63,947 nt of DNA from a virus. A model generated the notes under the pieces. The model saw only the letters and a program-made list of their open reading frames with translations, was not told the DNA's origin and ran no database searches. The position numbers and the translations under genes were made by a program. Where the stretch lies: positions 1-63,947 of IMG/VR virus record IMGVR_UViG_3300022602_000092; one strand, written 5' to 3'. Below, piece after piece: positions 1 through 63,947 of the stretch (its first letter is position 1; each line of letters begins with the position of its first letter).

Positions 1-690
1 TCAAAATATCGTTCTTACAGACTTCACTTGGTCAGCAATCTAATATCACAAGATCTAGTTAAATTTGGCAAAGTCAGTTTATTTCTAGACAATTGGCGTG
101 AAACGATTGAAGATCCCAACAGTCTATTAGACCCCAAAGCCAAGGTAACAATATACAATACGCTAAAGAATGTGACAGAATCTTTAATAATTGATACAGA
201 TACACCCGACGGAACCCTCAGTGCCAATATAAAGTTAGAATCGTTAACTGATTCACTATGGCATATAGTCACTGAAACTGTTTACTTTCAGCCCAAACTT
301 CATTTAACAGAAAAAGTCTTCAAGCCTATTATAGCACAAAGACCCTTTATATTAGTAGCCGCTATGGGCAATTTGGCCTATTTAAAATCATACGGATTCA
401 AAACATTTGATCGTTGGATAGATGAGAGTTACGATCTTGAGCCGGATAATTATACAAGAATAGAAAAGATCACTCAAGAAATTGCTAGGCTTTGTGCAAT
501 GCCAATGCCACAGTTAAAGCAGATGCATGAAGAAATGCAGGAGATATTAAAGTTTAATCACGCTCACTTCTACGGTGAGTTTAGAACCATCATCACAAAC
601 GAACTAGTGGATAACTTTGGTGCTATTCTATCCAACAACAATTTGCTCTGTGATTATCTAGACGACGTCAAACAACGTCTACTAAAATAA
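1..690 (+). CDS. Glycosyltransferase-like protein, 5'-truncated (paralog A)
   Basis: The reading frame is open from base 1, so the N-terminus lies outside the window; 229 residues are visible. The C-terminal half has a block with 'TEKVFKPII', then 'GFKTFDRWIDESYDL'. The same block occurs in the products at 33764-34837 and 36161-37249, so this is one of three paralogs. The E-K followed by a hydrophobic stretch and a glycine resembles the nucleotide-sugar binding end of alpha-1,3-fucosyltransferase-like (GT10-type) enzymes, which is the basis for the guess. Its stop codon lies inside the promoter of the next gene. The role, presumably modification of a surface or virion glycan, is inferred. The paralogy is certain, the enzymatic call is not. 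Confidence 0.6.
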   Translation, partial: SKYRSYRLHLVSNLISQDLVKFGKVSLFLDNWRETIEDPNSLLDPKAKVTIYNTLKNVTESLIIDTDTPDGTLSANIKLESLTDSLWHIVTETVYFQPKLHLTEKVFKPIIAQRPFILVAAMGNLAYLKSYGFKTFDRWIDESYDLEPDNYTRIEKITQEIARLCAMPMPQLKQMHEEMQEILKFNHAHFYGEFRTIITNELVDNFGAILSNNNLLCDYLDDVKQRLLK

Positions 691-693
691 ATA
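687..693 (+). promoter_or_regulatory. Late-type promoter ATAAATA
   Basis: ATAAATA followed by CACT, matching the T4 late consensus TATAAATA. Its TAA (688-690) is also the stop codon of the upstream gene. An AAGGAG ribosome site follows about 8 bases before the ATG at 713. Confidence 0.6.
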
Positions 694-712
694 CACTATC
701 AAGGAGATAAAA

Positions 713-1291
713 ATGGCACTAATCGATAGCGTATTAAATTTAGTAAACAAAAAAGCAAAAGATCCCGATGCACCAAAGCCGGCCCCAGGATCACGTAGTG
801 AGCGCGAAGCAAAGATCAAAGACAAAGCAGGTATGGTTATTAATATTTTTGCATTGTTGCTGGCGGTTAATACTTACTTTGGTAGTGGCTTTAGTAGCAC
901 AATAATGAACAACACCATCAAGGCCAACGATTTGTGGAATTTCTATCAAGCGAAAAGTATTAAACAAACTGAATATGAATTGGCCGCTGAGCAAATTGAA
1001 AGTAGAAATCCAGCACTAGCGGACAAGTGGAAAGCCAAAGCCGCCAGTTACGAAGAAGGCCCAGAAGGCAAAAAAGCACTATTCGAAAAAGCCAAGGCAC
1101 TTGAAGCAGAACGCGACCAAGCCAAGAAACGTAGCCCATGGATGAGTTATGCTAGTACTGCATTTCAAATGGCCATTGTTGTATTGTCTGCAAGTATTCT
1201 AGCAGTTAGTATGTACTTGTTTTGGGCCAGTTTTGCGGTAGCCGGTATTGGGGTACTGTTAATGAGTCAAGGATTATTGCTTTGGATTTGA
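713..1291 (+). CDS. DUF4337-like membrane protein
   Basis: 192 residues with a basic N-terminus, one hydrophobic segment near 40-55, a charged helical middle and two hydrophobic segments near 145-190. The stretch 'NDLWNFYQAKSIKQTEYELA' is characteristic of DUF4337 proteins, which are small bacterial inner-membrane proteins of unknown function. The start is supported by AAGGAG 8 bases upstream and by the late-type promoter at 687. The neighbours on the same strand are glycosyltransferase-like genes with no obvious functional link. It may alter the host membrane during infection, which is speculation. Confidence 0.75.
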   Translation: MALIDSVLNLVNKKAKDPDAPKPAPGSRSEREAKIKDKAGMVINIFALLLAVNTYFGSGFSSTIMNNTIKANDLWNFYQAKSIKQTEYELAAEQIESRNPALADKWKAKAASYEEGPEGKKALFEKAKALEAERDQAKKRSPWMSYASTAFQMAIVVLSASILAVSMYLFWASFAVAGIGVLLMSQGLLLWI

Positions 1292-1294
1292 TGG

Positions 1295-1301
1295 ATAAAT
1301 A
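1295..1301 (+). promoter_or_regulatory. Late-type promoter ATAAATA
   Basis: ATAAATA begins 3 bases after the TGA of the DUF4337 gene and precedes a TAGGAG ribosome site (about 1311) for the gene at 1322. Confidence 0.55.
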
Positions 1302-1321
1302 ACAGTAACTAGGAGATAGCA

Positions 1322-1645
1322 ATGGCATATATACGCATCACAACGATGTCCAATCCCGATGGCAATTTTTCAAATGCGAACGATGCTTGGGCGAGTCGAT
1401 ATTCAACACTGACATCAGATCAATTGACCACTCTGGAGTCAATATCAAATCAGTATCCAAGAACAGTGTCATGGAATAACGAAACTAAAAAATTACTTAC
1501 AGTTGTAACTTTTCCAGACGAAGCGGCCCACGCCGCATGGTGTACTGCAAAAAGAACTGCTATGGGTGTAGCCGATGAGGAAAATACATTGCCGGTTGTC
1601 CCGGGATGGACCCAAGAGCCCCTAGTATTCAAAACAATTGCATAA
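1322..1645 (+). CDS. Small hypothetical protein
   Basis: 107 residues, soluble, with no signal peptide or membrane segment. The start is fixed by TAGGAGAT a few bases upstream and a late-type promoter at 1295. I recognise no domain. The sequence is rich in Thr/Ser/Asn and aromatic residues, as in small virion or cytosolic late proteins, with two tryptophans near the C-terminus. It lies alone between the DUF4337 gene and a glycosyltransferase that has its own promoter. Confidence 0.6.
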   Translation: MAYIRITTMSNPDGNFSNANDAWASRYSTLTSDQLTTLESISNQYPRTVSWNNETKKLLTVVTFPDEAAHAAWCTAKRTAMGVADEENTLPVVPGWTQEPLVFKTIA

Positions 1646-1679
1646 CTACGTAAAATAATATTTCTGTAATATTCAAAAA

Positions 1680-1687
1680 TATAAATA
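1680..1687 (+). promoter_or_regulatory. Late-type promoter TATAAATA
   Basis: Exact TATAAATA followed by CTTG, 21 bases before the ATG at 1709. This is a perfect match to the T4 late promoter core. Confidence 0.7.
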
Positions 1688-1708
1688 CTTGCACAATTCG
1701 AGAAATAA

Positions 1709-2767
1709 ATGGCAAAAGTTCTATTCATCCTTAAGCGCCGCGAAGACTACAGCGCGGTGCACCACAGTCACCAAGGCCTAAGTACAGGTCTTTTCAACTC
1801 TGCTAGTTTTGTTGACACTATGTTAAACGAAAACGGCGTTCAAAGCAAAATGGTTGTTGTTCCAGACAATAATGCAATTGATCGAGAGGTTACGCTGTAT
1901 AAACCCACTCATGTTATCATTGAAGCATTGTGGGTTGTACCACAAAAGTTTGCAATATTACAAAAACTTCACCCCAGCGTAAAATGGATTATCCGTTTAC
2001 ATAGCGAGATGCCATTTATGGCTGGTGAAGGTATGGCCATGGACTGGATTGCAGACTATTTGAGTTTTAAAAATGTGTATCTTGGTGTCAATGCTCCGCG
2101 TATGCTGAGAGAATGTAAAAACTATTTGCAAATTAAATATCCCGGAAGAATATGGGATTATCAAATAATTTACTTGCCCAACTATTATCCGCAAGATTAC
2201 AAAACAAAACCCCTGAACAAAGACAAGGACGTAGTTGATATTGGATGCTTTGGCGCAGTTCGTCCTCTTAAGAATCATTTATTACAAGCATTTGGTGCAA
2301 TAGAGTTTGCTGATAGTATTGGCAAAAAACTTCGCTTCCATGTCAATGCCGGACGTATTGAAATGCAGGGCGGACCAGTGATCAATAATCTAAAAGGCCT
2401 ATTTCAGCAACTAAGTGACACCGGGCATGAGATGATAAATCATCAATGGACTCCAAGAGAGGAATTTTTAAAATTATGCGGTCAAATGGATATAGGCCTA
2501 CAAGTTAGTTTCAGTGAAACATTTAACATTGTGGGTGCGGATTTAATCAGTCAAGGAGTTCCGTTGGTGGGCAGTAGCGAAATACCTTGGGCAGTGACTG
2601 CTTTTACTGCTGACCCCACTAATAGTCAAGATATTGCCAGCAAATTAAAATTAGCATATAATATGCCCTGGTTGAATTCCAAAGCCAATCAATGGAGTTT
2701 AACACGTTATACAAATGAAACTATTAAAGTTTGGACTAAATACTTTAATAAAGGATACCAATCATGA
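1709..2767 (+). CDS. GT4-like glycosyltransferase
   Basis: 352 residues. The C-terminal half looks like a GT-B Rossmann domain: 'DIGCFGAVRPLKNH' opens it, and 'SETFNIVGADLISQGVP' (about 269-285) matches the E-x-F-x-x-x-x-x-E/D region where GT4 enzymes bind the nucleotide sugar. The N-terminus ('MAKVLFILKRREDYS') fits the first beta strand of the acceptor domain. It would move a sugar from a nucleotide donor to an unknown acceptor in the cytoplasm. A perfect TATAAATA lies upstream, and the stop overlaps the next start (ATGA at 2764), suggesting coupled translation with the small paralogs. The family is fairly sure; the acceptor is unknown. Confidence 0.75.
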   Translation: MAKVLFILKRREDYSAVHHSHQGLSTGLFNSASFVDTMLNENGVQSKMVVVPDNNAIDREVTLYKPTHVIIEALWVVPQKFAILQKLHPSVKWIIRLHSEMPFMAGEGMAMDWIADYLSFKNVYLGVNAPRMLRECKNYLQIKYPGRIWDYQIIYLPNYYPQDYKTKPLNKDKDVVDIGCFGAVRPLKNHLLQAFGAIEFADSIGKKLRFHVNAGRIEMQGGPVINNLKGLFQQLSDTGHEMINHQWTPREEFLKLCGQMDIGLQVSFSETFNIVGADLISQGVPLVGSSEIPWAVTAFTADPTNSQDIASKLKLAYNMPWLNSKANQWSLTRYTNETIKVWTKYFNKGYQS

Positions 2768-2967
2768 GTAAACACAGAGTAAGACTACACAAATGGGATA
2801 ACGGCATTTTACGTTCAGTTAATCATTTCTTTGATTCATACGAAGAGGCGATTGAATTTGCCAATAATTCTGATTCCCAGGGTGTTAAGATTTACAATGA
2901 TGATGGCGAACTAGTTCAATCTATGAGCCCTGCGCCAGTTGCTGATACATCAGCAGATGCATCTTAA
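2764..2967 (+). CDS. Small hypothetical protein, tandem paralog 1
   Basis: 67 residues, starting inside the stop codon of the glycosyltransferase (ATGA). It pairs with the next gene. Both begin with 'MS-K-VRLHKW/KVHKW', then have an 'EEA/EAA' helix and end the core with 'GVKIYN.DGELV' or 'GIKVYNETGEM'. This suggests a duplicated compact alpha/beta fold. A short acidic Ala/Asp tail follows. Function unknown. Confidence 0.6.
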   Translation: MSKHRVRLHKWDNGILRSVNHFFDSYEEAIEFANNSDSQGVKIYNDDGELVQSMSPAPVADTSADAS

Positions 2968-2976
2968 GGCAACACA

Positions 2977-3192
2977 ATGAGCCATAAAGTCAAAGTCCAC
3001 AAGTGGTTAGATGGTGCCTTACAAACTGTAGAGCATTTATTTGAATCCGCAGAAGCGGCTATGGGGTTTTTAGATACTGATGAGGGCAAGTATGCCCATG
3101 GTATCAAGGTGTATAATGAGACTGGTGAAATGATTCACGCATTAAATCCCGACATTGAAACTAATCTAGTTGCAGAAGCCGGCTACGCCTAA
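2977..3192 (+). CDS. Small hypothetical protein, tandem paralog 2
   Basis: 71 residues and a diverged copy of the preceding gene, with the same HKW start, central helix and 'IKVYNETGEM' strand. It starts 9 bases after the previous stop, so the two are probably co-translated from the glycosyltransferase transcript. Its last bases overlap the 3' end of the opposite-strand DD-peptidase by 4 bases. No function is recognised. Confidence 0.6.
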   Translation: MSHKVKVHKWLDGALQTVEHLFESAEAAMGFLDTDEGKYAHGIKVYNETGEMIHALNPDIETNLVAEAGYA

Positions 3193-3902
3193 TCAATATT
3201 TCTAATTATAATCTCTGCTTCAGGGATTCTCGTATGCGTATTCTTACTACCCAGTAGCACAAGAATACGCTTTCCCACTTCAGTATCAAGCATCATAACC
3301 AAGCATCCACCAGAGGCTCTTATATAGCCAGTTTTGCTGACTATAATGTGTTGGTTATATCCAATAATTGGATTCGTATTGCGAAATACTATCCACTTTT
3401 TCTTGATCTTGATTTTTGCAGTGCTTGTGTGCGCTGCCGCATTGACAATGGGATATTTTGAGGCTTCCATCACCAAGTTGACCAAATCCTCTGCGGTGCT
3501 CACATTGAACACCGATAGTCCAGTGGGTTCTACATAGCGAGTATGTGTCATATACAAAGACTGGGCTTTTTCATTCATTGCTTTGACACAAGAATCTCGG
3601 CCGTTGGGGTAGTTATTGCACAAAGCGTCTGCGGCGCTGTTATCACTCTTGACCAGGGCCAATTGTATTAGTTGCTCCCGAGTATATTTTCCTATATGTT
3701 CATCGAGATTTTGATGAGCATCTATTACAACCATTACAGTCATCAGTTTGCTTATACTGGCAATAGGATGTACTTCATCGGTGTTTTCACCTTTGAGTAC
3801 ACGACCGTCTTCGTTGGCCACTAGCCAACTTGTTGCTGTTATGTCGTTTGCGTGTGCTGAAAATAAAGCCAGTGATAGTGCTATAGAGGTTAAAAAACGC
3901 AT
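3189..3902 (-). CDS. Secreted D,D-peptidase, S11 / penicillin-binding-protein fold
   Basis: 237 residues with a cleavable signal peptide (hydrophobic 4-15, likely cut after AHA18). All three serine-peptidase motifs of the S11 family are present: S49-I-S-K52 (nucleophile and base), S86-D-N88, and a K-T-G in 'VSKTGYIRASGG'. This family cuts D-Ala-D-Ala stem or cross-link bonds of peptidoglycan in the periplasm. At 237 residues it is shorter than host PBP5/6 proteins and resembles compact PBP7-type endopeptidases. It starts within the stop of the 44-residue membrane peptide (TAATG), which itself overlaps the LysM/transglycosylase gene. The three probably form a lysis or cell-wall-remodelling unit. 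A phage-borne PBP-fold endolysin is uncommon. Confidence 0.8.
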   Translation of the reverse strand: MRFLTSIALSLALFSAHANDITATSWLVANEDGRVLKGENTDEVHPIASISKLMTVMVVIDAHQNLDEHIGKYTREQLIQLALVKSDNSAADALCNNYPNGRDSCVKAMNEKAQSLYMTHTRYVEPTGLSVFNVSTAEDLVNLVMEASKYPIVNAAAHTSTAKIKIKKKWIVFRNTNPIIGYNQHIIVSKTGYIRASGGCLVMMLDTEVGKRILVLLGSKNTHTRIPEAEIIIRNID

Positions 3903-4036
3903 TATTTGATTATGGATTGAATTGTGTCCAGCACTTCTTCTCCCACCTGGACCACTACGATTGATATTAATACTATTACACTGATTGTAACAAATACGTC
4001 AACAAATGTCAATGATTTTAGTTTATTTTTTATCAT
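3902..4036 (-). CDS. 44-residue single-span membrane peptide (holin or spanin-like candidate)
   Basis: A short gene that is easy to miss. Its ATG at 4036 overlaps the TGA of the LysM gene (ATGA), and its TAA at 3902-3904 overlaps the ATG of the DD-peptidase (TAATG). The 44 residues have a basic start (MIKNKLK), one strongly hydrophobic stretch (about 11-31, rich in Val/Ile) and an acidic amphipathic tail ending 'DTIQSIIK'. Position between two cell-wall enzymes plus a single transmembrane segment suggest a small holin or pinholin-like component. No family is recognised, so this is inference from context and topology. Confidence 0.6.
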   Translation of the reverse strand: MIKNKLKSLTFVDVFVTISVIVLISIVVVQVGEEVLDTIQSIIK

Positions 4037-4995
4037 CTCATACTCATAAAGTTTTCTAAAGTATCTTTGACGTCTTGAATTGTGAAATAGGTCTTGTGCT
4101 TGTTCTTGCCAAATGCAGGATTATCTTCCCAAATCTTGTTCATATTCAATTTTGTTCCGGGCAATCTTCCGCCACCTTTTTGGCCTATTATTGTGTTGGG
4201 ATCTTGGCCCACATACTTGGGTATGAATATACTCATGTAAAGATCTCCAGCATTCATACCGGGTCTGGAAGTCTTTTTAAGAAATCTATACACATAGTCC
4301 AGTTGTTGAGTACCGCTCATGCGTTTGAGTTCTTCAGTGCTTGTGCCCAAATCTCTGGCAGTTTCGTGTGTAAATTGTATAAGACCCACTGCTCCGGGTA
4401 TGCGTTGTCCGGTGTCTGTATGTGAATCAGGTGCTTGTATCGAAGGACTAAATGTACGTATGGTTTCATGACCCATAATACCAAGTAACGCATTTACTTG
4501 AAGTCCAAGTCGGCTTGCAACGTCTTTTAACTTGTCCATAAACCCGGGTTCGTTTAACGCACTCTTGGGATTATTGACTGCTATTGATTTGGGAACTTCT
4601 GTGGATTTAGTGGGTTCTGCCGCTTTTCGACTGTGTTCAATACCTTTGTCATCGGGATCTGCATATATACTTTTCCCTGGAACTACTGGTTTTTGTGCAA
4701 CTGGCTCTGGAGTCTTGGTTGAGCCAACGGGCGTAGGTGTGCCGTATTCCGGAATCTTTATTACTTGGCCCACTTCTAATTTGGTATTGGGAGACATACC
4801 ATTAAGTTTGTATATATCTTTGGGGTCTACACTAAGTTTTCTACCAAGAGAATATATTGTATCGCCTTTGGCAACTTCCAATTTATAGAAGTTTTCTTTG
4901 GGCGCCTTGGCCAATGCACCGCCGGTAGCGGCGACAGCACCTGCGGCTCCCAGTCCTCTTAAAAATCCTCTACGATCTATTTCTGTAATTTTCAT
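4033..4995 (-). CDS. LysM plus lytic-transglycosylase-like cell-wall hydrolase
   Basis: 320 residues from the ATG at 4995; an in-frame ATG at 5016 would add seven. I prefer 4995 because a CTAAATA promoter element sits inside the longer version. The N-terminus has a Tat-like RRGFLRG followed by an Ala/Gly-rich hydrophobic stretch. A LysM domain covers about 36-83 ('KGDTIYSLGRKLSV', then 'GQVIKIPE'), followed by a Pro/Lys/Thr linker. A lysozyme-like domain starts near 155, with a candidate catalytic Glu at about 177 in 'GIMGHE' and 'GLIQFTHETA' downstream, as in SLT/GH23-type enzymes. It would bind and cleave peptidoglycan. The start 'MKITE' also resembles the capsid-targeting signature seen on other genes here, so it could be a virion-associated entry enzyme rather than an endolysin. 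Confidence 0.75.
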   Translation of the reverse strand: MKITEIDRRGFLRGLGAAGAVAATGGALAKAPKENFYKLEVAKGDTIYSLGRKLSVDPKDIYKLNGMSPNTKLEVGQVIKIPEYGTPTPVGSTKTPEPVAQKPVVPGKSIYADPDDKGIEHSRKAAEPTKSTEVPKSIAVNNPKSALNEPGFMDKLKDVASRLGLQVNALLGIMGHETIRTFSPSIQAPDSHTDTGQRIPGAVGLIQFTHETARDLGTSTEELKRMSGTQQLDYVYRFLKKTSRPGMNAGDLYMSIFIPKYVGQDPNTIIGQKGGGRLPGTKLNMNKIWEDNPAFGKNKHKTYFTIQDVKDTLENFMSMR

Positions 4996-4999
4996 ATTG

Positions 5000-5006
5000 T
5001 ATTTAG
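5000..5006 (-). promoter_or_regulatory. Late-type promoter CTAAATA, 4 bases from start codon
   Basis: On the minus strand CTAAATA-CAAT-ATG. Only 4 bases separate the element from the ATG at 4995, so any transcript from it would be essentially leaderless. Confidence 0.5.
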
Positions 5007-5046
5007 TAGATTTCAACGAAGTAATATTAGATACATATTATAACAC

Positions 5047-5053
5047 ATAAATA
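5047..5053 (+). promoter_or_regulatory. Late-type promoter ATAAATA, 7 bases from start codon
   Basis: ATAAATA-CTCTAAC-ATG. No Shine-Dalgarno sequence lies between the element and the ATG at 5061, implying a leaderless or near-leaderless transcript. Confidence 0.6.
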
Positions 5054-5060
5054 CTCTAAC

Positions 5061-5705
5061 ATGAAGCCCACAATTGCCCTGTTTATCCATGATCCCAAGT
5101 GCTCGGTCCAATCTGGAAACGGGATAATGAAGGCTTTGGGCACGCATTATAACTTCAAACTCTTCTCCAAAAATGTTGTAGAACAAGGATTCTTTGATTC
5201 TGTAGACATGATAGCGGTGCCTGGAGGTTTTGGTGACAGTGACAGTTACGACAATCTGCTAAAACACAACGAAAAAGAAATAAGAAACTACGTACATAAT
5301 GGCGGTAAGTATCTGGGTATTTGCATGGGCGCTTACTGGGCCGGACGTCATTATTTTGATATCCTAGAAGATGTTGAACCTGTACAATATATTCGACGCC
5401 CCGGTACGGATACTCGTCGTCCGCACGCCAAAGCCGTTGAGGTTACTTGGCAGGGCGAACACGATCGCATGTTCTTTTATGATGGGTGTGCTCTGGTGGG
5501 CAACAAACGTAGATTCAAAACTGTTGCCACTTATGCCAATGGCGATCCAATGGCTATAGTACAGGGCCAAATTGGCTTAATTGGGTGCCACCCCGAAAGC
5601 GAACAGTTTTGGTACGACTCCTACAAGTATATGAAACCTCATTGGCATCGGGGTCGACATCACAGACTACTATTAGAGTTTGTGGATCAATTAATGGCCA
5701 AATAA
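5061..5705 (+). CDS. Class I glutamine-amidotransferase-like protein (BPL_N type)
   Basis: 214 residues. Flavodoxin-like glutaminase fold: 'AVPGGFGDSDSYD' (oxyanion-side loop), 'GGKYLGICMGAYWAG' (nucleophile elbow with the Cys) and 'GLIGCHPESEQFW' (catalytic His and Glu). This arrangement matches the biotin-protein-ligase N-terminal-like (BPL_N) family, whose members hydrolyse or transfer amide nitrogen or act as peptidases; the substrate is unknown. The gene sits alone on the plus strand between minus-strand genes, with its own late-type promoter and no leader. An amide-nitrogen donor would suit the PP-loop ATPases elsewhere in the window, but that link is speculative. Confidence 0.75.
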   Translation: MKPTIALFIHDPKCSVQSGNGIMKALGTHYNFKLFSKNVVEQGFFDSVDMIAVPGGFGDSDSYDNLLKHNEKEIRNYVHNGGKYLGICMGAYWAGRHYFDILEDVEPVQYIRRPGTDTRRPHAKAVEVTWQGEHDRMFFYDGCALVGNKRRFKTVATYANGDPMAIVQGQIGLIGCHPESEQFWYDSYKYMKPHWHRGRHHRLLLEFVDQLMAK

Positions 5706-5867
5706 TTAACGTTTTTCTCGTTTCTCTTTAACATCGTCAGCGTCAGCACTTTGTACAACAGGTGCAGGTTCAATATACTTGTCCCATATTATATTCCCAC
5801 TGTTCCACCCAAATACTGTAAAGAATCCCACTATTACTGAGCCAACAGTTAATTCTAGTATGCCCAT
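5706..5867 (-). CDS. 53-residue membrane protein
   Basis: A short gene filling the space between two larger ones. Its ATG at 5867 overlaps the TAA of the sugar dehydrogenase (TAATG), and its TAA begins one base after the opposite-strand stop at 5705. The product has one hydrophobic segment (about 3-20), then 'NSGNIIWDKYIEP' and a highly charged tail ending 'KEKREKR'. The perfect tiling with its neighbours supports it as a real gene. Likely a small inner-membrane protein; function unknown. Confidence 0.6.
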   Translation of the reverse strand: MGILELTVGSVIVGFFTVFGWNSGNIIWDKYIEPAPVVQSADADDVKEKREKR

Positions 5868-6658
5868 TATAGTTTCCTCAACTTGTTATTTGTTTGTATA
5901 GCAGTTGACAACATGTTCATTTCAATGTCTGATTCATTGGCCATGTTGAGCAGTGCTGACGTATCCTTGGGGAAACATGCCCCACCAAATCCCCGTTTCC
6001 CGTCTGAGCCCGGGACTCGCCAATGGGTATATCCCAGTCGTTCATCACTTTCGGCAATACCTGCAACTGTTTCCCAATTGATGTTTAGTCGTTCACAAAG
6101 AGCCGCATATTCGTTGTTCATAACCACCTTCATGGCCAACATGGTATTGGCCACATACTTAAACATAGCGGCTTCGGCTACGCTACAATATTGCACATGG
6201 TCAGGCTCAAAGTAGGTATAGGGCACAATGTACTTTGCGGCTTCTTCCCAAAGTTTGGGCTTACTGCCGATAATAATGTTTATAGGATTGATGTAATCAA
6301 AGTTGGCCTTGGCAGCAGTTAAAAACTCTGGGGCATGTATCAGTTTTAGTCCCAGTTCATTTTCCAATCTTCTGTATGTAATGGGAGGTGCAGTACTTTT
6401 ACAAATAACAATACCTTCATAGCCCAGTAACTGTTCTAGCACAGTTTCCAGTATTGTGGTATCACATTCGCCATGTTCACTTTGTGGAGTTGGGACACAT
6501 ACAAAGATGGCTTCGCATTTGGCTTTTATTTTATCTATGGATTTTGATATTTCTGGGTATGCAGGATCGTGTATTTTGACTTTGATTTTGTCATATCCTG
6601 CAAAACTGTTTGCCACTGCCTTGCCCACAAAGCCATAGCCTATAATGCCTATCTTCAT
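5867..6658 (-). CDS. UDP-glucose/GDP-mannose 6-dehydrogenase-like enzyme
   Basis: 263 residues. The N-terminal Rossmann motif 'GIIGYGFVGKAVA' binds NAD, 'FVCVPTP' is typical of the family, 'CKSTAPP' follows, and 'GFGGACFPKD' carries the catalytic Cys at about 228. Family members oxidise the C6 hydroxyl of a UDP- or GDP-sugar twice to give a uronic acid donor. Cellular enzymes are about 390-450 residues; this one ends soon after the central domain and lacks the C-terminal UDP-binding domain, as in short phage versions. A CAGGAG ribosome site precedes the ATG. It fits the glycan-related genes in the window. Sugar specificity is unknown. Confidence 0.85.
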   Translation of the reverse strand: MKIGIIGYGFVGKAVANSFAGYDKIKVKIHDPAYPEISKSIDKIKAKCEAIFVCVPTPQSEHGECDTTILETVLEQLLGYEGIVICKSTAPPITYRRLENELGLKLIHAPEFLTAAKANFDYINPINIIIGSKPKLWEEAAKYIVPYTYFEPDHVQYCSVAEAAMFKYVANTMLAMKVVMNNEYAALCERLNINWETVAGIAESDERLGYTHWRVPGSDGKRGFGGACFPKDTSALLNMANESDIEMNMLSTAIQTNNKLRKL

Positions 6659-6693
6659 TGAATCTCCTGTATTATTCGACGATTATACTACAA

Positions 6694-6993
6694 TTAAGTC
6701 ATGTTTCCTAGTAGGATATGATTACTTTTTTCACCAACTCCCAGTACACATGCCATTTTATTATTATATTGAACTAGACTCCAGGTATGTGTTTTAGTGT
6801 TAACAAATAGTATATACTTGGTTTTATCATCAACCCCTGTCCAAAATGGTTGCTCATTGCTGTCAGCAGTCAAGCCCTCAATTATTGTTTTGGGATCTGC
6901 ACAAACCATTTTCTTGTTGTGGGTACTGAGTTCTTTGGCGTGTGCTACTAAGCTGGTTAGGATTAATATCGACACCACTGCTAATTGACGCAT
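6694..6993 (-). CDS. Small secreted hypothetical protein
   Basis: 99 residues with a clear signal peptide (hydrophobic 4-17, cut likely after AHA). The mature part is about 80 residues with two cysteines and 'TKYILFVNTKTHTWSLVQY', reading like a small periplasmic beta-rich domain. AAAGGA lies upstream of the start, with a late-type promoter at 7009. It belongs to a run of three secreted products (6694-9051). Function unknown. Confidence 0.6.
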   Translation of the reverse strand: MRQLAVVSILILTSLVAHAKELSTHNKKMVCADPKTIIEGLTADSNEQPFWTGVDDKTKYILFVNTKTHTWSLVQYNNKMACVLGVGEKSNHILLGNMT

Positions 6994-7008
6994 TGTGGTT
7001 CCTTTTGG

Positions 7009-7015
7009 TATTTAT
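7009..7015 (-). promoter_or_regulatory. Late-type promoter ATAAATA containing upstream stop codon
   Basis: Minus-strand ATAAATACC. The TAA (7014-7012) is also the stop codon of the gene at 7012-7263. AAAGGA follows before the ATG at 6993. Confidence 0.55.
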
Positions 7016-7263
7016 TTGCTACTTACTTGGGTCGCAGTTTTTTCGCAAATATCTTCGTTCTTTATCATTATAGCACCGCCACAACGGTATTCGCAAATTT
7101 TTAAACCACGATTGGTGATTTGCGTGTCAATTAAATTGCAGGTTTGAGTAAATGCCGCAATGGGTGTGGGGTTGATATTGATAGTGACGTTTTTTGGAAC
7201 AAAAGGAGTAACTAGTGCCGCAGCCGTTGTTACTCCCACCAATAATTTACTTGGTTGCTTCAT
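7012..7263 (-). CDS. Small secreted cysteine-containing protein
   Basis: 83 residues with an N-terminal hydrophobic signal (about 7-22) and four or more cysteines in the mature part ('QTCNLIDTQ', 'LKICEYRCGGA', 'NEDICEK'), consistent with disulfides in the periplasm. The ATG directly abuts the stop of the barrel-like protein gene (7264), so the two are probably co-translated. No family recognised. It may be a partner or chaperone of the outer-membrane-like protein, from context only. Confidence 0.55.
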   Translation of the reverse strand: MKQPSKLLVGVTTAAALVTPFVPKNVTININPTPIAAFTQTCNLIDTQITNRGLKICEYRCGGAIMIKNEDICEKTATQVSSK

Positions 7264-9051
7264 TTAAAAATTCAATCTAAACTCCGCTTGTGCAAAGTTA
7301 CTGTGTTGCCACTGCGAGTCAACCTTTTGCGCTTGACCAATTGCTTTAATTAAGATGCTACTGTTGGTAGTTGTCTTGTAACTTAGGCCAGCACTGGCAC
7401 GAACAAAGTCATTGCTATCCTTACTAATCTCTTCATTGATGGACCAATTCTTAGAGATAGGAGTATTGATTGCAACACCACCTTCACCCACATAAGCAAC
7501 ATTGCGGTTAGATGCAAAACTAGCGGCACCTAGTGCACTACCAGTCTCATTAACGGCACCTGTGTTGGTATAAGTTGCACGATCACCAACAAATACACGA
7601 ACTCCATAATAGTCTGGAGTATAAATTCTAACGCCAAACCATTCTTCAGTACCTTTGTATGTGCCCGAGTTGATTAGATTCAATTGATTTAGTGAGTGAG
7701 TTGCATTGTAATTGTTTACGCTTGCACCATAATCAAATTTAAATAACCAATTGTCTACTGACTTGACTGCATAAATGTCAATCATGTCTTTGGTAAAGTT
7801 ACCGCTGGCGCTGTTATCACTTAACGCCATATTACTGTCTGCATGATTGTATTGCCAACCCAATAGGAATGTAGATGATTCCAAACGTTCCATACCAACA
7901 CCCTGAATGTGTGCGGTAGTATGGTAACCATTTGTACCAGTTGCCATCATCATATCATTCAAATACATGTCAGTATCTGACCCGTTACGCATTGTGATTT
8001 TGCCATTGTTGATGGCAGTACGTGCTAGAGGATCACTGTTTAATGCATGATTGATATCATCGCTTTGTTGACGCATTTGTGCATACATATCAATTCTAGT
8101 AGAATACAATTGATCAGTGGTCGCACTTGAAACCAATTCAGTTTGTGTTACTGTTGTAGCCACTTGATTTGCGGTTGTAGTCGTAACTGTTGATGCACCT
8201 ACAGAAGTTGTAGTGGAATTATCACTGTATGTTGTGACTGTAGTAGGGGTTGATGTAACAGTTGTTGTAATTGGTGTTGTTGCCGTTACAGTAGTTGTCA
8301 CAGGAACCACAGTAGTTACTACTGTATTTTTATCAATATTAATTGTGGTTTTGGCCTGTTGTTTGCTATAAGCTACTACAGCACTAACCGCAGGAGCACC
8401 ATCGACTACGGTGGTTGCGGTAGTTGTTGCACCGTTTGCAACTGATGTAGTAGTTGCAGTAGTGGTAGTTGTCCCTGTTACTGTAGGAGCAGGAGGAGTG
8501 CTTGGTGCACTGGAGTTTGCCTGTGCCGCAGTTTGACCAGCAGCCAATGGCAGGGTAGTTGCCGGAACATAATTGGCCAGTTGTGTGTTTGTGGGATTTT
8601 GTATTACATTGGTAAATGATGCACTACCACCTAGACTGTAACCCTGTCCTGTGGTAAACAATGTACCCCACATACCAGCACCGTTATAAAATATAGCGCC
8701 ATTTGCCAGTGCCGAAAAACTACCAGTATTGTCAATGACACGCACTTGTGTACCGTTATTATACACTGCTAGTCCATATGTGCCGGGATTGGTTGTACTA
8801 TTAAAAAACTGCAAGTAATCACCAGCAGATACATAAGCAGCAACTTGTGCAGAAGTTAATCTAGCATTAGTGGGTTGACTTGCGTATAGATAGTTAAATC
8901 CGGATACATTTAATGTACTACCGGAAATATACCATTGTACGTCAAATACTTGGTTAAAACTGAATTCTTCAGTTGTAATTTGGGATTGTGCCGAAATCGC
9001 GGCGATCAACAACGAAAAGGCCACAATGGCCTTCGAAAACATTTTACGCAT
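7264..9051 (-). CDS. Secreted outer-membrane beta-barrel-like protein with Thr-rich linker
   Basis: 595 residues. There is a signal peptide (MRKMFSKAIVAFSLLIAAISA, shown here only to the predicted cut), an N-terminal globular part to about 165, a low-complexity Thr/Val/Ala-rich stretch (about 170-310), and a C-terminal half of alternating hydrophobic/polar strands ending in '...AEFRLNF'. A C-terminal Phe preceded by alternating hydrophobic residues is the signature recognised by the outer-membrane barrel assembly machinery. The layout resembles an autotransporter or OmpA-type adhesin. An AAGGAGC ribosome site precedes the start. A phage-made barrel could alter receptors and block superinfection, or it may be host-derived. 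No specific family is recognised. Confidence 0.65.
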   Translation of the reverse strand: MRKMFSKAIVAFSLLIAAISAQSQITTEEFSFNQVFDVQWYISGSTLNVSGFNYLYASQPTNARLTSAQVAAYVSAGDYLQFFNSTTNPGTYGLAVYNNGTQVRVIDNTGSFSALANGAIFYNGAGMWGTLFTTGQGYSLGGSASFTNVIQNPTNTQLANYVPATTLPLAAGQTAAQANSSAPSTPPAPTVTGTTTTTATTTSVANGATTTATTVVDGAPAVSAVVAYSKQQAKTTINIDKNTVVTTVVPVTTTVTATTPITTTVTSTPTTVTTYSDNSTTTSVGASTVTTTTANQVATTVTQTELVSSATTDQLYSTRIDMYAQMRQQSDDINHALNSDPLARTAINNGKITMRNGSDTDMYLNDMMMATGTNGYHTTAHIQGVGMERLESSTFLLGWQYNHADSNMALSDNSASGNFTKDMIDIYAVKSVDNWLFKFDYGASVNNYNATHSLNQLNLINSGTYKGTEEWFGVRIYTPDYYGVRVFVGDRATYTNTGAVNETGSALGAASFASNRNVAYVGEGGVAINTPISKNWSINEEISKDSNDFVRASAGLSYKTTTNSSILIKAIGQAQKVDSQWQHSNFAQAEFRLNF

Positions 9052-9094
9052 TTTAGCTCCTTATTTTTATTATTATTGTCTAATAATGCACTAG

Positions 9095-9102
9095 TATTTA
9101 CA
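9095..9102 (-). promoter_or_regulatory. Late-type promoter TGTAAATA
   Basis: Minus-strand TGTAAATACTAG, about 43 bases upstream of the barrel-like gene's ATG, leaving room for a leader with AAGGAGC. Confidence 0.4.
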
Positions 9103-9137
9103 CTGTGCGAATAAGGATTTAAGTGCTTATAATTATA

Positions 9138-9746
9138 TTATTCTACCAATACCCAAGGATCGTTAATTACTGGAGTACCATCTTTGCGTACCATAATGTT
9201 ACCGGAATGCAAGTCCCAAGCATATTTGCTTTTTTGACCTTTTCGATAAAGTTTATCCAAAGTCCATTTCAATAACTCCATGCGTTCTGGAGTTTTAACT
9301 GCTGCAAGAATAATCTTTTCTTCAGCTTTAGTAACCTTGCCTTTCCAACTTGGGAATTCAGTATGAGTACCCAATTCAGATACTGCCTTTTGTAACTTAA
9401 GATTAGTGAATAGTTGCTCGGTACGTATTTGCAAATACATATCGCCTTTGAATTTGAAACTTTCATATCCATAAAAGCGTGGTAGGAAAGGATTGTCCTG
9501 ATGCTTCATACAGAACTTGGCCCACTTAAAAAACATTTTTTGATCTCGAGTAAAATTCTTGCTACCTTCTTGTGTGCCAAATATCTTTAATACATAGCCA
9601 GTGCCGGGCTCCAAGTAAGCCTCTTGATCAACACCGGCGCCAAGAAATTGGTAACCTTTTTTCTTTAGGGTAATTTTTATCCGGTGATCTATGTCACTGT
9701 ACTCGTCCAGTACCTCTGATTCTGCAATAATTTCTGAAATTTTCAT
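9138..9746 (-). CDS. Kinase-fold (APH/ABC1-like) protein with capsid-targeting-like N-terminus
   Basis: 202 residues from the ATG at 9746; an upstream in-frame ATG at 9788 overlaps the promoter and previous gene and is less likely. The kinase-like features are 'YVLKIFG' (candidate ATP-binding Lys), 'DLHSGNIMV' (like the catalytic loop H-x-G-N/D-x-x-x-x-N of aminoglycoside and choline kinases) and 'VINDPWVL' (like the metal-binding D of that fold). The substrate could be a small molecule or a protein. The N-terminus 'MKISEIIAE' followed by S matches the T4 internal-protein signature with an I-x-E cleavage site, so the enzyme may be packaged and injected. Kinase fold moderately sure; packaging inferred. 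Confidence 0.65.
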   Translation of the reverse strand: MKISEIIAESEVLDEYSDIDHRIKITLKKKGYQFLGAGVDQEAYLEPGTGYVLKIFGTQEGSKNFTRDQKMFFKWAKFCMKHQDNPFLPRFYGYESFKFKGDMYLQIRTEQLFTNLKLQKAVSELGTHTEFPSWKGKVTKAEEKIILAAVKTPERMELLKWTLDKLYRKGQKSKYAWDLHSGNIMVRKDGTPVINDPWVLVE

Positions 9747-9750
9747 TATG

Positions 9751-9757
9751 TATTTAT
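9751..9757 (-). promoter_or_regulatory. Late-type promoter ATAAATA containing upstream stop codon
   Basis: Minus-strand ATAAATA-CATA-ATG. Its TAA (9756-9754) ends the 60-residue gene upstream, and the next start codon is 4 bases downstream. Confidence 0.55.
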
Positions 9758-9936
9758 TTGTCTTCAGGAATCCAACGAAACCAATCACATCGTTGTAGCA
9801 ACATCATCATGTCACTAGCCGGAACACCGGTTTGGTTTGCGGCAAACTCTACAAAGTAACTCCAGTCGACACCAACGTTGTCTCGCCCGTTGCACCACTG
9901 TTGGTACATATTGTGTAGCATACGTTCATTTATCAT
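9754..9936 (-). CDS. 60-residue hypothetical protein
   Basis: A small soluble protein rich in Trp, Met and Asp ('QQWCNGRDNVGVDW', 'MMMLLQRCDWFRW'). AAGGAG sits about 8 bases before the ATG, inside the end of the preceding 47-residue gene, so translation is coupled. Part of a three-gene run from the promoter at 10077. Function unknown. Confidence 0.6.
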   Translation of the reverse strand: MINERMLHNMYQQWCNGRDNVGVDWSYFVEFAANQTGVPASDMMMLLQRCDWFRWIPEDK

Positions 9937-10069
9937 CGGGTTTCTCCTTGAGTGGGCGGACTCGTTCTTTGACTTCTTTCATCTTGCGTTCTGTTGCAGG
10001 ACTAAGATTTTTTGCGGAAAGGTTCTGCGGGAAATTTTTGGGACGGGGCTTTTTGTTGAACCAACTCAT
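9926..10069 (-). CDS. 47-residue basic hypothetical protein
   Basis: A short gene. The product is strongly basic and proline-rich (starts 'MSWFNKKPRPKNF', ends 'RPLKEKPDDK') and may bind nucleic acid. Its stop overlaps the next gene by 11 bases. The ATG is 7 bases downstream of a TTAAATA element, with no Shine-Dalgarno. A divergent plus-strand gene with the same promoter type starts at 10134. Function unknown. Confidence 0.5.
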   Translation of the reverse strand: MSWFNKKPRPKNFPQNLSAKNLSPATERKMKEVKERVRPLKEKPDDK

Positions 10070-10076
10070 ATGCTAG

Positions 10077-10083
10077 TATTTAA
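10077..10083 (-). promoter_or_regulatory. Late-type promoter TTAAATA, 7 bases from start codon
   Basis: Minus-strand TTAAATA-CTAGCAT-ATG. A start this close implies a leaderless transcript. It is back-to-back with the plus-strand element at 10101. Confidence 0.5.
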
Positions 10084-10100
10084 TCCTTTTGTGAGAGAAT

Positions 10101-10107
10101 TTAAATA
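10101..10107 (+). promoter_or_regulatory. Late-type promoter TTAAATA
   Basis: TTAAATACT on the plus strand, followed by AAAGGA (10116-10121) and the ATG at 10134. Confidence 0.5.
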
Positions 10108-10133
10108 CTACTTAGAAAGGAACTCATATAATA

Positions 10134-10265
10134 ATGAAAACAACCGAGTTCATTGACTTGCTACACGAGATTGGCGCCGGTAAAGTATTGGCCTTTTTTA
10201 TTGGTATCGGAACACTGGCTGCGTCAATCGCTCTCGCCGTCGTCTACTTTCACGTGCGACGCTGA
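10134..10265 (+). CDS. 43-residue single-span membrane peptide
   Basis: A short gene with a ribosome site (AAAGGA) and its own late-type promoter. The product starts 'MKTTEFIDLLHEIGAGK', then has a hydrophobic segment (about 18-39) and ends 'HVRR', giving one membrane span with a short basic C-terminus. Its last 42 bases overlap, on the opposite strand, the 3' end of the gene at 10224-11078. The first residues resemble other 'MKxxEFI' starts here but there is no clear cleavage site. Function unknown. Confidence 0.55.
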   Translation: MKTTEFIDLLHEIGAGKVLAFFIGIGTLAASIALAVVYFHVRR

Positions 10266-11078
10266 TGCATCCGTTAGTTGTTTATATCTTGTGTCTGCTC
10301 TGGTATTTGCTTCTTCTAGCACTCTAGCGATCTCTTGCCGACGTAGTAATTCTAGTTTGGCCTGGGCATCGTGTTTGACCCATTCAGGATGACGTATTTG
10401 AGTTTCGTGTGCAATAACCGCAAACATACCTCCGCAGAAGAACAATAAAAACAAAAAGAATCCGCCTATGTAAGCATCAGCCTTGATTTGTGCCATAAAT
10501 CTGGCTTTGCGCTTGGCTGCGGCTGCATCGGCACGAACTTTTCTTTGTAAATGAACTTCCTGTTGTTTGCCCAGTTCCTCCATCATTTTGTTGACGTCGG
10601 TCCATAGCGCACCCAGTTCGGGAGGACTTTGATATACCACAGTTTCACGTAGATCCACTTGCATTTGTTCCAATTTCTTTTTCATTAGAACACGTTGTAG
10701 TGCACGTTTGCCTAGACTGGCATCTCCGGTGTATAACTCGTCTTTGCTGTGTTTTTCTTCCTCAGCGAGAATTGTTCGGCACTTGTGGTAGTTGTCAAAG
10801 AACTCGCCTAGTTTTTCGCCAATCTCTGCGTAGATATCGTCGGTTTCGCCACCCTTTTTGTTGAGTTCGACCACACGATTCTTTTCTTCTATGTACTGTT
10901 TACGTGCTTCCGGACTAGGGGGTTTGTCTTTGTGTGCTTTGTTGAATTGATCATCAAGGTCTTTTAGCACGGCCTTAACGTCCCCGGCCGCACCTTTGAT
11001 GTCTTTGTATAATTGACAGCCCTTTTTAATAGCGGTTACCGCGCCATTAGCAAGGGCAAATAATGTTAATGGATCCAT
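10224..11078 (-). CDS. Membrane-anchored coiled-coil protein, hypothetical
   Basis: 284 residues. The N-terminus is a mildly hydrophobic helix ('LTLFALANGAVTAIKKG'). A long charged helical region (about 30-200) rich in Lys/Glu/Ala follows, then one transmembrane segment (about 205-225, 'GGFFLFLLFFCGGMFAVI') and a charged helical tail. The architecture suggests an inner-membrane protein with large cytoplasmic helices, or a virion protein acting at the membrane. The start follows ATAAATA at 11092. The 3' end overlaps the convergent 43-residue gene. No family is recognised. Confidence 0.6.
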   Translation of the reverse strand: MDPLTLFALANGAVTAIKKGCQLYKDIKGAAGDVKAVLKDLDDQFNKAHKDKPPSPEARKQYIEEKNRVVELNKKGGETDDIYAEIGEKLGEFFDNYHKCRTILAEEEKHSKDELYTGDASLGKRALQRVLMKKKLEQMQVDLRETVVYQSPPELGALWTDVNKMMEELGKQQEVHLQRKVRADAAAAKRKARFMAQIKADAYIGGFFLFLLFFCGGMFAVIAHETQIRHPEWVKHDAQAKLELLRRQEIARVLEEANTRADTRYKQLTDASASHVKVDDGESD

Positions 11079-11091
11079 TTCCCAAAGCCCC

Positions 11092-11098
11092 TATTTAT
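11092..11098 (-). promoter_or_regulatory. Late-type promoter ATAAATA
   Basis: Minus-strand AATAATAAATAGGGGC, 13 bases upstream of the ATG at 11078. Confidence 0.5.
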
Positions 11099-11132
11099 TA
11101 TTTACGGGCCTGGGGTTAAAAATTATCTGTAC

Positions 11133-12041
11133 TTATTTGTTCAAAAACTGTTTTACTTTGATTCTGTAGTTATCATAGTAGTTATTGATTGCTTTGGTGT
11201 CATTGGTTGCATCTGGTAGTAGATATAAATTTTTAATACCTTCTGCAACCACTGGATCTCGTACCGCATCCCACAGTATTTTTTTAAGTCTTTCTGCACG
11301 TTCTGGACGCATTTGCGGTTGTAGATCTAAACTTAAAAAGCCAGTGAATTGACTAATACCCAATTGTCGATTGGCCGAGGGAATAAAAATATCATCCACT
11401 GTGATGTCATTTTTATAAGTGTTGCCAATGATGTGTATCTTACCGGTCTTGACCATTTGTATTAGATTTGAGTTGAGTGCAACAACTGCTAGGGGCAAGG
11501 TGCCATTTAACAAGTCTACTATAATCTCGTTTGTACCTTTGTAGGGCACTATGGTAATGGGTTTTAAGTTCTTTTCCTTGACCAAGGCCAATGCGTTATA
11601 GTTATAACTATGACTATAACCACCTATTAGGTCCGGTAGATTTGACAACATATCACGTGGAGTACGAATCTTGCTGTCTGCTCTAACGATCCACAAGCCC
11701 ACGCTGGTGCCAATGTATATTGCATGATCAAAATCTGCATCCGTATACTGTAGATTATCTTTTAACAAAGGATTGAAAATTGTTTGACTCCCAGATCCCA
11801 TGATGACATCTATGCTTTTATTGTTTTTAAAATGAGTGGCACCCACTGCTGTTTCAGCACCGGGCATGTTTTCAATTATAATATGATCCTGTGTATTGCG
11901 CTCAACACTGGCCTGCAACATACGTGCCACAGAATCTGTTTGATTGCCAGCGGGAAACGGTACTATCATTTTGTACTCTTCGGCATGGGCCAAAGATATC
12001 AATAAACCTATTCCAAATAGTAAGCGGGTGATATACTGCAT
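11133..12041 (-). CDS. TctC/Bug-type periplasmic solute receptor 1
   Basis: 302 residues. A signal peptide ends at SLAHA20. 'EYKMIVPFPAGNQTDSVARML' opens the mature protein, the classic start of tripartite tricarboxylate transporter receptors ('I-V-P-F-P-A-G/P-G...'), followed by 'IIENMPGAETAVGA'. The length and later blocks ('IVPYKGTNEIIVDLLNGTL', 'RLKKILWDAV') fit this family (PF03401), which binds citrate-like acids, amino acids or nicotinate derivatives in the periplasm. Bug proteins are greatly expanded in betaproteobacteria. It overlaps the 3' end of PP-loop gene 1 by 34 bases, so it is part of a phage operon and not stray host DNA. A phage-borne receptor without the TctA/TctB channel is odd. 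Confidence 0.85.
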   Translation of the reverse strand: MQYITRLLFGIGLLISLAHAEEYKMIVPFPAGNQTDSVARMLQASVERNTQDHIIIENMPGAETAVGATHFKNNKSIDVIMGSGSQTIFNPLLKDNLQYTDADFDHAIYIGTSVGLWIVRADSKIRTPRDMLSNLPDLIGGYSHSYNYNALALVKEKNLKPITIVPYKGTNEIIVDLLNGTLPLAVVALNSNLIQMVKTGKIHIIGNTYKNDITVDDIFIPSANRQLGISQFTGFLSLDLQPQMRPERAERLKKILWDAVRDPVVAEGIKNLYLLPDATNDTKAINNYYDNYRIKVKQFLNK

Positions 12042-13165
12042 TTTAATCCTTTTTCTATATCAGTGGGGTCGTTGAGCCAATAGGGATCCAGTTGTGCTAG
12101 ATGCCCTTTTAGCATTGTTAGTTGTGTTTGGTACCAACTGTCCTTGTTCCATACTATATCTCTATAACTTGATACAACACTTATGGGTTTACCAGCACTA
12201 AAGGTCTTGGCACTGAATTTGGGGTATATCAGTGTATTGATTAAATTACGATAACTTAATCCATCTTCAGTGTGTTTATTTGCAAAAATCTGCTCAATGT
12301 CCGGTAAGTCTATTAGTGTGTCACTGTAGTATTTGTCTTGTTTATAAATTTTGTGCTTTTCAAAAAAACGTTTTAGTATGTGTGCTTGTTTGCAGACTAT
12401 GTCCGCAGTCTCCGGAGCCCAATAAAACAATTCATCATACTCATAATCTCTGTTTACAATCTGCGTTCTACTGCTGAGACCTGCATCAATTACATCCAAA
12501 AACTTTATGCAATAGCGATTGTTTTCTTGATATAATCGAGGTTTATCACAACCCCAAACAAACACAACCTTTTTACCCTGTTCAATTAGTTTTTGATAGT
12601 CGGGAGTTGTTTCACGAATATAACTTTTACTCAAATGGCTTGTGCCCCAGTGTGCGCTGGCATAATAAGCACGATTGGTTCGATAATGATCGTTGCTTAA
12701 TATTTTACTGGCAACATCACTTAGGTCAATAACTCTATGCTTGAACTTTACGCCCTGTGCCGCCAATAGTTTTAATCTAGGGTAACTTACATTTACTTGT
12801 TCACTGTTAAAGAAGTTAGTGGGATCACTGTCCGCGGACAAATAGTTAAATGTAGCAACTTCATCTATGGCAACGTCATTGTCCACAAATGTGTCCAATA
12901 TGTTACTGCTGTCTGCGCCACCACTGTAAAACAACACCACGTAGTCATAGTCTGCACGTATTTGTCGTGCACGACGAGCATACAACTCCTCCAATGACTC
13001 AGTGGGTTCTATTTGCCAATTGTAAGCGTTAAAATACAACTCATTAAAATCCCAATGCGGATGTATGCCCGTGCGTTTGTGTAGTTCTATAGCCTCAACT
13101 TTGCTATAGGTTCTAAAATCACCCACACGGTAATAACCAAATTTGTCTTTGTTATTGCCCAGCAT
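12008..13165 (-). CDS. PP-loop ATPase family protein (paralog 1)
   Basis: 385 residues. The pyrophosphatase (PP) loop is S81-G-G-A-D-S86 after the strand 'YDYVVLFY'. The family activates a carbonyl or nucleobase by adenylation (asparagine synthetase, QueC, tRNA lysidine or thiolation enzymes). The N-terminal 80 residues form a shared module: 'GYYRVGDFRTYSKVEAI' and 'ESLEELYARRARQIR'. Further shared motifs are 'WGCDKP' and 'ELFYWAPETADIVCKQA'. Three relatives lie at 15185, 46924 and 63042. It starts within the stop of the oxygenase-like gene and overlaps TctC-1 downstream. The ATPase fold is sure; the substrate is unknown, and the set of motifs does not match any named PP-loop enzyme that I know. 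Confidence 0.75.
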   Translation of the reverse strand: MLGNNKDKFGYYRVGDFRTYSKVEAIELHKRTGIHPHWDFNELYFNAYNWQIEPTESLEELYARRARQIRADYDYVVLFYSGGADSSNILDTFVDNDVAIDEVATFNYLSADSDPTNFFNSEQVNVSYPRLKLLAAQGVKFKHRVIDLSDVASKILSNDHYRTNRAYYASAHWGTSHLSKSYIRETTPDYQKLIEQGKKVVFVWGCDKPRLYQENNRYCIKFLDVIDAGLSSRTQIVNRDYEYDELFYWAPETADIVCKQAHILKRFFEKHKIYKQDKYYSDTLIDLPDIEQIFANKHTEDGLSYRNLINTLIYPKFSAKTFSAGKPISVVSSYRDIVWNKDSWYQTQLTMLKGHLAQLDPYWLNDPTDIEKGLKCSISPAYYLE

Positions 13166-13767
13166 TATGCATCAAGGAAACTTGTGTCCCCAATTCCGGC
13201 AACTGTTTCCACAGCCAGTCTATTCAACAAACTAATATGCAGTGAAATTCTAGTTCTGTGCAAATTCTCAACACTATGCAAAACAGTGGTGTCTATTAGA
13301 GTCCACTTACCTCGGGGCAACCTTATTTTGTCAATGAATTCAAGTTGTGTTAAATCCTCGCCCTGTGTCTTGGGTGGACGATGTAGGGGCTTGCCCTTTT
13401 CCTGCCAGTAATATAACTCGGCGTTGTCCCCGCCCAACTCCACATCCCATAGCATAACATAGTTGCGTACACCATCTGTATGTGCTCCTGTGCTACGTGC
13501 GATGTCAGTGGGTTCAATACTCACATAGTTGACCCCGGCATCAACGATATGTTTGGTCACATTCTCTTTGACCCATTTCTCAAATTCAGGATATGCTTGT
13601 CTTGTGTTTACACCTGCGGGCAAGTTGTATCCATTCCAATTCTTTAGTGTGCGAGTATGAAAGTAACCGATCTCGCTCATGTTGGGGCGCTTGTTTCTGT
13701 CAATGCCGTCAATGATCCATTGCGGTGGTGTGGGCACGTTGTCTAGTGCTCGAAATAAAAATGTCAT
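13165..13767 (-). CDS. 2-oxoglutarate/Fe(II)-oxygenase-like protein
   Basis: 200 residues. A double-stranded beta-helix fold is suggested by the metal triad H96-T-D98 ('GAHTDGVRNY') and H164 ('TTVLHSVENLH'), followed by R173 in 'RTRISLHISL', the usual carboxylate-binding position for 2-oxoglutarate. 'GKWTLIDT' before H164 fits the strand leading into the distal His. Such enzymes hydroxylate small molecules, amino acids or proteins. The neighbours are a class IV aminotransferase upstream and a PP-loop ATPase downstream with overlapping codons, suggesting one pathway. No close named family is recognised. Confidence 0.65.
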   Translation of the reverse strand: MTFLFRALDNVPTPPQWIIDGIDRNKRPNMSEIGYFHTRTLKNWNGYNLPAGVNTRQAYPEFEKWVKENVTKHIVDAGVNYVSIEPTDIARSTGAHTDGVRNYVMLWDVELGGDNAELYYWQEKGKPLHRPPKTQGEDLTQLEFIDKIRLPRGKWTLIDTTVLHSVENLHRTRISLHISLLNRLAVETVAGIGDTSFLDA

Positions 13768-13773
13768 ATGAAT

Positions 13774-14616
13774 TTATCCCTTGGTATGTATTTTGTTTTT
13801 CATTAGCAAGTACAACAATCTCATTCGTACTTTGGATGCAGGCAGATATCGACCATTAAAATTGTACACTGGAGTTAGTGTACCAGCAGTGCTGGTGGTA
13901 AACATATCATCACAGTCTAATAACATTGGTTCATCAATGTCAGTAAATTCAAATGGGATACCATCAGTGTCACACAAATTTTTAATTAGTTGCATAGAGA
14001 CACCGGGTAAACAATTTGTTGCCGGAGCCAGAACTTTGCCATCTTTTATTATAGCAACATTAAATCCCGGACCCTCGGTCAAATAACCATCTTGACTTAA
14101 TAAGATTGCTGAATCAAATCCATGATCAATTGCTTCCCACTGCGCCATAGTTAAATCTTGCCAAGCAAAATTCTTATATTTTTGATTTACTATATCATCT
14201 GGAATTCTTCGTTGCTGGGCCAACCACAGTGCCATATTATTACTACCATTCCATCTGTACTCACGGGCATAGCACATCAAATTGGGCACACAACTTTCTA
14301 AATTTCTATCCCCCACCAAAGAGACTCCCCGGGTCACTGTTAGCCAAATTAAACTATGTGCCCACCCGGATCTAGCATGACATTCAGTTACGATATCTGT
14401 TAATTCCTTTGGTGTATATAATAAATCAAATCTTGAATACTCGCAACTGGCAACAAATCTATCTATATGATTTGAGATATTGCGGCCATTGTTGTTGATA
14501 AATGCCATTACATCATAAGTGGCATCGCTGTGAGTAAATCCAAGATCCAATACGCTTATTTTTAGATCTCGGACCTTACACCATCGTCCATTGTACCAGG
14601 CTACGTTATCTTGCAT
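13774..14616 (-). CDS. Class IV PLP aminotransferase (branched-chain / D-amino-acid / ADC-lyase type)
   Basis: 280 residues, the usual length. 'MAFINNNGRNISNHIDRF' resembles the N-terminal 'r..fr..ehl.RL' block. K148 in 'NQKYKNFAW' is the likely PLP lysine. 'DSAILLSQDGYLTEGPGFNVAII' matches the family's 'G-x-h-x-E-x-x-x-x-N-h-F' block with E181 (quoted here in two parts of one motif). 'STAGTLTPV' near 240 fits the phosphate-binding 'T-[SG]-x-x-G-h-x-P' loop. These enzymes move an amino group between an amino acid and a 2-oxo acid, or release pyruvate from aminodeoxychorismate. It overlaps the exonuclease gene by 11 bases. The exact substrate cannot be read from sequence. Confidence 0.85.
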   Translation of the reverse strand: MQDNVAWYNGRWCKVRDLKISVLDLGFTHSDATYDVMAFINNNGRNISNHIDRFVASCEYSRFDLLYTPKELTDIVTECHARSGWAHSLIWLTVTRGVSLVGDRNLESCVPNLMCYAREYRWNGSNNMALWLAQQRRIPDDIVNQKYKNFAWQDLTMAQWEAIDHGFDSAILLSQDGYLTEGPGFNVAIIKDGKVLAPATNCLPGVSMQLIKNLCDTDGIPFEFTDIDEPMLLDCDDMFTTSTAGTLTPVYNFNGRYLPASKVRMRLLYLLMKNKIHTKG

Positions 14617-15148
14617 TTTTTGGGTTAGGGATTTTCAATGCCCTGAAAGTTTCTTGAATTGCTTGTGCTTGACTCACACAATCTGCCAGTGCATTGTGCA
14701 AATCTTCTTTGTTCTTTTCTCTGGGATCGCCATGTACTTTCAACAATGTACGACTATCACGTATTTGCCAGTAGTACCAAGGCGCTGGACGTCCATACAT
14801 ACGATACATATTTTCCAAGCATCCAATATCAAATACTGATCCCTGTGCCCATATGTTTGTGACTCCTACCACAAACTTATTTAACTGTGTCAACATGTCT
14901 TCAACAGGAATCCTACCATCAGTGCCCAGGGCTTCTTCTCGTACATCTGGATGTTGTCGTCCCCACCACTCAACAGTGTCTTCCTCAACATAACGACCCT
15001 TTTCAATTTGTCCATCTACATCAGGTCTGATATACAGGGTGTCACCAAAACTGTCCGGTGTATAGGGGTCAAATTTGACTGCACCCAATGTCAGTATTAC
15101 TGCATCGGGTCTTGTACTCAGCGATTCTAAATCCAGCATTATATCCAT
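14606..15148 (-). CDS. DEDD-family 3'-5' exonuclease (Rv2179c/DexA-like)
   Basis: 180 residues. 'MLDLESL' supplies the D-x-E pair (D6, E8), 'GSVFDIGCLENMY' the second Asp, and 'HNALADCVSQA' the final H...D of the DEDDh type. 'TRPDAVILTLGAVKFDP' is typical of the Rv2179c-like/DexA group found in T4-like phages, which trims 3' ends of RNA or single-stranded DNA. It lies inside the metabolic operon between the aminotransferase and PP-loop paralog 2, which seems accidental. Confidence 0.85.
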   Translation of the reverse strand: MDIMLDLESLSTRPDAVILTLGAVKFDPYTPDSFGDTLYIRPDVDGQIEKGRYVEEDTVEWWGRQHPDVREEALGTDGRIPVEDMLTQLNKFVVGVTNIWAQGSVFDIGCLENMYRMYGRPAPWYYWQIRDSRTLLKVHGDPREKNKEDLHNALADCVSQAQAIQETFRALKIPNPKNAR

Positions 15149-15184
15149 AATAGTATTATAGTAGATTATTCAATTAATAGCAAA

Positions 15185-16318
15185 TTATTCGACTAGATAA
15201 TATTGGCTGGGTATAAAAGTAAGCCCACCAATTTTACCCAGTCTCTTGTCGAGAAAACTGGATGTTTTCTCAGTGATGTATTGTTTTAGTGCCCAATTCC
15301 AAGACTCAACAAAACGTGGGTTATACTGTTGTATCCATGATTCATTTTCTGTTATGATGGTTCCGGCCTGCTTTTGTACTTGGAACGTGCCTAAATCATA
15401 ATCAGGATAGCAGGCCATTTGATACAACATCCTAAATTTATTATATTTTTCTATATGACTCACATTGCTCAAGCCGGGGTTATCCCAAACTTCTAGATCC
15501 GGACGTAGTTTGACCAAATCCTTGATGCAGTGTGCTTGTAGTATGGGGATGGTGGGAAAGTCTCGACTCCAATAAAATAATTCCACTTGCTTGTGCTCGG
15601 GCATACTGTCCAAATTAAACATATCCCTGAAACAAGCATTGAATTTGGATTTACCCGTAACAGCGTCTGTGGTTTTGTAACAATTGATTTTTTCAATTCC
15701 AATTACGTGTGCTACAGTTTCGCCACGACTTTCAGCAAGAGTTTCATTGTCTGATTGCTTGGCAAATTTAAACATGGTTGACATGTGTTGATATTTGTTC
15801 ATTTTGGCAATGTCTTTTTCCGACAATGCATCTATGTTAAATGAATCAGAATAATCCAAAATAGATATATTTGTTTTTGGATGTGTCTTTTTGATGTCTT
15901 CTAGTACTGGCAATACTGCATATTCAAACTCACTGGTCAAGTTGTCTGCATTTAGATTTAGGGGATCTGCTGGTCTATACTTGCGCTCGGCAAAGGGCCA
16001 ACGTGTTCTAACCTCGTCAAGATGTATACCATTGGCAAGGAAACTGTGTAACACAGTCCAAGAATCCATACCACCACTGAAGTGCACCACAACATAATCG
16101 TAGTTGTCCCTAATCTGTTGTGCACGATCTCGGTACAAATCACGTAACGTGCCACTGGGTCTGATGGTCCAGTCAATCTTGGCAAATACATCATCATGAA
16201 AGTGCCAAGTTATGGGCTGATGTCTTGTTTGGGCATTGTAGATTGCCTCAAGTTTGTTTAGATAAACGTCAGCACCCACTTGATAATAACCATATGGGTA
16301 ATTAATGTGCTGGATCAT
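15185..16318 (-). CDS. PP-loop ATPase family protein (paralog 2)
   Basis: 377 residues, with PP-loop S81-G-G-M-D-S86 after 'YDYVVVHF' at the same position as paralog 1. The N-terminal module is conserved ('GYYQVGADVYLNKLEAI'). The later motifs are diverged: 'VIGIEKINCY' replaces W-G-C-D-K-P, and 'ELFYWSRDFPTIPILQA' replaces F-Y-W-x-P-E...K-Q-A. It is the most divergent of the four and may act on a different substrate. Its first 17 bases overlap the end of TctC-like gene 2, mirroring the overlap between paralog 1 and TctC-1. Confidence 0.75.
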   Translation of the reverse strand: MIQHINYPYGYYQVGADVYLNKLEAIYNAQTRHQPITWHFHDDVFAKIDWTIRPSGTLRDLYRDRAQQIRDNYDYVVVHFSGGMDSWTVLHSFLANGIHLDEVRTRWPFAERKYRPADPLNLNADNLTSEFEYAVLPVLEDIKKTHPKTNISILDYSDSFNIDALSEKDIAKMNKYQHMSTMFKFAKQSDNETLAESRGETVAHVIGIEKINCYKTTDAVTGKSKFNACFRDMFNLDSMPEHKQVELFYWSRDFPTIPILQAHCIKDLVKLRPDLEVWDNPGLSNVSHIEKYNKFRMLYQMACYPDYDLGTFQVQKQAGTIITENESWIQQYNPRFVESWNWALKQYITEKTSSFLDKRLGKIGGLTFIPSQYYLVE

Positions 16319-17201
16319 TCTTTATTAGATTTTTCCATTTGGCATGATCTTTGTTAAAAAATTCCACAGTCTCGTTTAGATTTAAATTTGCCGGAATACT
16401 GTAATCATATCCATACAGCACATAATTGAACTTGTTTGCCTCAAAAAATATATCATGCAATTCTTTGATCACCTCGGGTGCAGTATCGGCTCGCACCAAC
16501 ATCATGTAATCTGATGTCAAATGCTCAAATCCCCGTATGTGCTGGCTGGCAAATGTGGGGAATAATTTGTTATTTGCCACACCAGTCGATCCAATGGCAT
16601 TGAGATTGTGCCCCTCTATCCACGGCACTGCGCTAGAAGGTACATCAATATTTAGATCAAGTACTCCGCCCAATACATCTTTAGTGGGCGCACTTGTACT
16701 ATTGTAGCCCACTATAATTATTTCTGTGTTGGGCAATAACTTTTGTAATTGGCGAGCAACTACTTCTGTTTGATGTCCCAATATTGCGCCCACAGTCAAA
16801 GACTTTTGTTGTTTTAATTCATCAAAGGATTTATATTTTTTACTGACCACGATGTAGGGCAAGTCTTGGCATTCTATTAGCACAGGAGCAAAGTCAGATA
16901 CATTGTAACTTTCATTTGGATAGTACAAGGGCCTTATAAAGAAACTGCTGGGAGTGCTGAGAACGACTGCACCAGGTCGAGCAGACAGTGTATGCCCAAC
17001 TGCCACTTGCCCGCCACCACCAACACGACTTTCGAATGTAAAAACATATTTGGACTGTTGTGCGTTGCTTTGGGCAATTATAGTTCTAATATAGTTTGCT
17101 TGATTTGAGCCGGGATTGAGCGGCCAAACAATAGAAACCGGTATTGGTGCGGCCAATGACATATTCATTACGAACAATATCAACAGCCATGCACGATGCA
17201 T
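16302..17201 (-). CDS. TctC/Bug-type periplasmic solute receptor 2
   Basis: 299 residues from the ATG at 17201, one base after the stop of the cytidylyltransferase. A longer in-frame start at 17327 lies inside that gene and is rejected. The signal peptide is 'MHRAWLLILFVMNMSLAA'. The mature N-terminus 'PVSIVWPLNPGSNQANYIR' parallels the family's 'I-x-x-V-V-P-x-x-P-G' opening, and the Gly-rich stretch 'VGGGGQVAVGH' corresponds to the ligand loop. Later 'IIVGYNSTSAPTKDVLGG' parallels 'PYKG...DLLGG'. It is strongly diverged from TctC-1, so the two are probably not a recent duplication. It is paired by overlap with PP-loop paralog 2. Confidence 0.75.
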   Translation of the reverse strand: MHRAWLLILFVMNMSLAAPIPVSIVWPLNPGSNQANYIRTIIAQSNAQQSKYVFTFESRVGGGGQVAVGHTLSARPGAVVLSTPSSFFIRPLYYPNESYNVSDFAPVLIECQDLPYIVVSKKYKSFDELKQQKSLTVGAILGHQTEVVARQLQKLLPNTEIIIVGYNSTSAPTKDVLGGVLDLNIDVPSSAVPWIEGHNLNAIGSTGVANNKLFPTFASQHIRGFEHLTSDYMMLVRADTAPEVIKELHDIFFEANKFNYVLYGYDYSIPANLNLNETVEFFNKDHAKWKNLIKNDPAH

Positions 17202-17202
17202 T

Positions 17203-17682
17203 TTATTTTTTGCCTGATAAGAGTTTTTGACTTTCTGCAGCCACAACACGTTGACGCAAACTGCTACTGGAGAAAGAATGATCTCTACTATTGAATACAT
17301 TTTCGATCTGCATTGCGGCGCCTTCATTGCGTCCAGTAAAGTTTGTGTCTTCGTACTCGCTACCTAATATACGTACATCAATTGGTAGTGTTAGTAATAT
17401 ATCTATTAGGTCTTGTTCTGTGGTGTAGACAATAATTTCATCTACATAACGGCATGCGCCCAATTGTATTTGTCGTTCCACAATGCTTTGCACCGGGGGA
17501 TTTTTAGTATCCGGGCGGTCAATACTTGCGTCAGTTTGTAAACCTGCAATTAAGTAATCGCAGTGATTTTTTGCTTCGGCTAGCATGGCAATGTGTCCGG
17601 CATGTAGCATGTCAAATTGCGAGAAGGTGATGCCAATGCGTTTACCTTGGGCTTTGAGTTCTTTGATTCTATTGAATATCAT
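17203..17682 (-). CDS. Cytidylyltransferase-like nucleotidyltransferase
   Basis: 159 residues. 'GITFSQFDMLHAGHIAML' contains the H-x-G-H signature of the cytidylyltransferase family (glycerol-3-phosphate, heptose or ethanolamine type), and 'SSSSLRQRV' near the end resembles the I-S-S-T-x-x-R motif. The enzyme would join CTP or ATP to a phosphorylated alcohol or sugar. 'IVYTTEQDLIDILLTL' and 'RILGSEYED' fit the Rossmann fold. It overlaps ClpS by 4 bases upstream and is one base from TctC-2. It might activate a sugar or polyol phosphate for a glycan. Confidence 0.8.
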   Translation of the reverse strand: MIFNRIKELKAQGKRIGITFSQFDMLHAGHIAMLAEAKNHCDYLIAGLQTDASIDRPDTKNPPVQSIVERQIQLGACRYVDEIIVYTTEQDLIDILLTLPIDVRILGSEYEDTNFTGRNEGAAMQIENVFNSRDHSFSSSSLRQRVVAAESQKLLSGKK

Positions 17683-17999
17683 ATGTCTTGTTCTATTTTA
17701 ACTTGTAATGGAAATCCATGTTGACGAGCCAGTAGCGTAACTTCAATGCCCTTTTGTTCAGCCATCTCGTAGGGCAAATTGGCAACTACTGCGCTTTCTT
17801 CATCATGCACCTTCATGGTCAATGCTTCTGCACTGTCTCGGTTGTAGCCAAAAATTTCTGTTAGTGTTTCCACAACAAATTCAAAAGTTGTTACTTCATC
17901 ATTGACGTAGATAACATTAAAGTTCTTGGGTTCCTTGTACTCCTCTTTGGGAGCAATCTTGGGTCTAATTTCTGTTAGGGTTTTTGTATCTGTAGTCAT
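17679..17999 (-). CDS. clpS: ClpS-like adaptor for the ClpAP protease
   Basis: 106 residues, close to bacterial ClpS. After a flexible N-terminus comes 'FNVIYVNDEVTTFEFVVETL', with the N-D-[ED]-x-T binding motif, then a conserved His in 'KVHDEESAVV' and 'LPYEMAEQKG'. ClpS binds proteins with hydrophobic N-terminal residues and hands them to ClpA. A phage copy could redirect host N-end-rule proteolysis; ClpS has been reported in other large phage genomes. The gene lies just after the Hsp20 terminator and upstream of the cytidylyltransferase. Confidence 0.9.
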   Translation of the reverse strand: MTTDTKTLTEIRPKIAPKEEYKEPKNFNVIYVNDEVTTFEFVVETLTEIFGYNRDSAEALTMKVHDEESAVVANLPYEMAEQKGIEVTLLARQHGFPLQVKIEQDI

Positions 18000-18009
18000 A
18001 ATATGAATA

Positions 18010-18031
18010 AAGGGGTAGTTGTATACCCCTT
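18010..18031 (-). terminator. Hairpin terminator after hsp20
   Basis: Perfect 8-bp stem AAGGGGTA / TACCCCTT with a 6-base loop, followed on the minus strand by TATT. It lies between the Hsp20 stop (18050) and the ClpS start (17999). Confidence 0.7.
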
Positions 18032-18049
18032 ATTTTACGCGAAATTTAA

Positions 18050-18508
18050 TTATTTCGCAAATGAAATGGCAATCTTTTTAGGCTTTTGTTCTTCAGGGAT
18101 TACCTGTTCTAGAGCAATTGCCAAAATACCATTCTTTACGTTGGCACCTCGAACTTCAATGTGTTCGGCCAAAGGGAAAGTACGTGTGAAATCTCGGTTA
18201 CTGATACCTTTGTGTAGGTATTCTAATTCGGATTCATCTGTACGGTTACGCTCACCTTTTACAGTTAGCACGTTTTCCTTTAGTTCCACATCGATTTCAT
18301 CCTCTGCAAATCCGGCTACTGCCAGTTCAATTGCATAGTGTGTGTCATCTAATTTGACCACATTGTGTGGAGGATAATTACCATCCGCTTTGCTATTGGC
18401 AAATGTGCGATTTAGTTGATCAAACATGTGATCAAAGCCAATACTGTGGCGGTGCAACTGAGTTGCTAATTGTGGTAAATCGAGAGTGTGAATTGAAAAT
18501 TGTGTCAT
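18050..18508 (-). CDS. Small heat-shock protein (Hsp20/IbpA-like)
   Basis: 152 residues with an alpha-crystallin domain: 'PPHNVVKLDDTHYAIELAVAG' opens it, 'LTVKGER' and 'GISNRDFTRTFPL' follow, and 'GANVKNGILAI' leads to the conserved end. 'IGFDHMFDQLNR' near the N-terminus resembles the IbpA/B start. It keeps unfolded proteins soluble, and T4-like cyanophages also encode one. A TAGGAGA ribosome site precedes the start. The leader (about 65 bases from a late-type promoter at 18575) holds a hairpin at 18546-18570. Confidence 0.92.
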   Translation of the reverse strand: MTQFSIHTLDLPQLATQLHRHSIGFDHMFDQLNRTFANSKADGNYPPHNVVKLDDTHYAIELAVAGFAEDEIDVELKENVLTVKGERNRTDESELEYLHKGISNRDFTRTFPLAEHIEVRGANVKNGILAIALEQVIPEEQKPKKIAISFAK

Positions 18509-18545
18509 GTTTTTCTCCTATTAAGCAAGTTTTATGACTTTGTAA

Positions 18546-18570
18546 TGTAGCCCCGGAATTGGGCACTACA
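18546..18570 (-). promoter_or_regulatory. Stem-loop in the hsp20 leader
   Basis: In the minus-strand transcript TGTAG...CTACA pairs, extended by CCC/GGG around a 6-base loop. It lies about 30 bases before the ribosome site, which it does not cover. It may be an mRNA stabiliser or the terminator of the bS21 gene upstream. Confidence 0.4.
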
Positions 18571-18574
18571 CATT

Positions 18575-18581
18575 TATTTAT
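18575..18581 (-). promoter_or_regulatory. Late-type promoter ATAAATA (hsp20)
   Basis: Minus-strand TATAATAAATAAATG, 67 bases upstream of the Hsp20 ATG. It leaves a leader that carries the stem-loop and TAGGAGA. Confidence 0.5.
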
Positions 18582-18621
18582 TATATACTACTATTAATAA
18601 TATACAAATAAATTGAACAAA

Positions 18622-18870
18622 TTAGAACATCTTTTTGGGCAGAGCCTGTGCTTCTAATTTCTTTTGCCAACGGCGCTTTGCGGCATTTTTGGCTTGTTTG
18701 CGTCGAGTAGTGGGTTTGGTATAAAATTCCCGATCCCGTAATTCATTTAGTAGTCCAGATTCTAGAACTTTCTTTTTGAATTTACGTAGGGCCTTGTCCA
18801 CGTTGTCGTATTGCACAATAACCGTGTTACCGGTTACTTTCTTGAAATTTGGTTTATCGTAATAACTCAT
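18622..18870 (-). CDS. rpsU: Ribosomal protein bS21
   Basis: 82 residues from the second of two tandem ATGs (18873 and 18870). I prefer 18870 because it sits 4 bases from the promoter element, as in other genes here. 'VDKALRKFKKKVLESGLLNELRDREFY' (quoted as one block of two motifs, A-L-R-K-F-K-K and R-D-R-E-F-Y) and a very basic C-terminus ('TTRRKQAKNAAKRRWQKKL') define bS21. bS21 sits near the anti-Shine-Dalgarno end of 16S rRNA and helps initiation. Phage copies are known and are thought to favour phage mRNA, which suits a phage with many leaderless or weak-SD genes. Confidence 0.92.
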   Translation of the reverse strand: MSYYDKPNFKKVTGNTVIVQYDNVDKALRKFKKKVLESGLLNELRDREFYTKPTTRRKQAKNAAKRRWQKKLEAQALPKKMF

Positions 18871-18873
18871 CAT

Positions 18874-19164
18874 TTATTTAGTAAAATATTCTGCGGGTGA
18901 TTTTAATAGACAATTGGGCCCGAATCCAATGGGTGTGGGAACTGTGAATTTGAGTTGATTTTCTTGTAATAGAATGGCATCAACTCGGAACATGATCTTG
19001 TTCAACCATTCTAGATCATTCATTTCTTCGTTGTAAAAATATATATTGTACGAGGTTCCGGATTCCTTTACTGCGGTGGCGCAGGCTTGGGCTTCCGGGC
19101 CCGTGGCGCCAATAATCAATACGCTGGTAATATAATCCGGAGGGGTTACAAAATTGCTATGCAT
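18874..19164 (-). CDS. Small hypothetical protein
   Basis: 96 residues. 'SVLIIGATGPEAQACATAV' looks like a beta-alpha start of a Rossmann- or flavodoxin-like fold, and 'SGTSYNIYFYNEEMNDLEWL' and 'VDAILLQEN' could be later strands. It overlaps the membrane/coiled-coil gene by 8 bases and its stop is within the bS21 promoter. No family recognised. Confidence 0.6.
   Translation of the reverse strand: MHSNFVTPPDYITSVLIIGATGPEAQACATAVKESGTSYNIYFYNEEMNDLEWLNKIMFRVDAILLQENQLKFTVPTPIGFGPNCLLKSPAEYFTK
18875..18881 (-). promoter_or_regulatory. Late-type promoter CTAAATA containing upstream stop codon
   Basis: Minus-strand CTAAATAAATGATG. The stop TAA (18876-18874) of the upstream gene, the promoter element and the bS21 start codons lie within 14 bases. 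Confidence 0.55.
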
Positions 19165-20827
19165 GACGTCCTCCCACTAAATTTTGAACTTGTTGCAGTT
19201 CGATCTCAGTCAAATCATCAATGCTATACTCGCCTGTAGACAGTTTTTCTGCTAGATATTGAATATATGCATCGTTGTAAGCGTATGCTCCTGTGGTTGA
19301 TTTGTTTACCTCAATCCATTTGGTTTCATTCCATTTAAACAGTCTGCTGGGTTTAAAATCAGTACGTAAGTACATGTCTCCGCGAATGGGGTTGTTGGGA
19401 AACTCCATACCAAATCCCGCATTGGGCTTGCGGGTCAACAATGTTTCTATTGAATCTGTTATGTACTGTTCTTTTTTGGGTTCGGGCTCCGGTAGTGGTT
19501 CTCCGGCCAAGTCAGTTACGATCTCGGACTGCGTATCTTTGATCATCTCGACAGATGTTTGTTCCTCCACTACAGGTTCCACAAAAGGTTCCGGAATGTC
19601 TTCGTGTAATTCCTCCTCAAAAGTATATTCAATTGGCGGAGGGGGATTTTTTAAACGCAATAGTTCTTCATTTAATTGATGTAATTCAAATGTTAGTTCA
19701 TCTATTTCAGTACGTAATGACAATTCTCGTTGTTGTATTTGTTGATTGGACTCGGCCATGCGATCATAGTCTTCTTGATTTTGTTTTACAAACTCAATTA
19801 AGTCATCACGATCCTTTTCAACCAATGCTACTTTGGCTTCTAGTTCTGCAACACGGGGATTGGGTCTTACAACATCAACTTCAGTGGATAGTGCCTCTGA
19901 TTCCTGCACATTAAAAGCAGGTAGTTCAATTGCGGGGTTAGTATGTTGATCTTCTGCTCGTGCTTGTTCCACGGCATCGTCTAGCGTTGGGGATGTTTCA
20001 TGAGATTTAATTTGTTCAATTTGGTCCATTGTTAATGGGCCGTCATCTTGTTCATATTTTGCTTGTTTGTCTTCTCTAATCCAAGCAAATGTCATTTGTG
20101 CCGCTAACAACATCACAACTGCCAAGGGATCAAATACAATAACGATTAGGATAATAACCCAAGTCACTGCTCGTTCTAGAATCGACGAATCCGGGTTCGA
20201 ACCATATACAAATGCCGCAATATACTTAATCGGTCCAACTTCTGCCTCGACCTTACGGTTCTCAGCCCGAACAGGTGCCGATTGGTCATTAAGCTGACTA
20301 ATGATGACTTGGTTGGTTTCAATGTCCTTGACAAGCAGGTTTCGGTCACGTTGCTGAGATCGACGTATAGTTGCGGCTTTCTCCGCTCCCTTTTCTGAAT
20401 CTGAGCGTGCCATGATTTGGTCCACTGCCTCATCCATTTGTCTAAGTTGCTTGCGGTCGGCTTCAATGTTTTCTCGTGCAGTTTTAATTCGTTCGTCATA
20501 TATTGCTACCTTTGCTTGTACATCACCACTTACTAGAGTTTGATCACTGTGTGCTTTGGAGAGATAGCCAAAAATACCCAAACTGGTTATAACCATTAGG
20601 ATGGCCACTGCGGAGACTGCATACCATTTCATTAACAAGGGCAAACGTGGCCAATGTGCTTTGACCCAGCTTGCAGTTACCAATTTACCAACTTCTAGGC
20701 TTACGCCCATTATGGCAATTGGTATTGCGGCAGCGGAAAATATGGCCATTAAGCCCATTACTGAGTAGTAAATGGCTACGCCTGAAATGGTTAGTCCGGA
20801 AAGTAATAGTAGAACGGCAAGTATCAT
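19157..20827 (-). CDS. Large membrane protein with coiled coil and phage-type C-terminal module
   Basis: 556 residues. Three hydrophobic segments lie within residues 1-90, then a charged coiled-coil loop (about 100-190), then a further hydrophobic pair near 205-250 ('VTWVIILIVIVFDPLAVVML'). A long Gln/Glu-rich coiled coil and a Pro/Glu-rich linker follow. The C-terminus holds 'GDMYLRTDFKPSRLFKWN', a small module often found in phage virion proteins. Similar membrane proteins with periplasmic coils are common in T4-like aquatic phages, but their function is not known to me. The start codon lies in a 13-bp inverted repeat that could block translation. Confidence 0.65.
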   Translation of the reverse strand: MILAVLLLLSGLTISGVAIYYSVMGLMAIFSAAAIPIAIMGVSLEVGKLVTASWVKAHWPRLPLLMKWYAVSAVAILMVITSLGIFGYLSKAHSDQTLVSGDVQAKVAIYDERIKTARENIEADRKQLRQMDEAVDQIMARSDSEKGAEKAATIRRSQQRDRNLLVKDIETNQVIISQLNDQSAPVRAENRKVEAEVGPIKYIAAFVYGSNPDSSILERAVTWVIILIVIVFDPLAVVMLLAAQMTFAWIREDKQAKYEQDDGPLTMDQIEQIKSHETSPTLDDAVEQARAEDQHTNPAIELPAFNVQESEALSTEVDVVRPNPRVAELEAKVALVEKDRDDLIEFVKQNQEDYDRMAESNQQIQQRELSLRTEIDELTFELHQLNEELLRLKNPPPPIEYTFEEELHEDIPEPFVEPVVEEQTSVEMIKDTQSEIVTDLAGEPLPEPEPKKEQYITDSIETLLTRKPNAGFGMEFPNNPIRGDMYLRTDFKPSRLFKWNETKWIEVNKSTTGAYAYNDAYIQYLAEKLSTGEYSIDDLTEIELQQVQNLVGGRHA

Positions 20828-20868
20828 AGTAGTAAAAGAGTGTTAGTCGCTTATTCTACTATGATACT
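20820..20868 (-). promoter_or_regulatory. 13-bp inverted repeat enclosing the start codon of the membrane protein gene
   Basis: AGTATCATAGTAG (20820-20832) is the exact inverse of CTACTATGATACT (20856-20868), with a 23-base spacer. The ATG at 20827-20825 lies in one arm, so the mRNA could fold and hide its start. No clear Shine-Dalgarno is present. A dyad operator is the alternative. Confidence 0.55.
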
Positions 20869-20890
20869 GCATTAAAAGCAACAGGTTTGG

Positions 20891-22912
20891 TTAAATGGTA
20901 TTGTTACCAATTGCAGTTACAAATAGATTGCCCGTTGTTCCGTCGAAATTAAAATATTTGATATACATACTTTGGTGTGATGTAACAAAAATACTAGCAC
21001 CGTTTGTAGATTGCCCGCTAGACACCCCGTGATTGAACTGTGTGCTGCCGCCAGCCGGACTCATTACCAGCACTTCCACTGTTTTGCCTATTGTAGTTGC
21101 TAGGTTGATCAAATTGGCAGTGAGAGTTGTACCGGGCCCGGTTGTGTGTACATGTATCAAATCGTCTGTATCAAAGTTGATTGGAACCACATTGGCCACT
21201 AGGGTGGGCTGTGTTGCATTGTGGGTAATACCCTTGGTTGAACTAAAAGTCCCATTAACAGCAACATTGCCTGTGGTCAATGTCTTACCCGCGGCCATAA
21301 CAGTGTTAAGATTCAGTACTAAGTTAGCAGTAGAACCAGTTGACCCGATCTGTATATCAATGTTGCCTGTAGCGGATTGGATTGTGTTATCGACAAACTT
21401 TAATTGACCAACTTGTAACTGGTTGGCTCCGTTGATTTGTAACACACCGTTTGTAACAGTAAGTTCTGCACTTATTGCGGCGTTAGCAGTATCTTGGATG
21501 TATATTGATCCCGGACCAATATAGACACTCTTCCATTTTCTGGTCTCACTACCAAGGTAATATGTATTATCAAGGCTAGGAGTTAAGTTACCGCCGATGT
21601 TGCTGTCTGCGGTTAAATTAATACCTGCAAAGGTCGGAGTGGCATTTGCAGAAACATCCTGCCCAATACTAACAGTAATAGCACTGCCTAAACTAACAGT
21701 GCCACCGCCCGTGACGCCTGTTCCTGAGTTTACTGTGACTGTTGAATTTTGTAATTTAACGTTTTGTATACTGCTTGCAGCCAATGCACCGATAACATCA
21801 GCATTGCTTAATGTTATAGCACCAGTACGTGTATTGAATGTTGTTACTCCGTTGGCGCCGACTGGAATTCTTTCCCAAGTTGCACCGTTATAAATTACCC
21901 AGTCGCCTGCAACAAAAGTAGACCCTAGGTTGGTACCACCGGTAGTAACTGCATATTCATATCCAGTTGTACCTACGCCATTGGCCAGTGTTGGTACGTT
22001 GGTATTAGCGTTCCATGTGCCTTGATAACTTACTCCGCCTAACAACGAAGTAGGAATTTGTGATAATGTAAGTCTACTTGCGCCGTCTAATGTAGCAACA
22101 CCGCTGGCTGCGCCCAGTTGTGTTAATGGGATAGCCGCAGTACTCTGAGTTGTTGCGTCAGCAAAAGTAATACCACCACTGTCTATTGTTAAACTACGAC
22201 TAACGCTATTGCTATTAATAGCACTAGTCCAAAACTGTATGTTGCTGCCTTGGTTAGTTCCGGTTTGATCTTGGCTGGAAACAAAATCTATACGAGCTGT
22301 ACTTAATGCGGGCCATCCTGCGCTAGTATAAGGAGTAGCACCAACTCGACTAACAACTTCTCCGGACAATACTGCGGAAGGAGCAGTGCTAGATCCATTG
22401 TATCTGCGGCCAATGTATGCTGCATATCCTGCTTGGCCATCATTGTAAATTCTGCTGCTGTTGTTAGGTTGCCCTGTTACGTGGAGTAATACACCAGTAT
22501 TCTGCGGCGCTTGGACTGAATTCGTTGAACTTCCAATAATATCAATGCCCGAGTCAAGGCTATTGACTACTGGTACATAAAAATTAATAGTTTTGTTTGA
22601 TAGACTTTCAATCAGTAAATCACCTGCAGGCGACTCAGTAACAAAATTACCAACTATATACACATTACCTGTGCCATTACTAGCAATAGTAAGATCCTGA
22701 TTTGTGCCAGTGGAACTCATTGTAGCCCCATTGAACACTATATTGCCGATTCTATTACTACCCAATGCGATTGGGTTTCCACCAGGAGTAACCCCGTCAC
22801 TAAGTCTTAGGTTGCCAGTTGACTCATCATAAAACATGTGACCTTTTTCACCGACAAAGGTTGCACCGTTTGTGTTGTTTGCTCTACTAGTAAATAATTT
22901 TTGGATTGCCAT
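20891..22912 (-). CDS. Tail-fibre / adhesin-like virion protein
   Basis: 673 residues. The N-terminal 'GEKGHMFYDESTGNLRLSDG', followed by T-P-G-G, is the short hyaluronidase/fibre-type module common at the start of phage fibres; the same pattern occurs in the giant fibre gene at 50409. The body is Gly/Asn/Thr/Ser-rich with repeating 'GNxxV', 'VNGTF' and 'LGAASGVATLDGASRL' units typical of trimeric beta-helical shafts. The C-terminus carries 'FNHGVSSGQS' and a hydrophobic beta-rich end. It presumably binds host surface structures. It starts 2 bases after a 46-residue zinc-finger-like gene. Confidence 0.8.
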   Translation of the reverse strand: MAIQKLFTSRANNTNGATFVGEKGHMFYDESTGNLRLSDGVTPGGNPIALGSNRIGNIVFNGATMSSTGTNQDLTIASNGTGNVYIVGNFVTESPAGDLLIESLSNKTINFYVPVVNSLDSGIDIIGSSTNSVQAPQNTGVLLHVTGQPNNSSRIYNDGQAGYAAYIGRRYNGSSTAPSAVLSGEVVSRVGATPYTSAGWPALSTARIDFVSSQDQTGTNQGSNIQFWTSAINSNSVSRSLTIDSGGITFADATTQSTAAIPLTQLGAASGVATLDGASRLTLSQIPTSLLGGVSYQGTWNANTNVPTLANGVGTTGYEYAVTTGGTNLGSTFVAGDWVIYNGATWERIPVGANGVTTFNTRTGAITLSNADVIGALAASSIQNVKLQNSTVTVNSGTGVTGGGTVSLGSAITVSIGQDVSANATPTFAGINLTADSNIGGNLTPSLDNTYYLGSETRKWKSVYIGPGSIYIQDTANAAISAELTVTNGVLQINGANQLQVGQLKFVDNTIQSATGNIDIQIGSTGSTANLVLNLNTVMAAGKTLTTGNVAVNGTFSSTKGITHNATQPTLVANVVPINFDTDDLIHVHTTGPGTTLTANLINLATTIGKTVEVLVMSPAGGSTQFNHGVSSGQSTNGASIFVTSHQSMYIKYFNFDGTTGNLFVTAIGNNTI

Positions 22913-22914
22913 AA

Positions 22915-23055
22915 TTAAATTTCTTTCCCTAAAGTTTTACACTTATCAAAATGATATTGTTTCATTTGTGGCAATCCGCCAATTTTATTACAATGGGGGC
23001 ATTCAACTTTGGGTTTTGGTTTTCTTAAATAGGCATAAACGTAATACGTATTCAT
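22915..23055 (-). CDS. 46-residue zinc-finger-like peptide, possible homing-endonuclease remnant
   Basis: A short gene directly before the fibre gene. It starts 'MNTYYVYAYLRKPK', resembling the first strand of GIY-YIG proteins, and continues 'CPHCNKIGGLPQMKQYHFDKC', quoted here as the C-P-H-C...H-F-D-x-C motif that occurs near homing endonucleases in T4-like phages. The catalytic core is absent, so it may be a decayed endonuclease or a minimal zinc-binding peptide. No ribosome site is obvious. Confidence 0.45.
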   Translation of the reverse strand: MNTYYVYAYLRKPKPKVECPHCNKIGGLPQMKQYHFDKCKTLGKEI

Positions 23056-23065
23056 ACAATGTAAA

Positions 23066-23407
23066 TTACGATTCAAATGGCTCGTCTTCGTCAGCTAGTG
23101 CAACCACAACAGGAGCAATACCAGCGTTGCGTTTCATGATTTCCATTTCATCTTCGTGGCCAGCGTCGCACTCGCAAGGGTCACAACCACATTCTTCACA
23201 TGCATGATCGTGTCCTTCTTCTCCGGCTAGTTTTTTCATCAACTCTAATTTTTGTTGTAGTGGGGGAACCATTAGGTTTGATTCTGTGTCGTCCACGTTG
23301 TCGACTTCGACTGCGTGTAGTTGTGCACTTTGATCCTGGTGTGGAACTTGTTGTTCCACAGATGCGATTTTGTCTGCTAGGGCTCTTAATATTTCTGCTA
23401 CGTTCAT
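23066..23407 (-). CDS. Small acidic Cys-rich virion-type protein
   Basis: 113 residues. An N-terminal amphipathic helix ('MNVAEILRALADKIASVE') leads to an acidic centre, 'MVPPLQQKLELMKKLAGEEG', then a cysteine cluster 'CEECGCDPCECDAGH' that may bind a metal, and 'MEIMKRNAGIAPV', which loosely repeats the earlier 'LELMKKLAGE' helix. 'VPPLQQK-E-LKK' helices occur in small virion proteins of T4-like marine phages. AAAGAGAA lies upstream of the start. Function unknown. Confidence 0.55.
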   Translation of the reverse strand: MNVAEILRALADKIASVEQQVPHQDQSAQLHAVEVDNVDDTESNLMVPPLQQKLELMKKLAGEEGHDHACEECGCDPCECDAGHEDEMEIMKRNAGIAPVVVALADEDEPFES

Positions 23408-23418
23408 GATCGTTCTCT

Positions 23419-23721
23419 TTATGGGTTTAGATATGTGGTGCTGTTTTGTGATACCGAAGTTGTGTATACATTACCCACTTGAGTAATTGTGATAGCAGCA
23501 GCGGCTCCGCCCACAGGCAATAGGCTCAAGGTATTGCCCAAGCCCTGCATGTTGTAACTGTTTTTTGTATTGGGTTCAATGATCGGAAACTGGCTGGTTG
23601 TAACTGCCGTTCCGTTGATATTGCTATAACAAGCAACATTGGCAAATATGATAACCTTGGTGCTGTTGATAGCAGGTGTGGTTATTGCCGTTGTTGTATT
23701 ATAGGTTAATGTATAAGCCAT
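23419..23721 (-). CDS. Small beta-rich virion protein, hypothetical
   Basis: 100 residues, almost entirely Thr/Asn/Ser/Ile-rich strand-forming sequence with very few charged residues, like the neighbouring fibre proteins. It is probably a capsid or tail decoration, or a fibre-associated protein. The ribosome site GAGGAT is presented in the loop of an 8-bp hairpin, and CTAAATA lies just upstream (23743-23749). Confidence 0.55.
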   Translation of the reverse strand: MAYTLTYNTTTAITTPAINSTKVIIFANVACYSNINGTAVTTSQFPIIEPNTKNSYNMQGLGNTLSLLPVGGAAAAITITQVGNVYTTSVSQNSTTYLNP

Positions 23722-23749
23722 AACTAAAAATCCTCTTTTAGTTATTTAG
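23722..23749 (-). promoter_or_regulatory. CTAAATA promoter plus hairpin with the ribosome site in its loop
   Basis: Minus-strand CTAAATA (23749-23743), then AACTAAAA / TTTTAGTT (arms 23736-23743 and 23722-23729) with loop GAGGAT, the Shine-Dalgarno of the gene starting at 23721. Confidence 0.45.
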
Positions 23750-23757
23750 CTGAAATG

Positions 23758-23982
23758 CTAATGTACGCTTTGATCTACATCAACGTTGTCTACGTCAGGA
23801 ATGCCAAATAATTTCAGTATTTTGTTGACATTCTTGGGTGCTTTAAACGGAACATGTTCGGGAAGGAAAATGCTCTTTAGTTCGCCGTTTGAGTCAAGTA
23901 TAAATCCGTAATCTTCGTTGCTGATTTCCCCGGGATATTCAGCGTCTTCGAATTCATCCACTAACATAATATGCTTGCCCAT
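23758..23982 (-). CDS. Small hypothetical protein (MGKHIMLVDEF type)
   Basis: 74 residues from the ATG at 23982, which has CTGGAGTC upstream; a longer start at 24036 would lie inside the SleB gene. The protein is acidic with 'YGFILDSNGELKSIFLPEH', a compact alpha/beta-like sequence, then 'VNKILKLFGI'. It has the look of small conserved T4-like phage proteins of unknown role. Promoter-like AGTAAATACT at 24006. Confidence 0.55.
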   Translation of the reverse strand: MGKHIMLVDEFEDAEYPGEISNEDYGFILDSNGELKSIFLPEHVPFKAPKNVNKILKLFGIPDVDNVDVDQSVH

Positions 23983-24005
23983 AATTGACTCCAGTGTTGT
24001 TATAG

Positions 24006-24013
24006 TATTTACT
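24006..24013 (-). promoter_or_regulatory. Late-type promoter AGTAAATA
   Basis: Minus-strand AGTAAATACT, 23 bases upstream of the ATG at 23982 and just past the SleB stop. CTGGAGTC follows. Confidence 0.45.
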
Positions 24014-24022
24014 ATTCTACAC

Positions 24023-24619
24023 TTATTCCTGGGCAAAAGTCAAATCCTTTTTAGCATCTGAATAAAATATGTGCCCGCCCGTTCGGGTAATTTTATGCTT
24101 TTGGTGAGCCCAAGCTGGTCGAATATGGACTTCGTGAAAATACTCAGCGTCTGCATATTTGTCACGGAGGTCTTGGTATCCACCTTCAAGAAGTTCTCTA
24201 GCGACGGCAAGGCTATTTTCCCAACGGGAATCGTTATAGTTAATTTTACGTACATTTTCACATCTCCATGAGAATTGGCATACTGCGTGGCTGACCCACA
24301 CAGTTTCGGTCTCTTTAATTTTTGTCACAGTTTTGAAAACCACTCCGGTTGTAACCTGTCGGATATGTGTGACAGTTCGCGGTATAGAGAAAACTGTCTT
24401 TTGATTTACTACACCACAAATTGTGTGTGGATATTTTTCATCGTTGCTTCGGTTAATTGTAACCAGGCCCACTGCCACTTTGCCTTCTTCACTTTCCAAG
24501 CCCGCTTCATAATAAATGTTGCGAGCCAAACAATCTAGGTCCTTGTTGACCTCTGCATGTCCGGGTGCCATTACGGACAGGGCGATGATTGCGAACAAGA
24601 TGTTTAAAATCTTTTTCAT
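24023..24619 (-). CDS. Secreted SleB-type cell-wall hydrolase
   Basis: 198 residues with a signal peptide (MKKILNILFAIIALSVMAPG, cut near GHA). The mature protein begins 'DLDCLARNIYYEAGLES' and 'EGKVAVGLVTINR', the signature of the Hydrolase_2/SleB family, in which the Glu in 'YYEA' is catalytic. 'CQFSWRCENV' and 'EYFHEVHIRPAWAH' complete the fold. These enzymes are lytic transglycosylases or amidases acting on peptidoglycan. A phage copy with a signal peptide could act as an endolysin from the periplasm. The ribosome site TAGGAGG is the strongest in this region. Confidence 0.85.
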   Translation of the reverse strand: MKKILNILFAIIALSVMAPGHAEVNKDLDCLARNIYYEAGLESEEGKVAVGLVTINRSNDEKYPHTICGVVNQKTVFSIPRTVTHIRQVTTGVVFKTVTKIKETETVWVSHAVCQFSWRCENVRKINYNDSRWENSLAVARELLEGGYQDLRDKYADAEYFHEVHIRPAWAHQKHKITRTGGHIFYSDAKKDLTFAQE

Positions 24620-24725
24620 TTTTCGTCCTCCTATTAAAACAGACTTTTTAGAGACTGTAAGTTTATATAACCCCGAGAAATATCAGTAATAGTATACTAT
24701 AACGGGTTATGTGTGTAGTTAATGA

Positions 24726-24747
24726 CAGTTATATGCGTATATAACTG
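24726..24747 (-). terminator. Hairpin abutting the stop of the 529-residue virion gene
   Basis: CAGTTATAT / ATATAACTG, 9-bp perfect stem with a 4-base loop, immediately after the TAG at 24748. There is no U-run, so it may protect the mRNA end rather than terminate transcription. The remaining gap to SleB holds a possible TATACT promoter. Confidence 0.4.
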
Positions 24748-26337
24748 CTAGGTAGCCCGGGCAATCTGAACGGATTGATTGGAAACCGACGGTGTCTTCT
24801 TGCCAATTGCAGATGCCAGTGCCAGGTTGTTGCTCTCCAGTAACGCCGCTTTTATGGCGTCTCCGGTGAGGTTGTTTGCGGCAACGTTGGCCAAAACGTT
24901 GACGTGTCCAAGATGTAGATTATCAATTCCATAGCCCGCCAGCGAGTTTGTGAATGATAAAATTGCGCTTACACTTGTACTTCCCGTAGCGGGCAAAGTA
25001 ATTCCCGCCAAGGATAGATTTGTTAATTCTCTTGCCAATTGTCGTTGTGAAGCCACCAATGCGGCATTTGCAGAGTTAATGGTAAAAGAACTTGCTTGAC
25101 TATTGAAGGTTGATATCGCACTGTTCAACGATGACAGTGCGCCAGAAACTCCGGTATTTGTATTATATGCTGCCACCAAATTGGCCACTGCTGAATTTAA
25201 TTGTTGCCCGCTTGAAGTAGATAATATTGATATTAGACTATTATTAATCGAGGTAAATGATTGTGTGTGAGTATTTCCAGCCACGGTGCCAATTAAATCA
25301 GTTATTAATGGATTTCCAAATAATCCACCGCCACTGCCAATTTGCGCCGAGAGACTGGATGTTACTGTAGTGGGTACTGGTTGCGAAATATTACTCAAAT
25401 TGCCAAAGAAGGGAGATTGAATATTTCCAATAAATTCGCTGTATTCTAGATTAGAGGCTTTTACTCCCAAATTCAATAGAGCGTTGGCTAGAGTAGACAA
25501 ATCACCATTTGAATTAATGTTCAAAGCAGTGCAGGCCAGCGAGGGCATTATATTATTAACGTTCAATAAATCAACTAGGGAATTGACATTATTCAATACA
25601 GTAGCATTGGTTAGGGTGATAATTCTTTGTAAATCACTGCCCTGCACATAGGAAAATATATCCAATAATATTGAATCGGGAATAGCACTGAGATTTGTTG
25701 GATCATATCCGGCGACAACAATATTATTGTCAATTCCGTTATTGGTGGTCAAGCCCTGAGATTGCAAACTGGCCACTAAGTTCTTTGGGCCCAATGTTTG
25801 TAGACTGGTAAAATTGTACAAACTGCCAAAGTTTAATAGTCCTTGGCTGATGCTGGATAATATTTGTGCATAGGTAGTTTTGGCAGTCACTGCCTTTCTA
25901 ATACTGGGAGAAATGCTGGTCACACCCTGTGACAGTAGATCATTAAAGTTGGTGACACCTATGCCCAAATTGCCAAATGATATATTACCAAACTGTTGCA
26001 GTCCGGCTGCAAATTCGGAACTGATCCCGGCAAAACTTGACACATTGGAATACAAATTAATAAATGACTGCACAGATGGCAACATCAAACTTGCTTGAGA
26101 ATTAATATTGGATATTGTTCCGCCCAAATTGCTTAAAAATATGGGCAGAGAATTTACAGTTGTGCTCAATCCCGACACGTTGGCTTGTACATTGGCCAGG
26201 CTTAGATATATAACGTTTCCGGCCAAACTATTGGCCTGGACGGTGCTGATAGCCGAAGTCATATTGGCACTGATGGCAAGACCTTGCCCGTTAATTAATC
26301 CGCTGGATGCTATCAGTACTGCCGGTGTTATTGTCAT
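24748..26337 (-). CDS. Large virion structural protein, hypothetical
   Basis: 529 residues made mostly of Ala/Ser/Asn/Leu/Thr/Ile with very few charged residues and regular hydrophobic spacing ('LSSLNSAISTFNSQAS', 'ANVAANNLTGDAI'). It looks like a helical or mixed tail or baseplate protein. It lies next to the PAAR spike-tip gene, which supports a baseplate/tail location. A TTAAATA element 6 bases before the ATG provides promoter and leaderless start. No domain is recognised. Confidence 0.6.
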   Translation of the reverse strand: MTITPAVLIASSGLINGQGLAISANMTSAISTVQANSLAGNVIYLSLANVQANVSGLSTTVNSLPIFLSNLGGTISNINSQASLMLPSVQSFINLYSNVSSFAGISSEFAAGLQQFGNISFGNLGIGVTNFNDLLSQGVTSISPSIRKAVTAKTTYAQILSSISQGLLNFGSLYNFTSLQTLGPKNLVASLQSQGLTTNNGIDNNIVVAGYDPTNLSAIPDSILLDIFSYVQGSDLQRIITLTNATVLNNVNSLVDLLNVNNIMPSLACTALNINSNGDLSTLANALLNLGVKASNLEYSEFIGNIQSPFFGNLSNISQPVPTTVTSSLSAQIGSGGGLFGNPLITDLIGTVAGNTHTQSFTSINNSLISILSTSSGQQLNSAVANLVAAYNTNTGVSGALSSLNSAISTFNSQASSFTINSANAALVASQRQLARELTNLSLAGITLPATGSTSVSAILSFTNSLAGYGIDNLHLGHVNVLANVAANNLTGDAIKAALLESNNLALASAIGKKTPSVSNQSVQIARAT

Positions 26338-26343
26338 AATATG

Positions 26344-26350
26344 TATTTAA
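26344..26350 (-). promoter_or_regulatory. Late-type promoter TTAAATA containing upstream stop codon
   Basis: Minus-strand TTAAATA-CATATT-ATG. The TAA at 26349-26347 terminates the PAAR gene, and the ATG (26337) is 6 bases downstream. Confidence 0.55.
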
Positions 26351-26616
26351 CCGATTGTGACGGTGTCGGCTCCGGTGTTGATGGTTCCGGGCCCAACAAT
26401 GGGGTGTGCGGTAGTTGTGCTGGTTTTTACAGCCGCGGGCTTGCCATTGATGGTTACTCCGGATACTAGCCCGCCCACAATAGTCTGCCCATCATTCATT
26501 GTACTGCCCTGTACAGCCGCAGGTTGCCCATTGATAGTAACAGTGTCTGCTACCGCACCTACTATAGTGAAACCCTTGTCATCAGTGTCACCTTTGCGAG
26601 CCGCTGGATTAGACAA
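26347..26616 (-). CDS. PAAR-repeat baseplate spike-tip protein (gp5.4-like)
   Basis: 89 residues. 'NPAARKGDTDDKG' carries the PAAR motif, and the rest is repeats of 'VTINGQPAAV' / 'VTINGKPAAV' with a His in 'TTAHPIVGPG'. PAAR proteins fold into a cone with a bound metal that caps the VgrG/gp5 spike and pierces the outer membrane. It overlaps the upstream gene by 8 bases and precedes the large virion protein. The length matches phage PAAR tips. Confidence 0.88.
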   Translation of the reverse strand: MSNPAARKGDTDDKGFTIVGAVADTVTINGQPAAVQGSTMNDGQTIVGGLVSGVTINGKPAAVKTSTTTAHPIVGPGTINTGADTVTIG

Positions 26617-26926
26617 CTATCTTGCTCCGTGGTGCTACATCAATGCCTGTGGTGACTTTGGTATAGTGACTTACTATTTGTTCCACAGTGGGTGCACACA
26701 TCATAATGTGTTGTGCCTTGAGTTCGATATTTTCGTTTTCTTCTGCAGTGAACAGGCCGGGTAGTAGGCCGATGCCCTGTTGACTGGCCGCAACCATGTG
26801 AGGACGATTCACAACATAGTCACCCTCCAGACTTTTGCTCACAACCTTGGCCACCATTTCGTCGCCATTGATCAACTTGAATGTAGCAATGTCGCCCACT
26901 GCTATTTTTGATTTTGAGATTAACAT
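26609..26926 (-). CDS. Small beta-barrel-like hypothetical protein
   Basis: 105 residues. 'VGDIATFKLINGDEMVAKVVS' and 'GDYVVNRPHMVAAS' read like the strands of an Sm-like or small SH3-type barrel, followed by an amphipathic part and 'GIDVAPRSKIVV'. T4-like aquatic phages often encode a similar protein. It lies 1 base from the glutaredoxin stop and overlaps the PAAR gene. Fold guess only. Confidence 0.55.
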   Translation of the reverse strand: MLISKSKIAVGDIATFKLINGDEMVAKVVSKSLEGDYVVNRPHMVAASQQGIGLLPGLFTAEENENIELKAQHIMMCAPTVEQIVSHYTKVTTGIDVAPRSKIVV

Positions 26927-26927
26927 A

Positions 26928-27173
26928 TTATCCTTTTAGTGTTTGAAAAAATTCTTCGTTTTGTTTGGCCAATCCTGTATAGCCGCCTTCGACCAACAAC
27001 TTACCGTCTTGATAAATTTGCGGAACTGTTCTGTGTCCTTCACTAACAATGAACTCACGTGCACTGGGTGTTTCTTCGATATTAATCTCTTCAAAAGCCA
27101 CACCTTTCATTTTTAATAAATTCTTTGCTTGCACACAATAGGGGCAATTGTTTTTTGAATATACTGTTATCAT
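26928..27173 (-). CDS. Glutaredoxin
   Basis: 81 residues, the normal length. The redox motif C10-P-Y-C13 follows 'MITVYSKNN'. 'GHRTVPQIY' has the cis-Pro loop and 'GYTGL' the glutathione-side GG-like turn. It reduces disulfides and is the electron donor for class I ribonucleotide reductase, encoded just upstream (nrdB, nrdA). AAAGGA supports the start. Confidence 0.92.
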   Translation of the reverse strand: MITVYSKNNCPYCVQAKNLLKMKGVAFEEINIEETPSAREFIVSEGHRTVPQIYQDGKLLVEGGYTGLAKQNEEFFQTLKG

Positions 27174-27191
27174 TATTTTAGTTCCTTTGTA

Positions 27192-27914
27192 TTAATTATC
27201 AGTTTGCAATTTGGCCATTAATAAATTTGCCCAATCCGCATGAGTTTTAAAATCGGGATGGAATCCATCTTCCTGCAGATCATTATTTCGTTTGGCAAGT
27301 TCGTATATACAATCTCTATTGTCAGCAAACACCCAACGACCAAAATCAATTTGATCCACTAGATATTGTAGATCAGGGAATTGACCAATTCCATAGTCCA
27401 ACTGTGCTACCTGTTTGTCAGTGCCCCAATAGTTCACATAACTAGACATTAGATAACGAATATTGCGTTGTTTTAGGTAGTTTTGTGTACTAATCATCTG
27501 CAATAAACTGTCTTGTGCCATAGTGCGTTCGTTGCTGTATTTGTACAAGGGATCAAATATTGCCCGGGTTGCGGGATGATGTTGCCAACTGCCCTGTATG
27601 CCGCCGCTTAGTATATAACTGGTATTGACGCCACTCCAACGCACATAGTCTTTGTATCCCTCCAAGACCTGCATCAAAACGGGATCACTGTGGTCCACTG
27701 AGATGTCTTTGCGAGTTAGTCCGCTCCACATTATAACCACCAAGTCGGGTGTTTGACTATGACTTTCTAATATTGTTTTGTTGCCTATATAGGTGTTGCC
27801 TGCTCCCGGATGCCCGTGATTTTTTAACTCTGCATTGAGCAAATTGGCCAGCATAACTGGCCATCCCTGTTGTTGAGCGTAGGTAAAACTACACCCCACT
27901 GTGCTAACTATCAA
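27192..27914 (-). CDS. SGNH/GDSL-like hydrolase (paralog 1)
   Basis: 240 residues. Block I 'TVGCSFTYAQQQGWP' carries the putative nucleophile S9, 'HPGAGNTYIGNK' is a Gly/Asn oxyanion block, and 'DGFHPDFKTH' has the D216-x-x-H219 catalytic pair. SGNH hydrolases remove acyl groups, often from sugars. A paralog lies at 35472-36197 with the same 'MWSG.TR', 'SYVNYWG' and 'DGFHP' motifs. It overlaps nrdB by 4 bases, although function is unrelated. The two copies sit with or near glycan genes, suggesting glycan de-acylation or transfer. Confidence 0.75.
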   Translation of the reverse strand: MIVSTVGCSFTYAQQQGWPVMLANLLNAELKNHGHPGAGNTYIGNKTILESHSQTPDLVVIMWSGLTRKDISVDHSDPVLMQVLEGYKDYVRWSGVNTSYILSGGIQGSWQHHPATRAIFDPLYKYSNERTMAQDSLLQMISTQNYLKQRNIRYLMSSYVNYWGTDKQVAQLDYGIGQFPDLQYLVDQIDFGRWVFADNRDCIYELAKRNNDLQEDGFHPDFKTHADWANLLMAKLQTDN

Positions 27915-29050
27915 AGACTAAACCCTTTGAATGTATTGTCATCAACGTCCTGTTTGGTTCCGCCAATAACATAACTGGAGATTTCTGTTTCCTGGGGCGC
28001 TACTTGTACTTCGCTTCCTGCGATCCATTTTGCGGTCCAGGGCAGGGGATTGCTTCCGGGCTTGATACCACAGTCCAAATGCACAGCAGTCATACGCTTG
28101 CACATCAACCAGTCCACATATTGGCTTAGTAATTGTTCGTTAAGTCCAATCATACTACCGTCTTTGAACAAATAACGTGCCCAGTCTTTTTCCTGTTGGC
28201 CTGCACTCAAAAACATTTGTGTACATTCTGCCAGTGTTTCTTCACGTATGTCAGCATACATTGGATCATCCTGTGGCAATAGTTTTAGGGCAGTTTGTGT
28301 GAATCCTAGATGTATGTTTTCATCACGGCAAATGAGTTTAATAATCTTGGCATTGCCCTCCATCTTTTTAAGTTCGGCAAATGCCCAACTACAAGCAAAT
28401 GATACATAAAAGCGAATGCCTTCTAGTGCATTAACGCTATTGAGTGCTAACCATAATTTCTTTTTAAGATCACGTTCTGTGATTTCCACAGTCTTACCAT
28501 TCACTGTATGCTTACCGTAGCCCAACAATTGATAGTAGTGACTGGCTTCGATTAAGTCATCGTAATATTTAGAAATATCTTTAGCACAATTCACAATGGG
28601 CTCAATGTCAAGGATACTGTCAAATACTGCACCAGGATCACTATAAACATTACGGATAATATGTGTATAACTTCTGCTATGAATTGTTTCGTTAAATGCC
28701 CAAGTTGCTATCCAAGTTTCTAGTTCGGGAATAGTTGCCAGTGGCAAGAACGCTAGATTGGGACTGCGTCCCTGCACTGAATCTAATACGATTTGTCTTT
28801 TTAAATTACTAGTAAAAATGTGTTGTTCAAATGGTGTTAGGTCTTTGAAGTCTTTGGCATCACGTAGAGTGTCGACTTCGGTTGGCAACCAAAAAAATCC
28901 TAATTGTTTTTCCGTCAATTTTTCAAATTGCCTATATTTTAATGTTTCATATCTTTGTATATTAACAGGACCACTACTGTCTAAAAAAGCCAAGGCTTCA
29001 GTATGTTTTGTTTTTTTGTTAATATCAAATACGCTATTTGTGTTATTCAT
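27911..29050 (-). CDS. nrdB: Ribonucleotide reductase class Ia, beta subunit
   Basis: 379 residues, matching T4 and enterobacterial NrdB. The di-iron ligands are recognisable in 'DLTPFEQHIFTSNLK', 'ETWIATWAFNETIHSRSYTHI', quoted as the E-x-x-H helix, and 'LICRDENIHLGFTQ' (E-N-I-H). It holds the tyrosyl radical needed to reduce ribonucleotides in the complex with NrdA. A homing endonuclease gene separates it from nrdA. No intron or intein interrupts it. It overlaps the SGNH gene. Confidence 0.95.
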   Translation of the reverse strand: MNNTNSVFDINKKTKHTEALAFLDSSGPVNIQRYETLKYRQFEKLTEKQLGFFWLPTEVDTLRDAKDFKDLTPFEQHIFTSNLKRQIVLDSVQGRSPNLAFLPLATIPELETWIATWAFNETIHSRSYTHIIRNVYSDPGAVFDSILDIEPIVNCAKDISKYYDDLIEASHYYQLLGYGKHTVNGKTVEITERDLKKKLWLALNSVNALEGIRFYVSFACSWAFAELKKMEGNAKIIKLICRDENIHLGFTQTALKLLPQDDPMYADIREETLAECTQMFLSAGQQEKDWARYLFKDGSMIGLNEQLLSQYVDWLMCKRMTAVHLDCGIKPGSNPLPWTAKWIAGSEVQVAPQETEISSYVIGGTKQDVDDNTFKGFSL

Positions 29051-29051
29051 T

Positions 29052-29645
29052 TTATTCCTTATATTTTCCTGTCCAACCGTAAAATATACTATTTCGTGCA
29101 GGTTTTGACCCTTTCATGCATAATCTAACCATATGTTTCATTCTATCATAGTATTCTACGTTCCCAAATATTAGATTGCATACATCTTTTAAACATGCAC
29201 CCTCATATATATTATTGTTGTTATCTATTATTATCACTGGTTTAGCATTAGGATTTTCTGCGCCATACCTATGAACTCCGTACATACCATTTTCGTTTCC
29301 TTTGTGTGGTTTATGGTTAGGGTGTTTTTTGCCCCACATTGGATTTTTATTACCTTTATAGTTTGCCCCGTGGTGTCCGCCACCTGAATTGGGGCTTATA
29401 TTATAGAACATTGGATTTTCTGCTGCATTGTAAAAATCTAACCAATGTTTTTCTCTTTCTATTAATTTTTTAGGATCATCACAATGTTCTATAATTATTC
29501 TTTCAAAATTTTCTATTCCATATTTTTTTATTGCTCTTTTAAAATGTTTTCCAGATCCTATATAAGATGAACTTGGCTTTCCCTGGCACTTGCCTAAATA
29601 TTTTTTACCATCTAATTTATTTTCCCACATGTAGATAAATCCCAT
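29052..29645 (-). mobile_element. Free-standing GIY-YIG homing endonuclease gene between nrdA and nrdB
   Basis: 197 residues. 'FIYMWENKLDGKKYLGK' and 'SSYIGSG' form the GIY-YIG catalytic start, and the conserved Glu is in 'IEREKHWLDFYNA'. NUMOD3-type repeats ('NKNPMWGKKHPNHKPHK', 'GNENGMYGVHR', 'GAENPNAKP') bind DNA. Such genes spread by cutting a cognate site in phages that lack them. T4 carries an unrelated endonuclease gene (mobE) at the same nrdA-nrdB junction. The gene is more A+T-rich than its neighbours, has its own TATAAATA promoter and AAAGGAG, and starts 49 bases after nrdA. Confidence 0.88.
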
Positions 29646-29665
29646 AAATTGTATCTCCTTTAAGT

Positions 29666-29673
29666 TATTTATA
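29666..29673 (-). promoter_or_regulatory. Late-type promoter TATAAATA (homing endonuclease)
   Basis: Exact minus-strand TATAAATA followed by ACTTAAAGGAG, upstream of the start codon at 29645. It gives the endonuclease late, independent expression from the nrd genes. Confidence 0.65.
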
Positions 29674-29693
29674 CTACATTCACTTCTTCTGAA

Positions 29694-32000
29694 CTAGATC
29701 ACGCATGAATCGCAGTCCGCTTCATCAATTGCGGCTTGGGTAGTTGTTTCTTGTTTATTGAATGCCATAGTGTTAACATCTATTTCACCTTGTTGGTCGT
29801 TAGTGTTAAAATAATAGAGTTGCTTTATACCGTATTTGTAGCACAGGACCAGATGCTTGAGCATTTCACTCATGGGGATCTTTTCGTCTTCATAGAATCG
29901 GGGATTGTATGAAGTGTTGACACTGATGCCTTGGTCCATATATTTTTGAAATACTGCACAGATTTTTAAATAGCCTTCGGGTGATTTTTGATCCCATAAT
30001 AGTTCGTATCGATTTTTGAGTTTTCTAAATTCGGGTACTACTTGTTTTAATGCTCCATGCTTGCTTTGTTTTACACTCACATAACTTCTTGGTGGTTCAA
30101 AACCATTTGTTGCATTTGATATTTGTGCACTGGTTTCTGCTGGCATACCCGCCATTAGTGTTGCGTTACGAATGCCAGTGTCTAGGATCTGTTCTCTTAG
30201 TGCACGCCAGGGCATACGCTCTTGATGCGGAACCAATTCGTCAACTTCTCGTTTGTAAGTGTCAATGGGTAGTCTACCATCTGCATACTTTAGTTCTCGC
30301 CATTTTTCACAAGGACCCTGTTCCTTGGCCAAGTCTGCACTGGCTTTGATCAAATAATAACTCCATGCTTCGGCATATTCGTCTACCAGTGCTAGAGCCG
30401 CTGGATCACTATAACTGACTCCGTTCTTGGCCAGAAAGTAAGCAAGGTTAATAACACCAATGCCCAGGGGTCTAAATTCTCTTGTGCTTAACTCTGCGGC
30501 CAATACTGGATAGTTTTGATAGCTTAGTAATGCATCTAGTCCACGTACTGCCAACGTTGCCATTTTCTCAAAGTCTCGAGGAGATTTAACATTGCCCCAA
30601 TTTGCGGCACTTAGTGTACACAGTGCAATTCTACCTTCGGGATCGTTAATATCCTTTAGGGGACGTGTAGGCAAGTCAATCTCTGCACATAAATTGCTTT
30701 GCTTGATTGGATGCAGGTCTTCCATAAAGGGACTGTGAGTATTTGCATGGTCAATGTTTTGCAAATAGATACGCCCTGTGTCTTTGCGTTCCTGCATAAA
30801 CTTAGCAAACAACTCTGCGGCAGGGAAAGTCTTTTTGCGTAGTTTGGGATTACGCTCTGCTTTTTCATATAACTCTTTAAACTTGTCTTGATCGTTATAG
30901 AAAGCATCACGCATTTCCGGCACATCATGGGGGCTAAAACAGGTAATATTGCCACCTGAGATAAGTCTCTCATACATTAATTTGTTAAATTGTACACCAT
31001 AATCCATCTGGCGTACTCTGTTATCCTCTGTGCCCTTGTTGTTCTTTAACACCAACATGTCTTCAATTTCAAGATGCCATAAAGGATAATAAGCAGTGGC
31101 GGCACCATTGCGTACTCCACCCTGACTACAACTACGTGTAGCCGCTTGGAATAGTTTTAGGAAAGGAGTAATACCTGTGTGGTACGCATCTCCGCTACGT
31201 ATTGGTGATCCCAATGCTCTAATACTGCCAACGCCAAGGCCAATACCTGCTTTTTGACTCACATAGCGAACAATAGCACTGCTAGTCGCATTGATGCTGT
31301 CAAGACTGTCATCAGACTCAATAAGAACACAACTGGAGAATTGCTTTTGAGGTGTTCGCACGCCAGCCATAACAGGAGTAGGCAAACTAACATCGTAATT
31401 GGAAATAGCATCATAATAATCTCTAACCCATTGTAATCTTGTTTCTTGTGGATATTTTTGGAACAGTGTTGCGGCTATTAGCATGTATGCCATTTGTGGA
31501 GTTTCAAATATTTCTCCTGTGACACGATTTTGTACTAGGTACTTGCCACGCCATTGTTCCATTGCTACATAAGTAAACGTTTCATCACGCTCGTGCTTGA
31601 TGTGTGAGTTTAATGTGTTCCACTCTTCTTCTGTGTAGGCATTGATCAAATCTCGATCATAAAAACCATTGGCAGTATTCTTTTTAACCAGTTCGAGTAA
31701 AGTACAGGGCTTGTAGTCGTTGTAGACTTCTTTGCGTAAATGATAGTTGATAAGTCTACCAGCAACATATTGGTAGTTGGGAGTTTCTTCTGAGATCAAG
31801 TCTGCGGCACTTTTGATCAGTGTTTCTTGTATATCACTGGTTTTAATTCCGTTATAAAACTGTATGTGGCTTTTTATTTCTACTTCACTGGCACTAACTC
31901 CAGTTATGCCCTCTGTGGCCCAAATTACAACTTGATGTAATTTTTCTAGATTTAGTGGCTCTTTACTGCCGTCTCTTTTTGTGACTTGAATAGTTGTCAA
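29694..32000 (-). CDS. nrdA: Ribonucleotide reductase class Ia, alpha subunit
   Basis: 768 residues, the usual length. The start is a TTG at 32000, preceded by AAGAGG 6 bases away. An N-terminal ATP-cone region ('VTKRDGSKEPLNLEKLHQVV') leads to the catalytic barrel with 'NLCAEIDLPTRPL', 'ALCTLSAANWGNV' and 'MAGMPAETSAQISNATNGFEP', quoted as motifs. The C-terminal Cys pair is in 'DCDSCVI', which passes electrons from glutaredoxin. It reduces NDPs to dNDPs. No intron or intein is seen. Confidence 0.95.
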   Translation of the reverse strand: MTTIQVTKRDGSKEPLNLEKLHQVVIWATEGITGVSASEVEIKSHIQFYNGIKTSDIQETLIKSAADLISEETPNYQYVAGRLINYHLRKEVYNDYKPCTLLELVKKNTANGFYDRDLINAYTEEEWNTLNSHIKHERDETFTYVAMEQWRGKYLVQNRVTGEIFETPQMAYMLIAATLFQKYPQETRLQWVRDYYDAISNYDVSLPTPVMAGVRTPQKQFSSCVLIESDDSLDSINATSSAIVRYVSQKAGIGLGVGSIRALGSPIRSGDAYHTGITPFLKLFQAATRSCSQGGVRNGAATAYYPLWHLEIEDMLVLKNNKGTEDNRVRQMDYGVQFNKLMYERLISGGNITCFSPHDVPEMRDAFYNDQDKFKELYEKAERNPKLRKKTFPAAELFAKFMQERKDTGRIYLQNIDHANTHSPFMEDLHPIKQSNLCAEIDLPTRPLKDINDPEGRIALCTLSAANWGNVKSPRDFEKMATLAVRGLDALLSYQNYPVLAAELSTREFRPLGIGVINLAYFLAKNGVSYSDPAALALVDEYAEAWSYYLIKASADLAKEQGPCEKWRELKYADGRLPIDTYKREVDELVPHQERMPWRALREQILDTGIRNATLMAGMPAETSAQISNATNGFEPPRSYVSVKQSKHGALKQVVPEFRKLKNRYELLWDQKSPEGYLKICAVFQKYMDQGISVNTSYNPRFYEDEKIPMSEMLKHLVLCYKYGIKQLYYFNTNDQQGEIDVNTMAFNKQETTTQAAIDEADCDSCVI

Positions 32001-32010
32001 TTGATACCTC

Positions 32011-32451
32011 TTATAATTTTAATTCTTCGCTACCGTAGCAACGTTTTAGTTTTAGTTTTTTGTTTATCGATTCAATATTTACGATTTTGTCATCCAGGAA
32101 ATTAATAACATATTTCCCTTCTACCAAAACAGATAAGTTATAGACGTATCCAGTTTCGGGATCATTATATATGTGTATTTGGGGTTTTAGATCAACGCCA
32201 TGTTTGCTAAAGTATAGAGTATACACTATTCCCAGGGCTCTTGCAAGATCACAATAGTAGTTTTCGGAAATAAGTTCCCAAGCCGATGGCCAGGATTCGG
32301 GATCTGCAGGATCCAAATAGTAGGGGTTGAATGGACATGATTGCCAAAAGTCCGCAGTAGATTGAACTGCATCGGCCAATGACATAGCGTCAAGGCTTTT
32401 TCGAAAAGCACGCCAGTGAGCCAAGCGCTCACTAGTTTCTAATTTCCACAT
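32011..32451 (-). CDS. Conserved T4-like phage protein of unknown function
   Basis: 146 residues. 'WRAFRKSLDAMSLADAV' and 'FWQSCPFNPYYLDPADPES' look like a conserved helical core with a 'CPFNPYYLD' motif that I associate with hypothetical proteins of T4-like aquatic phages. 'PQIHIYNDPETGYVYNLSV' is a beta-rich C-terminal part. It is immediately upstream of nrdA and its start overlaps the stop of the 186-residue virion gene by one base. Function unknown. Confidence 0.6.
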   Translation of the reverse strand: MWKLETSERLAHWRAFRKSLDAMSLADAVQSTADFWQSCPFNPYYLDPADPESWPSAWELISENYYCDLARALGIVYTLYFSKHGVDLKPQIHIYNDPETGYVYNLSVLVEGKYVINFLDDKIVNIESINKKLKLKRCYGSEELKL

Positions 32452-33011
32452 TAATAAAGGCTAGGTGTAAATGTAATTGTTGTTGCGGTTGTTGTTGTGT
32501 AGTACAGATTTGCGGCTGTGCCACCGGCATTGATAAAACTGAATACTATATCGCTGGTGCCTGTTTCAGTGTAATCATCTGTATAATTCACAGTTGATCC
32601 CAAGCGAGCCATTTTTAATGTGCCCACACGTTCTTGGGCGCCGTTTTGATTCAAATAGTATTTGATAACGGCTGTGCTGGTGCTGGCGGTGTATATATTT
32701 CCCGAACTAGAAGCATTTAATGACAATGAATATATTGTGGGGGAAACATTTGCAACAGTGTTGGACAATGTAGATACATTGGCAGCCAGGTTTGCCAAAT
32801 TGGATGAGAAGTTTAACGTGAACTCCAACATGGAATACTGTGTTAAAATCTCTGTGACTCCAGTTTCGGGAGCGCCTTCTGCGATTGTGCCGTTTCCAAT
32901 GTACAGTTGCTGGGTATCCACACTCCAGCCCATTTCCCCGCCGGCAAGTTGGGGGAGATCTTGATTCAGTCCTCTGCGAACTTGTATTTGTGATATTTGG
33001 ACGATTGCCAT
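32451..33011 (-). CDS. Small fibre-like virion protein
   Basis: 186 residues. 'VRRGLNQDLPQLAGGEMGW' followed by 'DTQQLYIGNGT' is the R-R-G...L-x-x-G-E-x-G-x-x-x-D-t..l-y-i-G module found at the start of many phage fibres and baseplate wedge proteins. The body has Leu/Asn/Ser heptad-like repeats and a beta-rich C-terminus. It is probably a short fibre or its attachment piece. The upstream CTAAATA (33034-33040) contains the stop of the nuclease gene. Confidence 0.65.
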   Translation of the reverse strand: MAIVQISQIQVRRGLNQDLPQLAGGEMGWSVDTQQLYIGNGTIAEGAPETGVTEILTQYSMLEFTLNFSSNLANLAANVSTLSNTVANVSPTIYSLSLNASSSGNIYTASTSTAVIKYYLNQNGAQERVGTLKMARLGSTVNYTDDYTETGTSDIVFSFINAGGTAANLYYTTTTATTITFTPSLY

Positions 33012-33033
33012 TCTGAAACCTTACTCTATCTTG

Positions 33034-33040
33034 TATTTAG
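33034..33040 (-). promoter_or_regulatory. Late-type promoter CTAAATA containing upstream stop codon
   Basis: Minus-strand CTAAATACAAG. TAA at 33039-33037 is the stop of the nuclease gene. The ATG is at 33011. Confidence 0.5.
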
Positions 33041-33747
33041 TTTGTTAGATAATAGAGTTCTACTCGTTTCATCCACTCATCTGCCCAGTATTTGAATTCA
33101 TCGCCCTCGACCACGAACTCTAGATATTGTGGCTTGGAATAAGTGTTGTCTTCTAATAATTTGGGCTGGACTGCCATTAAAATTACGCCAGTTGATATAT
33201 TTGTACCGTGTGTTTCATTGTGTGCTGCCGCATAGGCCGCAAGTTGAATAAAATAATCGTCGATTTGTTTGCGAGTTTTGACTTTGTTGCTTTGTTTAAA
33301 ATCTAGGATAGCAGGCACGCCCTTCCACAAACCAATACAGTCTGTGGTGCCTGCGTACAATCCCTCGTAATACAGGGGCACTTCACACCCCCAAAACTCT
33401 GTTACATTGCACAAGCCTTCCAGTATAACCTGTGCTGCCATGAACCATGAGGGATGTGCATAGGGATTGGTGGGTAGGGGTTTCAAGTCATCACTGAGAA
33501 TGAATTGCTCAAGATAGGCATGCATACGTGTGCCACGATTAGCGGCTTCTGTAGTGATCGCTTGTGCTCGATCATGCCCAATTGCATTGCGCCAATTTTG
33601 TAGTGCCTCCATTTTTTCCGGAGGACTTGTTTTGCTTAAAATAGTTGTGACTGAGGGGACTTTACTACTATCGGGCAAACAATAAACTCTTTTTCCGTCT
33701 TCATTGGTTCTACTCAAAGGTGTATAGTTGTAGGGGCTTTTTATCAT
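33037..33747 (-). CDS. PD-(D/E)XK exonuclease (MGME1/RecB-like)
   Basis: 236 residues from the ATG at 33747; a longer start at 33810 would run into the divergent gene and is rejected. 'PDSSKVPSVTTILS' and 'AANRGTRMHAYLEQF' match the N-terminal blocks of the MGME1-like exonuclease group. 'GLYAGTTDCIGLWKG' then 'PAILDFKQSNK' supplies the D...D-x-K catalytic set, and 'FIQLAAYAAAHNE' the Q-x-x-x-Y helix. It degrades single-stranded DNA ends, likely in recombination or host DNA turnover. Confidence 0.82.
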   Translation of the reverse strand: MIKSPYNYTPLSRTNEDGKRVYCLPDSSKVPSVTTILSKTSPPEKMEALQNWRNAIGHDRAQAITTEAANRGTRMHAYLEQFILSDDLKPLPTNPYAHPSWFMAAQVILEGLCNVTEFWGCEVPLYYEGLYAGTTDCIGLWKGVPAILDFKQSNKVKTRKQIDDYFIQLAAYAAAHNETHGTNISTGVILMAVQPKLLEDNTYSKPQYLEFVVEGDEFKYWADEWMKRVELYYLTN

Positions 33748-33749
33748 TA

Positions 33750-33757
33750 TATAAATA
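33750..33757 (+). promoter_or_regulatory. Late-type promoter TATAAATA in a 16-base divergent gap
   Basis: Exact TATAAATA with the palindrome TAAATATTTA. The ATG at 33764 is 6 bases downstream and the divergent ATG at 33747 is 2 bases away on the other side, so one element may serve both. Confidence 0.6.
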
Positions 33758-33763
33758 TTTACT

Positions 33764-34837
33764 ATGGCTTCTTCAATTACTGTTCGTGGCAAATCCGAAT
33801 TCGATTTCACACAATTAAAGATTAATACACATTATAACATCATTGTGCATTGTGTGTGGGATCCATTTAACCACTTTGACACAGAGTTTGAGTTTTTAAA
33901 AGATCCCTCACTAGACTCCAATACTGTAGTTATCCTGTGGCATGCAGTGGAGCAGGGTTTTTTCCATCCCGAATGGATGAAAAAGTTAGACACAATAATA
34001 GAAGCGGCTCCATTTAAATTGGTGTATTTGACCGGATGCAGTCATAATATAAATGTCAGTAGGGTGTTTCCCTACAAATTTGATCTACGTTTCTTTCCCG
34101 TATTCGATATAAGAAGTGCACAAATATGGAACATAAACACCACACCGGGCCCACAACCACTGCAAATTGACAAAGCCAATAAGTTTATGTACATCAATGC
34201 CAAGCATTTGGATCACAGAAAATACATCCTGGGTGTGCTATTTGACAACAATTTAATCAATGATGGTGTGGTCACATATCAATGCTATGGAGACAGTCTC
34301 AGTCACGGACCACAATTTGAAATACCACGTGGGTTTACCAAGGCCCAATTGGCCGAAGCGGATCGTTTGTACAGTTTATGCGATCCCCATATTCCCATTA
34401 AAATAGACAACAGCGACTTTAGTGGGCATTTTCCTCGACACTATTACATGAACAGTTATGTGAATATTGTGGGAGAAACAGGCTTTATCAATGTGCCCTA
34501 TGGATTCAATACAAATTTCGTAAGTGAAAAAACATTCAATGCCATTGCCAACAATCAAATGTTTATCGTTAACGGGCAAGCAGGCAGTTTGGACTTGTTA
34601 AAGAGTCTGGGCTACAAAACATTCGATGGCGTAATAGATGAAACCTACGACACTGTTGTCAACAACGGCGCCAGACTTGAAGCATTGACCAAAGAAATAA
34701 CACGATATCTCTCCAAGCCTCTTGAAGCGATTCGAGAAGACTACATCAAAGTTCAAGACATTATTACGCACAATCGAGATTTGTTATTCAGTCAAAATTT
34801 AGAAGCACGCCTGCAGGCATTGGTCAATAGACTATGA
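33764..34837 (+). CDS. Glycosyltransferase-like protein (paralog B, full length)
   Basis: 357 residues. The N-terminal half starts with strand/helix pairs ('YNIIVHCVWDPFNHFD', 'SNTVVILWHAVEQGF') like the acceptor half of a GT-B enzyme. The C-terminal half has 'FVSEKTFNAIANNQMFIV', then 'GSLDLLKSLGYKTFDGVIDE', the block shared with 1-690 and 36161-37249. E-K-x-x-x-x-I with following glycine suggests a GT10-like nucleotide-sugar site. The first of three overlapping plus-strand genes (ATGA at 34834 and 35472), followed by a sulfotransferase-like and an SGNH hydrolase gene: a compact glycan-type cassette. Confidence 0.6.
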   Translation: MASSITVRGKSEFDFTQLKINTHYNIIVHCVWDPFNHFDTEFEFLKDPSLDSNTVVILWHAVEQGFFHPEWMKKLDTIIEAAPFKLVYLTGCSHNINVSRVFPYKFDLRFFPVFDIRSAQIWNINTTPGPQPLQIDKANKFMYINAKHLDHRKYILGVLFDNNLINDGVVTYQCYGDSLSHGPQFEIPRGFTKAQLAEADRLYSLCDPHIPIKIDNSDFSGHFPRHYYMNSYVNIVGETGFINVPYGFNTNFVSEKTFNAIANNQMFIVNGQAGSLDLLKSLGYKTFDGVIDETYDTVVNNGARLEALTKEITRYLSKPLEAIREDYIKVQDIITHNRDLLFSQNLEARLQALVNRL

Positions 34838-35475
34838 TAGTGCTCAATTACTTTATCCCCTTTAGTTGCGGAAAGTTTGTATCCAGTTGCTTGATGTTTA
34901 GTGAGCAAACATATCCCATGATAGCCCGCGAAGAAATGTTTGCTCGACTGGTCAACGGATATGATCAAGGATGGGGATGGGGACACATTGAATACAATGA
35001 TTTGGACTTTTGGTGGGATGGTGGCAATGGTGATCCAGATTTCTTTCACAACTGGTTCAACAAACCCAATTGGCAACAATACCTAAGCCTCCGGGCTAAA
35101 GAAGCCCTAGAGGGAGATCGCTATGCTTTTTATACATGTCATGGATGGGGCATGGCACAAACAATGCAGAGCATATTTAAAAATTCAAAATTAATTTCCG
35201 TTGTTCCCGATTTGGATTTTGTATATAAAAATTATCAATTAAAGAAACCCCCAGATCCCTCCAAACATTTCCCCGCCTACGATCCGCGGGATAGTTTTAA
35301 TTTGTATAAAAAGAATGTGACTCCATTTTTATTCTATCAAAAGAATATATACAATGAAGCCGCTTTTAAAACAAATATACTGGCTCTTGCAGAACAATTG
35401 TCAATAGTACTGGACATGGACCAAGTACTAAAATACCGAGAAGCATACCTAGCAAATAAATTTAATCAAATATGA
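34834..35475 (+). CDS. P-loop (sulfotransferase-like?) hypothetical protein
   Basis: 213 residues. The start 'VLNYFIPFSCGKFVSSCL' could be a degenerate phosphate-binding loop after a first strand, as in sulfotransferases that bind PAPS. Tryptophan- and aromatic-rich stretches follow ('GYDQGWGWGHIEYND', 'FYTCHGWGMAQTM'), then 'YREAYLANKF' at the end. Start and stop overlap both neighbours (ATGA). Sulfation of a glycan would suit the cassette, but the call rests on a weak motif. Confidence 0.4.
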   Translation: MIVLNYFIPFSCGKFVSSCLMFSEQTYPMIAREEMFARLVNGYDQGWGWGHIEYNDLDFWWDGGNGDPDFFHNWFNKPNWQQYLSLRAKEALEGDRYAFYTCHGWGMAQTMQSIFKNSKLISVVPDLDFVYKNYQLKKPPDPSKHFPAYDPRDSFNLYKKNVTPFLFYQKNIYNEAAFKTNILALAEQLSIVLDMDQVLKYREAYLANKFNQI

Positions 35476-36197
35476 ATATACTAATCAGCGGATGCAGTTT
35501 TACACAATGGCCCGAATCACCCGGAGGTGCCAATATATGTTGGCCACGTTATATCACCAAGCACAAGATCACTAATGTGGGCGAAGCGGCCGCAGGCAAT
35601 CAATATATTTGTGACAGTGTTATAAGAGCAGTATCACAAAACATGCCCGAACATGTGCTTGTGATGTGGAGCGGTGTTACCCGATTGGATTATTTGACCA
35701 GCCTTGAAGATCCTGCTTGGAATGAACTGTTTGACAGTTACGGATTTTATCGCAGAATACCCGGTGGCAAATTGGGCTATATTTTTAGTGGTGGACAAAT
35801 GGGCACTTGGTTTAAAAACCCCGTGGCACATAAAATGTTTTACGAGATGTATAAAGTCAGTAGTGAATTAAGTTTAGCCCATATCAACTTAATGGAAATA
35901 GTTAAACTGCAAAACTTTTTAAAATATAAAGGAATCCCCTATACTTTTATGAGTTATGTTAACTACTGGAATAGGCAGGATAATATAAGCCCAAATGGCG
36001 ATTTTGGTGTGCTAAAGTACCCAGAATTAGACTATTTGATACAGGAAATTGACTTTAAACCTTGGTTGTTTACTAACAATACTAGAGATGGTATTTACGA
36101 ACTGGCAAGGGAATTAAACAGTTTCCAACCCGATGGGTTTCATCCCGGCACCGAAGCCAATCAAAGATGGGCCGAACTAATTATGTCCTGTATTTGA
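35472..36197 (+). CDS. SGNH/GDSL-like hydrolase (paralog 2)
   Basis: 241 residues. 'MNILISGCSFTQWPES' gives S9 as nucleophile, 'AAAGNQYICDSV' the Gly/Asn block and 'DGFHPGTEAN' the D221-x-x-H224 pair. Shared with paralog 1 (27192-27914): 'VMWSGVTRLDY', 'YIFSGG', 'MSYVNYW'. Last of the three-gene cassette. Its 3' end overlaps the convergent gene at 36161 by 37 bases. It likely acts on O-acyl groups of a glycan. Confidence 0.75.
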   Translation: MNILISGCSFTQWPESPGGANICWPRYITKHKITNVGEAAAGNQYICDSVIRAVSQNMPEHVLVMWSGVTRLDYLTSLEDPAWNELFDSYGFYRRIPGGKLGYIFSGGQMGTWFKNPVAHKMFYEMYKVSSELSLAHINLMEIVKLQNFLKYKGIPYTFMSYVNYWNRQDNISPNGDFGVLKYPELDYLIQEIDFKPWLFTNNTRDGIYELARELNSFQPDGFHPGTEANQRWAELIMSCI

Positions 36198-37249
36198 TTT
36201 GACGCATAACTGGTCCAGTCTGTGTTCATAATATGCTGATAATTATGTTCCAGAACATCTTGAATTTGTGGAATAATTGTTGCGGGATCTTGTTCACACA
36301 AATATTTTACCTGTGCAAATGCTTGGGTGTATCGTTCAGTGTCATCAATTATTAAATCATAACTTTCATCAATAACTGCGCCAAATGTTTTAAATCCCAA
36401 TTTGCGTAGGTTCGACAAGAATTTGTATCCGGTAAACGCAACAAACAAACGTCGTGCAATCATGGGCTTGGCTGTTTTTTCACTGTAAAAACTAAGTGTG
36501 TTGTCATGATCAGTTTCTGCGACAATACTGTAGTAGGTGTCGTTAAACACTTGTAGGGGAATTACTCTGCTTAATCCTGTATAAACTCCACAGTACATAA
36601 CAGGTCCCGCAGTTCCAGGTTGTTGATCTCCAATAACCTCTACACCAGATTCCCACACAAAATAATCTTTTGCATAAAATTCATTGTCATTCCATTGCCC
36701 ACCATAGGGGATAATAAATTTGTCAAACAAGTTGTTTTCTTTTACGCTATTATATACAAAATCTCTGTGTGGTTTGGGACTGCCCAATAGTGCATCAAAG
36801 CGCAGTGGTTTTGTGTCGTAGGGTTTTAGTTCTGAGAGTTTTTGTGGCAGTGCTTTATACAGTAGACTAGTAGTTTTGAACCAATCACCCCAAAACAAAA
36901 TATGACTGTTAATATCGTCCCGATCATTTACTGCTCCTGGTAATATCCAATATACGTTGTCATGATGACATTGCTCCCAAATACGCCAGTGAAAATTATG
37001 TAGTTCACTTTCAAACGTAAACACCAATTGGCTATGTTTGCTTAACTGATTTATTTTATCTTCAAATCCTTGGTAAGCGGTGCAATTGATGTCATGATCA
37101 CAATGCAATCTATGTGTTGTGAACGCAATCTTTACTGTATCATCACTGGCTATGTATTCTTCAAAACTGTGACAAAGAGTATAAGCGGGCAAACTAATTC
37201 TTGGTAACCATTCCAAGTCAATTACTTGACTGTCACTGTAAACTATCAT
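36161..37249 (-). CDS. Glycosyltransferase-like protein (paralog C)
   Basis: 362 residues from the ATG at 37249, which overlaps the IscA-like stop (ATGA); an in-frame ATG at 37276 is inside that gene. 'FYSEKTAKPMIARRLFVAFT' and 'LRKLGFKTFGAVIDESYDL' place it with the paralogs at 1 and 33764. 'FTFESELHNFHW' and 'WILPGAVND' in the N-terminal half suggest a different acceptor. The opposite-strand 3' overlap with the SGNH gene ties it to the glycan cassette. Confidence 0.6.
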   Translation of the reverse strand: MIVYSDSQVIDLEWLPRISLPAYTLCHSFEEYIASDDTVKIAFTTHRLHCDHDINCTAYQGFEDKINQLSKHSQLVFTFESELHNFHWRIWEQCHHDNVYWILPGAVNDRDDINSHILFWGDWFKTTSLLYKALPQKLSELKPYDTKPLRFDALLGSPKPHRDFVYNSVKENNLFDKFIIPYGGQWNDNEFYAKDYFVWESGVEVIGDQQPGTAGPVMYCGVYTGLSRVIPLQVFNDTYYSIVAETDHDNTLSFYSEKTAKPMIARRLFVAFTGYKFLSNLRKLGFKTFGAVIDESYDLIIDDTERYTQAFAQVKYLCEQDPATIIPQIQDVLEHNYQHIMNTDWTSYASNQIQDIISSAHL

Positions 37250-37569
37250 ACTCGAAAACTTTCTCCGCAACCACAACGGTCACGTTCATTGGGGTTGAGG
37301 AATTTAAATCCCTCGTTTAAACCTTCACGCACATAGTCCACAGTCATACCCGACAAATATACGTTACTCTTTTTATCTACTAAAACCACAAAGTCATTTT
37401 GTGCATAGTTGATTACATTGGGGTCATCTGTGTACGTATCCACGTATTCCAACACATAAGCAAGTCCACTACAACCTGTGGTTTTGACTCCAAGGCGAAT
37501 ACCAACGCCTCCGCGTTTTGATAAAAGTCGTTTTATTTTATTTGTAGCCGCCTGAGTCAGCAGAATCAT
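37246..37569 (-). CDS. A-type Fe-S carrier (IscA/ErpA/HesB-like)
   Basis: 107 residues, the family length. The three cluster-binding cysteines are in 'TTGCSGLAYVLEYVD' and 'DRCGCGESFRV'. 'GIRLGVKTTGCSGLAY' is the classic HesB signature. These proteins receive Fe-S clusters from the Isc scaffold and pass them to target enzymes. Similar genes are known in aquatic T4-like phages. It overlaps the glycosyltransferase gene by 4 bases. Confidence 0.92.
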   Translation of the reverse strand: MILLTQAATNKIKRLLSKRGGVGIRLGVKTTGCSGLAYVLEYVDTYTDDPNVINYAQNDFVVLVDKKSNVYLSGMTVDYVREGLNEGFKFLNPNERDRCGCGESFRV

Positions 37570-37572
37570 TGA

Positions 37573-37893
37573 CTAATTTGGAACTAACGCCATCTTTTGT
37601 GTGTTAGTTTGCGGATCAGTGATTTGTTGCCAGTGATATCCAACTGGAGGTTGTGAGTATACTGGAGAAGGTTGTACTACCACTGGAGGTTGTGTATAAA
37701 CAACACTGGGCTGTTCAACAACCACAGTATTTGGGCGGGCTAGTTCATATCCAATAACTCCGCCCACAACTGCTGGGGCGACCCATCCGTAGGGATGATA
37801 ATAACCGCCACCATGATAATAACCACGATAGCAACATGCCTCTGCTGAAGCGAATGCTGATAATAACGCTAATGCTAAAACGAGTTTTTTCAT
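37573..37893 (-). CDS. Secreted Gly/Tyr/Pro-rich protein
   Basis: 106 residues with a signal peptide (MKKLVLALALLSAFASA, then EACCYRG). The mature part has a Tyr/Gly/His stretch ('YRGYYHGGGYYHPYGW'), a Gly-rich hydrophobic stretch ('VVGGVIGYELA') like a glycine-zipper, and Val/Pro/Gln repeats, ending 'YHWQQITDP'. It resembles small secreted or outer-membrane-associated proteins of Gram-negative bacteria, perhaps host-derived. AAGGAG precedes the start. Function unknown. Confidence 0.6.
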   Translation of the reverse strand: MKKLVLALALLSAFASAEACCYRGYYHGGGYYHPYGWVAPAVVGGVIGYELARPNTVVVEQPSVVYTQPPVVVQPSPVYSQPPVGYHWQQITDPQTNTQKMALVPN

Positions 37894-37953
37894 GTTATTT
37901 CTCCTTATGTACTATATTATACAATAATTATCGAAACGTGTCAAATCCTGGAA

Positions 37954-38424
37954 TTAGCCCGCGGCTCGCTTGGCCATCTGACTAACTGTGCTCGCGGCTT
38001 TGTCTGCACTCATTTCGCCGCCTTCACCACCAGTTCCATCGTCCATTGCTTCAACTGGATTGATGAATACATATTCAATGCCCTGATCATTGGGTTCAAT
38101 TTTATCAATTGTGTTTTGAATATATTCCAATGCAGGATTGCCCTTGGCATTGTTTACTTTTTTGGCTTTTTCCAATACATCTTTGTTAAACGCTTCGGAG
38201 CCTGCGTTCTTGACCATATTAACTAGTGCGGGAACAGATATCTTGGGTATACTTGCGTGTTCACTATTTGCCTGTACTCTACGCAACACATCCGCCAATG
38301 CGGCCCATGATTCATGATCCGCATCATCTTCAACGTGTGAACTTACGTCATCATAGTTTGACAAGTCCTCGGGTGTGTCCAAAGGACCTTCATTTATCTG
38401 TCGAGCAAATTCTTTATATCTCAT
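37954..38424 (-). CDS. Acidic virion-type protein with capsid-targeting-like N-terminus
   Basis: 156 residues. 'MRYKEFARQINE' followed by GP resembles the T4 internal-protein leader with an I-x-E cleavage site for the prohead protease. The rest is an acidic Asp/Glu-rich, partly helical protein with no recognised domain. Its start overlaps the stop of the next upstream gene (38424). Likely part of the head core, by analogy. Confidence 0.55.
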   Translation of the reverse strand: MRYKEFARQINEGPLDTPEDLSNYDDVSSHVEDDADHESWAALADVLRRVQANSEHASIPKISVPALVNMVKNAGSEAFNKDVLEKAKKVNNAKGNPALEYIQNTIDKIEPNDQGIEYVFINPVEAMDDGTGGEGGEMSADKAASTVSQMAKRAAG

Positions 38425-39113
38425 TAGCGACGATCTCTGCCCAATTCTTCTGCACCACCAGCGGCGGCATCAGTTGCGCCAAATGCATCACCTTCTTCAC
38501 CACCTGGTTGAGGAATAGCCGCATTGGGTTCTGGAGGCATTCCACCAGCCATACCCATATCACCGCCCATGCCCATATCTGGTGTTGCTTCACCAGTTAA
38601 CGCACGTGCCGCATTGTCAGCAGTACTACGTCCATCATTCAATGTTTGCCATAGTTGTTGTAAGAGTGGTGTCACAGATCCACGGAAGGCTTCTGCTTGT
38701 TGCTCACCTATTTGGTCACGGATTGTATCTAGGAGCGCAGGCAATTGTTCGTTCTGCATTTTACCAATCTTTTCCAGCATGTCTTGAATGCTATCAACCA
38801 TATCTTTCGCGGCCAATGTTGCTTCTGCTTTGGCCATCTCACTCTCTGTAATAAGTTGTTGCTTATTTTCCACCATCCAACGATTCAAACTCTCACGTAC
38901 CATTAGCAATTCCATGTACTTGGGATTCTGTTGAATCGTATGTGCTCCATGAGAACGCTTGACTTGGCTAAGGCTCTCAGTAATTCCTTTTGCTAACGTA
39001 TAGGCTTTCTTGAACGTTAGGTTTTCATAATCTATTTTAAATCCAAAGCGACTCTCAACTACTTTGTTGATTTTAGTTGCTCTAGGCTGGTTTGTCATCT
39101 CTGATAATCTCAT
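38424..39113 (-). CDS. Virion-associated helical protein, hypothetical
   Basis: 229 residues. The N-terminus 'MRLSEMTNQP' is followed by a helical, charged middle ('YMELLMVRESLNRWMVEN', 'AKAEATLAAKDMVDSIQDML') and a low-complexity C-terminus rich in Gly/Met/Pro ('MGMGGDMGMAGGMPPEP') ending in a basic 'GRDRR'. It reads like a scaffold or core protein. It forms an operon with the gene downstream. No named family is recognised. Confidence 0.55.
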   Translation of the reverse strand: MRLSEMTNQPRATKINKVVESRFGFKIDYENLTFKKAYTLAKGITESLSQVKRSHGAHTIQQNPKYMELLMVRESLNRWMVENKQQLITESEMAKAEATLAAKDMVDSIQDMLEKIGKMQNEQLPALLDTIRDQIGEQQAEAFRGSVTPLLQQLWQTLNDGRSTADNAARALTGEATPDMGMGGDMGMAGGMPPEPNAAIPQPGGEEGDAFGATDAAAGGAEELGRDRR

Positions 39114-39117
39114 GGTG

Positions 39118-39636
39118 TTATTCCCAATATTTTATATATTTAGCACTTGTTAACGATTTCTGCAATTGATTATTTGCACTTTTCAAGCGTAATCTTGCAT
39201 CATCTAATCGTGCTGTCCAGATATTTATGCTATCTGATTTCTTGGATTTAATTGCTCGCTCCACGCTGGCTTCGTAGTGAACAACATCATTCTTTAATTT
39301 TAATACTTCGGCGTCTGCGGTCTTGATAGATTCTGACATTTTTACCAATCCCTTCTGCTCGCTTAGACAATAGAAAACTGCGCTGAGTTTATTGTCAAAT
39401 ACATGGAGTTTTTTATTGTAGGCGTCTATTAATTTCCAGTACCCGTCATCGGCCATAATTCTTCGAGTCCCTATGGCATAGCCACTCTTGCCAAGTGGCC
39501 ATATATAGGGGGTTCTCTCGCTGACTGCTATTGATTGTACTTGATGTTCAGTCCACTCGCCCAGGAACTTGGCGGTGAGTTCGATTACTTGTCGTGCTTG
39601 TTTAGCGTATTCTTTTTTTGTATGTGATGCGACCAT
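39118..39636 (-). CDS. Hypothetical helical protein
   Basis: 172 residues from the Met at 39636; one at 39642 is equally possible. The N-terminal part has 'TPYIWPLGKSGYAIGTRR' and 'DDGYWKLIDAYNKKL'. The C-terminal third is a predicted coiled coil. It overlaps the 69-residue upstream gene by about 35 bases. Function unknown. Confidence 0.5.
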   Translation of the reverse strand: MVASHTKKEYAKQARQVIELTAKFLGEWTEHQVQSIAVSERTPYIWPLGKSGYAIGTRRIMADDGYWKLIDAYNKKLHVFDNKLSAVFYCLSEQKGLVKMSESIKTADAEVLKLKNDVVHYEASVERAIKSKKSDSINIWTARLDDARLRLKSANNQLQKSLTSAKYIKYWE

Positions 39637-39811
39637 TCTCATTGACTCTGTATAACACGTCTTTGTTCACTAACTTATTGGCCATAATCTGTTGTCTAGG
39701 ATCCAAGTCTGCTTTACGCAATTCTTTTTGATCCTCCAACATGTCTAAAACTTCGGCTTCTTCGTTAGTAATAGGCAGTGTAATGTTATTTAAGAGTTCT
39801 ACGATACGCAT
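39602..39811 (-). CDS. Small conserved hypothetical protein (LLNNITLPITNEEAE type)
   Basis: 69 residues. 'MRIVELLNNITLPITNEEAE' is reminiscent of small T4-like phage proteins, and the rest resembles a winged-helix-like turn ('RKADLDPRQQIMANKLVNK', 'VLYRVNENGRITY'), which would suit a DNA-binding role. No CTS-type cleavage site is clear. It lies 3 bases from the 85-residue membrane protein. Confidence 0.5.
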   Translation of the reverse strand: MRIVELLNNITLPITNEEAEVLDMLEDQKELRKADLDPRQQIMANKLVNKDVLYRVNENGRITYKKRIR

Positions 39812-39814
39812 AGA

Positions 39815-40072
39815 TTATTTGAAGTGGGTTGCTAATAGAGTTATAATACCGGCGATCATAACGCCCAGTATGCTTGTGCCAATAGTGATTATTGTTTTGT
39901 AGGGACCATTGGCCTTTTCTGTCAAGGACTCTTTGATGTCCAACAGATGGGATTCCAATTTATCCATACGATTTTCTACGTTTGTTAATTTTGTTTCCAA
40001 AGCATTATACCTTTCAGCACATAACTCAACGTGCGCTTCAAGGCTTTTCTTTTCAATATCCGTACCGGCCAT
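39815..40072 (-). CDS. Coiled-coil plus C-terminal membrane anchor (XhlA/holin-like)
   Basis: 85 residues. A heptad-rich helix ('ERYNALETKLTNVENRMDK') is followed by one strongly hydrophobic segment (about 60-80, 'TIGTSILGVMIAGIITLLA') and ends 'THFK'. The arrangement matches XhlA-type holin partners and similar small phage membrane proteins. It lies away from the wall-hydrolase genes, so function in lysis is only possible. Gap 40073-40176 before the next gene holds nothing I recognise. Confidence 0.5.
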   Translation of the reverse strand: MAGTDIEKKSLEAHVELCAERYNALETKLTNVENRMDKLESHLLDIKESLTEKANGPYKTIITIGTSILGVMIAGIITLLATHFK

Positions 40073-40176
40073 TTTCTAATTCCTAATGTTGGCGATGCTA
40101 TGTTTATAGTGTGCCTTAATAATGTGCCGTAAAGTGAGCCTGAGTGGTGCCATGAGCATCAATACTCTATTTATTG

Positions 40177-40596
40177 TCAAGCGTTTCTTTTGAAATAAAC
40201 GTTTTTAATCCCGCCGTAGGGGTAGAAAATTGGCAACATAAATCGTGCAGTTTCTTCCAGTCCGCAGATAATAGGGACTTGTTCAAACAATTCTTCAAGC
40301 ACACCAACTTCATTATCGCCCTTGGTAAACACTCCGTCGTGTTCTACAGCAAAGCGCCAACTCCATACTCTGTGTACTCCCTCAAAATATTCCCCAAACT
40401 CGCACCATTTAACGTCAATTTCCAAACATTGTGGTTCAATTATTGTTGTGGGTTGTGCACCCAGCCCCACTGCCTGTAGCACCGTTTCCCAATTACGTTG
40501 CTGATCTCGTTCCAAACAATCGGCACCACGAGTCCTACCAGTGGGCGTGATATCTACTAGGGTGTACAAAGTATAAACAGGAACAGAATCTCTCAT
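40177..40596 (-). CDS. Conserved T4-like phage protein of unknown function
   Basis: 139 residues from the ATG at 40596; the longer open frame to 40707 lies across the terminator and has no support. 'VPVYTLYTLVDITPTG' and 'RDQQRNWETVLQAVGLGAQP' are a pattern that I associate with hypothetical proteins of aquatic T4-like phages. 'MLPIFYPYGG' lies near the end. A CTAAATA element 5 bases before the ATG suggests a leaderless transcript. Function unknown. Confidence 0.6.
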   Translation of the reverse strand: MRDSVPVYTLYTLVDITPTGRTRGADCLERDQQRNWETVLQAVGLGAQPTTIIEPQCLEIDVKWCEFGEYFEGVHRVWSWRFAVEHDGVFTKGDNEVGVLEELFEQVPIICGLEETARFMLPIFYPYGGIKNVYFKRNA

Positions 40597-40601
40597 GCGA
40601 A

Positions 40602-40608
40602 TATTTAG
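40602..40608 (-). promoter_or_regulatory. Late-type promoter CTAAATA, 5 bases from start codon
   Basis: Minus-strand GGCTAAATA-TTCGC-ATG. It lies just downstream of the terminator hairpin at 40615. Confidence 0.5.
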
Positions 40609-40614
40609 CCACAA

Positions 40615-40638
40615 AAAAAGGCACCTAAGTGCCTTTTT
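40615..40638 (-). terminator. Strong bidirectional hairpin terminator
   Basis: AAAAAGGCAC / GTGCCTTTTT: perfect 10-bp stem with a CTAA loop and a T-run on either strand. It ends the 140-residue virion gene (40653-41075) and is the best terminator in the window. Confidence 0.85.
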
Positions 40639-40652
40639 GCCCAAACTAACAA

Positions 40653-41075
40653 TTACGCTAGTTTGAAACCACCACTGCTGGCTGCAGTAACAGATGTACC
40701 CATCCAAACGTTACCAGTAGCACCAATGTTACCACCAGTTGATGGGAACTGACCGTTAGCAGACTGGATTGCTGTTTGTAGAGCCGCATCGCTAACCCAT
40801 CCACTACGCTCAGTAATGATACTGATTTGTGGTGTTGCGTCAACTTGGTATGCTAAAACTGTAGCGTTACCTTCAACAATACGTAAGATAGTTTCAACTG
40901 CACCACCAGTTGTCAATTCTGCCGCTAGGTTACCACTTGTGAAACCTGCGATTTTGTAAAATTGAATCGGTGCCGCAATACCTGTGTTAATAACTGCCGC
41001 ATTTGCAAATGCACGACCTGCATCAACGTTAACTTGACCGGCTGCATCGCCATTAATTCTTGTAAAAACTGCCAT
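40653..41075 (-). CDS. Abundant virion-type protein, hypothetical
   Basis: 140 residues, beta-rich and low in charge ('ATVLAYQVDATPQISIIT', 'NGQFPSTGGNIGATGNVWM'). Its own promoter, AAAGGA ribosome site, palindromic leader and strong terminator mark it as a highly expressed single-gene transcript, as expected of a capsid decoration or tail-tube-like protein. No family is recognised, so the structural role is inferred. Confidence 0.6.
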   Translation of the reverse strand: MAVFTRINGDAAGQVNVDAGRAFANAAVINTGIAAPIQFYKIAGFTSGNLAAELTTGGAVETILRIVEGNATVLAYQVDATPQISIITERSGWVSDAALQTAIQSANGQFPSTGGNIGATGNVWMGTSVTAASSGGFKLA

Positions 41076-41099
41076 TTTCTTTTTCCTTTAAAAATAATG

Positions 41100-41127
41100 A
41101 GTCCTAGGACTACATGTAATTATTTAG
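41100..41127 (-). promoter_or_regulatory. CTAAATA promoter and 12-bp palindrome in leader
   Basis: CTAAATA at 41127-41121 (minus), then the 12-bp palindrome AGTCCTAGGACT (41100-41111) about 25 bases before the ATG. The palindrome may be an mRNA stabiliser or protein-binding dyad. Confidence 0.5.
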
Positions 41128-41143
41128 CATTTCTGCAAAAAAC

Positions 41144-42268
41144 TTATGTTCTTCCTGCGAAATTGCCGGCGCTGAATTCGCCTCGGTTTACTAGTTTGAT
41201 AAAGCCCACAGGACTGTCTATATTAAATCCCTCGCCCTTGGGAATAGGCGCCGCATCACGACCAGGGGTTACCCATTGCTCTATACCACCAACCTGTGGC
41301 TCTAATTCGGCTAAAAGTGCTAGTTTAACTGCGGTTATTGCGCTGTAAACTTGATCTAATGCCAACACAACGGGCTTGTTTTCTTTTGCGGCAAATATTG
41401 CAAACTGTGGTTTAGTCAATTTGCTTTGTAACCAATTGCCATCCACTGCTTGCTTACTGACTTTTCTATTGTAATAGGTTTGTAGAGTGCTTTTACTACT
41501 ACCAGTTAAACTGGCTAAAAAATCATTGCCGCCCAGCATAGCAAAATTGTTGATTGCACGTTTTGCGGCATCAACAAGTTTAACCGGAGTCTTCATTTTA
41601 AATCTAGTATTCATATTGCCTGTGAATACTGTAATATATTGATTGCTTCCCGATAAACCCTCTAATCCGTTCATAGTATGACGCCCTACCAAGGGAGTAT
41701 CTGCACTGGCCTGTATGTCACTACCTGCACTGTGTACTGCTAGGCCAATTTCTCGCCCTGCTATTTGTTTGCCTATGGGGCTATCCACTGCTACTTTGTA
41801 TGTGACACCGTGAGGATTTGCCTTGAACACAAACTTGCCACCTTGTTCTATAATATCAGTTCCGGGATCGGTCCACATTAGATCGCCCTGCACAAATCCT
41901 TTGAATGTGGGAGGACAGATACTGCCAATGGCATTAAATGCTTTGGCTAATTTTTCAGCCACAATCATATTCTTGTTGTTTCGTTGAAAGTATTGTATCA
42001 ATTCCTGTGCGCTGGTTACTTGTCCACCAGGATTACCAATGTACTCTTTGTAGTTCATTGTGAACTGGCCGTCAGCAACCCTACGACCAAACACAATAGC
42101 CGGACTACCATCCCATTTGATTGTGACTTTTTCCGGGGTGCTGACTGCGTTGGCCATAGCATCCACAACTGCCATTGCACTTTCACTGCCCTGGAATATA
42201 AAATCTTCAGGGTGAGGTGTACGTGCACCTTCAGTCAACATCTGTATAAATCCGTTTGAATATTTCAT
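41144..42268 (-). CDS. Nucleotidyltransferase/ligase-like protein with capsid-targeting-like N-terminus
   Basis: 374 residues from the ATG at 42268, which overlaps the GNAT stop (ATGA). K51-W-D-G54 in 'VTIKWDGSPAIVFG' matches motif I (K-x-D-G) of the covalent nucleotidyltransferase superfamily (DNA/RNA ligases, capping enzymes). 'GFVQGDLMW' could be motif III and 'PHGVTYKVAV' motif IV. The N-terminus 'MKYSNGFIQMLTE' followed by GA has the L-x-E cleavage pattern of T4 internal proteins. Together with the downstream nucleotidyltransferase it suggests nucleic-acid end processing. Adenylation is inferred from motifs alone. Confidence 0.6.
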   Translation of the reverse strand: MKYSNGFIQMLTEGARTPHPEDFIFQGSESAMAVVDAMANAVSTPEKVTIKWDGSPAIVFGRRVADGQFTMNYKEYIGNPGGQVTSAQELIQYFQRNNKNMIVAEKLAKAFNAIGSICPPTFKGFVQGDLMWTDPGTDIIEQGGKFVFKANPHGVTYKVAVDSPIGKQIAGREIGLAVHSAGSDIQASADTPLVGRHTMNGLEGLSGSNQYITVFTGNMNTRFKMKTPVKLVDAAKRAINNFAMLGGNDFLASLTGSSKSTLQTYYNRKVSKQAVDGNWLQSKLTKPQFAIFAAKENKPVVLALDQVYSAITAVKLALLAELEPQVGGIEQWVTPGRDAAPIPKGEGFNIDSPVGFIKLVNRGEFSAGNFAGRT

Positions 42269-42675
42269 TTCTGTGGTTCCCATGCCATGTGTTTAGCACC
42301 CTTGACCTGCGGTTTAAATCCCTGTTTTTTATAAAAACCAGTTAGTGCACGTTGACTGACTTGCCCCTTGTCCCAGGGATACAATGTCAGTGTAACGTTG
42401 TCTTGTTGTGCCATATCTTGTAGCTTTTTCATTGCACGAGAGCCAACTCCACTACGCAGGGGATAGGCTTGAAACCAATCAACTTCAACTGCGTTGCGCT
42501 TGATCATACTGGGCTTTAGTGCAAATACTGCGAACTGTTGATCTTCACCTTCGCCCCACACCATGACTCTATCACCACGACCATAATTCCATTCGGGAAA
42601 ATGACTATATATCTTATCAATCCATTCTTGTGCAGTTGACTGAGTGGATTCAATTAAAATTTCTGCAATTTTCAT
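42265..42675 (-). CDS. GNAT acetyltransferase-like protein with capsid-targeting-like N-terminus
   Basis: 136 residues. 'VEVDWFQAYPLRSGVGSRAM' includes the R/Q-x-x-G-x-G/A acetyl-CoA loop ('LRSGVGSRAM'), 'VTLTLYPWDKGQ' is the following strand and 'ALTGFYKKQGFKP' the last GNAT motif. It acetylates amines on a small molecule or protein. 'MKIAEILIE' followed by S matches the internal-protein signature (L-x-E). Start and stop overlap both neighbours (ATGA). Confidence 0.72.
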   Translation of the reverse strand: MKIAEILIESTQSTAQEWIDKIYSHFPEWNYGRGDRVMVWGEGEDQQFAVFALKPSMIKRNAVEVDWFQAYPLRSGVGSRAMKKLQDMAQQDNVTLTLYPWDKGQVSQRALTGFYKKQGFKPQVKGAKHMAWEPQK

Positions 42676-43475
42676 TTTAACTTTTGTTGTATGTGTCTAA
42701 ACCACTCACTGGGATGTGCACTTGCTTCCAATTGTGGCATCTGTCTACCACTCTTGGCTAGGTATTCAGCAAAGTCTCGTAATTTTTCATTACGTTTGGG
42801 ATCGTTACGCAATGACTGTATGGTACTCTCTACACTTTTAAGATCCGCAACATTGGCTTGTGGACCTATAAACATCTTGGCCATCATTGCTGGATCGCTT
42901 GTTACAAGTTCATTGGTAACTCTGTCGTGTACTCCAGTAATAACGTTAACTTTAACACCCAGTGTCTTGCCAATACTATTAAACAATACAGCACGATCTA
43001 CACCTTTAAACTGACTGTCTAGGGGCATTGCCGCCAACATAAACTTGCTCCACTTCATGTTGGTTAAAAAGTTGAAATCTACTTGCACAAATCCCATTTT
43101 GGGATTGCCGTTGATGGGGCATCGAAAATGTACTTCAATGCCAGTGGCATCGATCCAGCGATCTAAGTGTGCGGGCTCTTTGCCCTTGGCTTTACTGTTG
43201 ATGATTTGATCTTCGGGTATGCCCTGTGCTCGACACCATTTGGTTAGCACACCAACAACAGCATCTTTTTTAATAACGTTGCCGTCTAGTGCTAGATCAA
43301 TATCACCACTAGTTTCAGTAACTCCAGTACTGCCCAACAATTCATTCTTTAAGTTCAAGCCTGTGATTTGTTCCAACCATTTTACAGTTGTTGGTACGTC
43401 GTTGCGATTTATCCTTTGTGTTAAAGGAACTTTCTTCTCGTCTTTAAATACATTCCCGCCTTCTAGTAATATCAT
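42672..43475 (-). CDS. Pol-beta-type nucleotidyltransferase
   Basis: 267 residues. The catalytic aspartates are D58 and D60 in 'ETSGDIDLALDGN' and D133 in 'MGFVQVDFNF', typical of the poly(A)/MNT-type nucleotidyltransferase fold. It would add nucleotides to an RNA, tRNA or small molecule. The N-terminus 'MILLEGGNVF' is short but has an L-x-E before GG. It overlaps both neighbours by 1-4 bases. T4-like aquatic phages encode related proteins, with function undetermined. Confidence 0.72.
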   Translation of the reverse strand: MILLEGGNVFKDEKKVPLTQRINRNDVPTTVKWLEQITGLNLKNELLGSTGVTETSGDIDLALDGNVIKKDAVVGVLTKWCRAQGIPEDQIINSKAKGKEPAHLDRWIDATGIEVHFRCPINGNPKMGFVQVDFNFLTNMKWSKFMLAAMPLDSQFKGVDRAVLFNSIGKTLGVKVNVITGVHDRVTNELVTSDPAMMAKMFIGPQANVADLKSVESTIQSLRNDPKRNEKLRDFAEYLAKSGRQMPQLEASAHPSEWFRHIQQKLK

Positions 43476-44176
43476 TATCTTCTTCTACCTTTACGGTTAA
43501 CTCTTTTGGATGCGGGTCTAGTTCTTGTTGGGATTTGTGATGGGGCTCCGCCGGGAGTTGCCATTGCGACATTGCCGGTTTGGTCTTTCAACATGCCGTC
43601 AAGTCTAGTAATATCTGTACCATTAATAATAAGATCACCGGCATCGTTATACCATTTATTATTCACTAGGTCTTTGGTAGCATACCTATGCTCACCACTG
43701 GCTGCATCAGTCCAACCCACTTCTCTATGTGTCATAGTTGATGGCTTTGCAGATGCTGTGGGAGTTGCAGTTGCTGGATTAGCATTTGATTGCGTTGCGG
43801 CCGGCACCAATGCCGCCGCATCTTCCTTGCCCAGTACACCAACCATATATGCAGTCAATTCCGGTACATTCATATTTGTTGGCGGTGGTAATTTACCACC
43901 CTGTCGAGTAAAATTGCCCGCAACTTGCGTGGCATACCTTTGGAAGGCATTTGGATCTTGTGCAATCTTGGGATCACCAGAAGTTTGTTTGACCCATTTA
44001 TCTACCCATTCTTTTGCAGACTTTGCTACCTCTAGTTTATGTTTCTCTAGATCCTCAGCAGATTGGCGTGCTTGCTGGCTTTGTTGGTAGCCTTTCACGG
44101 CACCTTTAACACCGGCTTTTGCGCGGTTCCATAAGTCTCCTAACGGAGCCTCCGTTATGATCTCATTAATCTTCAT
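43475..44176 (-). CDS. Basic virion-internal-protein-like gene product
   Basis: 233 residues. 'MKINEIITE' followed by APLG is the clearest capsid-targeting/cleavage match (I-x-E). The mature part is helical and Lys/Gln/Ala-rich at first ('KGYQQSQQARQSAEDLEKHK'), then Pro/Thr/Ala-rich, and ends in a strongly basic tail ('KRVNRKGRRR') able to bind DNA. 'EHRYATKDLVNNKWYNDAG' is a small beta-like segment. Probably injected with the genome, by analogy to T4 IP proteins. Confidence 0.6.
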   Translation of the reverse strand: MKINEIITEAPLGDLWNRAKAGVKGAVKGYQQSQQARQSAEDLEKHKLEVAKSAKEWVDKWVKQTSGDPKIAQDPNAFQRYATQVAGNFTRQGGKLPPPTNMNVPELTAYMVGVLGKEDAAALVPAATQSNANPATATPTASAKPSTMTHREVGWTDAASGEHRYATKDLVNNKWYNDAGDLIINGTDITRLDGMLKDQTGNVAMATPGGAPSQIPTRTRPASKRVNRKGRRR

Positions 44177-44417
44177 TTTGACCTAGTCTCCGTACCCCAC
44201 GGGTAAATTTGTTGGGATCTTGTGTACGGATACTATTCAAGAGTCTGCGTTCTAATTCTGCCGCTGATTCGGCATCGTAATTCTCTCGAATATAATTTAA
44301 TAAGTTTATAGCACTTGCGATTACATTAGTTGCACGACTCTCAATGAGACTCTTTTTGTCTCTCTGAGGGCTCATAGTTGCTAATTCTTCTAAGATGCTA
44401 TGGGTCCGCTTTTGCAA
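44166..44417 (-). CDS. Small helical protein with TTG start
   Basis: 83 residues. The start is TTG at 44417 with TTGGAG 8 bases upstream and a CTAAATA element at 44439. 'MQKRTHSILE' followed by ELA has an I-x-E site like the genes downstream. The rest is helical ('SAINLLNYIRENYDAESAAE') with a basic end. It opens the putative packaged-protein operon (44417 down to 41144). Function unknown. Confidence 0.5.
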   Translation of the reverse strand: MQKRTHSILEELATMSPQRDKKSLIESRATNVIASAINLLNYIRENYDAESAAELERRLLNSIRTQDPNKFTRGVRRLGQNED

Positions 44418-44438
44418 GATTTACTCCAATCTATTCTA

Positions 44439-44445
44439 TATTTAG
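44439..44445 (-). promoter_or_regulatory. Late-type promoter CTAAATA
   Basis: Minus-strand CTAAATATAG upstream of the TTG start at 44417, directly after the gp41-like gene stop. It may drive the five-gene operon. Confidence 0.5.
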
Positions 44446-44452
44446 TTCAGAG

Positions 44453-45865
44453 TTACTCTGATTTGCTTTTCAATCCTGCCAACATATTCTTGAGTTTTGT
44501 GCTTTGTGCTTCGCCACTGGCATTGGGAATATCCAGGCCCATTCCGGGCTTGGCTTCGGGTTTGATAAACTGTTTGGGGCTGTCTTTGATTTGATCCATG
44601 ATACTGGTTTTGGGTGGACCATAACTTGTGGAATCAGGAATTCCGGGATCAGTAATACGCATGGTTTCTACGTTGTATTCTAAATCAATCTTGTGTCCCA
44701 CACCTGTACTGCTACGCGACTTCATACATTGTATTTGATAACGTCCACGTTCACGCATACTCAGACTTGTAAAAATACCAAACACATTGTCAGCAGTATT
44801 GATCTTACTAATACCACCTGCAATATGACTGTGATCAAATTCAGGCTCATCAACTGCGCTTCTGTTTAACTGACTTGCAGTCACCATTAGTATGCCCAAC
44901 TCTTTGGCTAGGTTACGTAATTCTTCACTTACAAACTTATCCTTGATAAATTGATCGTTGGGATTAACTTTAACACTCACAGGCATCACCAAGTCCAAGT
45001 AATCCACCATAACAAAGTCTACTACAATACCCGTTTGTATCTGTACTTCTTTTAAATAACTGCGTATATCATTTACATTGCTTTGTGCAGGTAAACCTTT
45101 AACACGATATTTTCCAGTCTTCTTGCCCACCATGGACACCAATAATGCAGTATTGGCAATGTCTTTGCGTATGTCCTTTGTGCCTGTATTAGTTAACATA
45201 GCATCAGTTCTTAGTGATGTTAATTCCTCACTCAATTCCAATGTTATGTAAACACCACTTAGACCTTGTTGCAACCAGTTCAATGCTATATTCATCATAA
45301 CCAGTGATTTACCTGATCCAGATCCTCCGGCAAATATATTGAGTTCGCCTCTACTGAATCCGCCATACAATAACTTGTCCAGTTGCGGCCAACCTGTGCT
45401 TGTTTGTCCACCATTGTTAAAGTATTTGTTCAGTCTTACTGTGGGGTCAGAAAAATAGTCTGTGCCCATATCCTTGGTCAATGATATTTGGACTGCATCT
45501 TTAATAATTTTCTCAACTGGATCAAAGTCACCTTTTTCTAATAGGTCAGCGGCTTTTAAAATTGCACGTTCTAATTCTTGTCGTTTGGTAAATGATTCAA
45601 ACTCTTCTAGGAACCAATCATAGTGCCCTTCATTTAATTCAGGTACTGGTTTTAGTTCTACTCCTGTTGTTGCTTTGATTTGTGCGTAGTCGGGAATCGT
45701 TTTAAACTTGTCTGTGTGATCCTTGATAAACTGTGCAACGGCTTTAAGACTTCTATCAAAGTTCTCGGGATTATAAATGTTCTGTACCCGAACATAACTA
45801 GATGCATCCTGCATCATCATTTCTAAAAACAGTTTTTGTAAATCTTGTGTATATTCTTTTGTCAT
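44453..45865 (-). CDS. Replicative DNA helicase, DnaB/gp41 family
   Basis: 470 residues, close to T4 gp41 (475). 'NIFAGGSGSGKSLVMMNIAL' is the Walker A of the RecA core, 'VDFVMVDYLDLVMP' the Walker B region, and 'ILMVTASQLNRSAVDEP' the Q-x-x-R-like H3 motif. Hexameric 5'-3' helicase at the replication fork, working with primase. It overlaps the primase gene by 4 bases, as expected for a coupled primosome pair. Confidence 0.92.
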   Translation of the reverse strand: MTKEYTQDLQKLFLEMMMQDASSYVRVQNIYNPENFDRSLKAVAQFIKDHTDKFKTIPDYAQIKATTGVELKPVPELNEGHYDWFLEEFESFTKRQELERAILKAADLLEKGDFDPVEKIIKDAVQISLTKDMGTDYFSDPTVRLNKYFNNGGQTSTGWPQLDKLLYGGFSRGELNIFAGGSGSGKSLVMMNIALNWLQQGLSGVYITLELSEELTSLRTDAMLTNTGTKDIRKDIANTALLVSMVGKKTGKYRVKGLPAQSNVNDIRSYLKEVQIQTGIVVDFVMVDYLDLVMPVSVKVNPNDQFIKDKFVSEELRNLAKELGILMVTASQLNRSAVDEPEFDHSHIAGGISKINTADNVFGIFTSLSMRERGRYQIQCMKSRSSTGVGHKIDLEYNVETMRITDPGIPDSTSYGPPKTSIMDQIKDSPKQFIKPEAKPGMGLDIPNASGEAQSTKLKNMLAGLKSKSE

Positions 45866-46914
45866 CTATTTTCCTGTTGTAGACTATTATGTATCTTCTT
45901 CTTGTGTAGTTCAATTTTTAATCTACTTGTCTCTCGGGCTTCAATTATACTCTTTAATACAAACAATTTTCCATACTTGATTACGGCTTCGTTTATATCT
46001 TTAAATGTTCCAAGCCATAAGGGAAAGGAGACGCTCCACCCATATTCCTGTGCATCATTGACCAACTTCATACCTGGCTTGTCGTAATCAGGTACTACGA
46101 TGACTTCACGCCCCAGACTGTCAATTATATCTGCTTGTTGCTCACTACACTCATTGCTTAATACTGCCACACCATCTACGGCCATTGCATCCATGGGGCC
46201 TTCACATACAATTACAAACTTGGCATTGGGCAGTTGTTTGTCTGTGTTGAATACATAGTTGGCGTCGTATTGACTATAATATTTGGGTTTTACTTGCGGA
46301 TCAAATGCTCGTGCACTATATCCGATTATTTCGTTTCGCCAAGTAAATGGGATTATAACTCGTCGGTGTAAATTATACTGTTGTTCTGTGGTATAATAAA
46401 ATTCATATTTTTGTAAATCTATCGCACGTTGTGCCATATACAACACAGGATCATGATGCGGAGGCGGACCACTTGCCGCATCACCTTTCAATTGATAAAA
46501 CGTTTCCAGGGCCATAAAACTCTGCGCTTCTTCAGGTAATGGACGAGGTTTGAACGTTATGTCTTCTTTGACTTCTTCAACTCGATCAGGCTCAACAAGT
46601 TCCTTAATGCGAATAGCCTCAATTACTAGTCGCTTTACAGTATTATCATCCGCACCCATCCATGCGAGTAGTTTACGAAACTTATAGTTTAGATGTCTGC
46701 CGGGTGTATAATTGGCGGTAAAGTTACAATTAAAACAACTATAACTCACAGCGCCATTGGGGTTTGTAATAATACCACCACGTCCACGTGTGTCTTGGCT
46801 TTCGCCCCTGTTATGGCAACAGACAGCATTAAAACTGGTCCAACCACTTGTGCTGTTGGTTTTGCGTTTAGGCGGGAGTAATTGGTTAACTGTGTCTAGG
46901 ATACTATTAAACAT
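45862..46914 (-). CDS. DNA primase, gp61/DnaG-type
   Basis: 350 residues. A zinc-binding N-terminus is seen in 'FNAVCCHNRGES' and 'YSCFNCNFTANYTPG'. The Toprim domain has 'FVIVCEGPMDAMAVDGVAVL' with the catalytic Glu, and 'VIVVPDYDKPG' with the Asp pair. It makes RNA primers for lagging-strand synthesis. It overlaps the gp41-like helicase downstream. Length matches T4 gp61 (342). Confidence 0.9.
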   Translation of the reverse strand: MFNSILDTVNQLLPPKRKTNSTSGWTSFNAVCCHNRGESQDTRGRGGIITNPNGAVSYSCFNCNFTANYTPGRHLNYKFRKLLAWMGADDNTVKRLVIEAIRIKELVEPDRVEEVKEDITFKPRPLPEEAQSFMALETFYQLKGDAASGPPPHHDPVLYMAQRAIDLQKYEFYYTTEQQYNLHRRVIIPFTWRNEIIGYSARAFDPQVKPKYYSQYDANYVFNTDKQLPNAKFVIVCEGPMDAMAVDGVAVLSNECSEQQADIIDSLGREVIVVPDYDKPGMKLVNDAQEYGWSVSFPLWLGTFKDINEAVIKYGKLFVLKSIIEARETSRLKIELHKKKIHNSLQQENR

Positions 46915-46923
46915 TCTGCTATT

Positions 46924-48081
46924 TTAACAGATTATTGCAGGTGTGTCTACTTTTCCGATACAATATTTTTGAGTGAATTGTCGTATTCCGTCCGGAACAC
47001 CATTTCGATAAACCACATATTCTGGTATTTGCTCAGCAAGATATGTCAAGCCACGTTCCCAATTTTGTATGGCTCCAGCAAAAGCAGGATCAGAAAACAA
47101 CCACATGTCAAACTCACTGTGCCACCAAGTTTTGCTCTTGTCTGCTTGAAACCAACTTTGGTCCCACGTTGAGTACACAATAGTTCTTAGTAGTTTTTCA
47201 TGTATCAATCTAGTTCGGGCAAAGTCTGCATCGGTCCATAAATTTTGATATTGGGGATTGGCTTCTAACCATCGTTTGATGGTGTGCCCTTGTTTGCACA
47301 CAATGTCTGCGGTATCCGGACTCCAATAAAACAATTCAGTTTTTACGTTGGTGTAATCTTTGTTGTATTTGTCACTGGTTATATTCGTTGCAGTATCATT
47401 AAAGTAAACATAGAAATCACCATTGTGAATCTTAGTGACTGGTTTGTCACATCCATGTAACATTGCTATGGTGCGGTTTTTGTCAAACTGTCGTTTAACA
47501 TCACCATAATAAAAATAATTATACCTTAGCGGCATTCCTGGGCTTAGATGATCATGCTTGTGTAATACCCAATCCTCATCTCGATATCCGCTAATAGTGT
47601 CTACAATTAAATCACTTACATCGATAGCAGTTATCTTTGTTCGTGGAAGTTTATCACTTAGTTCTCGTAATCTGGGCACTGCTTGTAATTGATACTCGGC
47701 ATTTAAATTCCAACTTGCAGTCACTGATGGATTAAGTACATTTTTGTTTTGTGTTGCTTTTTCTGTATGATTGATCAGTATTTCATCTATGTGCAAATTC
47801 TGTCGAGTAAATGCACACAACATATTATAACTATCTGCGCCACCACTGAAGTTGATTATTATATAATCGTATCGCTCTCGCAACTGGCGGGCACGTCGAT
47901 CATATAGGTCATCTAGTGTTTCTGTGGGTTCTATGTGCCATGGGTACTTGGCGAACACATCTTGATGAAATACCCATTTAATGGATTTCTTGTTTGCAGA
48001 TGAGTATAGGCATGCGTCCACTTTGGAGGCGAAGTCTACACCATTGCATCGGTAATAACCGACATCGGGATCTATAAGCAT
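46924..48081 (-). CDS. PP-loop ATPase family protein (paralog 3)
   Basis: 385 residues. PP-loop S79-G-G-A-D-S84 after 'YDYIIINF'. The N-terminal module 'GYYRCNGVDFASKVDA', 'ETLDDLYDRRARQLR' and later 'LHGCDKPVTKI' and 'ELFYWSPDTADIVCKQGH' align with paralogs 1 and 4. No TctC or metabolic gene is adjacent here: it lies between the primase and the lectin-like genes. No ribosome site is clear. Confidence 0.75.
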   Translation of the reverse strand: MLIDPDVGYYRCNGVDFASKVDACLYSSANKKSIKWVFHQDVFAKYPWHIEPTETLDDLYDRRARQLRERYDYIIINFSGGADSYNMLCAFTRQNLHIDEILINHTEKATQNKNVLNPSVTASWNLNAEYQLQAVPRLRELSDKLPRTKITAIDVSDLIVDTISGYRDEDWVLHKHDHLSPGMPLRYNYFYYGDVKRQFDKNRTIAMLHGCDKPVTKIHNGDFYVYFNDTATNITSDKYNKDYTNVKTELFYWSPDTADIVCKQGHTIKRWLEANPQYQNLWTDADFARTRLIHEKLLRTIVYSTWDQSWFQADKSKTWWHSEFDMWLFSDPAFAGAIQNWERGLTYLAEQIPEYVVYRNGVPDGIRQFTQKYCIGKVDTPAIIC

Positions 48082-48120
48082 TTTGTTATTGTACAGGAAA
48101 GTTTGAACTAAATCAAGACT

Positions 48121-48954
48121 TTATACACCGTATCTTGTTCTAAAATAATTGAAGTTTTGACTAATTTCAGTAGCAGAAAGTGCACGATTATACAACATGG
48201 CTACAGGAATGTAAGCATCAAATGAATCGTAACCATCCCACCGGCGTGCTACACGATAACCCAGTGTGCTGACTAAATTACTTCCTGCAACGCTTGCTGC
48301 GGTGTTTTGCAATACATTATTGATGTACAATCGTATATTGGCACCATCGTATGTGCCCACGACATTATACCAAGTGCCAGTTGTAAGTGCATAGCCGCTT
48401 GTCAACTGCCATCCTGTGGCTTGACTATAATATCCAGCACGAATGTTAGTGTCACTGGCAGAAACTCCGTTAAAATTAGTTAAACAAAAATTAACAGTTT
48501 GTCCGGTTCCAGTTCCGTAGTATATACCTGTAAATATAGCCGGTGTTAATGATGTACTGGGCCAACTCGTTGCATTGAACCATGTATTAATAGTCCACTG
48601 AGTTATGCCTGTTCCAAGATTGGGCCCAGCGGCATATTGGTATACTGCATCTGTGGTGCTACCATCAAAGCGCAAATCATTGGATCCATTTTTAATCATT
48701 GTGCTACTGTTTAGCGCAGTACCATCAACCACTGTGCCTGTTCCGTTATTCTCGTTAGTAACTGGACTAAAACTGTCATAGTAGAATGTGGCATTTTTAC
48801 CGTTGCCCGACAAGTCATACCAAGTTGTTCCTGAACCCGGCCACGAAGTAGGATTACGACTATCTAAATATAATTGTAGTCCATTAGTCACCGGTTGTAA
48901 ATCGTTTATAATATTAATACCGCCACCTATCCGAATTCCGCCGCCTATGTTCAT
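48121..48954 (-). CDS. LamG/concanavalin-like lectin-domain virion protein 3
   Basis: 277 residues. 'TNGLQLYLDSRNPTSWPGSG' and 'TWYDLSGNGKNATF' are the standard opening of phage concanavalin-like proteins, 'QWTINTWFNATSWP' and 'WYNVVGTYDGANIRLYINN' are the LamG core strands, and 'IAMLYNRALSATEISQNF' (here with V before A) ends with 'RTRYGV'. It is a paralog of the next two genes. Probably binds host sugars at a fibre tip. Overlaps the next gene by 4 bases. Confidence 0.78.
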   Translation of the reverse strand: MNIGGGIRIGGGINIINDLQPVTNGLQLYLDSRNPTSWPGSGTTWYDLSGNGKNATFYYDSFSPVTNENNGTGTVVDGTALNSSTMIKNGSNDLRFDGSTTDAVYQYAAGPNLGTGITQWTINTWFNATSWPSTSLTPAIFTGIYYGTGTGQTVNFCLTNFNGVSASDTNIRAGYYSQATGWQLTSGYALTTGTWYNVVGTYDGANIRLYINNVLQNTAASVAGSNLVSTLGYRVARRWDGYDSFDAYIPVAMLYNRALSATEISQNFNYFRTRYGV

Positions 48955-49676
48955 ACACCGTACCTCACTCTCAATGCACTAAAGTTTTGATAGACTTGCG
49001 CCGCAGACAACGCTGTATTGTAGCACATGAATACACCAATGCTCCCGCTTCCATTGGCATTGGTGCCCATATCGGTAGAATCGGCAGCCATTAAAGCAAG
49101 AAATGTTTGGGCTCCAGGTGAACCCCATGCCAAATTTGAACTACCAACAGCAGAACCATTTATATAAGCAATGGCCGTTGTTCCATTATAAGTTAATGTT
49201 AAATTGTACCATTTGTTAAAACTTTGTGCCGATGTTGTTACCGTAGCAAGTGGACCTTGCCATTGTCCAAAACTTATAGTGGCGCTGGAATTTATTTCTA
49301 TTGCTGAATAGTGGTAAGCAGTGCTGGGAGTGGTTTGTCCATCAACTTGCAACAACTGCCCTGCGGCAGTTGGGTACACCCAAAGATTAAAAGTGTAGGT
49401 ATTAAAGGCACTAGAGTTGAATACAGTATTGGTACTAGTAGCGTACTGACTGCTTGCACCGGCAAATGTTAAGACCCCGCTATTGTTGGTGCTATACGTT
49501 GGTGTATTGTATAAAGTATAGTTGGTGCCATTGCCACTAAGGTCATTCCAAGTTGATCCTGAGCCGGAATAACTAAGCGGATTTGCGGCATCAAGCCACA
49601 AGACTAGGTTTGACTTGACTACCGTGACATCTACTACATATCCAACGCCACTTAATGTAACCCCACTAATTATCAT
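48951..49676 (-). CDS. LamG/concanavalin-like lectin-domain virion protein 2
   Basis: 241 residues, paralog of the flanking genes: 'NLVLWLDAANPLSYSGSGST', 'WNDLSGNGTNYTLY', 'FNLWVYPTAAGQLLQVDG', 'WYNLTLTYNGTTAIAYING' and 'VYQNFSALRVRYGV'. The best conserved of the three at its N-terminus. Overlaps its neighbours by 4 bases each (ATGA). Presumed host-glycan binding. Confidence 0.78.
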   Translation of the reverse strand: MIISGVTLSGVGYVVDVTVVKSNLVLWLDAANPLSYSGSGSTWNDLSGNGTNYTLYNTPTYSTNNSGVLTFAGASSQYATSTNTVFNSSAFNTYTFNLWVYPTAAGQLLQVDGQTTPSTAYHYSAIEINSSATISFGQWQGPLATVTTSAQSFNKWYNLTLTYNGTTAIAYINGSAVGSSNLAWGSPGAQTFLALMAADSTDMGTNANGSGSIGVFMCYNTALSAAQVYQNFSALRVRYGV

Positions 49677-50407
49677 ACGCCAAATGTTCCTCTAACACCG
49701 TTGAAGTTTTGTGTGACTTCACTACTACTTAGTGCTCGATTGTACACCCGCATTTGATAGTATGTACCAGCACAAATGTCAACTGGCGTATTTGCAGTAC
49801 CTGTTGTGTTGGGATGTCGTGATCCAAAGTTCAAGCCTGTTGTACTTAACCCGCCACTGGGTGCGGCATATGAGCCAGACCCAGTTTGTGCAACACCATT
49901 TAGATACGCGGTAAATGTTGAGCCTGTCAAGGTAAACACATAGTGCTTGATAGCACCTGGGTTCGGAGTTATACCACTATAGAGTATGTTACCCGTTGGT
50001 GAGCCGGCAAGTATACCAGAGGCCGAACTGCTCCAATAGGCCCAATAGCCCTTGGTACTGTAAATATCATTGCCCCAAAGGGTCGCCCAATAGTTTGCTG
50101 CCGTGGGTTGTGCCCACATTTCAACTGTGAATGCAGTTCCAAGATTGTACGCAGTACAAATGGCTTCAGAATTTAATGTAGTGCCTAGAGTAATGCCTCC
50201 ACCGTAGTTCGAGGTGTACGTAGCAGTTCCACTGCCAGATGTGATGATAGTTGCGTTGTTACCATTACCAGTGGCATCTGTCCAAGTTGTGCCCGAACTG
50301 GGTGCCGTTAGCAAATTCATTACCAAGCCATTGGTTACATAAGGTATATATATTTCACTAATAACTCGAACACCACCGCTGAGTTGAACGCCAGATCCTA
50401 TTATCAT
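49673..50407 (-). CDS. LamG/concanavalin-like lectin-domain virion protein 1
   Basis: 244 residues, the most diverged of three tandem paralogs. 'TNGLVMNLLTAPSSGTTWTD', 'ATGNGNNATI', 'FTVEMWAQPTAANYWATLWG' and 'YYQMRVYNRALSSSEVTQNF' retain the LamG pattern and the end '(R/T)(G/R)TFGV'. It starts 1 base from the stop of the giant fibre gene, so the three could be attachments or alternative tips of that fibre. Confidence 0.75.
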   Translation of the reverse strand: MIIGSGVQLSGGVRVISEIYIPYVTNGLVMNLLTAPSSGTTWTDATGNGNNATIITSGSGTATYTSNYGGGITLGTTLNSEAICTAYNLGTAFTVEMWAQPTAANYWATLWGNDIYSTKGYWAYWSSSASGILAGSPTGNILYSGITPNPGAIKHYVFTLTGSTFTAYLNGVAQTGSGSYAAPSGGLSTTGLNFGSRHPNTTGTANTPVDICAGTYYQMRVYNRALSSSEVTQNFNGVRGTFGV

Positions 50408-50408
50408 A

Positions 50409-53400
50409 TTACCAATCTATCCTCAATTGACGCACCCAGTTTTGAGCAGTGGATCCTCCGGTGTATGCCGCTACACCAAAGTAATTTCCAACTGGAGTCC
50501 AACTACCAATGTTAACCGATCCTTGATATATTTCATTGAGATATACTTCCAACATACGGTTGCCGTTTTGTATCTTGCGAATCTTTAGGGTCAAGTTGTA
50601 GAAACTGGTGTAACTGGCGTTCCATAATGTAACTCCAGAGGTTACATAGTTACCGCTACCAATATAGGGAATATTAGTTTGCGTACCGCCAACATAAACT
50701 TCAAACTGACTTGCACTACTATAATAATGGTTCATAACTGCGATACCACCATAAGTGTTGGTATTACCGGGATTACCTGTTATAGCAGCATTAGATCCAA
50801 AGTAGATCCATTGTCCATCTGCACCAGTGCCTCCACTAGCACCAATACTAGCAGTTATAACCATATCATAGTTATAATTGATTGTACTACTGTTCCAGTT
50901 AATGTAGCCAGACTGTGAAGTGGTGTTTGTGGTTAGTTTTAATCCGTATGCTTGTGTGCTATCCCAGGTAGCGTTACCACCAATGGTGCCACTTGGAGTA
51001 AATGAACTTAGTGCCGAAGTGGAGTTGGCTTGCCATGTGTCCCATAAGAAACGTGTTTGCGGTCCACTGCTTCCGGATGCTATTACACTGCTAGCCGTTA
51101 TGTTTCCACTGTATGTGGCAGTAGTACCAATACTATTACCATACTGCGTGGCAACGATGTTGGCAGCAGTTACATTGCCGCTAACTATCAGCGTATTTGC
51201 TGAAATAACGTTGGCATTGGTGATGTTACCATATGTGCCAGTCGTAATAATGTTTGCTGCTGTGATATTACCTGAGTATGTGGCAGTAGTACCAATGCTA
51301 TTACCGTATTGATTGCCAATAATGTTGCCAGCAGTCACATTACCCGAGTATGTAGCAGTAGTACCGATACTGTTACCATATTGATTGCCAAGAATGTTTC
51401 CAGCAGTCACATTACCAGAAGTAGTGATATTGCCATTTGCAACCATGTTCAAGTTACCACCAATGTCCAACTGCATCTGTGTTGTGCCATTGGTTAAGAA
51501 ACTTAATGGCAAGTAGGTACCCGTGCCGTTAATACCGGACACAAGTTGTACGTCTGTTGTGCCGTTAGTGGCAATTAGAATCTTACTGGCGTTGGCTATA
51601 TTACTACTGTTTGCGGCTTGCCAACTTGCGGCGGTGCCTGTACCGCTTGGTGCTGTATAGATACCAGGATTACTATTGGCCACGGTTGGACGGAATATGG
51701 TTCTGTAGTTTACTGTGCTATTAGTAAAGTCCCCAAATATTGTAGAGTTAGATGCGTATGAGACATTGCCCGGAAGCAATAGCGAACCGTCCATATTAAA
51801 CGTAAAGCTGGCAGCACCGCCAAGTGTACCAGCAATAGCAGAATTATAGTTACTCAGAATAACAGTAGAACCAAGACCGCCCGGTACTGTTAAAATATCA
51901 CCGTTTTTGTATCCTGTGCCAGGATTATTTACAGTAATGGTGCTGATATAACCGCCCACTGAACTATAGTTCGCAGTCATACCTGTTCCACTACCGCCCG
52001 TTAGTGCTTGGTTAGTATAGGGAGGACTGTTGTAGCCACCAGCAACACCGTAGACTGTAAGCACGTTCCAATTGCCTTGAGCACGAACACTCAAGTTACC
52101 AGTGCTTACTCCCAAGTTGTTACCGGCAAACAAGTTACCACCTGCTGAAACCGTTGATGTAGCACTACCGATAGTAATCGATGTTGCTGTAGCGGCAAAT
52201 ATTGCAGCAGATGTTTGGTTAGTTGTAATAGTACCAACAGTATTAAGTGTCAATCCGTTAGTTGATGTTAATCCAACCCCGGTTACTATACCCCCTGATG
52301 TTACTGCACCACTGAACTGAGCACCAATACTGCCGTTCATCTTCAAGAACTGGTTAAATGTTGGTACTGTGTTTGCAGTAACAGAACCAGTGTATCCATT
52401 AAATGCAATACCAGTTGAGTCTATTACTATGTAACCTATACCAGTAGTTGTATTGCGGGTCATCATTGTGCCATTGGCCGCAAAGTATCCGTTGTACATC
52501 AAGAAGGTTGAGTTCGGTGCAGCAGCGTTACCTGATGTAATTGCAGTATTACCACCAATGAATACCTGTGTGATGTTACTTTGTATTGGGGATACCGTGG
52601 CGACGTTGCCCACATTACCAATAAAGACTGCGGTATTAGCCGCCAACATAGAGACAACGTTGGCGTTGGTATATGTTGTGCCACCACCTCCCGAACCACT
52701 TGAGAACTGTGTTCCATTAGCAAAGTAGATATTGCCAGTCGTCGGTATTGTCAAGTTACCAGTGTTGTCAAATGTCCAACTGTAACTGCCAGCCTGTAAT
52801 GTAACATTACTACTAGAACCATAGATATTACCTATGTTATTATATGACAATCCAGTTAGTGCAACGCCATTACCAACAAAGTAACTTGCCGATACATTAC
52901 CACTGTATGAGGCAGTAGTACCAATGCTATTACCATATTGAGTAGCGATAATATTAGCACCCTGAATATTAGCACTAGCAACGACATTACCAACTACATT
53001 AATCTGTGCCTGGCTTAGTGTTGCTAGTTGTACGCCACCAATTTGTATTGTGGCATTTCCTCCAGAACTAGGGATGCTGACACTACTACCACCATTGACA
53101 ATACTAGTTATTGGGTTGGCTGTTAGATACGCACTAACATTGGTGTTACTATAAGTTGTGCCACCACCAGAACTACTCCAAGCAACACCGTTGGCCCAGA
53201 ATATACCCGTACTAACTTGTACTGTATTGGCAGATATTACGTTGGCACCGGTGATGTTGCCATATGCGCCAGTTGTAGTAATATTCGCTACTGTATAAGT
53301 TCCGCTAGTTGTCAAATTACCGGCAGTAATGTTACCAGTTGTATTGATCGTAGCAGAGGTCAAGTATGCTGATACATTGGTATTGCTATAAGTTCCACCA

Positions 53401-56294
53401 ATTCCGGTTAAAATACTAACACCGTTTGAATAATTGATAGCACCGCCACTTGGTAGGTTCAAGTTACCGCTACTATCAAAGTAGAAATTGTGTGATCCAT
53501 TTGTTTGTATATAAACAGCAGTACCATTAATTTGTCCAACATTATTGATCAATGCGGTACTAATACTGGAAAATGACGTTGCGCCAATATAGGCTGCCAC
53601 CTGTGTGTTACCATAACTGCTACTGGTAAACGGTGTTCCGTTTGCGTAGAAGAATCCTGAAGCCAATACGTTTCCAGAAGTAATATTTCCTACTACTGTG
53701 ACATTGTTGGCATGCCAAGCATTTCTAGTAGAACCCACAAGTTCAAATATGCTTGCTCCGTTGGTTTGACCAACTGTAAATCCATCTGGACCAGCAGTGC
53801 CTGATCCAACTACAACATCCAAACTTGTTATCGCAGTGGTCTTAGAATAGGCATTAATGCCATATCCCATTCTCCAATTGGTGTCATTGTTTCTAAAATC
53901 AACCCAACCACCACTTGGAATGCCAATGTTTCCGGTGCTGATATTGCCCAATAGGTATGCCGAAACATTGGCATTGGCATAACTGCTTGTACCATAATTT
54001 AGGTTGGCGTATGTATAAAAACTTCCAATGTTTGCGCTTATTGCACTAATCTGGTTTGATTGTATTGTATTTGCAACCGTAATACTTGAGTTGACGCTGT
54101 TAATTGTGGAAATTACATTGGTACCATTTACTAGTAAATTTCCGCCGATATTTACATTGCCCGCAATACCAACACCACCAGCAACTTGTAGTGCACCGCT
54201 TGTAGTGCTGGTACTTTGTGTTGTTTGGGCTAAAATCAATCCAACGTTGTTTTTAAATCTACCTTGATAGTTATTTGTAGTACTAAATCCGCCAGTGGTG
54301 AATACGATGTCAGCAGTACCGCCAGTACCCAAAATTAAATTACCATTGGTGCCGGTTGTGCCCTGTGCGTACAAGTATCCATCTAGGGGGTAATTTAATT
54401 CATTACCGGTTCCGTTAACAAACCCCGAACTGTTGATACCCATATCAATATATCCGGCACCAGCAGTGCCAGTGTCAGCAGTTGCCACATAATCAGTTGA
54501 TGCCGTTGCACCATTGTTGATGTTTTGGTGATTTACTTGAGCATAACCATTGAAGTTAGTACTGTTTTGTAGTACAGTCTGAGGTTGATATGTGTATCCA
54601 GAAAGAATACCTGCGTACAATGCCCCAAAGCCCGAACTATTGCCTGTAAAAACGCCAGTGCTGATATTAATAGAATTAACGTTTCCAACGTAATTAATAT
54701 TACCACTGACCACCAAATTGCCCGCAGTCAAATTACCTGCGTATGTGGGCAAAAAGGATGTTAAATATGCGTTGGTGTTGGCGTTGGCGTATATCTGTGT
54801 TTGTAGTGTTGCAATGTTGACATTAGCGCCCAGTATACTATTGTACAGCCCAGCATTATTGCTATAAATGCCGGTTATCTCACTATTAATAGTTTGAATA
54901 CTGCTACTGTTGATCAATGAACCTGTGTATGTGGGCAAGTATGCCGCTACATTGGCGTTGGCGTATATCTGTGTTTGCAATGTTGCAATTAAATTTTGTT
55001 GTGCAACGGCATTAGCAGTCCAAGCAATATTGGCCGCGGTTAAATTTGCACTCCAGGCTGTGTTAATTGCAGAATCCTGTGCGTTTACATAAGCCACCAC
55101 TGCGGAGTTGGCAGTAACAATTGCGGCGTTGGCTGCATTAATTTGACTTAGTTGTGTGGCGGCATTTGCTTGCCATGCTACGTTGGCGGCTGTTATGTTT
55201 GCATTTGTGGCGGTAATGCTACTTATAATCCCGCCAATCGCCCCTGCTTCAGTGGCCAAGTTGGCTGCAATTTGACCCAATGTATCCAATGTACCCGGAG
55301 CACTATTAATTAAATTATTAATAGCAGTGGAGATTGAGTTAGTGGTATAAGTTTGGTTGTAACTATTAGCGGCAGTAACATTGGCTACTGTGGCAAAACT
55401 GGTTTGTCCGGCAGGACCTTGATACGCTGAGTATTGAAATGTGTGATCAGGAAAAATTAATCCGGAATCACTATTAAATACCCAGGAATGTCCGTTTGCA
55501 GTAATGGCTACAAAAACATCGTTAATACCCACTGTTTGATGACCGGTACTATTTTGTAGATATATTGACTGCCCTGGCAAGGATTGAAAAGTTGCATTGT
55601 TGTAGGTTAACCCATCCGGCATCGTTACTGTGCCGTTTGCAGCCAGATAAAGCGTTTGCGATCCGTCGACTAAACTACTTACATACCCAGGCCAAGCAGT
55701 GCTTTGGACTGTGGAATCGTTAAAAATTACATTGCCTGGTAAAGTCAAATTACCGTATTGGTCAAAGACCCAAGTTTCCCCGCTGCTAGTTGATCCGGCT
55801 ACCAATTGTAATTCAGTATTTGCATACAATACTGCAAGGTTTTGGTTGTTTAGGAAAATACCAGACTGATCATTATAACCATTGGCGCTAAACTGTATCT
55901 GGCTATCTTCAACACTCCAAATATAACTATTGCTTTCGAACCCAATATTACCAACTAACAACCCACCGATTGTGGCTATGCCATTCGCGCTAAGTTGTTG
56001 TTGTAGTACAGCGACATTGCTGGTGAGCCCGCTGATATTGGCACCGTGTATGTTGGCCAATATTGCACTGATGTTTGCCGTATTACTTTGAATACCTTCA
56101 ATGGCAACGATAACATTGGACAACTGTTGCGAGTTGACCAACGTGCTCATACCGCCAGGAGTTGCTCCATCTTGTAGGCGTAGAGTCTGTTCTCCGGTAT
56201 CTACTAATAGTTCACCCAATGGGCCCACGTAGGTACTGGCTGCGGCAGTGTTGCCACGCTTCATCAATATGGTTGATATGTTTATATTTGCCAT
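50409..56294 (-). CDS. Giant tail fibre with C-terminal lectin-like domain
   Basis: 1961 residues from the ATG at 56294 (just after the previous stop); an earlier in-frame start is unlikely. 'STILMKRGNTAAAS' then 'GPLGELLVDTGEQTLRLQDG' and ATPGG is the fibre N-terminal module. Long Ala/Asn/Ser coiled or beta-repeat shaft follows, with 24-residue 'YSGNxTAxNIIxxQYGNSIG' repeats near the C-terminus. The last about 190 residues are concanavalin-like ('YNLTLKIRKIQNGNRMLEVY', 'NYFGVAAYTGG'). One of the longest fibres for a T4-like phage of this size; receptor binding inferred. Confidence 0.85.
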   Translation of the reverse strand: MANINISTILMKRGNTAAASTYVGPLGELLVDTGEQTLRLQDGATPGGMSTLVNSQQLSNVIVAIEGIQSNTANISAILANIHGANISGLTSNVAVLQQQLSANGIATIGGLLVGNIGFESNSYIWSVEDSQIQFSANGYNDQSGIFLNNQNLAVLYANTELQLVAGSTSSGETWVFDQYGNLTLPGNVIFNDSTVQSTAWPGYVSSLVDGSQTLYLAANGTVTMPDGLTYNNATFQSLPGQSIYLQNSTGHQTVGINDVFVAITANGHSWVFNSDSGLIFPDHTFQYSAYQGPAGQTSFATVANVTAANSYNQTYTTNSISTAINNLINSAPGTLDTLGQIAANLATEAGAIGGIISSITATNANITAANVAWQANAATQLSQINAANAAIVTANSAVVAYVNAQDSAINTAWSANLTAANIAWTANAVAQQNLIATLQTQIYANANVAAYLPTYTGSLINSSSIQTINSEITGIYSNNAGLYNSILGANVNIATLQTQIYANANTNAYLTSFLPTYAGNLTAGNLVVSGNINYVGNVNSINISTGVFTGNSSGFGALYAGILSGYTYQPQTVLQNSTNFNGYAQVNHQNINNGATASTDYVATADTGTAGAGYIDMGINSSGFVNGTGNELNYPLDGYLYAQGTTGTNGNLILGTGGTADIVFTTGGFSTTNNYQGRFKNNVGLILAQTTQSTSTTSGALQVAGGVGIAGNVNIGGNLLVNGTNVISTINSVNSSITVANTIQSNQISAISANIGSFYTYANLNYGTSSYANANVSAYLLGNISTGNIGIPSGGWVDFRNNDTNWRMGYGINAYSKTTAITSLDVVVGSGTAGPDGFTVGQTNGASIFELVGSTRNAWHANNVTVVGNITSGNVLASGFFYANGTPFTSSSYGNTQVAAYIGATSFSSISTALINNVGQINGTAVYIQTNGSHNFYFDSSGNLNLPSGGAINYSNGVSILTGIGGTYSNTNVSAYLTSATINTTGNITAGNLTTSGTYTVANITTTGAYGNITGANVISANTVQVSTGIFWANGVAWSSSGGGTTYSNTNVSAYLTANPITSIVNGGSSVSIPSSGGNATIQIGGVQLATLSQAQINVVGNVVASANIQGANIIATQYGNSIGTTASYSGNVSASYFVGNGVALTGLSYNNIGNIYGSSSNVTLQAGSYSWTFDNTGNLTIPTTGNIYFANGTQFSSGSGGGGTTYTNANVVSMLAANTAVFIGNVGNVATVSPIQSNITQVFIGGNTAITSGNAAAPNSTFLMYNGYFAANGTMMTRNTTTGIGYIVIDSTGIAFNGYTGSVTANTVPTFNQFLKMNGSIGAQFSGAVTSGGIVTGVGLTSTNGLTLNTVGTITTNQTSAAIFAATATSITIGSATSTVSAGGNLFAGNNLGVSTGNLSVRAQGNWNVLTVYGVAGGYNSPPYTNQALTGGSGTGMTANYSSVGGYISTITVNNPGTGYKNGDILTVPGGLGSTVILSNYNSAIAGTLGGAASFTFNMDGSLLLPGNVSYASNSTIFGDFTNSTVNYRTIFRPTVANSNPGIYTAPSGTGTAASWQAANSSNIANASKILIATNGTTDVQLVSGINGTGTYLPLSFLTNGTTQMQLDIGGNLNMVANGNITTSGNVTAGNILGNQYGNSIGTTATYSGNVTAGNIIGNQYGNSIGTTATYSGNITAANIITTGTYGNITNANVISANTLIVSGNVTAANIVATQYGNSIGTTATYSGNITASSVIASGSSGPQTRFLWDTWQANSTSALSSFTPSGTIGGNATWDSTQAYGLKLTTNTTSQSGYINWNSSTINYNYDMVITASIGASGGTGADGQWIYFGSNAAITGNPGNTNTYGGIAVMNHYYSSASQFEVYVGGTQTNIPYIGSGNYVTSGVTLWNASYTSFYNLTLKIRKIQNGNRMLEVYLNEIYQGSVNIGSWTPVGNYFGVAAYTGGSTAQNWVRQLRIDW
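51276..51419 (-). repeat. 72-bp tandem repeat inside the fibre gene
   Basis: At least two near-identical 72-bp units (24 residues each, starting at 51276 and 51348), with related copies near 51116 and 52910. The unit encodes Y-S-G-N-x-T-A-x-N...Q-Y-G-N-S-I-G-T-T-A. In-frame recombination could change shaft length. Confidence 0.7.
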
Positions 56295-56295
56295 C

Positions 56296-56793
56296 TTAGA
56301 TTGTTCCGCCATCCAACGAGTACGTAGTACCCGAACTTGGTGGGGTATAACTAGTACCATAATAAGCAGGCAACACTTCTAGATCTAGAGGTACGCCATA
56401 GTTGTCATCTATGTAAACAGGACTTGTTGTATCTGAACTTGTGACTGTTGTACTAAAAGCCAACTTGTAAAACCGATTTTCCAAACTGTTTATGGTGTTT
56501 GCGTCCAACACAAAATTACCCTGACCCAGTTGTATATTGGCCCAAGTCACTGGATAACTATTGATTGTGACTTGATTCGTAGGGTCCTGTATACTAGCAG
56601 TCACACTACTGCCTGTGAGATCCACAGGTTTTTGATCCTGATTTTTAACTATAACTTGGATTGGATTGTCTATTCCCTGATAGACTTTGATTGGACGGCT
56701 GTACACTTGGCGATTCCTTGTTGTAAATATCGTGGGGTCAAATACTTGTACCTCGGCAGTATTTGGGTAAATGTAGGCTTTGACTGTTATCAT
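56296..56793 (-). CDS. Baseplate/fibre-associated virion protein with Ig-like domain
   Basis: 165 residues from the ATG at 56793; the longer frame to 56880 has no support. 'VFDPTIFTTRNRQVYSRPIK' then 'VYQGIDNPIQVIVKNQDQKP' is a beta-sandwich opening that I associate with T4-like aquatic phage virion proteins and BppU-type N-terminal domains. 'RFYKLAFSTTVTS' and 'DDNYGVPLDLEVL' continue the fold. It directly precedes the giant fibre gene and may hold it on the baseplate. Confidence 0.65.
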   Translation of the reverse strand: MITVKAYIYPNTAEVQVFDPTIFTTRNRQVYSRPIKVYQGIDNPIQVIVKNQDQKPVDLTGSSVTASIQDPTNQVTINSYPVTWANIQLGQGNFVLDANTINSLENRFYKLAFSTTVTSSDTTSPVYIDDNYGVPLDLEVLPAYYGTSYTPPSSGTTYSLDGGTI

Positions 56794-56809
56794 TTCTTTG
56801 TCTTTTACA

Positions 56810-56816
56810 TATTTAG
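56810..56816 (-). promoter_or_regulatory. Late-type promoter CTAAATA
   Basis: Minus-strand GGCTAAATATG, 17 bases upstream of the ATG at 56793. It could transcribe the baseplate protein, giant fibre and lectin genes. Confidence 0.5.
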
Positions 56817-56851
56817 CCCAACTCAAAACTAAAATCAGTTCTGATATGGAC

Positions 56852-56858
56852 ATAAATA
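56852..56858 (+). promoter_or_regulatory. Late-type promoter ATAAATA, 4 bases from GTG start
   Basis: Plus-strand CATAAATA-TCAA-GTG. It is divergent from the element at 56810. The short distance again implies a leaderless transcript. Confidence 0.5.
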
Positions 56859-56862
56859 TCAA

Positions 56863-57234
56863 GTGGACGAAATTAAACAACTACTGGACCAATACCCCTA
56901 CCTAACCCTCCTAACCTACGGAGGAAATGAGTATATTGGAATTATACAAAACGCAGACGAGCAGATTACAACAATCTACGATTTTGCCAGCCTTAAATCC
57001 CCCGAACAAAAGATATTGTTCCTACAATTGGGAGACACGTGGTGGTGGGAAAGCAATAGAATTATTCCTATCAACGTGTTTTTAAAGCAGGAGTGGAGCC
57101 TGTTCAAGTTCTGCGTTAAAACTATGAACAGCAAAGATGTAGAGATCAAGGTAGGCCCGCAAGTGAGCCTAAAAGAGATGGCTATGAAGCGTAGTAAGCG
57201 TCGCTCTATAACCCTTGTTCGCAAAGTAAGTTGA
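56863..57234 (+). CDS. Conserved T4-like phage protein of unknown function (GTG start)
   Basis: 123 residues. 'LLDQYPYLTLLTYGGNEYIG' and 'IIQNADEQITTIYDF' read like a small SH3- or Sm-like barrel and are familiar from hypothetical proteins of aquatic T4-like phages. The C-terminus is basic ('MKRSKRRSITLVRKVS'), fitting nucleic-acid binding. The start is GTG, directly after an ATAAATA element. Its last 29 bases overlap the convergent polymerase-like gene. Confidence 0.6.
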   Translation: MDEIKQLLDQYPYLTLLTYGGNEYIGIIQNADEQITTIYDFASLKSPEQKILFLQLGDTWWWESNRIIPINVFLKQEWSLFKFCVKTMNSKDVEIKVGPQVSLKEMAMKRSKRRSITLVRKVS

Positions 57235-57781
57235 TGTGCACACAGACTAGATGTGCGTAAGATATTGAATGACTCTTTTTAAAAGTATATTCTTCACTGG
57301 CATCCCAAATAGTTTCTGAGATTCGACTCCAAGTTTCGCCAATCAAATGACGTTTGCCCGGACGTATCAGTGCCAAAAGCATGGCCATACGAGGTATTGT
57401 GTTGACTGCTTCGGGGCATTTGATCAGTGTGTCGTAATGATTACCAATGTGTATTAGTCTTGCACAAAATTCTGGATCATATAACTTTTCCCAAGCAGGT
57501 TCCTGAGCCATTAAATCCTTTAGATGTTGTTCACTTTTAATCTGTGTATATAATGACACATTCAAAAAGTCCAACTTCATATAGCCCCAATCTTCTGCGG
57601 CTTTGTGATCTATTGTAGCAACACCAGTCATGGGATCTATTGGTATGTCTGTGACATATATGCCAGTGTTGTGCTTGATCAGTTTGCCGTCTCGAACTAT
57701 ACCTGCAGGGTTATGTTTTAATAATTTTAATGCGTCTTCCCTATTTGGAAAGTCAATGTCAATATCACTTTTAAATTTCAT
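57206..57781 (-). CDS. Miniature C-family DNA polymerase (DnaE palm)-like protein
   Basis: 191 residues. Three features match the DnaE active-site region: D8-I-D10-F in 'SDIDIDFPNRED' (DnaE D-x-D-F with D401/D403), H37-x-x-G leading to 'VTDIPIDPMTGV' and 'WGYMKLDFLNVS' with D71 (DnaE K-F-D-F-L-G, D555), and 'FKKSHSISYAHLV' (DnaE N-K-S-H-x-x-A-Y-A). All three catalytic aspartates are retained in one-sixth of the usual length, so most of fingers, thumb and PHP are missing. T4-like aquatic phages carry similar genes, function unknown. Polymerase activity is unproven; a regulatory or structural relic is possible. Confidence 0.6.
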   Translation of the reverse strand: MKFKSDIDIDFPNREDALKLLKHNPAGIVRDGKLIKHNTGIYVTDIPIDPMTGVATIDHKAAEDWGYMKLDFLNVSLYTQIKSEQHLKDLMAQEPAWEKLYDPEFCARLIHIGNHYDTLIKCPEAVNTIPRMAMLLALIRPGKRHLIGETWSRISETIWDASEEYTFKKSHSISYAHLVCVHINLLCEQGL

Positions 57782-58479
57782 AAACCCGCTTCCTTGAGAA
57801 TAAGTTTAACCCATTCAACATCGGCCATATAGTCCGAAAATTTCTTTTGCCAAAAGTCTGGATCAATCCAAGGCATTACAATCGCCGTTTGATCTTCATT
57901 AAGTCCATCAAGAAATCCAATGCCACTGTCGCAATTAAATACAATCCAAGGACTGATCCGCCCAGTACTAATATGGTAAACAATACGATTTGCATTACCA
58001 TATCTAAAATAATCTGAAAAGCCGTTTTTAAGTTCTGGATGTGAGTCCGCATATCCTGTCATTTCCTTTATGGCTCGCTCTAGGGCATCCTTGGTGGATT
58101 CTTTCTTTATATATTCCCCAAGCCACTCAGTATATAGCGTATCTTTACACCAAAAGTCCAGTTTCTTGTTGTTCTTTAAAAGCCAATCCGAGAAAGTAAT
58201 GAAATTAATGCAACGGATGCTGACACAATACCTACCAAAGTTAACAAAGGCATTATAATAAGGGCTCTTAGCAAAATCCTCGTAGGACTTGAGTTTAGCA
58301 CTGCCTTGTGTATATTCATAGAATCTGAGATACGCTTTGAGACCCCATTGAACTCCTGTTTCATCTCGTTGATTATGGCGACGCTTGGCTTCACAGAGGT
58401 GCGCCAATAGGGTTGTTTCTTTTCTAAAAGGCTTTTCACAATATCGACAACTATAAGTATTCTTTGATTCGTTTATCAT
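57778..58479 (-). CDS. C2H2-like zinc-finger phage protein
   Basis: 233 residues from the ATG at 58479; a longer frame to 58524 is possible. 'YSCRYCEKPFRKETTLLAHL' gives C-x2-C...H, with a following Cys or His ('CEAKRRHNQ') completing a zinc finger. The rest is a helical and aromatic domain ('WLLKNNKKLDFWCKDTLY', 'VMPWIDPDFWQKKFSDYM'). Conserved in T4-like aquatic phages as far as I know, without assigned function. It overlaps its neighbours by 4 and about 29 bases and lies in the replication block, so a DNA-related role is likely. Confidence 0.6.
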   Translation of the reverse strand: MINESKNTYSCRYCEKPFRKETTLLAHLCEAKRRHNQRDETGVQWGLKAYLRFYEYTQGSAKLKSYEDFAKSPYYNAFVNFGRYCVSIRCINFITFSDWLLKNNKKLDFWCKDTLYTEWLGEYIKKESTKDALERAIKEMTGYADSHPELKNGFSDYFRYGNANRIVYHISTGRISPWIVFNCDSGIGFLDGLNEDQTAIVMPWIDPDFWQKKFSDYMADVEWVKLILKEAGL

Positions 58480-58921
58480 CCCAACCGAATTCCCTTGCCA
58501 ACTGTTTAATATCGCTTTTATCATTTAGTTCTGCCAATAGTTGGATCTCATCATCCTTGTAATGTGGATATAATTCTCGTAAAAGTTTTTCTATTTTAGA
58601 ATTTGAGGTTTCACGTTTCTTTTGTTTGATCCACGTGTGTCGCATCTTGCCCATACCCGGGCTTACTGTTGTGGCCAATAACCATTGAAAGTTTTTGTGT
58701 TGCGTACCACTTATATCAAAGAAGTTTTTATTAAGTCTCTCATTGGTGCTCATTAGGTAATAGGCCTGCATGTCTGCATCACCATCCACACAACTGCCCC
58801 AACGTATCATTAGGAAAGGGCTAAACTTTTTCTTTTCTTCTTCAGTTAAGTCGTTAAAGAACTCTCGGTTCTTTGTGTCAAACTGAGCCATTTCATATGA
58901 GATGTTTAGTTTATCTTCCAT
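58451..58921 (-). CDS. Conserved phage replication-block protein, possibly clamp-loader small subunit (gp62-like)
   Basis: 156 residues. 'FSPFLMIRWGSCVDGDADMQ', then 'STNERLNKNFFDISGTQHKN' and 'FQWLLATTVSPGMGKMRHTW', is a strongly patterned sequence. The order of conserved blocks and a C-terminal helical bundle ('DIKQLAREFGWDDKRIKEYL') recall the gp62 clamp-loader subunit of aquatic T4-like phages, but identity is too low for me to be sure. No Walker motif. It sits between UvsW-linked genes and the polymerase-like gene. Confidence 0.5.
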   Translation of the reverse strand: MEDKLNISYEMAQFDTKNREFFNDLTEEEKKKFSPFLMIRWGSCVDGDADMQAYYLMSTNERLNKNFFDISGTQHKNFQWLLATTVSPGMGKMRHTWIKQKKRETSNSKIEKLLRELYPHYKDDEIQLLAELNDKSDIKQLAREFGWDDKRIKEYL

Positions 58922-59150
58922 GATCTTTTTTCAAGTTATAGTATACTATAGCACGTTCCAACAGTTCTTGCAAGCCTTCGTCCTTCAAGGCCATTCTACG
59001 GATCTCGCCCCACATTTTTTGTTCCTGTAATTGCTCGTACAATGATTTACCATCACTGGTCACATCACTATACAATTCACGTTGGCTGGTTCCAGGCAAG
59101 CGTCGGTAAACAGTCTTGCCTTTATCGGGGCTTTCAAATATATCGCTCAC
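58911..59150 (-). CDS. Small conserved hypothetical protein
   Basis: 79 residues. 'MSDIFESPDKGKTVYRRLPG' is a start I associate with short hypothetical proteins of aquatic T4-like phages; the rest is one or two helices ('SLYEQLQEQKMWGEIRRMAL', 'LQELLERAIVYYNLKKD'). It overlaps the next gene by 11 bases. Function unknown. Confidence 0.6.
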   Translation of the reverse strand: MSDIFESPDKGKTVYRRLPGTSQRELYSDVTSDGKSLYEQLQEQKMWGEIRRMALKDEGLQELLERAIVYYNLKKDHGR

Positions 59151-59151
59151 G

Positions 59152-59655
59152 TTACCAAACCTTATTATAATCCACTACTTCACTTTGTCTGCTGATGTCT
59201 TTGACAAAGTAAACACACATGGGCCCATCAATGCCTTCCTCTAAGGGAACTGCCAACATCTGTCCGGGTTTTAGTTTGGGGAAATACCATTTGACATCTT
59301 GATAGATGTCTACAATTTCAACTGGAAAGAAGTCAGGACGGAAACTGGTGCGGGGATTAAATGCAAACGCACTGAAACCACGATCATTGATACTGGTCAA
59401 GGGCACTACTTCCAAATCGCCCTGTTCCTTTTCACCGATCAGCAATTGCCAATCCACGGGCATTTTGATAATATGATTGCCAATCTTTAACACCAATGCT
59501 GGGCTATTGAATGACTCCATAAAGATCAAGGGTATAAAAAAGTAATCGGGTTCTTTGGGATTACTGTTGTCCAATACACAAAAATTGAGTTCATCAATCT
59601 CATTGGGTATCTCGTTCATCTCAAAACTGCGATTCTCGAGGGTTAAAATTCTCAT
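59152..59655 (-). CDS. Conserved T4-like phage protein of unknown function
   Basis: 167 residues. 'FFIPLIFMESFNSPALVLKI' and 'INDRGFSAFAFNPRTSFRPD', then 'IVDIYQDVKWYFPKLKPGQM', 'LAVPL' and 'QSEVVDYNKVW', form a well-patterned beta-rich protein. I associate this set of motifs with a conserved hypothetical of aquatic T4-like phages. It overlaps the sulfotransferase-like gene by 4 bases. It may belong to replication or late-transcription machinery; unproven. Confidence 0.65.
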   Translation of the reverse strand: MRILTLENRSFEMNEIPNEIDELNFCVLDNSNPKEPDYFFIPLIFMESFNSPALVLKIGNHIIKMPVDWQLLIGEKEQGDLEVVPLTSINDRGFSAFAFNPRTSFRPDFFPVEIVDIYQDVKWYFPKLKPGQMLAVPLEEGIDGPMCVYFVKDISRQSEVVDYNKVW

Positions 59656-60389
59656 AGGGTTAGTTCTCTGTTGTAGTAATTATAGTATATTTCACGGGTA
59701 CTTTGCAACCATTTAGAGTGTATATTGGCTATATGTTCTTGTGAAATAGACAGATTTAACTTTGTCACAATATCTAATATGCAATTGGGTGAGTGCAATA
59801 GACTTTCAGCATCATATATTTGTTTATTTGCAACAACTGACGTTAGCGCCAATAAATTCTTTGTCAAAACTTTGTTTGTTTGTAGTGCATGACGCTTTCT
59901 TTCCACTTCAACTACGTGGGTAAATTGATTTAGTGAGGGATTTTTACTATGGTATAAGTCCGTGACAGCGTCAATATTCTGTGGAATCACAAATATAAAC
60001 TCACAGTCCTGCAATCTCCAATGGCTAATTTCCTCTGATCTCAAATTTCGATCTATTTGATAACGATCATAACACAACAGTTGATTGTTTTTGGTGATGG
60101 CATCAATTTCCGTTTGTGTGCCATGACAATCATAAGCCAACCGCCATTGTGGGTTCCAGTATTCAATACCACCACGATAGTATTTGTTATAAAACTGTTG
60201 CCGTATGCTCCACTCTCGTTGGAGCCAAGTTTCAGAAGTCACTGGAGTGGAATAATAATCCAACAACCATTTATACCTATCTGTTGTTTCGGCACAAAAT
60301 TCAAATCTTGAATCAAGGGTTATAATGTTGCGTATTAGATTACCACCAGCGCCCCATGGAAAGCAAACAATGATGTTGTTTACTGCCAT
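59652..60389 (-). CDS. Sulfotransferase-like P-loop protein
   Basis: 245 residues. 'NNIIVCFPWGAGGNLIRNII' is a 5'-phosphosulfate-binding-loop-like start (G-x-G-G-N in place of G-x-x-K/R). Later parts show 'FVIPQNIDAV' and a helical end. Family members transfer a sulfo group from PAPS to sugars or proteins. It is inserted between UvsW and a conserved replication-block gene with overlapping codons. The enzymatic call is moderate. Confidence 0.5.
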   Translation of the reverse strand: MAVNNIIVCFPWGAGGNLIRNIITLDSRFEFCAETTDRYKWLLDYYSTPVTSETWLQREWSIRQQFYNKYYRGGIEYWNPQWRLAYDCHGTQTEIDAITKNNQLLCYDRYQIDRNLRSEEISHWRLQDCEFIFVIPQNIDAVTDLYHSKNPSLNQFTHVVEVERKRHALQTNKVLTKNLLALTSVVANKQIYDAESLLHSPNCILDIVTKLNLSISQEHIANIHSKWLQSTREIYYNYYNRELTL

Positions 60390-61837
60390 TCTACCTTCTC
60401 TAGGCTAAAGGGATAGTTGGCTTCGGTGTAGAACTTTTTTCTAGCCGTAAGGTGTCTTTTGGCAAACTTACATGTTGATGTAATGTCCCAAATCTCCACG
60501 TGATCCTTGTCTACCGCTTTGCGTATACCTCGTCCAATGCTTTGTATAACGCGAACAAAGCTTTTTCCGGGTTCCACAAGAACCAAATTAAAAATACGAG
60601 GGATATTAATACCCACTGCGGCCACACCGTAAGTCGCCACAATAATCTTGCCAGTAGCAGTCGCCACAGCGTCGTATTCTTCTTGTCGTTTTGTCCCTTT
60701 AGTTGCTCCACTTACAAATACCGCCTCTTCACCTAAATATTCTACCAATAGTTTACCTGTTGCTACCCGATCTACTAGCACCAGTGTATTGCCTGTCTCA
60801 TTAACTCGGAGAATTAAGTTTCTCATATAAGTTAATCTACCTGTGGTCTCTAACAGGTATTTCAATTCCTGTTGGTATTCTTTATACTCAACGTGATCAA
60901 TTAACTGTACAATGTTAACATGGCAATTGGCAAGGTGTCCTGCTTCTTGAAGATCACTGGCACTGAGTTTTCCAACTACCGGTCCCAGACTACAGTATAT
61001 ACTTATCTTCGCGTGTTCCTCCTTGGGAATTGTTCCAGTTAATCCCCAGCGAATTGGTACATGTGCAAATACTGTGGTCAATAAAGTTTTAAGGGCATCT
61101 GCTTTGGCCATGTGTACTTCATCAACCATAACACACACAACACCCGCAATAAAGTCTCCGATCTCTACTTCGGCTTCTCCGCTTTTAGTACTTTTCATCA
61201 TGTTGTTTAGACTTTGCCAAGTACAAATAGTATGCGTCTTGTTGTATTCTTTGCGTTCACCAAAATACACACCCACATCCAAGCCCAAGTTAATGTAGTC
61301 TGCTTCTGTTTGCGTGACCAAACTTCTATTGGGCACGATGACAATACTTCGTCCATACTTTTCCACACTCTTGCTCAGTGCCGCAGTCATAATTGTTTTA
61401 CCTGCACCTGTGGCAACTTCCTGTACACTTTGCCGATTCTCTAAAAATCTGTTTAGTATGTCAGGTTGATAGTCTCGCAAGTAAATGGGCTCGCCCTCTT
61501 TGGGGTGTCCCTTGGGCCACTTTTTGTCTGCAAAAGTATCTTCGGTTATGGGATCAAATTCAAACTGTGTGCTATAGTCACGTTGGTCTTCTAACTCAAC
61601 ATCATAGTTCAAGTTTTCCAAGATAGGCAATATCTCGGGTAACAGGTTAATATAAGTACTGCCGCCCAACTGAAAGAAACTGACTTTGCCGTCCCAACGT
61701 CCCAGTCTTACCGATGGTTGATAGCGTGCACCCGGAACTTCGTATTTAAATTTATCTACTAGTTTTTTACGAACACTGACATCAAGCCCTTCTAGTTTGA
61801 CATTGACTTCATCTTTAATTATTAGTTTAACTTGCAA
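60380..61837 (-). CDS. uvsW: UvsW-type superfamily 2 DNA helicase
   Basis: About 485 residues from a TTG at 61837 with AAAGG 9 bases upstream; an ATG at 61891 would overlap the previous gene by 65 bases. N-terminal 'FKYEVPGARYQPSVRLGRWD' is the UvsW DNA-binding domain start. 'VQEVATGAGKTIMTAAL' is Walker A, 'VCVMVDEVHMAKA' the D-E-x-H box, 'RWGLTGTIPKEEH' motif III, and 'VRVIQSIGRGIRK' motif VI (Q-x-x-G-R-x-x-R). It unwinds branched DNA and R-loops, promoting the shift to recombination-dependent replication. Length is near T4 UvsW (503). Confidence 0.92.
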   Translation of the reverse strand: MQVKLIIKDEVNVKLEGLDVSVRKKLVDKFKYEVPGARYQPSVRLGRWDGKVSFFQLGGSTYINLLPEILPILENLNYDVELEDQRDYSTQFEFDPITEDTFADKKWPKGHPKEGEPIYLRDYQPDILNRFLENRQSVQEVATGAGKTIMTAALSKSVEKYGRSIVIVPNRSLVTQTEADYINLGLDVGVYFGERKEYNKTHTICTWQSLNNMMKSTKSGEAEVEIGDFIAGVVCVMVDEVHMAKADALKTLLTTVFAHVPIRWGLTGTIPKEEHAKISIYCSLGPVVGKLSASDLQEAGHLANCHVNIVQLIDHVEYKEYQQELKYLLETTGRLTYMRNLILRVNETGNTLVLVDRVATGKLLVEYLGEEAVFVSGATKGTKRQEEYDAVATATGKIIVATYGVAAVGINIPRIFNLVLVEPGKSFVRVIQSIGRGIRKAVDKDHVEIWDITSTCKFAKRHLTARKKFYTEANYPFSLEKVEWQ

Positions 61838-62999
61838 GATCTGGTACCTTTGTGTCTCGTTTAGCATATACTTCTGCGGCACAATAAACAATCTTTTCGG
61901 CGTTTTGCACCATTAGACTTTTATCCCCACCAAACATCATACCAGCACTGCTGATCAGCAATGGTATCTTTGCTTCAGTTACGGGAATGGTACAATGATA
62001 GTATTTGAAACCATCCGCCCAAGTTCTTTTCTTAACGTCCCTGGAGATTTCAACAACACCCTCTCTCAGTTGTTTTAGTTGTGCCAACAGTTTTCCACTT
62101 AGATCAGGTTCATAAATCACAACTGGCCAACGTTTCATTTCATCTGCGTAGTCCAGCACACTTGCAAGATTCTCGACAATTGCGGTGGGATCCAATTTGG
62201 CTTCTCTGCTGACAGCAAGATTATAAAAACGTGGGGTACTTGTGGCTACTACTTGATCTGCAATCGCTTTACTGATTGTATAGCCCAGGACTGCACTCAT
62301 GTCAACCAAACGCAACAAATTGTCCACACCAAATCCACCTAAATTGTTTTCAATGTATTCACTCAAACTGTCAGGGCAATTGGAGATAAGCAATTTATCA
62401 TCTGCATACTGCAATTCTATTGTGTAAGGGCGAGATTCAACTTCTGCGATCAGTGCATTTAGTCTACGAACTTCCTCATCAATTTCAAAATTGTTTTGTT
62501 CTGCCCAAGTTGAGAGCCAAACCAAATTGTATTCAGTGAGTGCAAAACTCCAAACCTTGGCTTCCTTGTCCCATACTCCTTGCCCTTGACTTTCTTTTCT
62601 AAAGTCTCGCAAGCCTTCAATTAAATTGCTATTAAAAGGGAATGTGACTTGTATTTGATCATTAGACACAGACAACTTTCTAGTATAGTCCATGGCTCGC
62701 AACGGCAAACGCCACATGGCTCGTTCTTCAACAGGAGACACATCCACGCCTTTTGCGGCCAACTGCCGCTTGTATTTGATCACAATCTTGACTGCCAATT
62801 CACCCTGTTTTTCTGTGAGTGCACGTCCTTCACTGGCAGTTGTGCTCATACTGTTTAGCACATCAGTATCATAACGTGCCAAATTAATTATAGGATCAAA
62901 GGCATTTAGCCAAGATTGAGGTTTGGTTTTTAGTGTCACAGGATCTCGAATTCCTGCAATAACTTCTAAATAATCTTCAACTGTGGTGTATTTGTTCAT
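61827..62999 (-). CDS. HARP-domain-like protein next to UvsW
   Basis: 390 residues. 'QIQVTFPFNSNLIEGLRDFR' then 'GVWDKEAKVWSFALTEYNLV' resembles the HARP domain of SMARCAL1-type annealing helicases (Phe/Pro...W-D-x-x-x-K-x-W-x-F-x-x-x-x-Y). The N-terminal 100 residues and C-terminal half ('KRWPVVIYEPDLSGKLLAQL', 'MMFGGDKSLMVQNAEKIVYC') are unassigned. It overlaps uvsW, suggesting a paired function. A TATAAT about 10 bases before the ATG may be a host-type promoter. Confidence 0.6.
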   Translation of the reverse strand: MNKYTTVEDYLEVIAGIRDPVTLKTKPQSWLNAFDPIINLARYDTDVLNSMSTTASEGRALTEKQGELAVKIVIKYKRQLAAKGVDVSPVEERAMWRLPLRAMDYTRKLSVSNDQIQVTFPFNSNLIEGLRDFRKESQGQGVWDKEAKVWSFALTEYNLVWLSTWAEQNNFEIDEEVRRLNALIAEVESRPYTIELQYADDKLLISNCPDSLSEYIENNLGGFGVDNLLRLVDMSAVLGYTISKAIADQVVATSTPRFYNLAVSREAKLDPTAIVENLASVLDYADEMKRWPVVIYEPDLSGKLLAQLKQLREGVVEISRDVKKRTWADGFKYYHCTIPVTEAKIPLLISSAGMMFGGDKSLMVQNAEKIVYCAAEVYAKRDTKVPDLAS

Positions 63000-63041
63000 A
63001 AGTACAATTATACACGATTTCGATTAATAAAGCAAGCCATA

Positions 63042-63947
63042 ATGGATATGAACCAGGACAGATTGGGTTATTACCTAGTCGGTGATAAGAAATTCTATAG
63101 TAAGACATTGGCGCTTTTAGAAAGTTACAGTCAGCGACCATCAAATTTGACTTGGGTATTTAACGATTCCGTCTATTCCTCTATAGATTGGCAAACGCCA
63201 ATTTATGAATCACTCCCCGAATTATATTTACGTCGAGCGTTGCAATTACGAAACCAATACGACTATTTAGTATTGTACTATAGTGGTGGAGCAGACAGCG
63301 GAAACATTCTCAAAACCTTTATCAATAACAACATATTTTTGGATGAAATAGTAATGCAGTTGCCCGAGTCGGCACGTAAGAATTTCAATGATCGGGACAA
63401 ATCCAACGGAAACATTTACAGCGAATTGGAATTTTCCGCAAAGCCTGTTCTGGAGAAGTATAGGAACAAATTGCACCCAAACACACTGATTAGATATCAA
63501 GACATTTCAAAACCAATATTTGATCTATTTGAAAAAGATAATTGGTTTGAAACCAACCCCATGGGCACCAATATATCCATAGCAGGTATTGCTAGACAAG
63601 CGGCACAAGTGGCGGAAACACATATATTGGATCTATGTTATAAAGGTTTGAAAACTGCTCAAATTGTGGGAGTGGATAAACCGTTGGTTCATTTTGATGG
63701 CCGAAACTATTATGCATATTTCCTTGATGTTAATGCAATGCATAGCCCACCAGTGGATCTAACTAAAAATGAAATCTTTTATAATTTATATCAAACAGAA
63801 TTTTTTTATTGGACTCCTGATATGCCCGAGATAGTGGTCAAACAGGCCCAAGAAATCAAAAAAGTCTGTGAGGTAAGTGAATATCATAGAAATATGATGT
63901 TGAAATCTTTTGTAAAACATATATCAGAGTTTCGACCAGTATTGCAT
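63042..63947 (+). CDS. PP-loop ATPase family protein (paralog 4), 3'-truncated
   Basis: The frame stays open to the window end: 302 codons visible. PP-loop S81-G-G-A-D-S86 after 'YDYLVLYY'. The module 'GYYLVGDKKFYSKTLAL', 'ESLPELYLRRALQLR', 'IVGVDKPLVHFDG' and 'FFYWTPDMPEIVVKQAQ' match paralogs 1 and 3 at equal positions. It is divergent from the HARP-like gene. The missing C-terminus should be about 80 residues by comparison. Confidence 0.75.
   Translation, partial: MDMNQDRLGYYLVGDKKFYSKTLALLESYSQRPSNLTWVFNDSVYSSIDWQTPIYESLPELYLRRALQLRNQYDYLVLYYSGGADSGNILKTFINNNIFLDEIVMQLPESARKNFNDRDKSNGNIYSELEFSAKPVLEKYRNKLHPNTLIRYQDISKPIFDLFEKDNWFETNPMGTNISIAGIARQAAQVAETHILDLCYKGLKTAQIVGVDKPLVHFDGRNYYAYFLDVNAMHSPPVDLTKNEIFYNLYQTEFFYWTPDMPEIVVKQAQEIKKVCEVSEYHRNMMLKSFVKHISEFRPVLH

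Follow-up and report, generated by a model that had tools for sequence, protein, structure and literature searches.

The window, i.e., the whole 63,947-nucleotide stretch of virus DNA analysed here, encodes at positions 11133-17682 a cluster of eight genes, all on the minus strand (Table 1). We reconfirmed the open reading frames, strand and order given in the initial annotation, as well as its two overlaps, of 17 bases between TctC-2 and PP-2 and of 34 bases between PP-1 and TctC-1. One start was moved: the longest reading frame of TctC-2 begins at 17327, within the nucleotidyltransferase gene, but a start at 17201 is more likely, because a signal peptide follows it directly and the upstream stop lies 1 base before it. 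The spacing of the genes suggests that they are co-transcribed. The two TctC/PP-loop pairs are separated by the exonuclease, the aminotransferase and the 2OG-oxygenase-type protein, and are arranged in opposite orders (TctC-2 before PP-2, PP-1 before TctC-1). They are not copies of one cassette, since their order is opposite and their identities are low (28% between PP-1 and PP-2, 18% between TctC-1 and TctC-2); the two TctC also fall in different subclades, and we ruled out a tandem duplication. PP-3 and PP-4, two of the window's four PP-loop genes, lie outside the cluster and have no TctC neighbour.

Table 1. Genes of the cluster and further PP-loop genes of the window.
Feature	Position	Strand	Description	Basis
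TctC-1	11133..12041	-	secreted TctC/Bug-type acid receptor	ORF, Pfam TctC 36.3 bits
PP-1	12008..13165	-	PP-loop protein, N-type ATP-pyrophosphatase-like, motif FYSGGADS	alignment, AlphaFold, Foldseek
2OG/Fe(II)-oxygenase-type protein	13165..13767	-		alignment, model, Foldseek
Class IV aminotransferase	13774..14616	-	branched-chain / D-amino-acid type	Pfam E 4.9e-36
DEDD 3'-5' exonuclease	14606..15148	-	Rv2179c / phage exonuclease type	Pfam, PHROG
PP-2	15185..16318	-	second PP-loop protein, motif HFSGGMDS	ORF, alignment
TctC-2	16302..17201	-	secreted TctC-type acid receptor	Pfam TctC 27.7 bits
Nucleotidyltransferase	17203..17682	-	RfaE/HldE type	Pfam, NCBIfam, PHROG
PP-3	46924..48081	-	solitary PP-loop paralog, same family	HMM E 1.6e-111
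PP-4	63042..63947	+	PP-loop paralog, cut by contig end	HMM E 2.8e-85

The TctC of the window are divergent. Both pass the curated cut-off of the Pfam profile (PF03401, 27 bits), TctC-2 just barely. Each has a hydrophobic N-terminus with an A-X-A-like end (...AHA before EEYK in TctC-1), i.e., a secretion signal as called by a heuristic rather than by SignalP, and 91 of 97 phage TctC have a strongly hydrophobic N-terminus. TctC-1 groups with the TctC of L005 and L028, and its ligand-loop motif has ET in place of GG. We disregarded an apparent excess of variation in ligand loop 1 of the phage proteins, as the same motif (FAPGGAAD) had served to select the bacterial set; loop 2 showed no excess beyond the protein-wide difference.

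The PP-loop and 2OG-type proteins of the window matched no Pfam profile and were identified by motif conservation and predicted fold. Searches of Pfam, NCBIfam and PHROG provided no name for the PP-loop proteins: none of 16 members matched the Pfam profiles of the LarE, NAD synthetase, AsnB or QueC subfamilies at E 1, and TIGR00268 (LarE) was matched by PP-2 only (E 0.07). The AlphaFold (AF2) model of PP-1 (pLDDT 85.5) has a HUP-type fold with a PP-loop. Foldseek matched it in the PDB to LarE, NAD synthetase and carbapenam synthetase (E 4e-4, TM 0.26), with a probability of 1.00 but a TM of just 0.22-0.27 for the first two and low TM to N-type ATP-pyrophosphatases overall (0.22-0.32), and in BFVD to unnamed phage proteins (E 1.7e-35). 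The ATP-site motif is intact; 121 of 127 distinct PP-loop proteins carry the SGGxDS-type motif, which is also conserved in the family alignment. The closest relative of PP-1 is the protein of L003 (70% identity), and PP-2 is at most 33% identical to any relative in the PP-loop tree. By analogy with the PP-loop superfamily, these enzymes may adenylate a carboxylate; PP-loop enzymes also use tRNA bases, carbonyls and sulfate donors as substrates.

This unnamed family occupies more than 500 IMG/VR loci and was seen only in phages among the data searched here. The tblastn search of INPHARED with two PP-loop proteins gave no match, and the TctC and DctP matches there came from Salmonella draft contigs and from short records lacking annotation. 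Two peptide patterns, used to search genome contigs, retrieved no PP-loop relatives.

The pairing of TctC with PP-loop genes recurs well beyond this window. We found 47 distinct adjacent pairs in IMG/VR, of which 28 had the PP-loop gene first, 13 had TctC first, six were divergent and none was convergent. The same-strand gaps were mostly of -4 (the mode) or other overlaps. Among non-redundant loci selected by TctC, a PP-loop gene was directly adjacent in 17 of 30, and among those selected by the PP-loop gene, TctC was adjacent in 18 of 54. When gene order was shuffled within the same loci, the means were 5.3 and 3.1, respectively, and none of 2000 permutations was as high in either case. Across 43 large phage records, 21 of 55 TctC matches lay within 500 bases of a PP-loop match (0.93 expected, at most six in 5000 trials), and pairs were also found outside any selected locus (L320, L321). 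The percentages of the reverse scans are biased because these scans were seeded with PP-associated TctC and DctP sequences. Chance pairing, which the initial annotation would have accepted had the two genes never been adjacent in related phages, is thus rejected by the permutation and genome-wide proximity tests.

The partners are also often exchanged. The partnership changes 25 times on the PP-loop tree, at least 14 of these changes being forced by supported branches, which indicates that re-pairing recurs. The distances of paired PP-loop and TctC proteins correlate (Mantel r 0.30, p 2e-4, 42 pairs), a correlation confounded by phage phylogeny. Around half of the phage TctC have neighbours other than PP-loop genes, and many PP-loop genes lack TctC. 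Phage TctC form one deep group separate from the sampled bacterial TctC, and those adjacent to PP-loop genes have a best identity of 0-41% (median 29%) to a bacterial set that had been retrieved for its resemblance to a single phage TctC. Hence, within this sample, they are an old phage lineage and not the recent single host acquisitions that had been raised as an objection. The results support a real, recurrent and phage-specific association, whose conserved unit is an acid receptor with an ATP-dependent enzyme.

The other genes do not belong to this unit in any consistent manner, and the initial reading of all eight as one pathway was not supported: the sets of neighbours vary. The aminotransferase, whose ilvE-like NCBIfam matches are below the cut-offs, was found in none of 15 related records. 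The 2OG-type protein is predicted to be a 2OG/Fe(II) oxygenase with a double-stranded beta-helix (model pLDDT 91.8; Foldseek matches to PHD2, YcfD, FIH and JMJD5, E about 1e-4 to 1e-3), an HxD...H...R facial triad and a 2OG-binding Arg (H96, D98, H164 and R173 are invariant in an alignment of 18 sequences). Its gene lies beside a PP-loop gene in five of 54 non-redundant loci. The exonuclease (Pfam Rv2179c-like, E 1.5e-35; phrog_255, E 2.5e-44) and the nucleotidyltransferase (Pfam E 4.6e-10; TIGR02199, E 2.3e-20, below cut-off; phrog_7878, E 2.7e-30), nearest in type to RfaE/HldE, are parts of a syntenic block also found without TctC. The former occurs without TctC in L006 and L012 and is probably outside the module. 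The latter is syntenic with ClpS/Hsp20-like genes, often with PP-loop genes nearby. Sulfur-related readings, drawn from DUF2061, TauD and APS kinase genes in relatives, were set aside, these genes not being beside the window's pairs.

Some relatives encode part of a transporter. TctA (PF01970, E 6e-34 to 1e-65) lies beside the PP-loop gene and/or TctC in L003, L156, L159 and L165, is also found in L160, and occurs in 11 loci of about seven distinct lineages. The gene order is 2OG, PP-loop, TctA, TctC in L003 and PP-loop, DctP, TctA, TctC, on one strand, in L156. The window, which is a fragment, has no TctA HMM match and no DctP; no TctB was seen in the relatives, and thus no complete tripartite tricarboxylate transporter (TctA and TctB with TctC). 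The initial annotation had the acid either imported or sensed, and TctA in the same operons of several relatives favours the first part of this proposal.

These receptor/PP-loop gene pairs suggest that large environmental phages take up an acid from their surroundings and activate it chemically for their own use. We see about even chances that the window is one example of such a recurrent phage module, in which a small organic acid is captured and activated. TctC, once secreted to the periplasm, would bind the acid, which would be imported by a TctA(B)-type importer, phage-encoded in some relatives and presumably host-encoded here. The PP-loop enzyme, whose translation is probably coupled to that of TctC, would adenylate the acid in the cytosol, using ATP to give AMP-carboxylate and pyrophosphate; the activated acid could then enter an amide, thio or other bond. 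In some relatives, a second, signal-less receptor of the DctP type probably serves to keep the acid bound within the cytosol. Receptors and enzymes appear to be mixed and matched among phages, and the ligands therefore probably differ between pairs; the window's two pairs probably handle two different acids. A more tentative extension, possible though somewhat doubtful, is a phage-specific system of periplasmic TctC, optional TctA, signal-less cytosolic DctP and interchangeable PP-loop enzymes that makes phage-specific metabolites from environmental acids. Receptor and enzyme would then be exchanged as matched pairs, and each large phage might therefore carry several substrate-specific pairs.

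The DctP proteins bear on a different reading, in which TctC in the periplasm and DctP in the cytosol would not serve import but sequester or sense a host signal or defence metabolite, which the PP-loop enzyme would in turn modify or inactivate. The signal peptide is absent from 63 of 65 phage DctP, most of those inspected have a ribosome-binding site immediately upstream of the mature start, and the carboxylate-binding Arg position is kept in 61 of 65, along with other near-invariant residues. They look like cytosolic ligand binders, because they lack the signal and yet keep the Arg position. The adjacency of DctP to PP-loop genes is weak in the PP-selected set alone (four against 1.2 expected, 26 of 2000 permutations as high). 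High divergence and repeated re-pairing resemble an arms race, and most pairs have no phage TctA. Yet, TctA in the same operons implies transport, the known architecture of these transporters directly accounts for TctC with TctA, and the pairs show no defence-linked gene. We consider sequestration or sensing unlikely.

Slightly less likely still are independent nutrient genes in a hotspot of auxiliary genes, where TctC would help the host to take up more of a carbon source and the function of the PP-loop gene would be unrelated. The widely varying neighbours, the other metabolic genes crowding the same regions and the many PP-loop genes without TctC fit this possibility. It is however difficult to reconcile with direct adjacency far above that of shuffled gene order, with gaps of -4 or overlaps, with the lack of convergent pairs and with a partnership re-formed many times.

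It is improbable that the pairs serve surface or glycan modification, with TctC supplying an acid from which the PP-loop enzyme would make a sugar acid, amidated or acylated, to decorate the cell surface, virions or phage DNA. Nucleotidyltransferases of the RfaE type do occur near PP-loop genes, in some cases as fusions to mannose-phosphate-isomerase cupins, and in L160 a glycosyltransferase comes after the module, but such neighbours are inconsistent and mostly non-adjacent (the nucleotidyltransferase is adjacent in none of 54 PP-loop loci and within two genes in four).

LarE and NAD synthetase both act on pyridine-nucleotide carboxylates. A pyridine-acid route is nevertheless very improbable, in which TctC would bind quinolinate or nicotinate and the enzyme would amidate or thiolate a carboxylate of the nicotinate type, either to supply NAD or to counter a defence that depletes it. 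The best PDB folds are indeed LarE and NH3-dependent NAD synthetase, and the TctC-type Bug27 and Bug69 bind quinolinate at 70-136 nM (PMC11452294), but the fold similarity is weak and mainly in the PP-loop domain, Bug27 is a poorer match to phage TctC than are BugD and the terephthalate-binding protein, and several divergent PP-loop copies per phage speak against a single substrate.

The capture-and-activation module resembles several known systems in part. It shares with LarE, NAD synthetase and the asparagine, beta-lactam and carbapenam synthetases the SGGxDS PP-loop motif and a nucleotide-binding core; unlike these enzymes, the phage proteins have their own N- and C-terminal parts and no glutaminase domain. 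With TctABC transporters it shares the receptor and, in the five relatives above, TctA, but its operons include the PP-loop enzyme and, in some cases, the signal-less DctP. Cyanophage pstS is a phage nutrient-receptor auxiliary gene, whose product is a periplasmic receptor dependent on host membrane parts. Both cases involve a phage-encoded periplasmic receptor, but PstS is of a different family and has no paired ATP-dependent enzyme. A tctA gene, given as 'protein domain hit only', was reported in a SUP05 virus contig, and is likewise a phage-borne component of such a transporter, described there without linkage to PP-loop or TctC genes (PMC4164917).

The closest bacterial precedents are the orphan Bug receptors of Bordetella and other Proteobacteria, secreted TctC that lack their own TctAB and are encoded beside an enzyme thought to use the ligand, e.g., arylmalonate decarboxylases in AMDase clusters (PMC5812351) and nadC with Bug69/27 (PMC11452294). 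These are bacterial and involve other enzymes, whereas the receptors described here are phage-borne, form a divergent phage clade and overlap an unnamed PP-loop family. If our reading is true, large phages do not just borrow single metabolic genes but come equipped with a receptor of their own, in some cases an importer as well, and an ATP-dependent enzyme dedicated to the task. The chemistry of the enzyme family would also become approachable, because the ligand of the paired receptor, once screened, points to the substrate of the enzyme, and the signal-less DctP would clearly exemplify an import receptor that has been given a new use within the cell. Adenylating enzymes of the ANL type also lie beside phage TctC, in L309 (with a Rieske dioxygenase) and in L322.

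As described in the initial annotation, the region of eight minus-strand genes holds two secreted TctC/Bug-type acid receptors (TctC), each overlapping a gene of a phage ATP-pyrophosphatase-like family, PP-loop (gaps -17 and -34). The window also encodes proteins of phage replication: a helicase, a ribonucleotide reductase and a DnaB-type helicase. Both TctCs have an N-terminal signal peptide; for TctC-2 the likeliest start is 17201, not 17327. Pfam matched both TctCs, a class IV aminotransferase, an Rv2179c-type exonuclease, and a cytidylyltransferase-like protein whose nearest type is RfaE/HldE. The SGGxDS motif is present in both PP-loop proteins, and an HxD...H...R set in the 2OG-type protein is invariant across 18 relatives. 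AlphaFold models of a PP-loop protein (pLDDT 85.5) and of the 2OG-type protein (91.8), searched with Foldseek, were consistent with PP-loop ATP-pyrophosphatase and 2OG-oxygenase folds, with low similarity scores to solved structures. The proposal that all eight genes form one acid-modifying pathway was not borne out by conservation, since the aminotransferase was found in none of 15 related records.

Coordinates of features in the window and in other phage loci (L handles)
Record	Positions	Strand	Feature
Window	1-63,947		linear IMG/VR virus record, 63,947 bases
Window	17682-11133	minus	eight genes; successive gaps +1, -17, +36, -11, +6, -1, -34
Window	17679-18508		small ClpS-like and Hsp20-like genes
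Window	46924-48081; 63042-63947		two more members of the PP-loop family, no TctC neighbour; the second interrupted by the contig end
Window	1-690; 33764-34837; 36161-37276		three paralogs, unnamed family of ~360 aa
Window	3189-3902		D-alanyl-D-alanine carboxypeptidase (Peptidase_S11, E 9e-40), kept in L012 and L013
Window	5867-6658		UDP-glucose/GDP-mannose dehydrogenase, 263 aa, N-terminal and central domains only
Window	9138-9788		protein resembling a kinase; matches phrog_15752 (phage protein kinase) weakly
L309 (G033:270000-282000)	3606-7880		ANL enzyme, TctC, Rieske ring-hydroxylating dioxygenase alpha and beta in a row
L314	5694-11452		TctC, GAPGSKW sulfotransferase-like gene, small genes, APS-kinase-like gene

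In L006, L012 and L013 the ClpS-like and Hsp20-like genes share synteny with the exonuclease and the RfaE/HldE-like nucleotidyltransferase; the block of L013 also contains an inserted TctC. The ~360-aa family, two full-length copies of which lacked Pfam or PHROG matches, also occurs near PP-loop genes in relatives.

The TctC/PP-loop adjacency recurs in other phages, as 47 distinct pairs. Scanning IMG/VR with a PP-loop protein gave 15 loci, and an alignment-based scan at least 529, of which the best 80 were kept; reverse scans seeded with PP-associated TctC and DctP (TRAP receptor) sequences gave the best 80 loci. PP-loop genes were most often neighboured by TctC (38/95 loci). Once near-identical loci were removed, 18 of the 54 PP-selected loci had a TctC gene immediately next to PP-loop (3.1 when gene order was shuffled within loci), and PP-loop adjoined TctC in 17 of 30 loci from PP-associated TctC seeds (shuffled 5.3). 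Among 36 loci from PP-associated DctP seeds, DctP was adjoined by TctC in 14 (shuffled 3.7) and by PP-loop in 14 (5.0). When 43 large records were taken whole, 21 of 55 TctC matches lay within 500 bases of a PP match, against 0.93 expected. The pairs of L320 and L321 were outside every selected locus. The distinct pairs were ordered PP>TctC (28), TctC>PP (13) or divergent (6), never convergent, most frequently with an ATGA-type gap of -4.

In quick maximum-likelihood trees with long branches, 67 phage TctCs (of 115 TctCs) formed one supported group, separate from 38 sampled bacterial TctCs, with the window's two placed apart from each other within it. Along the PP-loop tree, a TctC partner is gained or lost ~25 times, and supported branches require at least 14 of these changes. 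Receptor and enzyme distances are correlated (Mantel r 0.30, 42 pairs, p 2e-4), to which shared phage ancestry contributes. Judging from these trees, the pairing is old and repeatedly re-formed.

TctA, the membrane subunit of the tripartite tricarboxylate importer, is the sole polytopic membrane family clearly recurring next to TctC, PP-loop or DctP genes. The order is 2OG>PP>TctA>TctC in L003 (closest relative of PP-1, 70%), PP>TctA>TctC in L159 (gaps -4 and 3), and PP>DctP>TctA>TctC in L156; DctP faces TctC-TctA in L165 and L154. Pfam's model misses the TctA-partner TctCs of L156, L159 and L160, which have diverged too far; they were called by a phage-built HMM or, in L160, by signal peptide and likeness.

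In our best reading, TctC would capture an organic acid, TctA(B), phage- or host-encoded, would import it, and the PP-loop enzyme would activate it with ATP; we infer ligand, transport, chemistry and product alike. Bacterial orphan TctC genes adjoin enzymes using their ligands (PMC5812351, PMC11452294), a precedent for the phage arrangement. The component kinds are known; their coupling is, as far as testable, new. Phage tctA has a single-domain report in a SUP05 virus (PMC4164917), repeated in a review, the only one we found, and no paper found in the open-access literature connects PP-loop enzymes with TctC or DctP of phages. Weak superfamily matches aside, the PP-loop family has no Pfam or PHROGs name; two queries matched none of 50,697 phage records, and scanning the bacterial collection gave no match at the sensitivity applied.

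Among 113 distinct phage TctCs, 56 adjoin a PP-loop gene (three divergent families), 9 a sulfotransferase-like family with APS kinase nearby, and 1 an ANL adenylating enzyme (motif-based call); TctA is a neighbour in 6 and DctP in 11. TctC thus recurs next to acid-activating or acid-modifying enzymes. In a 337 kb phage record, the ANL/TctC/Rieske set has the look of a small aromatic-acid-like cassette. It is flanked by a metallophosphatase and an SMC-type ATPase, which by our own naming resemble phage gp47 and gp46. The sulfotransferase-like arrangement of L314 is seen across L310-L315 and L318, sometimes with DUF2061, and its gene content suggests phage-encoded sulfation. Another TctC subgroup (L122-L125, L138, L141, L143) lacks PP-loop and directly follows a very long protein (up to ~1990 aa, collagen-like in L125) in a structural-gene-like context.

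Phage DctPs are strong matches to the TRAP receptor family (PF03480, E 1e-50), and 63 of 65 lack a signal peptide; most of those inspected have a ribosome-binding-like site right upstream of the mature start. The carboxylate-clamp Arg position, which we assume from SiaP as a lead, is kept in 61/65, and TYSGG, GE..xPR and H are near-invariant and phage-specific, so these proteins should still bind ligand, inside the cell. Signal-less DctP homologs are common in large phages (L148-L227; 486 matching loci), near PP-loop, TctC or DUF2061 genes.
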